Assembly (NCBI GenBank): GCA_020438445.1
Contig: JAGQUO010000011.1
Location: 1-36,925 of the forward strand
DNA from: Solirubrobacterales bacterium
GTDB taxonomy: Bacteria; Actinomycetota; Thermoleophilia; Solirubrobacterales; 70-9
DNA length: 36,925 bases
Direction: 5' to 3'
Shown: in pieces, positions 1-36,925 of the stretch
Numbering within the stretch: position 1 is the first letter of the stretch
Layout of the letters: the number at the start of each line of letters is the position of its first letter
Translations under genes and position numbers: made by a program
Notes under the pieces: generated by a model
Told to the model about the DNA's origin: nothing
Database searches by the model: none
Seen by the model: only the letters and a program-made list of their open reading frames with translations

Positions 1-1
1 C

Positions 2-898
2 CGGGCCGTCGGCGGCGCCTATCGCACTTTCGAACCAGACCTGATCCACGCCCACGGAGCGCAGGCGGGAATCGTCGCCCGCCTCGCCCGTGCGGCGGAG
101 CCGCGGGTGCCGCTCGTCCACACGCCGCATCGCTACCCGTTCGATGACGGCACCGGGCCGTCGCCATCGCATCTCGCCTATGAGGCGGTCGAGCGGGCGC
201 TGATGCCGCTCGCAACCCGCGTACTCTGCGTGTGCGAGGCCGAGCGCCGCATCGCGGTCCGGCTCGGGGTCGGCGATCGCGCGCGCGTCGTCTACAACGG
301 AATCGACCGCCTCGAGCCCGGTCCTCCGGAGCCGCGGTTCGCGGCTTTTGCCGAGAAAGGGCCGCTGATCGTCGCCGTCTCGGAACTCTTCCGCCGCAAA
401 GGGGTGCCACTGCTGATCGCGGCGATGCCAAGCGTTCTCAGTTCCTTTCCGGACGCTCGTCTCGTGGTCGCGGGGGAGGGCCCAGACCGCAAGGAAGCCG
501 AGCAGATGCGGGATCGTCTTGGGCTCTGCGATCGGGTCCATCTCGTCGGACACGTCGACCGGCCGGGGGCACTGGTCGCGCTCGCTGACGTCTTCGTCAA
601 CCCCGCCTTGGCCGAGTCGTTTCCGTACGGGATCCTGGAAGCGATGGCGCAAGCGTGCCCGTGCGTCGTCACAGACGCCGGAGGCTCGGCGGAGGCGATT
701 GCCGATGGTCATACGGGTTTGGTCGTCCCGACCGGTGACTCAACCGCGCTGGCAGCTGCGGTTACGCGGCTCCTCGCCGACCATGACTTGGCTGATCAGC
801 TCGGAGTGGCGGCCAAGGCGAGGGTAGGGGAGCGCTTCACGCGCGAGCGGATGGTCGCCGGCACCGAGGACGTTTATGCCGAGTTGCTCGGTGGCTGA
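2..898 (+). CDS. GT4-family glycosyltransferase, 5'-truncated by window edge
   Basis: This is a retaining GT-B glycosyltransferase of family GT4, expected to add a sugar from a nucleotide donor to a lipid-linked glycan at the cytoplasmic membrane face. The frame is open to the left edge, and the residues before the internal GTG at 107 (DLIHAHGAQAGIVARLA) match the N-terminal acceptor domain, so the true start lies outside the window. The C-terminal donor domain shows VAVSELFRRKG, a VVAGEGP loop and the EX7E region around ESFPYGILEAMA, followed by a DAGGSAEAI loop that binds the nucleotide-sugar phosphates. The family is clear; the sugar specificity cannot be read from sequence. It fits as one of five GT4 enzymes in the locus. 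Confidence 0.93.
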   Translation, partial: RAVGGAYRTFEPDLIHAHGAQAGIVARLARAAEPRVPLVHTPHRYPFDDGTGPSPSHLAYEAVERALMPLATRVLCVCEAERRIAVRLGVGDRARVVYNGIDRLEPGPPEPRFAAFAEKGPLIVAVSELFRRKGVPLLIAAMPSVLSSFPDARLVVAGEGPDRKEAEQMRDRLGLCDRVHLVGHVDRPGALVALADVFVNPALAESFPYGILEAMAQACPCVVTDAGGSAEAIADGHTGLVVPTGDSTALAAAVTRLLADHDLADQLGVAAKARVGERFTRERMVAGTEDVYAELLGG

Positions 899-913
899 GA
901 CAGTGGTTGCTCG

Positions 914-927
914 GATTGCCGGCAATC
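914..927. other. 14-base perfect palindrome in intergenic region
   Basis: A gapless palindrome (GATTGCCGGCAATC) lies 16 bases after the glycosyltransferase stop and about 60 bases before the next start. It has no loop and no following T-run, so it is more like an operator half-site pair than a terminator, but no regulator is known. Confidence 0.3.
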
Positions 928-974
928 GCGCCTTCACCGGGATCGCAGCAGCGGGAATCGATCCTTCTTCGGAC

Positions 975-980
975 TAGACT
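975..980 (+). promoter_or_regulatory. -10-like TAGACT, leaderless promoter of 987 gene
   Basis: TAGACT is followed by exactly 6 bases (GCCCCC) and then ATG at 987. A start site 6-7 bases after the hexamer would place transcription at the A of ATG. No clear -35 is visible and there is no Shine-Dalgarno sequence. The same arrangement recurs before many genes here. Confidence 0.55.
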
Positions 981-986
981 GCCCCC

Positions 987-1373
987 ATGAGCAGCGAAGA
1001 CCCGACCAGCGTCATGCCCCCCGACGACGGCGGCCGCGGTGGCCGCGGCGGTGGAGGTCGCCGGAGCGGCGGCGGCCACCAGGGAGGCGGCGGCATGAGC
1101 ACTGGTCAGAAGATTGCGATCGGGCTCGTCGCGGCCTTGGTGATCGGGCTCGTGATCGCCGTGATCGCTCTCGCCGGCGGTGGTGACGACGGCACGACGA
1201 CGACCACCGTCCAGCCGACGTCGTCGACGACGAGCCAGACGACCACGACGACCACGCCGACGACCAGCAGCACGACGACGACCACGAGCAGCACGACGAG
1301 CTCAACGAGCACCACCGCAACGACCACGAGCACCGACACCACCGAGACCGGCTCCGGTGGCATCTCGCCCTGA
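987..1373 (+). CDS. Small single-pass membrane protein with Ser/Thr-rich outer tail
   Basis: I do not recognise a family. The 128-residue product has three parts: a Gly/Arg-rich N-terminus (about 1-36) containing GG and RGG repeats, one hydrophobic segment (about 42-65, IAIGLVAALVIGLVIAVIAL), and a tail of almost pure Thr and Ser (about 69-119). Topology would be N-terminus in, tail out. Ser/Thr tails of this kind are typical of O-glycosylated stalks in actinobacteria. It follows a glycosyltransferase by 88 bases and has its own leaderless-type promoter. The codons of the tail (ACG, ACC, AGC) form a low-complexity DNA tract prone to slippage. An internal ATG at 1095 (codon 37) could give a shorter form starting just before the membrane segment. 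Confidence 0.7.
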   Translation: MSSEDPTSVMPPDDGGRGGRGGGGRRSGGGHQGGGGMSTGQKIAIGLVAALVIGLVIAVIALAGGGDDGTTTTTVQPTSSTTSQTTTTTTPTTSSTTTTTSSTTSSTSTTATTTSTDTTETGSGGISP

Positions 1374-1389
1374 GCGGGCTCGTCCCAGG

Positions 1390-2259
1390 GTGCGACGCGA
1401 GATCGAAATCGCGCCCGGCGTGGCGATGCCGCTGCTCGGCTTCGGCGTATACCGGGTCCCGCCGGGCCACCAGACCGAGCGTGTGGTCGGATGGGCGCTC
1501 GAGGCCGGATACAGACACGTAGACACCGCCCAGGCGTACGGGAACGAGGCCGACGTCGGCCGTGCGCTTCGATCGAGCGGGCTTTCCCGCGACCAGGTTT
1601 TCGTCACGACGAAGTTCAGCGCCGGCCGCCGCGACCCGGAGGCCGAGCTGGAACGCAGCCTCGAGCGGCTCGGCCTCGAGACCGTCGATCTCTATCTTGT
1701 CCACACCCCGCGAGGTGGCCCGCGGCGAGCCTGGCCGGCGATGGAGAGTGCGCATGAGCGGCGGCTGGCCCGCAGCATCGGCGTCAGCAACTTCAGCACC
1801 GCCGAGATTGAGCGACTGCTCCCGGCGGCCGGCGTCAAGCCGGCCGTGAACCAGGTCCAGTTCAGCCCCTTCAGATATCGCCGTCGGCTGCTTGAGTCGT
1901 GCAGGTCCCACGGAATCGAGCTCGAGTCGTACGGCTCGCTGACTCACGGAGAGGAGCTCGACGACCCGACCGTTGCGGATGTGGCACGGAGGCTCGGGCG
2001 GACCCCAGCTCAGGTGCTCCTTCGCTGGGCGATCGAACGCGCCGTCGCGGTGATTCCGAAGTCCGTCCACGAGGACCGGATCCGCGAGAACGCCGCCGTG
2101 TTCGATTTCCAGCTCAGCGGCGAAGACCTTGCACGGCTCGACGGCCTCGATCGCAGCGGAGCTGCTGCGATCGCCGTTGAGAGGCCATGGTGGACGTTCT
2201 CCGCGCGGGCGCGCGCCGCCGCCCGGCGTCTGCTGCGATCGCCGCTGCTTCGCTCCTAG
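1390..2259 (+). CDS. Aldo/keto reductase
   Basis: This is an NADPH-dependent oxidoreductase of the aldo/keto reductase superfamily (TIM barrel), reducing aldehydes or ketones to alcohols in the cytoplasm. The 289 residues give the usual length (about 270-320). The catalytic tetrad is visible as Asp45 and Tyr50 (HVDTAQAYGNE), Lys75 (VTTKF) and His105 (LYLVHTP). The cofactor region near the C-terminus reads VIPKSVHEDRIREN. I chose GTG 1390 because homology begins at once (MPLLGFGVYR); longer starts would overlap the preceding gene in another frame. It begins 16 bases after that gene's stop, so it is probably co-transcribed, and its stop lies one base from the convergent GNAT gene's stop. The basic tail (about 270-289) is unusual. 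The substrate is unknown. Confidence 0.92.
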   Translation: MRREIEIAPGVAMPLLGFGVYRVPPGHQTERVVGWALEAGYRHVDTAQAYGNEADVGRALRSSGLSRDQVFVTTKFSAGRRDPEAELERSLERLGLETVDLYLVHTPRGGPRRAWPAMESAHERRLARSIGVSNFSTAEIERLLPAAGVKPAVNQVQFSPFRYRRRLLESCRSHGIELESYGSLTHGEELDDPTVADVARRLGRTPAQVLLRWAIERAVAVIPKSVHEDRIRENAAVFDFQLSGEDLARLDGLDRSGAAAIAVERPWWTFSARARAAARRLLRSPLLRS

Positions 2260-2260
2260 A

Positions 2261-3316
2261 TCAGATCGCGAAGACCTCGCCGTCGAGGCGGGTGAGCAGC
2301 GATGTGCTCGAGGCGAGCGTCGCATCGAGCTCGCTCCCGGAAGCGCGGAGGATCGGCTGCCGTACGAAGCTCAGCACCGCTCGCTGCCTTCTCAGCGCCT
2401 CCTCGAGATGGGGCTCGGCCCGCCCGGCCACCACAGCGCTGCCACGGCCGCGCGCGTCGGCGACCAGTTCGGACAGCACAAGATCTGCGCTGCGCGCGCG
2501 GGCGGCAAGGTGCAGCACCCGGCTGGCCCCGCCCGGCCGCGACAGATATGCGTACCACCCGATCGGCGACGATCCGCTGTGAACGATGCGGGTCACCAGC
2601 CCGCCCTCGACGTGGTCGACCACCCCCAGGATGTGGTCAAGCTCCGCCTCGTCCCAGTCGACCCGCAGCGAGAGCCCAGAACAGATCGTCGGCAGGGCCG
2701 CGACGACCTGCTGCGCGCTTGCCGATTCGCTCCGGATCGTGCTCGGGGGCGGGTCCGGCCGCAAACGTGGGAGCAGGGACCCCAGCGCCTGCAGGGGCAG
2801 CCCCGGGACCGGAACGAGCCTGCGATCGATCTGCTGCCGGCGAAGGATCGCCTTGATCAGCGTCCATCCCCAGGTCCCAGGGCGCACCGCGAGCATGAAG
2901 TCGGCCGCGCGGGGGTAGTCGACCCTGCCCCCGAACATCTGAAAGATGCGCGCGACCGTGTCCGTCGCCGAGTCCGACCAGGTGAGGTCCTGTGGACCGT
3001 TGAGCATCTGCTTGATCATGAGGGCGCCGAGGGCTCCCGCGCGTGCGTCCGGGTCGACGACGAGCTGTGTGCAGCAGACACCTCGCAGGAGCTCTTCGCC
3101 GCGCCGGAGGCGACGCACCTGCGAGCCCATGAACCCGACCACCTCGCCCGAATCGCTCTCGGCGATCAGGGAGGGGCACTCGTCGTCGGCCCACGGATGC
3201 GCGAGCACGGTCTGCCGCAAGACTTCCGCGTCGAGCGACCAGCCACCGAGATGGGCGCGCAGCAGGGACTCGACGGCCGGCAGGTCGGCCTCTTCGATGG
3301 GTCGGATCGTCGCCAT
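2261..3316 (-). CDS. GNAT-family N-acetyltransferase
   Basis: This 351-residue protein is probably an acetyl-CoA-dependent transferase of the GNAT fold. The first 150 residues hold the fold signature: an N-terminal MATIRPIEEADLPAVESLL strand and helix, a VVGFMGSQVRRL strand, then LVVDPDARAGALGALMIKQML, the acetyl-CoA pyrophosphate-binding segment (normally Q/RxxGxG/A). The C-terminal half (about 200-351) looks like a second, degenerate GNAT-like domain, a layout seen in polysaccharide-locus acetyltransferases. It is divergent from the CelD-like gene at 3404 with 87 bases between the starts. The acceptor could be an amino sugar of the polymer, which is an inference from context. Confidence 0.8.
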   Translation of the reverse strand: MATIRPIEEADLPAVESLLRAHLGGWSLDAEVLRQTVLAHPWADDECPSLIAESDSGEVVGFMGSQVRRLRRGEELLRGVCCTQLVVDPDARAGALGALMIKQMLNGPQDLTWSDSATDTVARIFQMFGGRVDYPRAADFMLAVRPGTWGWTLIKAILRRQQIDRRLVPVPGLPLQALGSLLPRLRPDPPPSTIRSESASAQQVVAALPTICSGLSLRVDWDEAELDHILGVVDHVEGGLVTRIVHSGSSPIGWYAYLSRPGGASRVLHLAARARSADLVLSELVADARGRGSAVVAGRAEPHLEEALRRQRAVLSFVRQPILRASGSELDATLASSTSLLTRLDGEVFAI

Positions 3317-3325
3317 CTCGGGTGG

Positions 3326-3331
3326 AACCTA
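3326..3331 (-). promoter_or_regulatory. -10-like TAGGTT for GNAT gene
   Basis: Read on the minus strand, TAGGTT lies 9 bases before the ATG at 3316, so any leader would be only a few bases. Confidence 0.4.
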
Positions 3332-3391
3332 CAGGCACGGGTCGGCCGGAGGGGATCGCGGCGCGAGCGATCTGGGCGATCGAGCTGCGGA

Positions 3392-3397
3392 TAGGAT
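3392..3397 (+). promoter_or_regulatory. -10-like TAGGAT, leaderless promoter of 3404 gene
   Basis: TAGGAT is followed by 6 bases and GTG at 3404. This supports that GTG as the true start and suggests a leaderless mRNA. Confidence 0.55.
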
Positions 3398-3403
3398 CGC
3401 CCG

Positions 3404-4528
3404 GTGAGCGGTGAACGGGAGGTCGGCACGACCGGGGCGGAATCGACGAATCTCGATCAGTGGCGGGAGCTCGCGTGCCGCCGCGGCAACGCGTTTCTGC
3501 TGCCCGAGTGGTTCGCGTGCTGGAATCGGGTGTACGGGGACGAAGGCGGTGAGCCCGCGATCGCAGGCGAAACAGCAGCGGACGGCTCGCTACGCGGGTT
3601 GATGCCCTTCGTGCGGACGGGACACTGCCTCCGGTTCGCGGGGGCGAGCCTCGGCGACAGGTTCGGGCCGGTGGCCGGCGTCGGCGACGAGGATCGCGTC
3701 GCCGCGGCGGCTGCGGCGGCTTTCGACCGCCGCGACTACCTCGTCCTCGATCATGTCGATCGTGGCGCGAGTTGGCCCGGCGCGATCGAAGCGGAGTCCG
3801 GTCGCCGCTTGAAGCGTGTGACGACGCGATACGACGTCCTGCCGTCGATCGAGCTCGACGGGCTGGACTGGGATGGGTTCCTGCGCGGTCGCAGCCGCAA
3901 TTTCCGCAGCCAGATCCGAAGCAAGGAGCGGCGACTGGCGCGAGATCACGAGCTCGACTACCGGCGAACGACTCGACCGGAGGACCTGGATCGCGACATG
4001 GATGCGTTCTTCCGCCTCCACGATGCGCGGTGGACCGACCGCGGGGGGTCGTCGATCGCGACCGAGCGGGCGCGCCGGTTCCATCGCGAGTTCGCCGCTG
4101 CCCTGCTCGAGCTTGGATGGCTCCGCCTCTGGTTCCTCGAGCTCGACGGCGAGGCGGTCGCCGTGTGGTACGGCTGGAATGTCGGCGGTCGCTACGCCTA
4201 TTACCTTGCCGGCCTCGATCCGGACTGGCACCAGCTCAGCGTCGGATTCGTGCTCCTTGCCCATACCGTGCGTGAGGCGATCGCCGAGGGGGCCCGCGAT
4301 TACGACCTCCTTCGCGGCAGTGAGTCTTACAAGGATCGGTTCGCCAGCGATCGCCGCGAGGTCGAGACGATCGTCCTCGCCCCGTCGAGGAGCCGGGCGC
4401 TCGCCGTGGCCCGTCTCGAAGCGATGGCGTGGCGACGGAGCCGGAACATGCCCGCGGGGTTGCGGGCCGCCGGCAGCGGTCTCTACAGGCGGGCGGGACG
4501 GCTGATGCCGACCGCGCGCCGCCGATGA
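3404..4528 (+). CDS. CelD/FemAB-like GNAT acyltransferase
   Basis: This 374-residue protein matches the GNAT subfamily often called CelD or BcsL (Acetyltransf_6 type), common in exopolysaccharide loci and related in fold to FemAB. The central part reads RSRNFRSQIRSKERRL (about 162-177), the conserved basic region of this family. It is followed by DMDAFFRLHDARW and then the GNAT core: WFLELDGEAVAVWYGWNVGGRYAYYLAGLDPDW, with LLAHTVREAIAEGARDYDLLRG and SYKDRF near the C-terminus, all hallmark positions of the family. The product is soluble and cytoplasmic. It probably transfers an acyl or aminoacyl group to a lipid-linked sugar; the donor and acceptor are unknown. It precedes the amidotransferase operon by 66 bases but has a separate promoter. 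Confidence 0.87.
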   Translation: MSGEREVGTTGAESTNLDQWRELACRRGNAFLLPEWFACWNRVYGDEGGEPAIAGETAADGSLRGLMPFVRTGHCLRFAGASLGDRFGPVAGVGDEDRVAAAAAAAFDRRDYLVLDHVDRGASWPGAIEAESGRRLKRVTTRYDVLPSIELDGLDWDGFLRGRSRNFRSQIRSKERRLARDHELDYRRTTRPEDLDRDMDAFFRLHDARWTDRGGSSIATERARRFHREFAAALLELGWLRLWFLELDGEAVAVWYGWNVGGRYAYYLAGLDPDWHQLSVGFVLLAHTVREAIAEGARDYDLLRGSESYKDRFASDRREVETIVLAPSRSRALAVARLEAMAWRRSRNMPAGLRAAGSGLYRRAGRLMPTARRR

Positions 4529-4581
4529 GACCGTGCTTTCACCCTGCCCGGCGGATCGACGCGTCCCACACCGAATCTACT

Positions 4582-4587
4582 TAGACT
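4582..4587 (+). promoter_or_regulatory. -10-like TAGACT, leaderless promoter of amidotransferase operon
   Basis: TAGACT lies 7 bases before ATG 4595. The 3' part of this promoter and the first codons (TAGACTGCCC, then CCATGAGC) closely resemble those before the 987 gene. Confidence 0.55.
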
Positions 4588-4594
4588 GCCCGCC

Positions 4595-5560
4595 ATGAGC
4601 GCTCCGGGCGGCCCGCTGCACGGCTTCGATGCAGCCGCGACGATCGATCGGCTCGCGAGCGAGACCGTCGAGGCCGTCCGCGGCCTCGGCCGCCGTGGAG
4701 CCGTCGTCGCCACATCCGGCGGTATCGACTCGAGCGCCGCCGCCGGCATCTGCGTCCGCGCCCTCGGCGCTGACAAGGTTCAGCTGCTGCGGCTCCCCGA
4801 GCGCGACGTCGGCGATTCCTCGTCCGACCTGGCTCTCGAGCTGGCCGAGTCGCTCGGCGCCGACAGCGTCGAGGAGCCGATCACGGCCGCGCTCGAGGGA
4901 CTCGGTTGCTACGCGCAGCGCGACGAGGCGATCCGTGCCGTCTTTCCCGACTACGAGCCGAGCTGGAAGCACAAGCTCGTCCGCTCGGCACCATCTGCTT
5001 CGATCACCGTCTTCTCGCTCGTCGTCGAACGTCCCGATGGCAGCCGCGAACAGCGTCGGATGCCGGCTGATGCATATCTGACGCTGCTTGCCGCGACGAA
5101 CATGAAGCAGCGGGTCCGCAAGCTGCGCGAGTACACCTGGGCCGACCGGCTCTCGTATGCCGTCATCGGCACGCCGAACCTGCTCGAGTACGACCAGGGC
5201 TTTTTTGTCAAGGGCGGCGACGGGCTCGCCGACATCAAGCCCATCGCGGGCCTCTACAAGGGTCAGGTCTACGCGGTCGCACGCGAGCTCGGCCTGCCCG
5301 ACACGATCGTCAGCCGCGCCCCCACCACCGAGACGTTTTCATTGCCGCAGACGCAGGAGGAGTTCTACTTCGGTCACTCCTACGAGCGCATGGATGCCTT
5401 GATGTGGGGCCACCTCCATGACGTCGACCCCGCCGACCTCGTCGCGGAGGTCGGCCTCAGCGTCGAGGAGATCGAGGCCGCCTACGCCGAGATCGAGCGC
5501 CGGCGTACCGCCACCGCCTACCTGCACGCGCCGGCGGTGCTGTTCGCTCGGGAGGCCTGA
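4595..5560 (+). CDS. NAD synthase-like ATP-dependent amidotransferase
   Basis: This protein belongs to the NadE family, which adenylates a carboxylate and replaces AMP with ammonia. It has 321 residues, near the length of ammonia-dependent NadE, and no glutaminase domain. The PP-loop is intact (SGGIDSS, 41-47). The second conserved block is also present (about 193-215): GTPNLLEY, then GFFVKGGDG, DIKPI and LYKGQVY. The stretch that in true NadE reads near QTDE-x-ELG is instead QTQEEFYFGHSYERMD (about 252-267), so the substrate-facing part is altered. It is the first gene of an operon with asnB-like, ACP, acyl ligase and O-antigen ligase genes, with a 1-base gap to the next. A role in amidating a glycan or acyl-ACP precursor fits better than housekeeping NAD synthesis, though the latter cannot be excluded. 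Confidence 0.83.
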   Translation: MSAPGGPLHGFDAAATIDRLASETVEAVRGLGRRGAVVATSGGIDSSAAAGICVRALGADKVQLLRLPERDVGDSSSDLALELAESLGADSVEEPITAALEGLGCYAQRDEAIRAVFPDYEPSWKHKLVRSAPSASITVFSLVVERPDGSREQRRMPADAYLTLLAATNMKQRVRKLREYTWADRLSYAVIGTPNLLEYDQGFFVKGGDGLADIKPIAGLYKGQVYAVARELGLPDTIVSRAPTTETFSLPQTQEEFYFGHSYERMDALMWGHLHDVDPADLVAEVGLSVEEIEAAYAEIERRRTATAYLHAPAVLFAREA

Positions 5561-5561
5561 G

Positions 5562-7532
5562 GTGTGCGGCATCGCGGGCATCGTCCGCGCCGACGAGGGG
5601 GAGGCGGTCGAGGAGAGGGCGTTGCTCCGGATGGCTCGCGCGATTCGCCACCGCGGCCCCGACGGCTTCGGGCTCCTGCTCGATCCTGGCGCGGGCCTCG
5701 TCTCAACACGGCTCTCGATCGTCGACCTCGAACACGGCTGGCAGCCGCTCGTCGCAGCGGGGGACGACAGCGTGCTCGTCTACAACGGCGAGGTCTACAA
5801 CCATCCGGAGCTGCGCGAGTGGCTCCGCTCGCGCGGTGTCGTGTTCAGGACCAGAAGCGATACCGAGGTGGTTCACGCCCTGCTCGAGTACGAGGGTCCG
5901 GCCGGTCTCGACCGGCTCAACGGCCAGTTCGCGCTCGCCTGGTGGCAGCCGCGCCGGCGCCGGCTGACGCTGGTCCGCGACCGCTTCGGGGTCCGGCCGC
6001 TGAGCTTCTCGTTCCGCGAGGATGGGACCATCGTCTTCGGATCGGAGACGAAGGCGCTGTTCGCCTCGAACGAGGTTCGGCCGGAGGTCGATCTCGCCGG
6101 CCTCGATCAGGTCTTCACCCTGTGGGCGCCGCAGGCGCCGCGGACGGTCTTCGCCGGTGTCGACCAGCTCGAGCCCGGGGGCCTGCTCGTCTGGGAGCGT
6201 GGCGAGGTGATCGAGCGACGCCGGTGGTGGCGAGCCGGACCTGATCAGGAAGATCCCGTCGAGGATCTCGAGGCGCTGATGCGGGACAGCGTCGGCTTGC
6301 GGTTGCGCGCTGACGTACCCGTCGGCGCCTATCTCTCCGGCGGTCTCGACTCGAGCGTGATCAGCGCTCTCGCGCAGGTCGAGAAGGCGGGCGAGCTTCG
6401 GACCTTCTCGGTCGCCTTCGACGATCCGACCTACGACGAACGTGCCGAGCAGGAGCTCGTCGCCCGGGCGCTGGGAACCAGCCACCACGTCGTCGAGGCG
6501 GATGCCGCGGCGATCGCCGCGGCGTTTCCGGACGTGATCCGGCACGCCGAGACCCCGCTCGTCCGGACCGCGCCGGTCCCGCTCTACCTGCTCGCTCGCG
6601 AGGTCCACGACCACGACCTCAAGGTGGTCGTCACCGGTGAGGGCGCGGACGAGCTCTTCTGGGGCTATGACCTGTTCAAGGAGGTCGCAATCCGCAGTCG
6701 CCATCGCGACGACCCCGAGCGGGCGATGGAGCTGCTCGGCGAGCTCTATCCCCATCTCGGCGGCAGCGCCGCACGTCGCGGCCCCGGTTGGGCGCGTTTC
6801 CTGCTCGCCGCCGGCGCCGGTGGCGATTCACTCGCCTCGCACATGACGAGGGTCGATGCGACCGCATCGGTTCGTGCTTTCTACCGCGACGACATCGCAG
6901 CCGGGCTCAGCGTCGATGCCGCATTGGAGCCGATTCGGGACGGTCTGCCCGAAGGCTTCTCGGAGCTGGACGAGCTCGAGCGGGCCGCATGGCTCGAGGT
7001 GACGACGCTGCTCGAGCCGTACCTGCTAGCGGCTCAGGGAGACCGGGTGGCGATGGCGCACGGAGTCGAGGGGCGCTATCCGTTTCTCGACCACCGCGTC
7101 TACGCTCGCTCGGTCGCTCTGCCGGAATCGGAGAAGCTGACCGACACCAGCGACAAGGTCGCCCTCCGCCGGCTTGCGGGGAAGCTCCTGCCCAAGTCGA
7201 TCTCGACCCGCCGCAAGCAGCCGTACCGTGCACCCGAGGTCGTTCCCTTCTTCGCCCCTGGGGCCCCCGGCTGGGTCGAGGAGGCACTGGCCCCGGCCGC
7301 GCTCGAGGAGGTCGGGATCTGGGATCCCCGCCGGGTCGAGGGACTGTTGCGCCGCTGCCGCAGCGGCCGCGCGAACGGAGTCCGCGAGGGAATGGCGCTG
7401 ATCGGGATTCTCTCGACCCAGGTCTGGCACGAGATGTTCTTCGGCGGCGAGGGCGAGCAGCCCGCCGAGACGGCCGTCCCTGCAGTAAGAATCGACCGTA
7501 CGGTCGACCAATCGATGAGCGAGGTTTCATGA
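5562..7532 (+). CDS. asnB: Glutamine-dependent asparagine synthase-like amidotransferase
   Basis: This 656-residue class II amidotransferase has two domains. The N-terminal Ntn glutaminase begins VCGIAG, so Cys2 becomes the nucleophile after Met removal; this fixes the GTG start at 5562, one base after the previous stop. The C-terminal synthetase carries the pyrophosphate loop SGGLDSS (259-265), then TGEGADELFWGYD and GVEGRYPFLDHR. Asparagine synthases make Asn from Asp. In polysaccharide loci, homologues (for example the amidotransferase of exosortase-associated EPS clusters) are thought to amidate sugars or acyl groups instead. Its neighbours, ACP and acyl ligase, favour that role. The stop overlaps the ACP start by 4 bases. 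Confidence 0.9.
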   Translation: MCGIAGIVRADEGEAVEERALLRMARAIRHRGPDGFGLLLDPGAGLVSTRLSIVDLEHGWQPLVAAGDDSVLVYNGEVYNHPELREWLRSRGVVFRTRSDTEVVHALLEYEGPAGLDRLNGQFALAWWQPRRRRLTLVRDRFGVRPLSFSFREDGTIVFGSETKALFASNEVRPEVDLAGLDQVFTLWAPQAPRTVFAGVDQLEPGGLLVWERGEVIERRRWWRAGPDQEDPVEDLEALMRDSVGLRLRADVPVGAYLSGGLDSSVISALAQVEKAGELRTFSVAFDDPTYDERAEQELVARALGTSHHVVEADAAAIAAAFPDVIRHAETPLVRTAPVPLYLLAREVHDHDLKVVVTGEGADELFWGYDLFKEVAIRSRHRDDPERAMELLGELYPHLGGSAARRGPGWARFLLAAGAGGDSLASHMTRVDATASVRAFYRDDIAAGLSVDAALEPIRDGLPEGFSELDELERAAWLEVTTLLEPYLLAAQGDRVAMAHGVEGRYPFLDHRVYARSVALPESEKLTDTSDKVALRRLAGKLLPKSISTRRKQPYRAPEVVPFFAPGAPGWVEEALAPAALEEVGIWDPRRVEGLLRRCRSGRANGVREGMALIGILSTQVWHEMFFGGEGEQPAETAVPAVRIDRTVDQSMSEVS

Positions 7533-7804
7533 GCGCAGCAGCCGATGGTGACGAGAACGTCCGCACCGAGATGCGGGCCTTCATCGAGGACAACTTCCTC
7601 TACCTGGACCCCGAGGCGGATCTCGCCGACGACCAGGATCTGCTCGCGGCCGGAATCGTCGACTCGCTCGGCTTCGTCGAGATCGTCGAGGAGGTCGAGG
7701 CGCGCTACTCGGTCGGGGTTCAGGACGTCGAGATCACCGAGGAGAACTTCGGCTCGGTCGATGCGATCGCCCGCTACGTCGAGCGAAAGCGAGCGGGGTC
7801 CTGA
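7529..7804 (+). CDS. Acyl carrier protein
   Basis: The product is a small acidic four-helix carrier protein of 91 residues. The phosphopantetheine site is Ser46 in GIVDSLGFVEIVEEVE, where DSL is the expected motif. It would hold an acyl or aminoacyl group as a thioester for the acyl ligase encoded next to it. Its ATG overlaps the asnB-like stop (ATGA), so the two are translationally coupled. It is an isolated ACP with no fatty-acid or polyketide synthase genes nearby, which is typical of dedicated modification modules in EPS loci. Confidence 0.93.
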   Translation: MSAAADGDENVRTEMRAFIEDNFLYLDPEADLADDQDLLAAGIVDSLGFVEIVEEVEARYSVGVQDVEITEENFGSVDAIARYVERKRAGS

Positions 7805-7869
7805 TAGCGACGGTCCTCGCCGATGATCTGAGGGCGGTCGCGGCGGCTCGCCCGGGCGACGCTGCGATC

Positions 7870-9312
7870 GTGACGGCCGAGGAGGAGGTCAGCTATGCCG
7901 ATCTCGACGCCCGCGTCGATGCCGCTGCCCTCGAACTACGTCGCCTCGGAGTCGGACGTGGAGATCGAGTCGCCGTGGTCATGTCCAACGGCGTTTCGAT
8001 GGCAGTCGCCGTCTATGCGATCCTCCGCGCCGGCGCTGCGTTCTCACCGATCAGTCCCGAGATTCTGCCACCGAAGCTGGAGCGGATCCTGGTCGATGTC
8101 GGCGCTGCGGCCGTCGTCTGCGAGCCGAAGACGCGAGACAAGGTCGTGGCGGCGGCGCCGCCTGAGGTGACCGTCGTCGACTCGAGCGCCGCCCCCGGCG
8201 CCACCGGTGAAGACCCCGACGGAGGCTTCACGCCGATGGTCGCGCCCGACCTCGCCGCCGTCATCTACACCTCGGGCTCGACCGGTGAGCCGAAGGGGGT
8301 GACGCTGACTCACGGCAACATGGCGTTCGTCGCCGACTCGATCATCGATAGCATCGACATGAAGCCCGCCGATCGCGTCCTCTGCGTCCTTCCGCTCTAC
8401 TTCGGTTACGGCCTCTACCAGCTCTTGACCTGCGTCCGCCTCGGGGCAACGCTCGTCCTCGAGCCCGGTTTCGGCGCCGGCGGCAGGATCGTCCAGATCC
8501 TCGAAGAGCAGCGCATCACGGGTTTCGCTGCGGTGCCGACCATCTATCAGCTCCTGCTCTCGCTGCCCGGGCTCTCCGACCGTGAGCTGCCGCACCTGCG
8601 CTTCCTCACCAATGCCGGGGCCGGTCTGCCGACGCCGGTCGTTCGTGCGGTCCGCGAAGCGTTCCCGCAGGCGCGCCTCTACCTGATGTACGGCCAGACG
8701 GAGTGTCAGCGAGTCTGCCGACTGCCGGCCGAGGACGTCGACGAGAACCCGTCATCGGTTGGCGAGGCTATCCCCGGCACCGAGGCCTGGGTCGAGGACG
8801 AGGACGGCGAGGTGGCGGCCCCCGGTGTCGTCGGAGAGCTCGTCGTCAGGGGCCCACACGTAATGCAGGGCTACTGGGGGAACGAGGAGGCGACCGCGCG
8901 GCGCCTGCGCCCTGGCCGCTGGCCATGGGACCGGTTGCTTGCGACCGGTGACCTGTTTCGGGCCGACGAGCGCGGCTACCTGTACTTCGTCGGCCGTCGC
9001 GACGACATCATCAAGTCGCGCGGGCAGAAGGTTCCGCCGCGGGAGGTCGAGGACGTGTTGCACTCGTTCCCGGGCGTCCGCGACGCCGCTGTGGTGGGGG
9101 TTCCCGATCAGCTTCTGGGCGAGGCCGTGATCGCCCACGTTTCGCCGGATCACGGAATCGAGCTTGACGGGAACGCGCTCCGCCGCCATTGCGCGGAGTC
9201 CCTCGAGGGTCACATGGTGCCCAAGCGCGTTGTGATCCATGCGGAGCTGCCACGGATCGGAGCCGGGAAGATCGACCGGCGTGCCTTGGCCGGCTGGTCT
9301 CCACCCCGATGA
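7870..9312 (+). CDS. AMP-forming acyl-CoA/acyl-ACP ligase
   Basis: This ANL-superfamily adenylating enzyme activates a carboxylic acid with ATP and transfers it to a thiol, here probably the adjacent ACP. Core motifs are visible: TSGSTGEPKG (about 134-143), YGQTE in the A5 region, TGDLFRADERGYLYFVGR with DDIIKSRGQK (A7-A8) and the catalytic lysine region GAGKIDRRAL near the C-terminus. The first ATG/GTG/TTG in frame is GTG 7870, which begins abruptly at EEEVSYADLD. About 20 further in-frame codons back to 7801-7804 (LADDLRAVAAARPGDAAIV) look like the family's normal N-terminus. The real start may therefore be a rare CTG at 7801, overlapping the ACP stop. The C-terminus overlaps the next gene by 4 bases. 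Confidence 0.91.
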   Translation: MTAEEEVSYADLDARVDAAALELRRLGVGRGDRVAVVMSNGVSMAVAVYAILRAGAAFSPISPEILPPKLERILVDVGAAAVVCEPKTRDKVVAAAPPEVTVVDSSAAPGATGEDPDGGFTPMVAPDLAAVIYTSGSTGEPKGVTLTHGNMAFVADSIIDSIDMKPADRVLCVLPLYFGYGLYQLLTCVRLGATLVLEPGFGAGGRIVQILEEQRITGFAAVPTIYQLLLSLPGLSDRELPHLRFLTNAGAGLPTPVVRAVREAFPQARLYLMYGQTECQRVCRLPAEDVDENPSSVGEAIPGTEAWVEDEDGEVAAPGVVGELVVRGPHVMQGYWGNEEATARRLRPGRWPWDRLLATGDLFRADERGYLYFVGRRDDIIKSRGQKVPPREVEDVLHSFPGVRDAAVVGVPDQLLGEAVIAHVSPDHGIELDGNALRRHCAESLEGHMVPKRVVIHAELPRIGAGKIDRRALAGWSPPR

Positions 9313-11351
9313 TCTTCGACGCCGGCGCGGTGCGCCGCCGACCCGAGCTGATTCCGGGCCTGCTCGGATTGGCCGCGTTCATAGTCCTCGCGACGTCCGG
9401 AGGCGGCTGGGAGGTGACCGGCTGGGCCCCCGCAGGCCTGTTCATGCTCGGCCTCCTGGTCGCTGCGGGGTTCTCGTACCGGAGCCGGCTCCGCGGGCTC
9501 GATCGCGTGAACCTGATCGCGATATCGCTACTCGGCGGATTCGTCCTCTGGAGCTTCGCCTCGATCATCTGGGCGGATGTCCAGGGGACGGCCCTGGAGG
9601 CAGCCAATCGCGCCCTCGCCTACCTGATCGTCTATGCGGTCTTCTCGCTGGTCGCCTGGCGGGCGGACTCGGCGATGATCGTCCTCGCGGGTTACGCCCT
9701 CGGGCTTGTGGTCATCGGAGTCGTGGTGCTTGCAGAAGCAGCCGACTCCTCGGAGGCGGCCCTGTCGCTCGTCAACGGCCGGCTCGCCGAGCCGACCGGC
9801 TACGCGAACGCCGCTGCAGCACTGTTCATCGGCGGGTTCTGGCCGGCGGTCCACATCGCCTCGCGGCGCGATGTCCCCTGGCCGGCCCGTGCCCTGATGC
9901 TCGCGACCGCCGGATTCCTCGTCCAGATCGCGCTGATGCCCCAGAGCCGGGCATCGCTGATCGTGATCCCGTTCGCCTTGCTCCTCTACATGCTGGTGAC
10001 GCCGAACCGGATCCGGGCCGCGATCTCGCTCGGTCTGGTGCTTGCGGCGACGGCGCTCACGGCACCCGCGGTCCTCGACGTCTATGCGATCGCCTCCGAC
10101 GGCGGCGACGTCGGCGCGGCATTCGGTTCGGCCCGCAACGCCATGTTGATCTCCGCCGTCGCCTTGCTCGCCATCGGGAGCGTCGTCGCGCTGGCCGACC
10201 GCCGCCTCGAGATCGGCGAGGCGACCGCGCGCGTGGCGGGGCGGGTCGGCCTTGCCCTGAGCATCGCAGCCGCCGTCGTCGGGCTCGGAATCGCCGTCGT
10301 CGCACTCGGCGATCCCATCGATTGGGGAAGCGCACGATGGAGCGACTTCAAGGGCGACTACGACGAAGGGGGTTTCGGGTCGTCCCGATTCAGCGGCGAC
10401 CTCGGCAGCGGTCGCTACGACTTCTGGGACGTGGCACTGACCGACGAGTTCGCCGATTCCCCGATCCTGGGTTCCGGAGCCGACAACTTCGCCGCCGACT
10501 ATCTGCAATACCGAAACACCGGCGAAGAGCCTCTCTACCCGCACAGCCTCCCGATCAGAATCCTCGCCGGAACCGGACTCGTCGGCGCGGTGCTGTTCGC
10601 CGGGTTCGTCATCGCCGCGATAACGGCCGCGGTGCGGACCCGAGCGCGGGCGCCTGATCCGCTCGGGCGTGGCGTCGCCGCGGTTGCACTGGCTACCGCA
10701 GGCTACTTCCTGCTGCACAGCAGCGGCGACTGGCTCTGGACGTTCGCTGCCATCGCCATGCCGGCGCTGGCCTGGCTGGGAATCGCCGGTGGCGGCCTGC
10801 GCGGCAGCGGCGCGCAGGCCCGCCCGGCACCGATGGGGCTGAAGGTCGCTGCGTTCGCAGTCGCCGCCACGCTCACGCTCGCAGCCGCTGTCGCGCTGGC
10901 GCTTCCGTGGATATCTGCACGGCTCACCGACAGTGCCGCGGCCGGTTGGATCGACGACCCGCAAGCAGCCTTCTCGAGGCTGAAGACAGCCAGGGACCTG
11001 AATCCGCTGTCCGCCCGCCCGGATCTGGTCGCGGGCACGATCGCTGTCCGCGACGGCCGGCGTGGCACAGCAGCGGCCGCATTCGCTCGAGCCGCGGCCC
11101 GTGAGCCGACCAACTGGTATGCCCGGCTCGAGCTCGGAGCGCTCGAGATCGCAGGGGGCGACCTGCGCCGAGGGGAAGCGGAGTTGCGGCGGGCCAGAGC
11201 GCTGAACCCGAGGGAGCCGTTGATCGCGATGGCACTCCGCCGGGCTCGCGGCGATCGACCGCTGACGACAAGGGAGATCGATCGCGAGCTGGTTCGTCGG
11301 GTTTGCGCCCGGGTGGGACCGACGCAAACCACCCGCTATTGCAAGGATTAG
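9309..11351 (+). CDS. O-antigen ligase/Wzy-type membrane protein with C-terminal TPR-like region
   Basis: This 680-residue integral membrane protein has about a dozen hydrophobic segments in the first 540 residues. The large outer loop contains GSGADNFAADYLQY and PHSLPIRILAGTG, which correspond to the Wzy_C / O-antigen ligase signature (a G-x-G-x-x-x-F segment followed by an H-S/N-x-x-L-x-x-x-x-x-x-G segment). The C-terminal 120 residues are soluble with repeats of the type DPQAAFSRLKTARDLNPLSARP and AAARAPT-like helices, resembling TPRs. Such ligase-TPR fusions are known among EPS and S-layer glycan polymerases. The ATG at 9309 overlaps the acyl ligase stop (ATGA), which sets the start. It should polymerise the repeat unit or transfer the glycan to an outer acceptor. 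Confidence 0.87.
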   Translation: MIFDAGAVRRRPELIPGLLGLAAFIVLATSGGGWEVTGWAPAGLFMLGLLVAAGFSYRSRLRGLDRVNLIAISLLGGFVLWSFASIIWADVQGTALEAANRALAYLIVYAVFSLVAWRADSAMIVLAGYALGLVVIGVVVLAEAADSSEAALSLVNGRLAEPTGYANAAAALFIGGFWPAVHIASRRDVPWPARALMLATAGFLVQIALMPQSRASLIVIPFALLLYMLVTPNRIRAAISLGLVLAATALTAPAVLDVYAIASDGGDVGAAFGSARNAMLISAVALLAIGSVVALADRRLEIGEATARVAGRVGLALSIAAAVVGLGIAVVALGDPIDWGSARWSDFKGDYDEGGFGSSRFSGDLGSGRYDFWDVALTDEFADSPILGSGADNFAADYLQYRNTGEEPLYPHSLPIRILAGTGLVGAVLFAGFVIAAITAAVRTRARAPDPLGRGVAAVALATAGYFLLHSSGDWLWTFAAIAMPALAWLGIAGGGLRGSGAQARPAPMGLKVAAFAVAATLTLAAAVALALPWISARLTDSAAAGWIDDPQAAFSRLKTARDLNPLSARPDLVAGTIAVRDGRRGTAAAAFARAAAREPTNWYARLELGALEIAGGDLRRGEAELRRARALNPREPLIAMALRRARGDRPLTTREIDRELVRRVCARVGPTQTTRYCKD

Positions 11352-11518
11352 CCAAGAACCTCGAAGTTCCTTGTCAAGACGCCGCAGGTTGTGTAATCAT
11401 TCCGGCACCGTTCCCCTGGGCGCCGGCACCGTTCGTCGGTTTGTCGGTCGGCCATCTTGATCAAATACAGCACTCGGGGGCTATGGCCGGTCGCTGGAAG
11501 ATCCACGAGGAGTAATTC
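11352..11518 (+). promoter_or_regulatory. 167-base 5' region of the LPFTG gene, with Shine-Dalgarno GAGGAG
   Basis: This is one of the longer non-coding stretches in the window. A strong ribosome-binding site (GAGGAG, 11507-11512) sits 6 bases before GTG 11519, unlike the leaderless-type neighbours. TTGATC near 11458 and an AT-rich patch near 11462-11467 could be promoter elements, but I cannot fix them. Confidence 0.45.
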
Positions 11519-11809
11519 GTGAAGTCGAGAATGATTCTCAGCACGATTGTCTTGGTCGTTGCGCTGGCGGTCGCTCCCGCGGCGTTCGCCAACAACTCGT
11601 CGGTCGGCACCTATGGGGGCCAGGGCGGCGAAGTTGCCGGCTCCGTTGCCGGTGGCGAGGCGACCGACCCGGGCACTGCGGCATCGAACAGCAGCGCGCT
11701 GCCGTTCACGGGGCTCGATCTGAAGTTGCTTGCCGGTGGCGGCCTGTTGCTGCTGCTGGGTGGCTTCGGCATGGCTCGCATGGCCGGTCATCGCGAGGAT
11801 GTCCTTTAG
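11519..11809 (+). CDS. Miniature secreted protein with LPFTG sortase signal
   Basis: The 96-residue product has a complete Gram-positive cell-wall sorting layout. There is a signal peptide (1-24, hydrophobic core then AAFA cleavage site), a mature part of only about 36 residues rich in Gly, Ser and Ala, the sorting motif LPFTG (61-65), a hydrophobic stretch (about 68-84) and a short tail with Arg and His. After processing it would leave about 40 residues on the wall or as a lipid-bound peptide. LPXTG is the class A/B type of motif, while class E sortases usually favour LAXTG. The only sortase in the window is at 32024-32710. It may be a small surface scaffold or a glycan acceptor (Ser, Asn and Thr are plentiful); that is inference. 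Confidence 0.8.
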   Translation: MKSRMILSTIVLVVALAVAPAAFANNSSVGTYGGQGGEVAGSVAGGEATDPGTAASNSSALPFTGLDLKLLAGGGLLLLLGGFGMARMAGHREDVL

Positions 11810-11835
11810 ACGGGGATAGCCTTCGATCACACGCT

Positions 11836-11864
11836 GCGCCGCCGCAGCAAGGATGCGGCGGCGC
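11836..11864. terminator. Strong hairpin between convergent genes
   Basis: An 11-base perfect inverted repeat (11836-11846 with 11854-11864) closes a 7-base loop (GCAAGGA). It lies 26 bases after the LPFTG stop and 24 bases past the stop of the minus-strand glycosyltransferase. There is no T-run on either side, as is common for actinobacterial terminators. It could serve both genes. Confidence 0.6.
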
Positions 11865-11888
11865 GTTCGGGGGGAAGACGAGAGCCTG

Positions 11889-13100
11889 CTACCCGCCGCT
11901 TTGAGACGCGAGCGATTCGAGTTCGCGGACAAGTCGTTGTGCCTGGGTTTCGCGGAGGTAGTGATGGGCGAGTTCCCGGGCGCGCTCCCCGAGCACCCGT
12001 CCGAGCCCGGGGTCGTCCCGGAGCTCGCGGATCGCAGCGGCCATCGCCTCCGGATCCCCTGGAGGCGCCAGCAGCGCTGCTCCGTCGGCCACCCGGCGCG
12101 TTTCTCCGGCTGCAGCGACGACGATCGGCTTGCCCAGCGCGCAGTAGTCGAACAGCTTCGACGAGATGACGTCATCGAGCGACGCCCGCAGCGCCACCAG
12201 GAGCGCGTCGGCCGCGATCATGCGGTCGGCCGCGTCATCCGGCGACATCAGTCCTTCCAACCGGACCTGTCCCGGCGGCATCGCCGCCGCCCGGCGTTCA
12301 AGCTCATCGCGGAGTGGTCCATGCCCGATCAGGAGGAGCTGAAATCCGTCACCGAGCAGATCGGCAGCGTCCATCGCGGTATCCAGACCGTGATACAGGC
12401 CGAGGTTGCCGGCGTAGGCCCAGACGAAGCGGTCCGTCGGCATCCCCAGATCGACACGTGCGGGGCGGCGATTTCCGCGCTCCAGCCATTCGTGAGTGGT
12501 GCCGTTGGGCAGCACCTCGATCTGGGTACCCACGGGGGCGCGATCGTCGATGTGGCGGCGGAACGGCTCGGTCACGGTGGTGATGAGGTCCGCTCGCCGG
12601 TAGAGCCAGCGCTCGAGACGCTCGGTGGCTGCGATGGTCCTCGCCGAGTTGAGCTCGCCGAGGACCACCGCAGCCTTCGGCCAGAGGTCGCGGACGTCGA
12701 GAACCCACGGAACCCGATGACGGATCGCGACGAGCGCGCCGGCGAGGCCGACGGTGAGCGGCGGAGAGCTCGCGAGGACGATGCTCGGCCGGGCCGCGGC
12801 GCTTCCGACAGCGACCGCCATCGCCGCGTAAGAGCCGTAGAACTGCAGCCGTGTCCGCGTCGTCTTCTGCGGCGTCACGCTTACCCAGACATAGTCGACC
12901 GCAAGGCGCGCGCTGCGCTTCCGGACCAGCTTACGACCGCGAAACTCGGGACGGATGACGCCTTCGGGATGGTTCGGGACGGCGCAGATGATCTCGACGT
13001 CATGGCCGCTGGCGAGCAGTGCATCGACGAACGGCTCCATCCTGAAGCGTGCGGCCGTCACTTCCGGAACGAAGTGCTGTGTGAGGATCATTACCCGCAT
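11889..13100 (-). CDS. GT4-family glycosyltransferase (WcaI/WbuB-like)
   Basis: This 403-residue GT-B enzyme resembles the WcaI/WbuB branch of GT4. It begins MRVMILTQHFVPEVTAAR, the typical first strand and loop, followed by GHDVEIICAVPNHPEG and a VLASSPPLTVGLAGALVA segment. The donor domain has VWAYAGNLGLYHGLD, LLIGHGP and a loop at DVISSKLFDYCALGKPIVV; SSKLFEYMA-GKPVI is the family's usual nucleotide-binding motif. ATG 13100 is preferred over the much longer upstream start at 13460 because homology begins at this Met; GTG 13103 is an equal alternative. It is divergent from the sugar-1-phosphate transferase gene. Enzymes of this branch often transfer amino or deoxy sugars such as L-FucNAc, but the specificity here is unknown. 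Confidence 0.9.
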   Translation of the reverse strand: MRVMILTQHFVPEVTAARFRMEPFVDALLASGHDVEIICAVPNHPEGVIRPEFRGRKLVRKRSARLAVDYVWVSVTPQKTTRTRLQFYGSYAAMAVAVGSAAARPSIVLASSPPLTVGLAGALVAIRHRVPWVLDVRDLWPKAAVVLGELNSARTIAATERLERWLYRRADLITTVTEPFRRHIDDRAPVGTQIEVLPNGTTHEWLERGNRRPARVDLGMPTDRFVWAYAGNLGLYHGLDTAMDAADLLGDGFQLLLIGHGPLRDELERRAAAMPPGQVRLEGLMSPDDAADRMIAADALLVALRASLDDVISSKLFDYCALGKPIVVAAAGETRRVADGAALLAPPGDPEAMAAAIRELRDDPGLGRVLGERARELAHHYLRETQAQRLVRELESLASQSGG

Positions 13101-13166
13101 CACGTCATCTTCGCCGCCGGAGTACCGGAACCTTGCAATGATTGAGAAGGTAGAACGGTCCGCCGA

Positions 13167-13172
13167 TAGGAC
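13167..13172 (+). promoter_or_regulatory. -10-like TAGGAC near start of sugar-1-P transferase
   Basis: TAGGAC lies 7 bases before ATG 13180. The same bases (AGGA, 13168-13171) could instead act as a Shine-Dalgarno sequence 8 bases from the start, so the reading is ambiguous. Confidence 0.35.
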
Positions 13173-13179
13173 GTCACGG

Positions 13180-14745
13180 ATGGCGAAGAACGGCCCAACG
13201 CCCGATGCCCGGATGCTCGGTGACGGCGCTACAGCACAGGCGCGCAAGCGTCGACGAAGTGACCTCATCATCGGTGGCCGCGCGCGAAGACATGCCCGCA
13301 GCTCGGGCCCACCGATATTCGACGCGACGAGTCTCGGAATCGACGCGGCGATGCTTGCACTGGCGGCCGTTGCCTCAGTTGTCAGCGCACCGGCGGCAAG
13401 CCTGCGGACGGATGCGTTTTCGCTGGCCGTATTCTCGGTCCTCGTACTCTCCTTCCTCATCTACCTGGGTCTGTACCGGTTCTCGTTCGCGACCCATTTT
13501 CTTGAGGATGCACGGACGATAATCGCCGCGACCGCGATCGCTGCCATGTGCATGACCTTCGGCCGGGTGCTGATCTTCGACAACCCTGATGCAGCCGCGC
13601 AGGCGGTAAGAGCCTGGCTGTTCGCGTCAACCTACGTGATCGCGGCCCGGGGCGGACGCCACATCGTCGAGATGCGCCGTCGACGCGAGGGGATCATCGG
13701 TCAGCGGACATTGATCATCGGCGCGGGGTCGGTGGGTCGGCTGTTCGCCGAACGCCTGCTGCAGCGTCCGGAGTTCGGCCTGCGGCCGATGGCCTTCCTC
13801 GATGACGACCCGCTCGAGTTCAGCGAGGCGGAGGCTCCGATTCCGGTGCTCTCGTCGCGCCCGACGGGCGTCGGAGACACCCGTCTTTTTGGCCCCGGCC
13901 TGGAGGCGGCGCTGGAAGAGCTGAGGGCATCGCACGTCGTGGTCAGCTTCTCGACAAGCTCTCACTTGGCCGAGCTGGACCTGCTGCGCCGCTGTCAGGC
14001 GCAAGGCGTGACCGTCTCGGTGCTGCCACGTCTGTTCGAGGGTGTCACCGATGACCTCGAGCTCGAGCGGATCGGCGGTATCCCGATCGTCTCGGTCCGA
14101 CCGAGCGATCCGCATGGCTGGCAATACGCCCTCAAGTACGGATCCGATCGCGTGATTGCCGCCGTGGCAATCCTCCTCATCTCGCCGCTTCTGGCCCTGG
14201 CCGCGCTCGCCACGCTTACGACCTTGGGTCGGCCCGTCCTCTTCAGGCAGGCCCGTGTCGGCCTGGACGGCAGGGAATTCAACGTGCTGAAGTTCCGAAC
14301 GATGAGGGAGCCCGACCCAGAAGAGCAGGCTTCGACATCGGAGGTCATCGTCACCCGGGAGAGGGATGTAGCGCCAGGCGGGGTCGAAGGGGTCGACCGT
14401 CGGACACGGACAGGTACCTTCCTGCGCCGCAGCTCGATCGATGAGCTGCCGCAGCTCTTCAACGTCCTACGCGGCGACATGTCACTCGTTGGGCCGCGTC
14501 CCGAGCGCCCGAGCTACGTGCGACTGTTCGACGAGTCCGTCTACCGCTATGCAGATCGGCATCGCGTCAAGTCAGGAATAACCGGCTGGTCGCAGGTTCA
14601 GGGGTTGAGAGGGAACACCTCGATCGCCGATCGGGTCGAGTGGGATAACTACTACATCGAGAACCGATCGCCGTGGCTCGATTTCAAGATCATCCTGATG
14701 ACGGTGCCGGCGATGCTCCGGGACTTCGGCAAGCCGCGATCCTGA
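13180..14745 (+). CDS. Polyprenyl-phosphate sugar-1-phosphate transferase (initiating)
   Basis: This enzyme starts the repeat unit by moving a sugar-1-phosphate from a nucleotide sugar to undecaprenyl phosphate. The 521 residues show the full WbaP/CpsE layout. Four hydrophobic segments come first, then a Rossmann-like CoA-binding domain (TLIIGAGSVGRLFAERLL). A further membrane helix follows (DRVIAAVAILLISPLLALAAL) with the catalytic domain: FRQARVGLDGREFNVLKFRTM, DELPQLFNVLRGDMSLVGPRP and GITGWSQVQGLRG. All key blocks are intact. An alternative ATG at 13138 would add 14 residues. I prefer 13180, where an AGGA or TAGGAC element stands at proper distance. The sugar may be hexose-1-phosphate or an amino sugar. 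It probably primes the polymer built by the GT4 enzymes of the locus. Confidence 0.94.
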   Translation: MAKNGPTPDARMLGDGATAQARKRRRSDLIIGGRARRHARSSGPPIFDATSLGIDAAMLALAAVASVVSAPAASLRTDAFSLAVFSVLVLSFLIYLGLYRFSFATHFLEDARTIIAATAIAAMCMTFGRVLIFDNPDAAAQAVRAWLFASTYVIAARGGRHIVEMRRRREGIIGQRTLIIGAGSVGRLFAERLLQRPEFGLRPMAFLDDDPLEFSEAEAPIPVLSSRPTGVGDTRLFGPGLEAALEELRASHVVVSFSTSSHLAELDLLRRCQAQGVTVSVLPRLFEGVTDDLELERIGGIPIVSVRPSDPHGWQYALKYGSDRVIAAVAILLISPLLALAALATLTTLGRPVLFRQARVGLDGREFNVLKFRTMREPDPEEQASTSEVIVTRERDVAPGGVEGVDRRTRTGTFLRRSSIDELPQLFNVLRGDMSLVGPRPERPSYVRLFDESVYRYADRHRVKSGITGWSQVQGLRGNTSIADRVEWDNYYIENRSPWLDFKIILMTVPAMLRDFGKPRS

Positions 14746-14767
14746 ATCCACGGCGGGCTCCGGCGGC

Positions 14768-15703
14768 TCATCCGTAGCCGAAGACCTTTCGGTGACGGCT
14801 GGTGGCTTCCCGCACCGTGGTCGCCTCTTCCTCCGTCAGGATCGATCGCCAGCGCTCGTCGAGGACGATCTCATTCGAGTTCGACAGGCGCATCCGATTG
14901 CCGATGATGTGGTGATCGCTCGCCAGGAGCTGATATGGGCCCTCGATCCTCTCGAGGTCGAGCATGTCGCAGATCCTCCCGAACTCACGCTCCGGGTTTT
15001 CGCAGAAGTCCTCGTAGCGGATCCGCAATCGCCGGCTCGGGGGCAGCGACGTGAGCAGCTCTTCCGCCCACGCGCTGCGCTGGTTCCAGTGACGGGTCGC
15101 GTTCCCGATCCTGCCGCCCCTGGCGGCGCGGCGGTTCTTGCCGGCCCGGGACTTCTTCGAGGCGACGAAGCCGAGTGAGTCCCGGACGAGGTGGATCACG
15201 TAGGGATCGAGATCGGTCGTGCTTGCGAGAAGACGGACGCGGCTGACGCTCTTGGATGCATCGGCGAACACCGGCTTGCCCGTGACCGACCGCGCAGCAG
15301 CGACCAGAGCCTCGTTGCGGCGAGCGATTTCGCGCAGATGGCGTCCGAGAAGGGGTGCGTGGGCGGCTACCGCTCCGCGCGTGACATCGGCCCGGCGATT
15401 TGCGAGGAGCCGCCGACCGGCTCGTGTGCCTGGGTTGTAGCTCATTCGCCAATGCTCGGGGTCGAATCGCATCCCGTGGGCGGACATCTCCACCCCGACG
15501 GCAGTCCAGAAGGGGCATTCGGCCAGGGTGGTGCCGCATGAGCACGGGTATTGGTTCGGGTCACGCCAGTTGCTGAGGTTCGGATCGCATTCGCCGACGC
15601 TGACGATCTGCGGGTGCAGGTTGAGGAGAAACGACAAGAGCGTCGATCCGGTGAACGATGTTCCGACGACATAGAGGAAGCGCTCCCGCGCTCGCTCATT
15701 CAT
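14768..15703 (-). CDS. Sulfotransferase (family 1), second gene of pair
   Basis: This is a PAPS-dependent sulfotransferase of 311 residues, moving sulfate from 3'-phosphoadenylyl sulfate to a hydroxyl or amine. The 5'-phosphosulfate loop is GTSFTGSTLLS (14-24) and the 3'-phosphate region reads VIHLVRDSLGFVASKKS. A Cys-rich patch lies near residues 54-64 (YPCSCGTTLAECPFW), as in several bacterial polysaccharide sulfotransferases. The C-terminal half has LRIRYEDFCENPE, a conserved late motif. Its start overlaps the stop of the upstream sulfotransferase by 4 bases (ATGA), so the two are co-translated. No signal peptide is seen, so it should act in the cytoplasm, on lipid-linked units or precursors. 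Confidence 0.89.
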   Translation of the reverse strand: MNERARERFLYVVGTSFTGSTLLSFLLNLHPQIVSVGECDPNLSNWRDPNQYPCSCGTTLAECPFWTAVGVEMSAHGMRFDPEHWRMSYNPGTRAGRRLLANRRADVTRGAVAAHAPLLGRHLREIARRNEALVAAARSVTGKPVFADASKSVSRVRLLASTTDLDPYVIHLVRDSLGFVASKKSRAGKNRRAARGGRIGNATRHWNQRSAWAEELLTSLPPSRRLRIRYEDFCENPEREFGRICDMLDLERIEGPYQLLASDHHIIGNRMRLSNSNEIVLDERWRSILTEEEATTVREATSRHRKVFGYG

Positions 15704-16623
15704 GCTTGGCCATCAGGTGAGGTGGTCTCCGAGTCCGGAGCTCTCGTGGGTTCGGTGGCGGCGCTCTCCGTGCGTTGCATGAACTCGATGACGCGGTCTC
15801 CCTCGGCGTCGGTCAGGTGCTTTCGCCAGGTCTGGGTCGAGTCGTAGAACTCGGTTTCTTCGATCACCCGTTCGAACTTCGGGGTCCATTCGAGCTCCGC
15901 GAATCGGCAGATCATGCGCATCGTGGCCTCCGGCTCAGTGATCAGCCGCTCGTAGGTGAGCTCTTGGACGCGCCCGGGAAGCTGTGCCGAATTCGCCGCG
16001 ATGTCGTCGAGATCGAGGCGAATCTTGAGCGCCGTCGACAATTGCGGTCCGCCCCCGAGATCGCTCCAGGTCGCCATGTAATGGTCGGGTACCTCTCCCC
16101 ACTGCCAACCGGGGCTGCCGGGGGCGCTGGTGACGTCGAGCCAGCCCGCCTTGATCCAGGAGCTGACTACCGACCGCGGATCGCGCTGCAGGAAGAGGAA
16201 GCTCGCATCGGGATAGATGCGATCGAAGTAGGCCATCCGGGCCCAGCCGGTGACCTTGACCAAAAGCCGGCTCCGCCCGTGGAAGTGCAGGATCCTCGCG
16301 GTTGCGGAGCGGACCGGGTCCAGCCAGTCCGGGTTGAGGTCATCGGGCACCTGCGGGCTCTGGCGGCGCGAGAACCCCGGCAGGTACTCCTCCCAGAACC
16401 GATAGGCCTCAAACGGCTTTGGAAAAGCCTTCGCCTCCTTCATCCTCCGAGGTAGGGGAGCTGCATAGAGCCGCGAGAATGCCGAGAGCCAGTGCTGACG
16501 CGGAAAGGTCTCGTTGAAGGTCGAGAGCCAGCCCAGGGCTTCGTGGAAGGCGAGGACGCGGTGGAGGAACGTCGATCCGCAGCGGCCGGTGCCGACGATG
16601 ATCAGAGGGCGTTGCCCAGACAT
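15700..16623 (-). CDS. Sulfotransferase (family 3 type), first gene of pair
   Basis: This 307-residue PAPS-dependent sulfotransferase has its phosphosulfate loop right at the N-terminus (IIVGTGRCGSTFLHRVL, about 8-24). FLFLQRDPRSVVSSWIKAGW supplies the 3'-phosphate-binding Arg and Ser. VQELTYERLITEPEATMRMICRFAEL is the usual C-terminal YExL region. ATG 16623 is chosen because the motif begins 8 residues later; the longer reading to 16728 adds an Arg-rich stretch of no family character. It differs clearly in sequence from its partner, so the pair are probably specific for different positions or sugars. Confidence 0.89.
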   Translation of the reverse strand: MSGQRPLIIVGTGRCGSTFLHRVLAFHEALGWLSTFNETFPRQHWLSAFSRLYAAPLPRRMKEAKAFPKPFEAYRFWEEYLPGFSRRQSPQVPDDLNPDWLDPVRSATARILHFHGRSRLLVKVTGWARMAYFDRIYPDASFLFLQRDPRSVVSSWIKAGWLDVTSAPGSPGWQWGEVPDHYMATWSDLGGGPQLSTALKIRLDLDDIAANSAQLPGRVQELTYERLITEPEATMRMICRFAELEWTPKFERVIEETEFYDSTQTWRKHLTDAEGDRVIEFMQRTESAATEPTRAPDSETTSPDGQA

Positions 16624-16630
16624 TCGGCAA

Positions 16631-16636
16631 AAACTA
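16631..16636 (-). promoter_or_regulatory. -10-like TAGTTT, leaderless promoter of sulfotransferase pair
   Basis: On the minus strand TAGTTT is followed by 7 bases and ATG 16623. It stands in an unusually AT-rich patch, and no Shine-Dalgarno sequence is present. Confidence 0.55.
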
Positions 16637-16850
16637 ACACCCGATGCGCGCCCCGTGACAACGCAGTTGCGACGTGGGCGGTCAGGTCGTGGACGAACGT
16701 CCGGTCGCTGCTCGGTTGCTTCGGCCACCGGGAGTGCCTTCCGATAGCGGTGGGGACCAAGGGTGGATACCCGCTCGCGGCCGCTGAACGGATCGGATCA
16801 TCTCCAAGCTCGCAAAGATCGCTGCATGTGCACTCGCCGGGCTGGTCGCG

Positions 16851-18185
16851 ATGGCCATTTGGTCCGGCTCCGAGTCGGCCTCCGCCGCCTCCGGCTGCGA
16901 TCTCGTTGTCGCTCCTGACGGCTCCGACTCCGCGGCGGGTACCGACGCAGCGCCCCTGAAGTCCGTCACCACGCTGCTCGGCGAGCTGCAATCCGGTCAG
17001 ACCGGCTGCCTCCGCGAGGGAACCTACGTCGACCGGCAATTCGAGATCAGGACTCCCGGCGTGACTCTGACCAGCTACCCGGGAGAGCGCGCGACGCTGC
17101 GCGGGCAGCTGCGGATCGGCTACAAGGCCGACGGATCGGTCGCTGAGAACATGAACCTCGACGGTCGAAATTCCGACGGCCTGCTCGGACCCCTCATCTA
17201 CGCCGACGACGTCATCCTCCGCGGCAACGACATCACCAACCATCACGAGTCGATCTGCGTCGCCGTCTCCTCCTACAAGAACGAGGGACCTACGCGCGGC
17301 GTCCTGATCGAGGACAACGTGATCCACGATTGCGGCGAGCTCCCGGCGACGAATCACCATCACGGCATTTACGTCTCCAACGCGACTGGAACCGTGATCC
17401 GCGGCAACGTGATCTACGGTAACGCCGACCGCGGGGTGCAGCTCTATCCCAACGCCGATGACTCGGTCGTGACCGGGAACATCATCGACGGCAACGGCGA
17501 GGGCGTGATCTTCGGCGGTGGACGGGATTCGTCCTCGGACGACAACCTCGTTGCGAACAACGTGATCACCGGCTCGACGATCCGCTGGAACATCCAGTCG
17601 AACTGGCAGGGCCCGGTCGGCTCCGGCAACATCGCCCGCGGTAACTGCGTCTGGAGCGAGCGCGGGGGCTACTACGGCGGACGGGACCCCGAAGGCGGCG
17701 GGATCCAGGAGATGAGCGGTGCCCGTGCATTCGACAACGTCGTTGCCGACCCCGGCTATGCCGATGCCAACGCCGGTAACTACAGGGTGAGTGCGAGTAG
17801 CCCCTGTCTGGATGTCCTGGGCGGCAAGCTGCCGCAGGTGCCCGAGCAGCCGTCTGGACCCGAGCCCGGCTCCGACGGCGAATCGGCCTGCGCGCCGACT
17901 GGTGGGGTAGAAGCCCGGCGGTCCATGGTCGGAGGACAGCACCGCGATCGGCTGATCGGCGGATCGGGTAGCGATCGCCTTGCGGGGAAGGGTGGCGGCG
18001 ACAAGATCGTTGGAGGCAACGGCGGCCCCGATTGTCTTCTCGGCGGCAGCGGTCCCGACCGGATCCGGGCGGTGAACGGGCGTCGCGACGTCGTCACGTG
18101 CGGCCACGGACGGGATCGGGCCACCGTCGAGCGAGGTGACCGCGTTCGTGGGTGCGAGCGCGTGATCGTCCGCCGCCACGGCTGA
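16851..18185 (+). CDS. Secreted right-handed parallel beta-helix protein with RTX-like tail
   Basis: The protein has about 444 residues. The body (about 30-320) is a parallel beta-helix with repeated N-x-I rungs (ILRGNDITN, VIRGNVIYGN, VVTGNIIDGN, LVANNVITG), as in polysaccharide lyases, epimerases and NosD-like proteins. A conserved ATNHHHGIYV sits at a likely active face. The tail (about 360-444) has GG-x-G-x-D repeats (LIGGSGSDRLAGKGGGD, IVGGNGGPD, LLGGSGPDRI) of the RTX calcium-binding type and ends in an Arg/Asp-rich CGHGRDRA and RGCERV motif. In-frame codons before 16851 (KLAKIAACALAGLVA) form the first half of a signal peptide but contain no ATG, GTG or TTG after the stop at 16785. The true start may be a rare ATC near 16797-16800. 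Its neighbour is a paralogue. It may bind, cut or epimerise the exported polymer. Confidence 0.85.
   Translation: MAIWSGSESASAASGCDLVVAPDGSDSAAGTDAAPLKSVTTLLGELQSGQTGCLREGTYVDRQFEIRTPGVTLTSYPGERATLRGQLRIGYKADGSVAENMNLDGRNSDGLLGPLIYADDVILRGNDITNHHESICVAVSSYKNEGPTRGVLIEDNVIHDCGELPATNHHHGIYVSNATGTVIRGNVIYGNADRGVQLYPNADDSVVTGNIIDGNGEGVIFGGGRDSSSDDNLVANNVITGSTIRWNIQSNWQGPVGSGNIARGNCVWSERGGYYGGRDPEGGGIQEMSGARAFDNVVADPGYADANAGNYRVSASSPCLDVLGGKLPQVPEQPSGPEPGSDGESACAPTGGVEARRSMVGGQHRDRLIGGSGSDRLAGKGGGDKIVGGNGGPDCLLGGSGPDRIRAVNGRRDVVTCGHGRDRATVERGDRVRGCERVIVRRHG
17310..17681 (+). repeat. Tandem duplicated coding block, copy 1
   Basis: This 372-base block matches 18751-19122 at most positions with no insertions or deletions. 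It codes for the HHHGIYV-to-GGYYGG part of the beta-helix. Many third-position bases are also identical, pointing to recent duplication or gene conversion. Confidence 0.85.
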
Positions 18186-18204
18186 GCCCGATAGGCGCTG
18201 AAGC

Positions 18205-18210
18205 TAAACT
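18205..18210 (+). promoter_or_regulatory. -10-like TAAACT before second beta-helix gene
   Basis: TAAACT stands 9 bases before TTG 18220 and just 19 bases after the first paralogue's stop. It could give the second copy its own near-leaderless transcript. Confidence 0.4.
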
Positions 18211-18219
18211 CGTGGCCGG

Positions 18220-19275
18220 TTGGGACACCGTCTGCAAGCCCTGCTGCCACTCGCGCTCGTCGCGATCGTGCTGGGTGCGGTCTTCGGCGGTGCGGGAAGC
18301 GGAGAGGACCACGCCACGCCCACGGTCAGCGACAGGGAGCCCGCGGCGAAAGCCCCATCGCCGAGGATCGAATGTGACGCCGTTCTCGCCGTCGGAGATG
18401 AAGCTGCGGATTTCATCGCTGGGCTGGACAGCGGTGAGACCGGCTGCCTTCGCGGTGGAGTGCACGAAGCCGACGGTGTCGTTTCGATCACGGCGCCCGA
18501 CGTCGAGCTGACCAGCTATCCCGGCGAGAGGGCGACGCTCAGGGGCCGGCTCTGGGTCGAGCCCGAAGCCGATCGGGCGGTCGTGGCCGGGCTCACTCTC
18601 GATGGCCGGAATCCGGAGTCCAAGCCCAGCCCGACCGTGAATGCGGACGGCGTGGTCCTGCGCGGCAACGAAATCAGCAACAGCCACACGACGATCTGCG
18701 TGAGCGTCAACGATTACGGGGGGGAGCCGCCTCCGCGCGGGGTCGTGATCGAAGACAACGTGATCCACGACTGCGGCGAGCTTCCGGCCACCAACCACCA
18801 TCACGGGATCTACGTGGCTGACGCGGAAGGCACGGTGATTCGCGACAACCTGATCTACGGTAATGCCGACCGCGGGGTGCAGCTCTATCCCAATGCCGAT
18901 GACTCGGTCGTGACCGGGAACATCATCGACGGCAATGGCGAGGGCGTGATCTTCGGCGGGGGACCGGAATCGTCCTCCGACGACAACCTCGTCGCCAACA
19001 ACGTGATCACCAACTCGACGATCCGCTGGAACATCCAGTCGAGCTGGCAGGGACCGGTCGGATCCGGCAACGTCGCCCGCGACAACTGCGTCTGGAGCGA
19101 GCGCGGGGGCTACTACGGAGGAGGGGACCCGCGAGGCAGCGGGATCCAGGAGATGGACAGCGCCCGGGCATTCGACAACCTCGTGGCCGACCCCGGCTAT
19201 GCCGACGTCGCCGGCGGCGACTACAGCTTGAGCGCCAGCAGCCCCTGCCTGGATGTCCTCGGTTCACATCCGTGA
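18220..19275 (+). CDS. Secreted right-handed parallel beta-helix protein, paralogue without RTX tail
   Basis: This 351-residue paralogue of the preceding gene has a full N-terminal signal or anchor sequence (LLPLALVAIVLGAVFGG, about 8-24) after a TTG start. It shares the CLRxGxH/Y region, LTSYPGERATLRG, the ATNHHHGIYV motif and the long near-identical rung block with copy 1. The two proteins end the homology at SASSPCLDVLG, after which this copy stops four residues later while the other continues into the RTX-like tail. The product would be released or membrane-held without a calcium-binding module. The fold is clear; the activity is unknown. A TTG start with no Shine-Dalgarno sequence suggests modest expression. 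Confidence 0.86.
   Translation: MGHRLQALLPLALVAIVLGAVFGGAGSGEDHATPTVSDREPAAKAPSPRIECDAVLAVGDEAADFIAGLDSGETGCLRGGVHEADGVVSITAPDVELTSYPGERATLRGRLWVEPEADRAVVAGLTLDGRNPESKPSPTVNADGVVLRGNEISNSHTTICVSVNDYGGEPPPRGVVIEDNVIHDCGELPATNHHHGIYVADAEGTVIRDNLIYGNADRGVQLYPNADDSVVTGNIIDGNGEGVIFGGGPESSSDDNLVANNVITNSTIRWNIQSSWQGPVGSGNVARDNCVWSERGGYYGGGDPRGSGIQEMDSARAFDNLVADPGYADVAGGDYSLSASSPCLDVLGSHP
18751..19122 (+). repeat. Tandem duplicated coding block, copy 2
   Basis: This is the partner of 17310-17681, collinear over 372 bases. See that entry for the comparison. Confidence 0.85.
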
Positions 19276-19342
19276 GCGACCGGTATCGCAGTCGTCGACG
19301 GGCCGGCTCGTTTCCGCGGCACGCATTACGATCCTCCGCCTG

Positions 19343-20140
19343 ATGCTCAACGAACGTTTCCGAATCCGCGTTCGGCGACGGCTCGGCCTGCCGGTCAAGG
19401 CTCCGGCAGGGTGGAGTGCCGGTCCGCCGGACTTCGTCGGCGTCGGCACCCAGCGGTCGGGCACCACGTGGTGGTTTCGCCAGATCATCCGCCACCCCGG
19501 GATCGTCGCTCCCTGGGGTAAGGAGAGGCATTACTTCGATCCGTTCTGGGGCGAGGCGTTCTCAGCCGAGGACCGGGAGGCGTACGGGGAGCTCTTTCCC
19601 CGTCCGGCCGGAGCACTGACCGGGGAATGGACTCCCCGGTACATGTACGACCCCTGGGCGCTACCGTTGCTGGGCGAGGCGGCTCCCGATGCCCGGATCC
19701 TGGTCCTGCTGCGTGACCCGTGGAGGCGCTTCCTCTCCGGAGTGGCGCACGAGGAGCGGGTCCTGGCGCGCGACCTCGGTCGATCGAACGGCGATTACCT
19801 GCGGCTGATGATCAGACACGACGCCCTGCAGCGCAGTCTCTACGCCGGGCAGATCGAACGCATCAATACCTATTTCGATCCCGCCCGCGTCCTGATCCTC
19901 CAATACGAGCGGTGCGTGAACGATCCGGACGCGGAGTTGTCGCGAACGCTCTCGTTCCTCGGACTCGATCCTCCCGAGTCCGGGCTCGAGGTCGACCGGC
20001 GTGCTCCCGCCCCGCCGCCGGCGTCGGGACTGCCGTCAGCCGTCGAGGAGGACGTGCGGGCGCAGCTGGCCGCCGACGTCCGCGCGCTGGTCGAGCTGGA
20101 GCCCGAGATCGATCCTGAGCTCTGGCCGGAATGCAGGTGA
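19343..20140 (+). CDS. Sulfotransferase (heparan/glycolipid type)
   Basis: This 265-residue PAPS-dependent sulfotransferase resembles the NDST/heparan and Stf0-like group in its core. It has the loop FVGVGTQRSGTTWWFRQI (about 31-48), then HPGIVAPWGKERHYFD, GEWTPRYMYDP and ARILVLLRDPWRRFLSG, the 3'-phosphate motif. The GExxPxY and KExHYFD blocks are typical of enzymes acting on glycosaminoglycan-like chains. ATG 19343 is chosen because the longer reading to 19253 would overlap the preceding gene; TACGAT lies 10 bases upstream. The stop overlaps the next glycosyltransferase by 10 bases, so the two are co-expressed. Confidence 0.88.
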   Translation: MLNERFRIRVRRRLGLPVKAPAGWSAGPPDFVGVGTQRSGTTWWFRQIIRHPGIVAPWGKERHYFDPFWGEAFSAEDREAYGELFPRPAGALTGEWTPRYMYDPWALPLLGEAAPDARILVLLRDPWRRFLSGVAHEERVLARDLGRSNGDYLRLMIRHDALQRSLYAGQIERINTYFDPARVLILQYERCVNDPDAELSRTLSFLGLDPPESGLEVDRRAPAPPPASGLPSAVEEDVRAQLAADVRALVELEPEIDPELWPECR

Positions 20141-21285
20141 AGCTGGTCTGGCTGATGGGATACGGCGGCCCGTATCCCGGCTCCTCGATCCCGCTCCTGC
20201 GCGCTGCGCTCGACGAGGCGGACCGGCGGGACTGGGAATCGCTCGTGGTGTTCGGCGAGGAGGCCGCCGCTCGTCCCTGGTTCAGCGAGCTCCGCGACGA
20301 TGGATATCGCGTCGAGACGACGGGGTCGTCGCCGGCGCAGACATTCGCCCGAGTCGGATCGATTCTCGGTTCGGCGCCGCAAGCGACCATCCTCCACACC
20401 CACTACTCGCGCTTCGACATGGCCGCCGCTCTGCGTTCGCTGTTCGCGCGTCCTCCGCGGCCGCCGGTGTTCTGGCACGTTCGCACCGCGCTCCAAGGCT
20501 CGGCTGCGAAGCGGGCGCGCAACGCCGTTCGCTTCGGCCTCGTGGGGCGTTCGATCGATGCGATCTTCACACCGTCGAGCGACCTCCGCGACCAGGTCAT
20601 CGCTCGCGGTGCCGCATCCGGCAAGGTCCATGTCCTGCCACACGGGCTCGATACCGACCGGTTCTCCCGCCGCACGGAAGCCGAGCGATCCGCCGCGCGG
20701 CGGGAGCTCGGAATCGATGAGAACGCGACGGTCCTGCTCCACTTCGGCTGGGACTGGCACCGAAAGGGGGGTGACCTCTTCCTCGAGGCCGTGCGTCAGT
20801 TAGCTCGCGGGGCCCGAGACCGGCCGCTCGTCGCGTTGAGCAGTCAAGGTGGGGAGGAGGCCAGATCGCTCGCCAAGCAGCTCGGCATCGAAGAGCAGGT
20901 CGTGGTCCTGCCCGCAACCGACCGGGTCGAGGTCCTGCATGCGGCCGCCGACCTTGTCGTGGCTTCGAGCCGGGCCGAGGGCGGGATGCCGCCGTTCGCG
21001 GTCGCGGAGGCTCTCAGTCGGGGAACGCCGGTCGTCGCCACCGACATCCCCGACCATGCTTACGCTGCGGAGAGGACCGCAGCGTGCCGCCTTGCCGCTC
21101 ATACGGGTGGCGCGATCGCGGACCAGATCGTCGCTACGCTCGAGCGCTCACCCGAGGTCGCGGCAGCGGAGGCGGAGGAAGCCAATGCGTGGATAGTCCG
21201 CGAGAAGAGTATGTCGGCGTGGGTCTCGGCAATGTTCGGCTACTACGACGACGCTCTCCGCCGGCGCGGTCACCACGGCGTATGA
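20131..21285 (+). CDS. GT4-family glycosyltransferase
   Basis: This is a GT-B fold enzyme of 384 residues. The acceptor domain starts MQVKLVWLMGYGGPYPGSSIPLL and contains ILHTHYSRFDMAAAL. The hinge reads VHVLPHGLDTDRF. The donor domain shows LLHFGWDWHRKGGDLFLEAV, VVLPATDRVEVLHAAADLVV and the nucleotide-binding EGGMPPFAVAEALSRGTPVVATDI. In the usual EX7E motif, the first Glu is in RAEGGMPP and the second in VAEALS. The gene overlaps the upstream sulfotransferase by 10 bases, which suggests that the enzymes work on the same unit. Sugar specificity is unknown. Confidence 0.9.
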   Translation: MQVKLVWLMGYGGPYPGSSIPLLRAALDEADRRDWESLVVFGEEAAARPWFSELRDDGYRVETTGSSPAQTFARVGSILGSAPQATILHTHYSRFDMAAALRSLFARPPRPPVFWHVRTALQGSAAKRARNAVRFGLVGRSIDAIFTPSSDLRDQVIARGAASGKVHVLPHGLDTDRFSRRTEAERSAARRELGIDENATVLLHFGWDWHRKGGDLFLEAVRQLARGARDRPLVALSSQGGEEARSLAKQLGIEEQVVVLPATDRVEVLHAAADLVVASSRAEGGMPPFAVAEALSRGTPVVATDIPDHAYAAERTAACRLAAHTGGAIADQIVATLERSPEVAAAEAEEANAWIVREKSMSAWVSAMFGYYDDALRRRGHHGV

Positions 21286-21297
21286 ACGATTCGGCCC

Positions 21298-22224
21298 TCA
21301 GCCCGACGCGATCCGATCTGACTCTTCGAGCCAGGCGGTGAGATCGAGGCCGATGAGCTCGCGCAGCTCCCGGCACTGGTTCTCGACCTCGGGCAGGAGG
21401 GCCGCGGCCACTGCCGGCGGGATTCGGCCTCGTGGGCGGTTTCGGGTGTTGAGACGGGACAGCCGCGACTGGAGCCACTCCCGTGAGTCCTCTGTCGTGA
21501 CCACCCGCAGCGCCCTTCGAACCGACGTCGGCGGGCGCTTCACGAGGCGCTGAAACCCCGGAACGCGGGCCTCCTTGTTCGCGTTGACGATGCGGATCTC
21601 CGGATCGAAGTCCGAATCCACCCCGAGAAACCGGCAGACCCCGCGGAATGCGCCTGCGGTGTCACGCTTGAAGTCGTCGAAGACGACGATGTGAATGCTC
21701 TCCCGTCCGAAGAGATCGAAGTAGGCCTTGAGCTGCTCCGCGTAGCGGAACGCCGACCGGTAGGACGCCGGCGGGAATCCGGGGGGTGCGCCACCCCGCA
21801 CCCTCTCCTCGTCGAGTGCGAGCGCCGATTCGAGATCGCGCACCGGCTCGATGCCCATGTGCACGAACTCGGAATGAAGCGCCGGTACCGCCGTGATCGG
21901 ATTCCGGATCATCGCGATCAACTGCGCGTCCGGGCGAAACGCCTTGATCCGCTCGCCGCTCCCTCGCGAGTACAGGTACCAGACTGACGCCTCTCCAAGG
22001 CGACGGCCCTGAAGCGTCTCGAACCAACTCAGGTACTCGGTTAGCGTCTTGCGGCGCCGACCCGGATGCATCTGTTGACGCCCGAAGAGCTGATCGTCGG
22101 CGAAGAAGTGGGTCTCCTTCCGCGGGCACATGCCGATCTCCGGGTGCTGCCCGAGATAGTCGGCGAGCGCGCTGGTCCCGCACTTCGGGGCACCGATGAG
22201 AAAGAAGTCCGGTCCGCGGGTCAT
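21298..22224 (-). CDS. Sulfotransferase (family 1, heparan-type)
   Basis: This PAPS-dependent sulfotransferase of 308 residues has the loop FFLIGAPKCGTSALADYLGQHPEI (about 7-30), a KETHFF block, GEASVWYLYS, and the 3'-phosphate strand AQLIAMIRNPITAVPALHSEFV. HIVVFDDFKRDTAGAFRGVCRFLGVD is the late motif found in heparan sulfotransferases and their bacterial relatives. ATG 22224 is preferred because family members begin with a P-D-F-F-I-I-G-type strand just after Met; ATG 22254 would add 10 residues. It lies 62 bases after the flippase gene on the same strand, with a possible promoter of its own between them. It ends convergently 12 bases from the glycosyltransferase at 21285. Confidence 0.89.
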   Translation of the reverse strand: MTRGPDFFLIGAPKCGTSALADYLGQHPEIGMCPRKETHFFADDQLFGRQQMHPGRRRKTLTEYLSWFETLQGRRLGEASVWYLYSRGSGERIKAFRPDAQLIAMIRNPITAVPALHSEFVHMGIEPVRDLESALALDEERVRGGAPPGFPPASYRSAFRYAEQLKAYFDLFGRESIHIVVFDDFKRDTAGAFRGVCRFLGVDSDFDPEIRIVNANKEARVPGFQRLVKRPPTSVRRALRVVTTEDSREWLQSRLSRLNTRNRPRGRIPPAVAAALLPEVENQCRELRELIGLDLTAWLEESDRIASG

Positions 22225-22234
22225 GGGCCCTGGG

Positions 22235-22240
22235 ATTATC
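22235..22240 (-). promoter_or_regulatory. -10-like GATAAT before sulfotransferase
   Basis: GATAAT reads on the minus strand 10 bases before ATG 22224. The surrounding 13-mer CGATAATCCCAGG (22229-22241) is repeated exactly before the BY-kinase gene at 29782-29794. Confidence 0.45.
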
Positions 22241-22286
22241 GCGAAGCTCTTCATCGTTCCGGGGCCGACAGCGAAACTCGGATGTC

Positions 22287-23849
22287 CTATCCCGGCAGCA
22301 TCGGCTCCCCTTCGTCTTCGAGCAGTTCCTCGTCGCCTTCGACATCGACGGCCTTGCCCGGTCGTTGCCGCGCGACCCGGACGAGGCCCAGCAGCTCACC
22401 GCCGAGGCCGGGGGCCAGTAGGCGCAGACCGAGAAGGTAGACCGCGACCCCGGCGAGCCCCTCCGCTGTGAGCAGCAGCAGTCCGAGGACGGTTCCGCGG
22501 TCGGCGGCGTTGACGATCAGGTTCTCGAGCGGGAACAGCACCGCGATCATCACCACTGCGGCTGCCGCCGCCGGGGCGATCGCTGCGAGGAAGGCGCGAA
22601 CCGGAATCCCCATCGCGCCACGGGCGAGCAGGATCGCGACCGCGGCGCCGGCGGTCGCGTCGACTGAGATCCCGACGCCGACCCCGTAGAGCCCGATAAG
22701 CGGGGTCAAGGCGAGCATCGCCGCTGCCCCCGTGAACACACCGATCGCGTTCACGCGGGTGCGCTTCGCCGGAATCCCGGTTCCCTTGAAGCCCTCGCCG
22801 ATCTCCGCTGCGATCGTCTGCGCCGGGATGAACAGGCAGACAGCCGCCGTGACCTGGCCGGCAACGCTCCAGCGATCGCCGAACACGAGGACCGCCAGCG
22901 GCTCCCCGAGCGGCGCCAGGATCAGGCCCATCGGCATCGCCACCACCGACGACCATCGCAGGGTCCGAAGCAGTGCGGGCTTGAAGCGCTCGCGATCGGT
23001 CGCGATCCGCGCGAACGCCGGAAAGACGACATAGGAGATCCCTGCGACGAGCAGCGAGTACGGGGTGGTGACGATCCGGTTCGCGTACTGAAGCTGGCCG
23101 ACGGAGCTCTGGTTCAGCATCCCACCGGCGACGAACACCGGCACCTGGTCGCCGACGCGGCGGATCGCGGTGCCGGCCAGAACGTGGCGCCCGTACCCGA
23201 CCAGCTCCCGCCACATCGGGAATGACACCAGGCGCCACCGGGGACGCCATTGGACCAGCCCCCACGAGAGCGCAACATCGACCACGGCCTGGGCGTACAT
23301 GCCGATGACCAGACCCCAGACCCCGAGTCCCTGCGAGGTTGCGATGATCGAGGCGATGCCGAACGCGAGGATGGAAGCCGGCTCGACGATCAGCCGGCGC
23401 AGGAAGGAGAAGCGTCTCTGCAGGATCGCGTTCGGGACGGTGCGGGCCGATTGCAGGAACAGGATCCCGGCGCTCACCGCCGCGACCTCGCCGACGGTCC
23501 GGCTACCGAAGAAGGCGGCGATCAGCGGCGCGACGGCGACGGCGAGCGCCGCGAGGATCACCCCGGCGCCGATGGTCGCCACGGTCGCCGTTGAAGCGGC
23601 CTCGTCGATCCGGTCCTCGCGGTGGACGAGAGCGGCCAGCATTCCCGACCCGGCGAGCAGGAGGCCGAAACCGACGAGTACCGATCCGGAGGTGTACTGG
23701 CCGAGCTCCTCCGGCGTCACCAGCCGGGCGAGGACGACGAACGTGATCAGCGTGATGACCCGGCCGAGCAGGAATCCGCCTCCCGCGAGGCTGACCCCCC
23801 TGATGACAGTGCCGGTTAGCCCTCCCCGGCCGTCGCCTCCGTCGTTCAC
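22287..23849 (-). CDS. Wzx-type lipid-linked oligosaccharide flippase
   Basis: This 520-residue integral membrane protein belongs to the MOP superfamily (polysaccharide synthesis type), with about 12-14 hydrophobic segments. It should move undecaprenyl-diphosphate-linked repeat units across the membrane. Family features include an early LLGRVITLITFVVLARLVTPEELGQYT segment, FLQSARTVPNAILQRRFSFLRR and the PLGEPLAVLVFGDRW region. The C-terminus adds an acidic tail (DVEGDEELLEDEGEP). GTG 23849 overlaps the deacetylase stop by 4 bases (GTGA), which fixes the start; the longer reading through 24248 is in the wrong frame for that gene. It is the third gene of the operon that opens with the C5-epimerase. 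Confidence 0.92.
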   Translation of the reverse strand: MNDGGDGRGGLTGTVIRGVSLAGGGFLLGRVITLITFVVLARLVTPEELGQYTSGSVLVGFGLLLAGSGMLAALVHREDRIDEAASTATVATIGAGVILAALAVAVAPLIAAFFGSRTVGEVAAVSAGILFLQSARTVPNAILQRRFSFLRRLIVEPASILAFGIASIIATSQGLGVWGLVIGMYAQAVVDVALSWGLVQWRPRWRLVSFPMWRELVGYGRHVLAGTAIRRVGDQVPVFVAGGMLNQSSVGQLQYANRIVTTPYSLLVAGISYVVFPAFARIATDRERFKPALLRTLRWSSVVAMPMGLILAPLGEPLAVLVFGDRWSVAGQVTAAVCLFIPAQTIAAEIGEGFKGTGIPAKRTRVNAIGVFTGAAAMLALTPLIGLYGVGVGISVDATAGAAVAILLARGAMGIPVRAFLAAIAPAAAAAVVMIAVLFPLENLIVNAADRGTVLGLLLLTAEGLAGVAVYLLGLRLLAPGLGGELLGLVRVARQRPGKAVDVEGDEELLEDEGEPMLPG

Positions 23850-24604
23850 CGCACCCGTCGCAACAGGAAGCGGACTCGCCAGAGATGCGAAGCGCGGAGC
23901 CGCCGGATCGCCGGTGACGCCTTGAGGCGGAAGCGGGCCGCCCCGTCCTTGCCGTAGATCCCGACGCGCGGGAACAGCATCGCTCCGGGCTTCCGCACGC
24001 GCCCGGCAAGTGCGCCGCCGGCCGTGAAGCCGGCGGACCGCGAGGCGTCGACCACGGCCTCGTCGTAGTCCCCGTAGGGGTAGGCGATCGAGGTGCACGG
24101 GGTTCCGGTCCGCGTCTCGAGGTCCTCGCGCGAACCCCCGATCTCGTCGCGCAGCGCGTCGCCGTTGAGGGTGGGCAGCCGCGGATGTGTTCGCGAATGC
24201 GATCCGAGTTCCCAGCCGAGCTCGCCGAGCTCGCCGAGCTCGTCCCACGACATCGGGATCAGCTCATCCTCATATGGGGAGCCGAGCCATTGATCGGTGC
24301 CGCGCCAGGCCATCGGCTGCTCGCTGCCGACGAGGGCCGTGGGGACGAATACCGTCCCCGTGACGCCGAGCGAATCGAGAACGGGCCGCGCGTTGGCGTA
24401 GACGGAGCGGAAGGCATCGTCGAACGTCACCGCGAAAGTCCGCGGTGACGGCGGAGCTGCGACGGCGTCCCGGAAGGTCGCCCCTACGTACCCGCGATCG
24501 AGCAGGGTGCTGATCTGGCGCTCGATCTGGGCCGCGGGGACGGCTGACCCCGCCGGCCAGACGTCGCTGACCCCGTGGTAGCAGAGCACGAGCACGTCGG
24601 TCAT
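23846..24604 (-). CDS. NodB-type polysaccharide deacetylase
   Basis: This 252-residue carbohydrate esterase family 4 enzyme removes N- or O-acetyl groups with a divalent metal. Motif 1 is TFDDAF (60-65), where the first Asp is the base and the second a metal ligand; the usual G after DD is A here. Motif 2 is SHSRTHP, with His136 and His140 as metal ligands. YPYGDYDEAVVDASRSAGF corresponds to motif 3. There is no signal peptide, so it acts in the cytoplasm, before export. The gene overlaps both neighbours by 4 bases: C5-epimerase upstream and flippase downstream. This placement makes N-deacetylation of a hexosamine unit, ahead of sulfation, an attractive role. Confidence 0.9.
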   Translation of the reverse strand: MTDVLVLCYHGVSDVWPAGSAVPAAQIERQISTLLDRGYVGATFRDAVAAPPSPRTFAVTFDDAFRSVYANARPVLDSLGVTGTVFVPTALVGSEQPMAWRGTDQWLGSPYEDELIPMSWDELGELGELGWELGSHSRTHPRLPTLNGDALRDEIGGSREDLETRTGTPCTSIAYPYGDYDEAVVDASRSAGFTAGGALAGRVRKPGAMLFPRVGIYGKDGAARFRLKASPAIRRLRASHLWRVRFLLRRVR

Positions 24605-25608
24605 CGAGGCTCTCGGTGACGCCAGGGCAGCCGGTGGGCGAGCCATCGATTCCGCGGAACGAGCATCCGAAACGCGACCTTGTGCGCGTACGCTCTGGCG
24701 AGCCCGAAACGCGACCGCTCGTAGCCGGCGAAGCGCTCGGCGGTGGCCGCGAAGCGCGGATCATCGCTGATCGCTTCCATCGCTCGGAGCTGGTTGACGT
24801 GGAGGCGGTGATACATCGGGCTTGCGATGTTGAAGATCGGGTGCGGGAAGAGGTCGTAGCGGGACCAGTAACCGGTGTCGTACCGGTGCAATGAGTCGGC
24901 GATTGTGTTCACTCCCTCGCGGGCGAGCTCGGCGGCACTCTCGTCGCCGAGGGCTGCTCCGACGTCGTAGACGCCCCAGACGCCGAAAATCGCTCCGTTC
25001 AGGACATGGGAGGCGGGTTCGGTCGGATACTCCTCGGGCAACCAGCCACCGTCGAGCTCGCCGGCGACCCCGCCGGAGGGAACGGGACGTCTCATCGGCT
25101 CGACCGCGGCAAGTGCGGCCTCCGCATATTCGTCCTCGCCGGTCTCGAGGTGGATCCGAACCAGCAGGCTCGCGGCCTGCCCCTGCGCCATCCCGGACAT
25201 CCAGGGCGGGTCGATTCGGTAGGTGTGCCGGTGCCGGTACTCGTGTGTCCAGCCCCCACGCTCGGAGCCGGACTGGTGCTGCTGTGCGACCATTTGATCG
25301 GCCGCCCACCGTGCAGTCCGCAGCCACTCCTCGTTCCCTGCCTCCAGGTAATGCTCGAAGCAACCAAGCGCCCATTGGAGGATGACGACCCTCGGCGCGT
25401 GCGGCGTTCGCGGCCACCACGGCGGCGGATGTCCCGGCACATCGGCCTTCGAGCGAAGATCGAGGTAGTAGCCGGTGGGGCGCCGTGGGTCGACCCTCGT
25501 ACCCGTCGGGGCGGCGAAGTCCCCCGCGGTCCCGAAGGCGCTCTGCTGGCCGGGCGGCTTCGGAAGGTCGCGCAGCGCGTCCATCGGATCGTCTGTGCGA
25601 GCCGTCAT
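24601..25608 (-). CDS. D-glucuronyl C5-epimerase family protein
   Basis: The 335-residue product matches the C-terminal catalytic domain of glucuronyl C5-epimerase (GLCE type), which turns D-glucuronic into L-iduronic acid in heparosan-like chains. Signature blocks, in order, are PPWMSGMAQGQAASLLVR (134-151), WLPEEYP (189-195), SHVLNGAIFGVWGVYD (200-215), TGYWSRYDL (245-253) and NIASPMYHRLHVNQL (260-274). The Tyr, Arg and His positions in the last two blocks are those linked to catalysis in the family. There is no signal peptide or membrane anchor. It heads a four-gene cluster with deacetylase, flippase and sulfotransferase. Bacterial relatives may act on other uronic-acid glycans, so GAG identity is inferred, not proved. 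Confidence 0.9.
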   Translation of the reverse strand: MTARTDDPMDALRDLPKPPGQQSAFGTAGDFAAPTGTRVDPRRPTGYYLDLRSKADVPGHPPPWWPRTPHAPRVVILQWALGCFEHYLEAGNEEWLRTARWAADQMVAQQHQSGSERGGWTHEYRHRHTYRIDPPWMSGMAQGQAASLLVRIHLETGEDEYAEAALAAVEPMRRPVPSGGVAGELDGGWLPEEYPTEPASHVLNGAIFGVWGVYDVGAALGDESAAELAREGVNTIADSLHRYDTGYWSRYDLFPHPIFNIASPMYHRLHVNQLRAMEAISDDPRFAATAERFAGYERSRFGLARAYAHKVAFRMLVPRNRWLAHRLPWRHREPR

Positions 25609-25616
25609 CGTGCGGG

Positions 25617-25622
25617 ATCCTA
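25617..25622 (-). promoter_or_regulatory. -10-like TAGGAT for C5-epimerase operon
   Basis: TAGGAT reads on the minus strand 8 bases before ATG 25608. It lies in the 15-base gap between two divergent genes. Confidence 0.45.
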
Positions 25623-25623
25623 G

Positions 25624-26808
25624 ATGCTCGGTGAAATGGACATGCATCGCCGGCTGCGCGTGGTGACACTGGTCGACGGGATCGGCCTCTCCGGCGGCGC
25701 CGAGCGGCTCGCCCGCGAGATCGTGCTTCGTCTCGATCCCGAGAGATTCGAGCGGACCTTCTGCGTCTCGCGATGGTCGGCCGCGCGCGAGCACGAGGCC
25801 GTCGAGGCCGGAGCGCTCGCCGGGCTCGAAGAGGCCGGGGTCCGCTTCCTGGGCCTCGAGCGCCGAGGAACCTGGGATCTCACCGCATGGCGGCCGCTGA
25901 TCTCGCTCCTTCGCAGCGGTGCGGACATCATTCACGCCCACAAGATCGGCTCGAACGTCTGGGCGTCGGTGCTCGGGACACTGGCGCGGACACCGTCGAT
26001 CGTCGCCCACGAGCACACCTGGTCGTTCCAGGGGCAGCCGCTCAGGAAGCTCCTCGACCGGCGCCTGATCGCTGCCCGGGCCGATGCGTTCCTCGCGGTC
26101 TCGGAGTTCGACCGCGAGCGAATGATCGCGATCGAGGGCGTCGACCCGGCCAAGATCATCTTCGTCCCGAACGGGATCCCGGAACCACCTCCGCACGAGG
26201 CCGTCGACATCAGGCGTGATCTCGGCATCGGCAGCGCGGCTCCGATCGTCGGCACCGTCTGTGCCTTGCGCCCGCAGAAGGCGCTGGACGTCCTGATCGA
26301 CGCCGCCGCCATCCTCGCGGATCGGCTCCCGGGCGTTCGCGTCGTGATCGTGGGGGAGGGGCCCGAGCGACCGGCGCTGGAACGCCGGATCGGCGAATAT
26401 GGACTCGATGGGACCGTGATCATGCTGGGCCACCGCGATGACGTCCGCGACCTGATCGGGTCCTTCGATGTCGCGGTCTGCTCTTCCGACTTCGAGGGGA
26501 CGCCGCTCTCGGTCCTCGAATACATGCAGGCCGGACTCGCGATCGTCGCCACCGACGTTGGCGGCATTCCCGATCTGATCGGCGACGGCGAGCACGGGCT
26601 CCTGGTCAAACCCCGAGACCCGGGCGCACTCGCCGGCTCGGTCGCGCGTCTACTCGAGGACGCGGGGCTCGCGTCGAGGCTTGGCGCTCAGGCGCGAGAG
26701 CGACAGATCAGTGAGTTCGACATCGGCGTCACCGTCCGCGCGGTGGAACGAATCTACGAGGGCCTGGCGAGCGGCCTGACCGCAGCCGACCTCGGGGCGG
26801 TGCCGTAG
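25624..26808 (+). CDS. GT4-family glycosyltransferase
   Basis: This 394-residue GT-B enzyme contains the first strand and loop RVVTLVDGIGLSGGAERLAREI (GGAE is the acceptor-side Gly-rich loop), DIIHAHKIGSNVWAS and the hinge IIFVPNGIPEPP. The donor domain shows VGTVCALRPQKALDVLIDA, VVIVGEGPERPALE and the EX7E region EGTPLSVLEYMQAG, followed by IVATDVGGIPDLIGDG. Three start codons are close (25624, 25636, 25642); the last has a GGTGAA sequence 6 bases upstream and gives the most family-like N-terminus. The gene is divergent from the C5-epimerase, with starts 16 bases apart, and its last 55 bases overlap the convergent O-antigen ligase gene. Confidence 0.91.
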   Translation: MLGEMDMHRRLRVVTLVDGIGLSGGAERLAREIVLRLDPERFERTFCVSRWSAAREHEAVEAGALAGLEEAGVRFLGLERRGTWDLTAWRPLISLLRSGADIIHAHKIGSNVWASVLGTLARTPSIVAHEHTWSFQGQPLRKLLDRRLIAARADAFLAVSEFDRERMIAIEGVDPAKIIFVPNGIPEPPPHEAVDIRRDLGIGSAAPIVGTVCALRPQKALDVLIDAAAILADRLPGVRVVIVGEGPERPALERRIGEYGLDGTVIMLGHRDDVRDLIGSFDVAVCSSDFEGTPLSVLEYMQAGLAIVATDVGGIPDLIGDGEHGLLVKPRDPGALAGSVARLLEDAGLASRLGAQARERQISEFDIGVTVRAVERIYEGLASGLTAADLGAVP

Positions 26809-28223
26809 GCGGGACCTCGCCGCACCGGATGTCGCGCCGGGGGAGCGCTCTCGGCGACGGCGAGCAGCGCCGGACCCATCGCCATCATCAGCCAGATGAC
26901 CTTATTCGACTCGGCACTGATGAAGAACGCGGACGTCAAGATCCCGATCAGGGCGATCAGCAGCCCCCGCGTAAGCACTTCCATCGGCCCGTCGCGGTTG
27001 CGCTCAAAACGCCTGTACGCCTGGACCGTGCAGGCCAGCGAGAGGACGATGATGCCCAGCAGCATGATCACCCCGATGATTCCGATCTCGGCGAACGGCC
27101 CGAGATAACTGTTATGGGCGACGCCTGGGTTATCGATCACGCGGTCGGTCCGATAGGTGGTTCCGGGCTGGAGGATGTATTCGACCGAGCGTGCCTCGAA
27201 GTTCCCGATCCCGACCCCGGTCACAGGATGATCCTCGGCCATGCGCCATGCCACGGTCCAGATTGTCGATCGGGTGTCGGCGCGACTCACCTCGCCAGCG
27301 GTGGCTGCGACGATCCGCTGCTTCAGAAGCGGCGGCGCGAACATCGTGTAGTAGCCGACCAGTAGAACCGTCGCAAGTGCGGCTCCAAGGGCGATCCGTA
27401 GACGCCATCGGCCTCCGAGGGCGATGCCGGCGATCAGCGCGACGCCGAGACCGACGATACCGCCACGTGAGCCAGTCAGCAGGAAGGCCACGAAACTGAG
27501 GCCCACGGCGATCAGCGCCCCGAACTGAAGCAGGCGGTGGCCGCGAGCGGCAAAGAATGCGGCTGCACCGAGCACCAGGCCGACAACGAGGATGGCGGCG
27601 AGGAAGTTCGGATCATTGATGGTCGAGGCGAGGCGCTCGGAGGTCTGGGTGTTCGGGTCGGGGCGGAGAACGAGACCATAGGCGGCCGTGAAGGCGGTCC
27701 CGAGCACGAGCGCCCCGATCACCCAGATGGCCTGCCTGCGGTCTCGGATCGCCGTGAACACGATCAGGTAGAGGATCGCGACGAGAAGGAAGACGACAGC
27801 CGCGTCGAACGCCAGTGCGCCGTCCCTGGCCCAAGTGGTGCTGAGCAGGACCCACGCGACGAAGGAGACCAACAGATAGGAGAGGGCGGGATGGGCGGCG
27901 AACAGGACCGAACGCCGCGTCTCCGGCTCGGTGGCGACGCGGGCGATCCAGCCGAGCACGAGCAGCATTCCTGCGATCTTGGTGGCACTGAGCGCCGGTC
28001 CGGCGAGTGGGGTCGACTCGGCGAAGACGATGATGATCAACACCGTGAGCGCCGCCGAGAGGTTCGTGAAGACGAGGACCGCGTAGACGAGGACGAGCGC
28101 CGCTGCGATTCCAAACCGCGGCTGGGCCCCGGCGATCAGTCCGATGGCGAATAGGAGCGGGACCGCCGCTCCCCCCGCGATCCAAGCGATCGGAGGTCGA
28201 CGCGCGGTCATCCGGCCGATCAA
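26754..28223 (-). CDS. O-antigen ligase/Wzy-type polymerase
   Basis: This 489-residue membrane protein has about ten hydrophobic segments and a large outer loop holding the Wzy_C signature: TGVGIGNFEARSVEYIL, then NPGVAHNSYLGPFAEIGIIG, with the expected HNS/T-x-L-x-x-x-x-E-x-G spacing. LLTGSRGGIVGLGVALIAG is the other conserved block. It should link lipid-carried repeat units into a chain or join the chain to an acceptor. It is translationally coupled to the BY-kinase gene (ATGA overlap at 28220-28223), a standard pairing of polymerase with chain-length control. An alternative ATG at 28211 is possible. The last 55 bases are antisense to the end of the glycosyltransferase gene. Confidence 0.89.
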   Translation of the reverse strand: MIGRMTARRPPIAWIAGGAAVPLLFAIGLIAGAQPRFGIAAALVLVYAVLVFTNLSAALTVLIIIVFAESTPLAGPALSATKIAGMLLVLGWIARVATEPETRRSVLFAAHPALSYLLVSFVAWVLLSTTWARDGALAFDAAVVFLLVAILYLIVFTAIRDRRQAIWVIGALVLGTAFTAAYGLVLRPDPNTQTSERLASTINDPNFLAAILVVGLVLGAAAFFAARGHRLLQFGALIAVGLSFVAFLLTGSRGGIVGLGVALIAGIALGGRWRLRIALGAALATVLLVGYYTMFAPPLLKQRIVAATAGEVSRADTRSTIWTVAWRMAEDHPVTGVGIGNFEARSVEYILQPGTTYRTDRVIDNPGVAHNSYLGPFAEIGIIGVIMLLGIIVLSLACTVQAYRRFERNRDGPMEVLTRGLLIALIGILTSAFFISAESNKVIWLMMAMGPALLAVAESAPPARHPVRRGPAYGTAPRSAAVRPLARPS

Positions 28224-29776
28224 CCGGCGCTGGTGGCAGGGCGACTCGGCTGCATCTCGACCACCTGCTGACTACTCGGGTCGCCATAGTAAGGCTCCGA
28301 ATGTCCCGGGACCCCGATCAAGACGAATCCGGAAGGCGTGATCCCCGATTCGGCGAGAAGCTCGGCGAGTTCCTGGGTGCGATCGATGCGACTTGTGCCG
28401 AGCTTGATGGCGATCACCACCTCATCTACGGCGCGCGCAAGAGGCAGCGCATCGACGACGGTCGCGAGTGGCGGCGAGTCGACGACCACGACGTCGGCCA
28501 TCTTCGTCGCCTGGTCGAGCAGCTCGAGCGCAGTCGGCAGTGCGAGCAGCTCGGCACCGGCCGCGCCGGACTCCTCTGCCAGGAGCAGCCCGAGATGACC
28601 TTCGCCTATCGGTGAGGTGACGAGACAGTCCTCGAGCTTAGCCTCGCCCGCCAAGACGCTGATGATGCCGCGGTTGACGCTTATGTTGAAAGCCTTGCCG
28701 ATCGTCGGGCGCCGCAGGTCAGCTTCGATCAGGATCACCCGCTTCTCGGTCAGCGCCAGGGACGCGGCGAGCGAGATCGCGGAAGTCGTCTTACCCTCAC
28801 CGGGACCCGGACTCGAGATCAGGATCGAGGGCGCTCGGGAGTTGCGCGTAGCTGAGCCGGCGAGGACTGCCCGCAGTGTGCGATAGGCCTCGATGGAACC
28901 GCCGACGAGGTTGCTCCAGACGAGCGGTCGGTCCCTTGGTCCTCCTCGTTCCTGTGGGACGCGTGCCAGAATCGGCAACCGATAGCGCACCCGGACTTGG
29001 TCCTCACGGCGGATCAGCGGGTCCAGCATCCGTAGCGCGAATACGGCCCCGACTCCGAGCACGAGGCCGGCGAAGATCCCGGCGAGGATGCTGAGCAGCG
29101 GGCGCGGCGAGACCGCGCTCCCGGGCGGCACGGCCGGATCGATGATGCGGAGCGTCGGATCGCCTGAGACCCGCAAGGCCTCGAACTGGGCGATCTGCGC
29201 CGCGAGAGTGTCGCGGGCCACGCCCGGCGGGAGTTCGCGAAGGCGTGCCTCCAGCGCCGGCAATTCGGTGTCGATGGTCTCGCGCAAGGTGCTCGCTCGC
29301 TCACGAAGCGCTGCCTTGGCGAAGGAGTTGGCCAGGTCGGCCGCGCCGACTGCGGTCGGCGCGCTGGCAGTCAGCGAGACGACATCGCTCTCGGCGATCG
29401 GCTCGGCCGAGATGTCGCGGAGAATCGAGTCGGGGCTGCGGTCGGTCTCTGCGGCTACGCGCTCGGCAGCGCCACGACTCGTGATCAGCGCCACCGACGT
29501 CTCGATCGCCCGCAGGGGGTCGCTCGAGTTGTTGATCAGACCGAGCGAGGAGAGCCTGCCGTCGGGATCGTCGATTGGGACGACCTGGATCTGGGTCTCG
29601 GCCTCGTAGACGCTGTCTGCCGTGGCGACATAAAGCCCCGCCGCCGCAGTCGTGATCATCACCGAGACGACGACGATCCAGATCCGCTCCCTGATGGTCT
29701 CCAGGAACCGTCTCAGGCTTTGTTGCTCAGAGGGCGGCTCGATCCATCCGGCGGGGCTCTCGGTTATCTCTCTCAT
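28220..29776 (-). CDS. Wzz/Wzc-type chain-length protein fused to BY-kinase domain
   Basis: This 518-residue polysaccharide co-polymerase has two membrane helices (about 32-51 and 228-250) flanking the outer Wzz domain (about 55-215), then a cytoplasmic ATPase. Walker A is SSPGPGEGKTT (321-331), Walker A' VILIEADLRRP (347-357) and Walker B VVVVDSPP (429-436), the BY-kinase set. The C-terminal tail, where these kinases usually carry a Tyr cluster for autophosphorylation, has only two tyrosines (SEPYYGDP, 493-500). It sets chain length and drives assembly with the coupled Wzy-like gene downstream. It is divergent from the glycosyltransferase at 29878 across 101 bases. Confidence 0.93.
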   Translation of the reverse strand: MREITESPAGWIEPPSEQQSLRRFLETIRERIWIVVVSVMITTAAAGLYVATADSVYEAETQIQVVPIDDPDGRLSSLGLINNSSDPLRAIETSVALITSRGAAERVAAETDRSPDSILRDISAEPIAESDVVSLTASAPTAVGAADLANSFAKAALRERASTLRETIDTELPALEARLRELPPGVARDTLAAQIAQFEALRVSGDPTLRIIDPAVPPGSAVSPRPLLSILAGIFAGLVLGVGAVFALRMLDPLIRREDQVRVRYRLPILARVPQERGGPRDRPLVWSNLVGGSIEAYRTLRAVLAGSATRNSRAPSILISSPGPGEGKTTSAISLAASLALTEKRVILIEADLRRPTIGKAFNISVNRGIISVLAGEAKLEDCLVTSPIGEGHLGLLLAEESGAAGAELLALPTALELLDQATKMADVVVVDSPPLATVVDALPLARAVDEVVIAIKLGTSRIDRTQELAELLAESGITPSGFVLIGVPGHSEPYYGDPSSQQVVEMQPSRPATSAG

Positions 29777-29787
29777 TGCGTCCTGGG

Positions 29788-29793
29788 ATTATC
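29788..29793 (-). promoter_or_regulatory. -10-like GATAAT before BY-kinase gene
   Basis: GATAAT reads on the minus strand 11 bases before ATG 29776, within the 13-mer shared with 22229-22241. Confidence 0.5.
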
Positions 29794-29865
29794 GGTTTGG
29801 AGCGTACGTCTTTGAGCGGCGCTCAGACACGTGCAATCCCTAGCCCACGCTCGGTCCTTCTAACG

Positions 29866-29871
29866 TACTCT
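29866..29871 (+). promoter_or_regulatory. -10-like TACTCT, leaderless promoter of 29878 gene
   Basis: TACTCT is followed by 6 bases (ACCGGG) and ATG 29878. This supports that ATG over the longer upstream reading frame. Confidence 0.55.
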
Positions 29872-29877
29872 ACCGGG

Positions 29878-31059
29878 ATGCGACTCGGGGTCTACACAGA
29901 CTACGCCTACCACCTACGCTGCGGAGAGCCTCACGGAGAGCGAGCTTTCGTCATCTTCATCGCTCGGCTTGCGGCGCGATTCGAGCGGCTTTCCGTCTTC
30001 GGGCGCCTCGATCCGTCGGCCTCGTCCCGGGCCCGTTATCGCCTCAGCGACGAAGTCGATTTCGTCGCTCTGCCCTACTACCGAACGCTCGGCAAGCCGA
30101 CCGAGGCGATGCGATCGCTCTGGCCCGCGATGCGACGTTACTGGCGTGGACTCGACAATCTGGACTGCGTTTGGCTGCTTGGCCCGAATCCGTTCGCGAT
30201 CGTCTTCGCGATACTCGCGATTCTGCGCCGCAGGCGGATCGTGCTGGGCGTCCGCCAGGAGTACCCAGAATACGTCCGTGCGCGTTATCCGGGTCAGCGT
30301 GGAATCCGAATGCTCGCGGCGGTCATCGACCTGGCATTTCGGGGTCTGGCACGCGCCTACCCCGTCGTCGCGGTCGGCCCTGAGATCGCAGCCATCTATT
30401 CACACAGCCCGGAAGTCCTCGAGATCGCGGTGTCATTGATCGAGGCCGACGAGATCGTCAGCCCCGAGGAGGCGGCCTCGAGGTCGTGGGACGGTGAACT
30501 CAACGTGCTCAGCGTCGGCCGGCTCGAGGAGGAGAAGAACCCGCTGCTTCTGGCCGACACGCTCCGACTGCTGGCTGCTAACGGTCGGTGCTGGAGGCTG
30601 CGGATATGCGGAGAGGGGCCGATGGAGCGGGAGCTCGAGGTCGAACTGGAACGTCTCGGGGTCGCCGAGCGAGCGGAATTACGCGGCTACCTGCCGCTGA
30701 GCGAGGGCCTCAGCCAGCTCTATCGCGAGAGCAACGCGTTCCTGCATGTCTCCTGGACCGAAGGGCTCCCGCAGGTGCTGCTCGAGGCCTTTGCGGCGGG
30801 GTTGCCGACCGTGGCCACCGACGTCGGCGGCATTCGCCGCGCCGTCGGCGATGCGGTTCTGCTCGTCCCTCCCGGTGATGCCGAGGCGGCGGCTGCAGCG
30901 TTGGACGAGATCGCCTCCGATCCTGAGCTGAGGGCGCGGCTGGTCGGCGCCGGACACGACTACGTTGCGGGTCGGACTCTTTCCGGCGAATCGAAGCGGG
31001 TCGCCGACTTCATCCACGAGCAGGCCGGCGACGGGCAGCCGAAGGCGGCGCGAACGTGA
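29878..31059 (+). CDS. GT4-family glycosyltransferase
   Basis: This 393-residue GT-B enzyme starts MRLGVYTDYAYHLRCGEPHGERAF. The acceptor domain includes DCVWLLGPNPFAIVFAILAIL and IVLGVRQEYPEYVRARYPG. The donor domain has NVLSVGRLEEEKNPLLLADTL, LRICGEGPMERELEVE, a WTEGLPQVLLEAFAAGLPTVATDVGG stretch carrying the EX7E motif and a PPGDAEAAAAALD helix. The start is supported by the TACTCT element 6 bases upstream. The stop overlaps the epimerase start (GTGA), so the two form an operon; the epimerase may supply its donor sugar. Sugar specificity is unknown. Confidence 0.91.
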   Translation: MRLGVYTDYAYHLRCGEPHGERAFVIFIARLAARFERLSVFGRLDPSASSRARYRLSDEVDFVALPYYRTLGKPTEAMRSLWPAMRRYWRGLDNLDCVWLLGPNPFAIVFAILAILRRRRIVLGVRQEYPEYVRARYPGQRGIRMLAAVIDLAFRGLARAYPVVAVGPEIAAIYSHSPEVLEIAVSLIEADEIVSPEEAASRSWDGELNVLSVGRLEEEKNPLLLADTLRLLAANGRCWRLRICGEGPMERELEVELERLGVAERAELRGYLPLSEGLSQLYRESNAFLHVSWTEGLPQVLLEAFAAGLPTVATDVGGIRRAVGDAVLLVPPGDAEAAAAALDEIASDPELRARLVGAGHDYVAGRTLSGESKRVADFIHEQAGDGQPKAART

Positions 31060-32009
31060 GGGCCTTGGTCACGGGGGGTGCGGGCTTCATCGGCTCGAAC
31101 CTGGTCGACGCGCTCCTCGCGGCGGGCGCGGAGGTTCTCGTCGTCGACGACCTTTCGACGGGCCGTCGCTCCAACCTCGAGGAGGCGCTTGCCCGCGGCG
31201 CCGGACTCGCCGAGGCTGACATCGCCGACGGCGCCGGCCTTGCGGAAACAGTCGACGGCTTTGGACCCGAAGCGATCTTCCACCTCGCAGCGCAGGCCGA
31301 TGTTCGGAAGGCGATCGCAGATCCGGTCTTCGACGCGAATGTCAATGTCCTCGGTACGATCAACCTCCTCGAGGCGGCGGTTCGTCATCGGGCTAGAGTC
31401 GTGTTCGCGTCGACCGGAGGCGCGATCTACGGCGAGGGGGAGGGGCGTGAGCTCCCGTTCAGAGAGGATGCGTTGAGCCTGCCGGAGACGGCCTACGGAG
31501 CAAGCAAGCTCAGCGCCGAGGCCTATGTGGGCCTGTACCGGCGCCTGTATGACGTCCCCGGCCTCGCGCTCCGGTTCGCAAACGTCTACGGCCCGCGCCA
31601 GGATCCGCACGGGGAGGCGGGCGTGGTCGCCATCTTCTCGGGTCTGCTGCAGGAGGGAAGACCGCTCCGCGTCTTCGGCGACGGCGAGCAGACCCGCGAC
31701 TACGTCTACGTCGGTGAGGTCGTCGCAGCACTGCTTGCGGCCGAGGCTGTGCTGGCCGAGCGTGGCACCGCGATCGAGGGGCCGTACAACATCGGCACCG
31801 GCGTCGAGACCAGCGTTATCGACATGGCCCGAAAGCTCGCGAACGCAGCCGGCGCAGAGGCTGAGATCGAACACCACCCCGCTCGGACCGGGGAGGTCCA
31901 ACGAGTCGCGATCGACCCGGAGGCGGCTCGGCGTGACCTCGGCTGGGAGGCGAGGGTCGAGCTCACTGACGGGCTGGCCTCCACCGCAGCGGCGCTCGCG
32001 CGCTCCTGA
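31056..32009 (+). CDS. NAD-dependent sugar epimerase/dehydratase (GalE-like)
   Basis: This extended short-chain dehydrogenase has 317 residues and acts on a nucleotide sugar, most likely as a UDP-hexose 4-epimerase. The NAD loop is TGGAGFIGS (6-14), with Asp31-Asp32 after the second strand favouring NAD over NADP. The catalytic set is Ser119/Thr120 (FASTGGAIYG), Tyr147 and Lys151 (AYGASK). LRFANVYGPRQDPHGEAGVVAIF and YVYVGEVV are typical of GalE and UDP-glucuronate 4-epimerase relatives. GTG 31056 overlaps the glycosyltransferase stop by 4 bases. It could make UDP-Gal, UDP-GalNAc or UDP-GalA for the polymer; the sequence alone does not decide. Confidence 0.92.
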   Translation: MRALVTGGAGFIGSNLVDALLAAGAEVLVVDDLSTGRRSNLEEALARGAGLAEADIADGAGLAETVDGFGPEAIFHLAAQADVRKAIADPVFDANVNVLGTINLLEAAVRHRARVVFASTGGAIYGEGEGRELPFREDALSLPETAYGASKLSAEAYVGLYRRLYDVPGLALRFANVYGPRQDPHGEAGVVAIFSGLLQEGRPLRVFGDGEQTRDYVYVGEVVAALLAAEAVLAERGTAIEGPYNIGTGVETSVIDMARKLANAAGAEAEIEHHPARTGEVQRVAIDPEAARRDLGWEARVELTDGLASTAAALARS

Positions 32010-32023
32010 GGTCGCGAGGGTGC

Positions 32024-32710
32024 TCAGGGCCGGGCCAGCTCGAAGCGCTTCAGGTCGGCGAGGACCGCGTAGCGCTGGGCGGCGCTGTACAGGGGATGGC
32101 AGGAGGTCAGAACGAGCCGCTCTCGGCCGATGTCGCGGACGATGCCAGTCTGATCGGGATCGACGATCCGGGTCTTCCCGACCTCGTAGGTGAAGCGTCC
32201 GTAGGGCATCTGCAGGGAAATCGTGTCGCCCACGTCGATCGAGTCGATCCGATTGAAGGGGGCTCCGTACGTCGTCCGGTGACCGGCGACGGCGACGGTC
32301 CGTCCCTGGCCCGGGAACGCCGACTCCGGATAGTGGCCCGGCCCGAGCTTCAGGTCGGCTTCATCGGTTCCCTGGATGAGCACGTAGTCCGCATCGATCG
32401 ACGGAACCAGGATCCTCCCGATCGGCTTCCCATTCTGGGCTTGCGCCGCGAACAGCTCCGCGAGGCGTTTCGCCCGTTGCTCATCCTCAGCGTCGCTGGT
32501 CGCGGCGGTGGCAACATCGGGATCCCCGAAGAAGCCGCTGCGGATCTCGTCGAGCTGATTCGCTGCCTGGTTCTGGCGGATCTCGGCATAGATGGCCGAG
32601 AGGGGCTCCTTCCACAGCAACGTGACAGCGACCTCGGCGAGGAGGACGATCCCCGCCGTAACCAGCGCCACCGAGACGATTCGGACGACTCGCCGCATCC
32701 GAGCCATCAT
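32024..32710 (-). CDS. Sortase (class E-like)
   Basis: This membrane-anchored cysteine transpeptidase has 228 residues. An N-terminal basic region and signal anchor (about 11-33) are followed by a linker and the sortase barrel (about 95-228). The catalytic set is His144 (VAGHRTTYGAPF), Cys204 (LVLTSCHPLYS) and Arg213 (AAQRYAVLADL); LTSCHP with SAxxR matches class E more than class A. It would join a surface protein with a sorting motif to the wall, or join glycan and protein. The LPFTG gene at 11519 is the only visible candidate substrate. ATG 32710 is taken as start; 32707 is equivalent, and a TTG further out (32746) is less likely. The gene ends 14 bases after the convergent epimerase. Confidence 0.9.
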   Translation of the reverse strand: MMARMRRVVRIVSVALVTAGIVLLAEVAVTLLWKEPLSAIYAEIRQNQAANQLDEIRSGFFGDPDVATAATSDAEDEQRAKRLAELFAAQAQNGKPIGRILVPSIDADYVLIQGTDEADLKLGPGHYPESAFPGQGRTVAVAGHRTTYGAPFNRIDSIDVGDTISLQMPYGRFTYEVGKTRIVDPDQTGIVRDIGRERLVLTSCHPLYSAAQRYAVLADLKRFELARP

Positions 32711-32759
32711 CGCTGATCGCGACCGCCTGCTCACGCTCACCTGCAAGACTGAGCGTCGC

Positions 32760-34019
32760 TTGACTCCTCCCGAGCACCGACCGATCGCCGCTTATCAGGC
32801 CGACCCCGAGAACATCGGGCGCGTATTGCTGCTCTACTCGGGGGGTCTCGACACCAGCGTGATGCTCCACTGGATCCAAGCGGAGTACGGGGCCGAGGTC
32901 GTGACGCTGACGGTCGAGCTCGGCCAACCCGACGAAGATTGGACCGCGATCGTCGAGAAGGCGCGCGACATGGGGGCGATCGAGACGGTCGTCGTCGACG
33001 CCCGGGAGGAGTTCGCCGCCGACTTCGTCGTGCCGGCAATCCGCGCAAACGCCCTCTATGGCGGTGGCTATCCGCTATTCACGGCGCTGGCCCGGCCGCT
33101 GATCGCACGCACGGCAGTGGGCGTTGCCCGGGAGCATGGGTGCGACACGATTGCGCATGGCTGCACGGGGAAGGGAAACGACCAAGTCCGTATCGATGCG
33201 ACGATCGCGGCCCTCGGGCCCGAACTCCGGGTCCTGGCTCCCGTGAGGGAGTGGTCGATGGGACGCGAAGAGGAGATCTCCTACGCACGTGCACACCGGA
33301 TTCCGGTTTCGGGCGGAACCGACAAACCCCCGTACTCCATCGACGACAACCTCTGGGGACGCTCGTCGGAGGGTCAGGTGATCGAAGACATCGAGCAGCC
33401 ACCGCCGGACGATGTATTTCAGTTGGTGACGACGCCGGAGCAGGCGCCCGACGAGCCGGAGGTCGTGCGACTCGGCTTCGAGGCCGGCCGGCCGATCACC
33501 CTTGACGGCGAACGGCTGGGCATCGTCGAACTGATCGACAGGGTCACCGATCTCGGCCGCCGCCACGGTATCGGCATCGTCGATCACATCGAGGACCGGA
33601 TCGTCGGACTCAAGGTGCGTGATATCTACGAAGTGCCTGCGGCGACCATCATCCTCGCCGCCCACAAGGACCTCGAAAAGCTCGTATCGACCATTCATCA
33701 GAACAACTTCAAGCCGAGCCTCGATAATCAGTGGGCCTACCTTTGCTACGCCGGACTCTGGTACGAGCCTTTGCGTGCGGATCTGGAGGCCTACATGGTC
33801 GCCGCGAACGAGTACGTAACCGGGGAGGTGTCAGTCCGGCTCTACAAGGGCTCGGCGATGGTCGTCGCCCGCAGTTCGCCCTTCGCCCTCTACGACAAGT
33901 CGTTGGCCGGGTTCGGCGAGTCGGGGGGAGAGTTCAGTCAGCTCGCCAGCCCCGGTTTCATCGAGCTCTTCTCGCTCCAGACGCGGATGGCGCAGCGGGT
34001 TCGAAACGCCGATCGCTAG
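32760..34019 (+). CDS. argG: Argininosuccinate synthase
   Basis: This enzyme joins citrulline and aspartate with ATP in arginine synthesis. The 419 residues are close to the family length of about 400. The PP-loop is LLLYSGGLDTSVML (about 23-36), followed by HGCTGKGNDQVR, VREWSMGREEEISYA, KPPYSIDDNLWGRSSEG and KVRDIYEVPAATIILAAHKDLE, all strongly conserved. TTG 32760 is the start nearest the motif; no ATG or GTG lies between the motif and the far upstream region. About 20 residues precede the PP-loop, slightly more than usual. No other arginine genes are nearby, so it looks like a lone housekeeping gene at the locus border. It is divergent from the sortase, with 49 bases between the starts. 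Confidence 0.94.
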   Translation: MTPPEHRPIAAYQADPENIGRVLLLYSGGLDTSVMLHWIQAEYGAEVVTLTVELGQPDEDWTAIVEKARDMGAIETVVVDAREEFAADFVVPAIRANALYGGGYPLFTALARPLIARTAVGVAREHGCDTIAHGCTGKGNDQVRIDATIAALGPELRVLAPVREWSMGREEEISYARAHRIPVSGGTDKPPYSIDDNLWGRSSEGQVIEDIEQPPPDDVFQLVTTPEQAPDEPEVVRLGFEAGRPITLDGERLGIVELIDRVTDLGRRHGIGIVDHIEDRIVGLKVRDIYEVPAATIILAAHKDLEKLVSTIHQNNFKPSLDNQWAYLCYAGLWYEPLRADLEAYMVAANEYVTGEVSVRLYKGSAMVVARSSPFALYDKSLAGFGESGGEFSQLASPGFIELFSLQTRMAQRVRNADR

Positions 34020-34028
34020 CCTGACCGG

Positions 34029-34193
34029 ATGACCTTCGTCTATACAACCATCGGTCGCCTCGTCGTCTACGTGATCCGACGCCGATTCGGCCGCCAGCTC
34101 CGTGTTGTCGGCGGCATCGCTGTGGCCGGCGCCGTGATCGGTGGTGCGTTGGGCGCCTACCTGCTCGCCTCCCGCGGGGTCGAAGAGGGCTGA
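34029..34193 (+). CDS. Small single-pass membrane protein
   Basis: This 54-residue ORF begins 9 bases after the argG stop. The first part is basic and aromatic (TIGRLVVYVIRRRFGRQLR), then one hydrophobic stretch with small-residue spacing (about 26-46, VVGGIAVAGAVIGGALGAYLL), and it ends VEEG. The Gly-x3-Gly pattern suggests helix packing. It is likely translated from the argG message. I know of no family. The overlapping minus ORF here looks like a shadow. Confidence 0.5.
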   Translation: MTFVYTTIGRLVVYVIRRRFGRQLRVVGGIAVAGAVIGGALGAYLLASRGVEEG

Positions 34194-34200
34194 GTCAGGA

Positions 34201-34986
34201 TCAGCGGCTGTCGAGGACGCGACTGATGATCGGTTCGGGATCGGCAACGCCCCAGAGTTGACGCAGTACGCTTGCGATCGTCGCCCGATCGCTTCCGGCG
34301 ATGGCCAGTCGCCGAGCGTGATCGACGGCGTCGGATCGCCAATGTGGGTCGCCGTTGAGTCGCGAATGCCTGGGTTCGTCGGTGCCTACGGGAACTGCCT
34401 GACCCGCTCGTAACCGATCTGACGTGTTGCCACTCTGCGGTTGCATACCGACCGGTTCCGATTTCGACGGCGCTGGTCTGGTCACAGTGCCCGCATAGCT
34501 TTCGCACGGCTCAGTGGCAGCATCACGCCGCTCGACGGGAGCTGCAGGTGTCGCAGACCCCTGAGCTCTCTGGGCGCCGGCTTGCTCCGAGTCGATTCGC
34601 TGACTCAAATCCCCCCCTTCGATCTGATCGGAGAGCCTGCCGATCGTGCCCTCGAGAACCCTCACCATCCGGTCCGATTGGTCACGGACGCTGGCCGTTT
34701 GCCGGATGAGCTGGTCGGTCATCTCAGAGATCGTGCCGACCCGCTCTGCCGTGAGCCGGTCGGCGCGCTGCTGTGCCTCTACCAGGTAGAGCCGTGCCTG
34801 CCTCTCCGCGTCTTGACGAATGGCTTCGGCGACGCGCTCCGCAGCCGCAAGCACCGGTTGCATCAGGTCAGTCATCTGGTCGATCGTCGCTTGGAGCCCT
34901 CCCGACGGCGCCGGCCAGGACGCCTGGGTCCAGCGAACCGGGGCGATCGGAGGTCCGGGTGATTCCTGAGGGTCCTGATCGATCAT
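34201..34986 (-). CDS. Coiled-coil protein with C-terminal conserved module
   Basis: I do not recognise a named family. The 261 residues divide into a helical coiled-coil (about 30-125) rich in Ala, Glu, Gln and Arg (for example EAQQRADRLTAERVGTISEMTDQL), a flexible polar linker (about 130-215) and a C-terminal 40-residue module (RRLAIAGSDRATIASVLRQL, then WGVADPEPIISRVLDSR). The coil and the module both match the 35060-36220 protein, so the two are paralogues. The coil resembles DivIVA or ATP-synthase b-type helices in composition, with no clear domain hit by eye. No signal peptide is present. It has its own leaderless-type promoter. Confidence 0.78.
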   Translation of the reverse strand: MIDQDPQESPGPPIAPVRWTQASWPAPSGGLQATIDQMTDLMQPVLAAAERVAEAIRQDAERQARLYLVEAQQRADRLTAERVGTISEMTDQLIRQTASVRDQSDRMVRVLEGTIGRLSDQIEGGDLSQRIDSEQAGAQRAQGSATPAAPVERRDAATEPCESYAGTVTRPAPSKSEPVGMQPQSGNTSDRLRAGQAVPVGTDEPRHSRLNGDPHWRSDAVDHARRLAIAGSDRATIASVLRQLWGVADPEPIISRVLDSR

Positions 34987-34992
34987 TCAGCG

Positions 34993-34998
34993 ATGTTA
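34993..34998 (-). promoter_or_regulatory. -10-like TAACAT, leaderless promoter of 34986 gene
   Basis: On the minus strand TAACAT is followed by 6 bases (CGCTGA) and ATG 34986. Confidence 0.55.
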
Positions 34999-35059
34999 GA
35001 GCCGCGAATGGTAGAACCTGACCGGTCCGACCCACCGTCGGACCGGAACAACGTGCGGT

Positions 35060-36220
35060 TTACGACTCTTCGGTGAACACTCGGTCGAGGATGGGATCCG
35101 GATCACTGATCCCATACGTTTCTCGGAGCACCTGCGCGACAGTCTCCCGACCCTCCCCGGCGGACACCATTTGGGCTGCCCGCACGAGGACGTCTTGGGA
35201 GACCGCAACCTGCTGACTGGCTTCAGGCGACCATTGGGGCTCGGGTACGGCTTCCCCGGGATCAGCAGGCGGTGGCGGGGAGCCACTCGGCGGTGGCGGC
35301 GGAGGAGCCGCGCTGGGTGGCGGTGGCGGTGGCGGACCGGTGGCCCAGGCAGGGGTGGGAGGGAGAGACGGGTTGCCGGCTTCCTGCGGCGACCCGGGCA
35401 ACTGTCCTTCCGGCGTGGGTGAGTCGCCTCCCGAGGTGTGAGGCTCCGCGGGCGGCGGAGAAATTCCGACGAGATCGGTGTAGCTGGGCTCGGGCTCAGG
35501 CGCCGGAGCCTCGGAGCCGGTTGCTGAAGCACCGGAAGGTGGAGGAGGAGGCGGAGGAGGCGGCGGCGGAGCGGGGGCGGTTATCTGGTCGGTGTCCTCA
35601 CGAGTCGAACTTTCGGCCGATCTCTCGGGGACTACTTCATCCGGTTCGCCTGCGCCGAGGCCCGACGCCTCAAACTCGGGGGTGACTGGAGGGGGAGGAG
35701 GGGGCGGCGGCAGCTCCGAGGTGAGTCCGGGCTCCGGCGAGCTTTCCCTGCCCGCGACTTCCGCTCCCGGCTCCTCGAATTTCGGCGGCTCGGATGCGAA
35801 GGACGGTGATGGAATCGGGGAGCCAGGACCGGACGAGAACGGCTCCGTCATACCGGGTTGATCGAGCTTCTCGGTGACTGAGTTGATGGCGTTTTCGAGT
35901 GCCCTGATCATCTGCTCGGAATGATCCCGCACGGTTGAGGCATGACGCATCAGGTCGTCGGTCAGCTCGGAGATCAGCCCGACCCGTTCAGCCGTCAGTC
36001 GATCTGCCTTCCGCTGGGCCTCGGCGAGGTGGCGCCGCGCCTGTTCCTCGGCGTCGAAGCGGATCGCCTCCGCGGCGCGCTCGGCTGCGGAGATGACCGA
36101 CTGCATCTGGTCGGTCATCTCCTGCATCGTCTGCTGGACGTTCGGCGACGGCAGCGGGGATGCCTCGCTCGACCAGTCAGTCGAAATCCCTTCCCGTTCG
36201 CTTGGCTCGTAGTCGCTCAC
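35060..36220 (-). CDS. Coiled-coil protein with long Pro-rich linker and C-terminal module
   Basis: This 386-residue paralogue of the 34201-34986 protein shares the N-terminal coiled coil (about 28-120, for example EAQRKADRLTAERVGLISEL) and the C-terminal module (VLVRAAQMVSAGEGRETVAQ, then VLRETYGISDPDPILDRVF). In place of the short linker it carries about 200 residues of Pro, Glu and Ser with proline runs of eight or more (three main tracts), which would be an extended, disordered spacer. Long proline runs stall ribosomes and need EF-P. Its ATG overlaps the stop of the next upstream gene by 4 bases. The layout suggests a scaffold or cytoskeletal role; the function is unknown. Confidence 0.83.
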   Translation of the reverse strand: MSDYEPSEREGISTDWSSEASPLPSPNVQQTMQEMTDQMQSVISAAERAAEAIRFDAEEQARRHLAEAQRKADRLTAERVGLISELTDDLMRHASTVRDHSEQMIRALENAINSVTEKLDQPGMTEPFSSGPGSPIPSPSFASEPPKFEEPGAEVAGRESSPEPGLTSELPPPPPPPPVTPEFEASGLGAGEPDEVVPERSAESSTREDTDQITAPAPPPPPPPPPPPSGASATGSEAPAPEPEPSYTDLVGISPPPAEPHTSGGDSPTPEGQLPGSPQEAGNPSLPPTPAWATGPPPPPPPSAAPPPPPPSGSPPPPADPGEAVPEPQWSPEASQQVAVSQDVLVRAAQMVSAGEGRETVAQVLRETYGISDPDPILDRVFTEES

Positions 36221-36660
36221 TTCCGATCCTCCTCGCTCCCGATCGATTCTAGACCGACCGCCGTGCTCCTTCGACCCGGACCGGAACCCGCAGCTTCGAT
36301 CCTGAACGTGACCTCCCGGGTCTCGGCGAAGCGGACCTCGATCGTGCGACGGATCCCCTCCGGCCAGGCCGGAATCGAGAAGTCCGCGTTTCGCGCGGCG
36401 GCGGTCAGCTGCTCGGCCTTCGCAGCCATCGCCTCGGCGAGCGCGACGTAGGCAGCCTCCATCCGCAGCTGCTGGGCCTGGATCTGCCGCTGCAGGTCCC
36501 GCAGCCGCTCGATCCGAGCGCTCGCCAGCGCCAGGTCTGCATCCGCCGCGAGCGCGGTCAGCTCGTCGGCGCGCTGCTCGGCGTCGGCGCGGATCCGGTC
36601 GGCCTCACGACGCCGCGCGACCAGCGACGCGCGCATCTCCTCGCTGACCGAGACTGTCAC
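36217..36660 (-). CDS. Short coiled-coil protein heading a three-gene set
   Basis: The product has about 147 residues, with a long helix in the first 95 (EADRIRADAEQRADELTALA, then LQRQIQAQQLRMEAAYVALA). A compact C-terminal part with beta character follows (IRRTIEVRFAETREVTFRIEA). GTG 36660 is preferred because TAGGAT stands 7 bases before it; ATG 36669 would lie inside that hexamer and adds three residues. It is coupled to the polyproline paralogue by an ATGA overlap, so both should be made together. No known family is recognised. Composition alone recalls DivIVA-like or V-type ATPase stalk helices. Confidence 0.78.
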   Translation of the reverse strand: MTVSVSEEMRASLVARRREADRIRADAEQRADELTALAADADLALASARIERLRDLQRQIQAQQLRMEAAYVALAEAMAAKAEQLTAAARNADFSIPAWPEGIRRTIEVRFAETREVTFRIEAAGSGPGRRSTAVGLESIGSEEDRK

Positions 36661-36667
36661 GAGGGCC

Positions 36668-36673
36668 ATCCTA
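36668..36673 (-). promoter_or_regulatory. -10-like TAGGAT, leaderless promoter of coiled-coil operon
   Basis: On the minus strand TAGGAT is followed by 7 bases and GTG 36660. Confidence 0.5.
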
Positions 36674-36753
36674 GGTGCCGCGGTGGCGCAAAAAAGGGGC
36701 AGCGGGTTCCGCAAAAGCCGCGAAATGCGGATGCGCGACGGCGGTGATCGTGG

Positions 36754-36759
36754 TAGGAC
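36754..36759 (+). promoter_or_regulatory. -10-like TAGGAC or Shine-Dalgarno before final gene
   Basis: TAGGAC lies 9 bases before GTG 36769; the AGGA within it is also 10 bases from the start and might serve as a ribosome-binding site. Confidence 0.3.
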
Positions 36760-36768
36760 CCTCTTCCC

Positions 36769-36925
36769 GTGGCCGAAAGAGGAGAGACCAGCGAGCAGGA
36801 CGACGCCGTCGAGCGCCGGATCGAACGGGCGCGGACGGCCATCGGCAAGAGCTTCGAGGAGCTGCTCGCCCGCGGCGAGCGCGGTGCGGGCGAGCCGGCG
36901 GGAGAGACCTCCCGCCGTCCCATCG
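36769..36925 (+). CDS. Charged protein, 3'-truncated by window edge
   Basis: An open frame runs from GTG 36769 to the window end (about 52 residues). It is highly charged and probably helical (DDAVERRIERARTAIGKSFE), followed by a Gly/Glu/Arg-rich segment. It has no recognisable domain. It is divergent from the coiled-coil operon, with about 108 bases between the starts. The competing minus-strand ORF across the same bases is rich in Ser and Arg and looks like a shadow. Confidence 0.5.
   Translation, partial: MAERGETSEQDDAVERRIERARTAIGKSFEELLARGERGAGEPAGETSRRPI

Follow-up and report, generated by a model that had tools for sequence, protein, structure and literature searches.

A protein annotated as NAD synthase probably serves in a hitherto undescribed route to an amide-bearing group, most likely for surface sugar-chain decoration

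The nearest experimental precedent for the locus described here is the Wbp/Vim linking-sugar pathway of P. gingivalis, in which an AsnB-type amidotransferase and a GNAT/FemAB-type acyltransferase decorate a surface sugar (PMC7468200). According to the part of that account on which we draw, the AsnB-type WbpS is needed for the uronamide of the linking sugar, the GNAT/FemAB-type VimA determines which amino acid goes onto it, and genes for VimA-like proteins, deacetylases and AsnB occur in clusters with those for exosortases (PMC7468200). The same part of the account mentions no acyl carrier protein (ACP), acyl ligase or NadE-like enzyme for this pathway (PMC7468200). Two further sets of described proteins resemble the products of our locus. 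The exosortase-A AsnB and acyl-ligase families (TIGR03108 and TIGR03098) comprise the same kinds of protein and likewise occur with polysaccharide genes, and a stand-alone ACP is shared with D-alanine carrier ligase systems (DltA-DltC type) and with the cispentacin and ornithine-lipid ACPs. Dlt-type systems have a dedicated adenylating ligase. The cassette presented below differs from the exosortase-A families in its additional NadE-like protein and tandem GNAT, and from the stand-alone ACP systems in its two amidotransferases and GNAT.

The window, a stretch of 36,925 nucleotides from a Solirubrobacterales bacterium (assembly GCA_020438445.1, contig JAGQUO010000011.1), is a polysaccharide locus. 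Open reading frame calls together with Pfam and NCBIfam profiles bear out the five plus-strand genes that the preliminary description had placed between 4595 and 11351, in their positions, families and junctions alike. The first (4595-5560) encodes a NadE-like ATP-pyrophosphatase of 321 aa that carries an SGGIDSS motif, matches PF02540 and belongs to the PRK00876/NF002048 subfamily (406.6 bits, cut-off 313). Its stop codon (5558-5560) is separated by a single base from the GTG start of an AsnB-like glutamine-dependent amidotransferase (5562-7532), a protein of 656 aa with Cys at position 2, SGGLDSS and GEGADE motifs, and Asn_synthase and GATase_7 domains. An ATGA overlap at 7529-7532 leads into a stand-alone ACP of 91 aa (7529-7804), where PF00550 (29.4 bits, cut-off 20.8) and a GIVDSLG site identify a PP-binding domain with its phosphopantetheine serine. 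There follow an adenylate-forming acyl/aminoacyl ligase (7801-9312; PF00501, 297 bits) and, across a second ATGA overlap at 9309-9312, a membrane protein combining Wzy_C (O-antigen ligase/polymerase; PF04932, 43.2 bits) with TPR repeats (9309-11351). The candidate starts of the ligase are CTG 7801 and GTG 7870. The latter is the first ATG, GTG or TTG of the frame and homology reaches upstream of it to ~7813, so that CTG or another non-standard start is possible.

Inspection of the neighbourhood indicates that these five genes do not form a natural unit, since the adjacency of the Wzy-TPR gene is not kept in sister species and two conserved 5' neighbours had been missed. The first neighbour (2261-3316, minus strand) encodes a tandem-GNAT acyltransferase of 351 aa, is divergent from the plus-strand operon and has no Pfam match at E 1e-3; the plus-strand frame at 2129-3394 that overlies this gene is spurious. 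The second (3404-4528, plus strand) lies 66 bases upstream of the NadE-like gene and encodes an acyltransferase of FemAB/GNAT type that matches PF13480 (123 bits) and, at E 0.001, not TIGR03019 (FemAB, VimA-like).

Comparison with NAD synthetases reveals a common scaffold with family-specific features. The NadE-like protein exceeds the cut-off of TIGR00552 (123.4 versus 63.65 bits) and, in the NCBIfam search, falls short of the equivalog models NF010587 and NF001979. Its structure model (pLDDT 93.6) adopts the NAD-synthetase fold, with Z scores of 28-29 against NadE structures and a whole-chain fold common to NH3-dependent NadE (H. pylori 1xng and P. horikoshii 2e18) and to the F. tularensis NMN synthetase 3fiu. 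The SGGIDS pyrophosphatase motif and the GDG and KPIA.LYK.Q regions are likewise shared with NadE enzymes, and SGG.DS is present in all 91 sequences compared. In contrast, identity to known NadE structures is ~20-29%, a PTTDTYS..QEEF sequence replaces the P-S/T-A-D/G-L segment of canonical NadE, and an insert of ~55 residues (residues ~103-160; one helix and three strands) separates the two halves of the protein where compact NadE has a short link. This insert is shared by relatives, the GCY-to-KQR spacing being 62-67 residues in all members measured, and it may serve to bind a different substrate or to dock the ACP.

To define how often the four genes travel together, carriers of PRK00876 were taken as genomes with a protein over the NF002048 cut-off, which gave 11 of 299 genomes of the class, the window's included. 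All 11 hold the NadE-like, AsnB-like, ACP and ligase genes together, and the 10 carriers besides the window's own show more than one arrangement. A GTDB scan confirmed at least 578 relatives, and neighbourhoods of ~10 kb, many on short contigs, were analyzed for the best 80 loci with partner profiles built from the GTDB loci themselves. Within these best 80 of at least 578 loci, AsnB lies near the NadE-like gene in 66, the ligase in 70, ACP in 68, all three in 57 and none in 4; stricter thresholds give 65, 68, 68 and 57 for AsnB, ligase, ACP and all three. The 80 span Proteobacteria, Planctomycetota, Acidobacteria, Actinomycetes, Chloroflexi, Bacteroidetes/Ignavibacteriae and myxobacterial lineages, and gene order is strongly shuffled among them, which argues that the conservation is functional rather than positional. 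By the same search, 13 canonical nadE loci of the same class yield neither AsnB nor ACP, and the only ligases beside them are three weak ones of generic AMP type. The grouping is thus far beyond chance, with three partners in 57 of the best 80 of at least 578 loci versus none of 13 canonical loci, and the co-occurrence survey that the preliminary description had called for finds that the four families do recur together. Pairwise distances of the four proteins also correlate over 63 loci (r 0.36-0.76; permuted maximum 0.16), where ligase distances follow the other three least well, which suggests ligase replacement. A search of phages gave no match.

The preliminary description had called the AsnB-like and ligase genes known companions in exosortase-associated loci. 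This is supported in that the nearest named relatives of both proteins include the exosortase-A families, although neither reaches the family cut-off. The AsnB-like protein scores 438.8 bits with TIGR01536 (cut-off 267.1) and 348.7 bits with the exosortase-A amidotransferase family TIGR03108, of WbpS type (cut-off 816.9). For the ligase, no named family scores better than TIGR03098, the exosortase-A acyl ligase (398.3 bits, cut-off 592.35). Exosortase itself (PF09721) has no match in the window's own genome, which is 95% complete, in agreement with its reported absence from the window. The ACP matches the AmcB, OlsHI-ACP and DltC models weakly, in each case below cut-off. In NRPS-type A domains, the Asp of the A4 motif binds the alpha-amino group of the activated amino acid. 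Alignment to linear gramicidin synthase domains places a Gly at this position of the window ligase (PLYFGYGLYQ), and from this motif its substrate is probably not a standard alpha-amino acid. Across the 80 cassette ligases from the best 80 of at least 578 loci, the residue is D in 29, S in 14, G in 12 and another in the remainder; this variation between cassettes implies that the activated acids may differ.

Among the remaining partners, the tandem GNAT is the better candidate for the fifth member and the transfer step. Its homologues lie next to the cassette both in Thermoleophilia and on rhizobial plasmids, thereby covering two phyla, with E values down to 1e-29 against proteobacterial copies. 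The closest fold to its model (pLDDT 83.5) is N-myristoyltransferase (Z 20.5 over 307 residues, rmsd 5.0, 12% identity), and a protein of this fold would supply the acyl-transfer activity otherwise missing from the set, where a shared fold does not by itself prove function. Within the best 80 of at least 578 loci, the tandem GNAT is recognisable in only ~25, PF13480 relatives lie near the NadE-like gene in 11, an SGNH-like protein in 14 (it has no Pfam match, and its label is a reading of its sequence), and any of these three acyltransferase-like partners in 44. A PrmC/HemK-like methyltransferase occurs in 16 of the same best 80, and also in M. ciceri and S. meliloti; AcpS occurs in 7, and its carrier-maturation role counts for an ACP pathway. 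A second PrmC-like gene of the window's genome was set aside, as it reaches only 150 bits with the cassette methyltransferase profile and lies away from the cassette. The preliminary description had ended the operon with the Wzy-TPR protein as the glycan ligase that performs the acceptor step. We reject this membership: two sister species have a GlxA/galactose-oxidase-like gene between the ligase and Wzy-TPR, more distant relatives have no adjacent Wzy, and the adjacency is a species-level accident.

The cassette is also carried on rhizobial plasmids. The NadE-like gene is present in 116 plasmid records, chiefly of Sinorhizobium, and in eight plasmid loci (Sinorhizobium, Mesorhizobium, Shinella, Rhizobium and Azospirillum) the four genes form one run, ordered asnB - ACP - ligase - nadE on S. 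meliloti pSymB and alike in Shinella, Mesorhizobium and Rhizobium. Complete cassettes (GNAT, AsnB, ACP, ligase and NadE) are found in Shinella, Mesorhizobium NBSH29 and Rhizobium ACO-34A, and in these three the neighbours are ABC (sugar) transporters or the minCDE cell-division genes, with no glycan genes nearby. In S. meliloti, genes for a GNAT and a PrmC-like protein lie paired beside a polysaccharide export/glycosyltransferase cluster ~12 kb from the cassette. In the GTDB set, at least 42 of the best 80 of at least 578 loci have recognisable polysaccharide genes within ~10 kb, of differing types (~19 exosortase type) and in unrelated phyla.

Taken together, the gene content, catalytic motifs, folds, recurrence and separate NAD synthase gene (see below) lead us to propose a conserved biosynthetic cassette of NadE-like protein, AsnB-like protein, ACP and acyl ligase, usually with an acyltransferase. 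Tentatively, and at slightly less than even confidence, it would assemble on ACP an acyl or aminoacyl group that bears an amide, for transfer to an amine; the usual acceptor would be an amino sugar in a surface polysaccharide. In the substrate, order and acceptor that we envisage, the ligase would adenylate a carboxylic acid and load it onto holo-ACP, after which the AsnB-like protein would hydrolyse glutamine and amidate one carboxylate. The NadE-like protein would then adenylate a carboxylate and amidate it with ammonia, or make another amide. In some cassettes the PrmC/HemK-like enzyme might methylate the product, plausibly on the amide nitrogen. Transfer of the acyl group from ACP to its acceptor would then fall to the tandem GNAT or the PF13480 acyltransferase. 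The idea that the set places an amidated acyl group on a glycan had been raised in the preliminary description; its core, a recurrent four-gene set, is genuine, and its use of Wzy-TPR as member and acceptor step is not. Placement on a glycan is our inference, and several rhizobial cassettes have no glycan genes nearby.

The simplest competing account, that the NadE-like and AsnB-like proteins are ordinary NAD and asparagine synthases whose arrangement is coincidental, is very improbable. Public annotation does name the gene nadE, NAD(+) synthase, in line with its TIGR00552 score, and the AsnB-like gene is the sole TIGR01536 match over cut-off in the window's genome. However, all 11 PRK00876 carriers among the 299 class genomes also carry a canonical full-length NadE (E 1e-63 or better), which in the window's genome lies on another contig. 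The NadE-like gene is thus not the organism's only NAD synthase candidate; had it been so, this would, as stated there, have told against the preliminary description. It should not be needed for the cell's NAD synthesis. Unlike canonical NadE, the NadE-like gene has AsnB, ACP and ligase genes for neighbours in most loci, and retention of the set across phyla, together with its absence around canonical nadE, refutes coincidence. As for asparagine, no AsnRS over cut-off was found in any of 12 genomes checked and 11 of these have a GatB that passes its cut-off, so that translation should not need free asparagine; judging from these gene complements, asparagine for translation most likely comes via the tRNA-dependent route. 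The exception, the window's own genome, holds a GatB fragment at a contig edge, and we attribute the apparent absence to an assembly gap. The genomes of some NadE-like family members, moreover, have no AsnB over cut-off at all. A housekeeping role for either protein is therefore rejected.

Two accounts accept the cassette and alter its chemistry or its product. Amidation might occur on the sugar rather than on an ACP-bound acid, such that a WbpS-like AsnB turns a uronic acid into a uronamide, the ligase, ACP and GNAT add an aminoacyl or acyl group at the amino position, and NadE amidates a second carboxylate, giving a linking or repeat-unit sugar of Wbp/Vim kind. We regard this as unlikely, albeit a serious contender. 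After the generic AsnB model, the AsnB-like protein is closest to exosortase/WbpS-type amidotransferases, the P. gingivalis roles of WbpS and VimA and the exosortase-linked clustering of their relatives supply a precedent (as far as the cited part of PMC7468200 describes them), a glucuronyl C5-epimerase-domain protein encoded in the window is consistent with uronic acid in the glycan, and a polysaccharide deacetylase is recurrent in the loci. Nevertheless, the TIGR03108 cut-off is missed, the standalone rhizobial cassettes have no sugar-polymer genes nearby, and joint retention of two different amidotransferases and a PrmC-like methyltransferase is left unexplained. Those same rhizobial cassettes among ABC transporters or minCDE lend weight to a minimal carrier-protein pathway whose product is a free small molecule containing amide groups, be it a solute, a signal or a chelator, and for which polysaccharide proximity would be a common genomic context only. 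We consider this unlikely, and slightly less probable than amidation on the sugar, given the polysaccharide genes in at least 42 of the best 80 of at least 578 loci, across unrelated phyla and differing types, and given the S. meliloti GNAT and PrmC-like pair beside its polysaccharide cluster.

Assembly of an amidated acyl group on ACP, our preferred reading, would extend what has been described. The AsnB and acyl-ligase companions are already known as exosortase-associated families, and their combination with the PRK00876 NadE-like protein and tandem GNAT was not found described; a search of the open-access literature, the PEP-CTERM founding paper included by term search, returned no description of the four-gene set and no biochemistry for any of its members. 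The chance that the NadE-like proteins constitute a new class of enzyme is substantial. It is possible, at odds just short of balanced in our estimation, that the PRK00876 'NAD(+) synthases' of many bacteria, the S. meliloti pSymB copy included, are not NAD synthases and instead form a separate amide synthetase class that works with AsnB on an ACP-bound acid before a tandem GNAT transfers the group. Such a pathway for decoration with amidated acyl groups would be undescribed and would cross phyla. Bacteria that can be cultured and worked with carry the cassette (S. meliloti, Shinella, Pseudoxanthomonas and Azospirillum), and on pSymB its free-standing operon of four genes brings the question within direct experimental reach. 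If the proposal is true, the gene that annotation calls NAD synthase in many genomes does another job, and bacteria would have a carrier-protein route, so far unreported, by which amide-bearing groups are put on surface sugars or small molecules.

Among the best 80 loci from at least 578 relatives, a PrmC/HemK-like methyltransferase gene repeatedly adjoins the cassette, as seen at locus L120 (L120:10957-11913) and at 15 other loci. The L120 protein scores 187.9 bits, slightly under the PrmC cut-off of 199.1. This recurrence is a hint of N-methylation of the cassette's putative amide product. Cassettes of actinobacterial hosts (Nocardioides, Mycolicibacterium, Propionibacteriaceae and Microbacterium; loci L074, L079, L080, L098, L100, L102 and L104) carry two further genes: one codes for an AcpS-type phosphopantetheinyl transferase, the other for an SGNH-like protein for which a Pfam search returned no match.

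On S. meliloti pSymB (L127/L130), homologues of two cassette partners, a GNAT and a PrmC/HemK-like protein, are encoded as a pair ~12 kb from the cassette, where they adjoin a GumC/O-antigen ligase/glycosyltransferase cluster.

Inspection of the junction between the ligase and Wzy-TPR genes reveals a gene for a GlxA/galactose-oxidase-like secreted protein in both sister-species loci (L043:5487-7385 and L044:9522-11393). The window lacks such a gene at this junction, and its ligase and Wzy genes overlap there by 4 bases. The partial gatB of the window's genome (G000:C52:6-404) sits at a contig edge and marks an assembly gap, not a true loss.

A small secreted protein encoded at 11519-11809 (+ strand) of the window ends in LPFTG and a hydrophobic tail, an LPXTG-type sortase signal, and is kept across the genus. 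The genome's only sortase match falls within the same window, at ~32051-32410 of a minus-strand gene (32024-32746), and sortase anchoring may thus be part of the polysaccharide locus. This Wzx/Wzy/Wzz locus additionally holds four genes of the sulfotransferase family, along with one whose product has a D-glucuronyl C5-epimerase domain (14768-16728, 19253-20140, 21298-22254 and 24601-26595), a combination which suggests that this Thermoleophilia-type actinobacterium uses the locus to make a sulfated uronic-acid polysaccharide.
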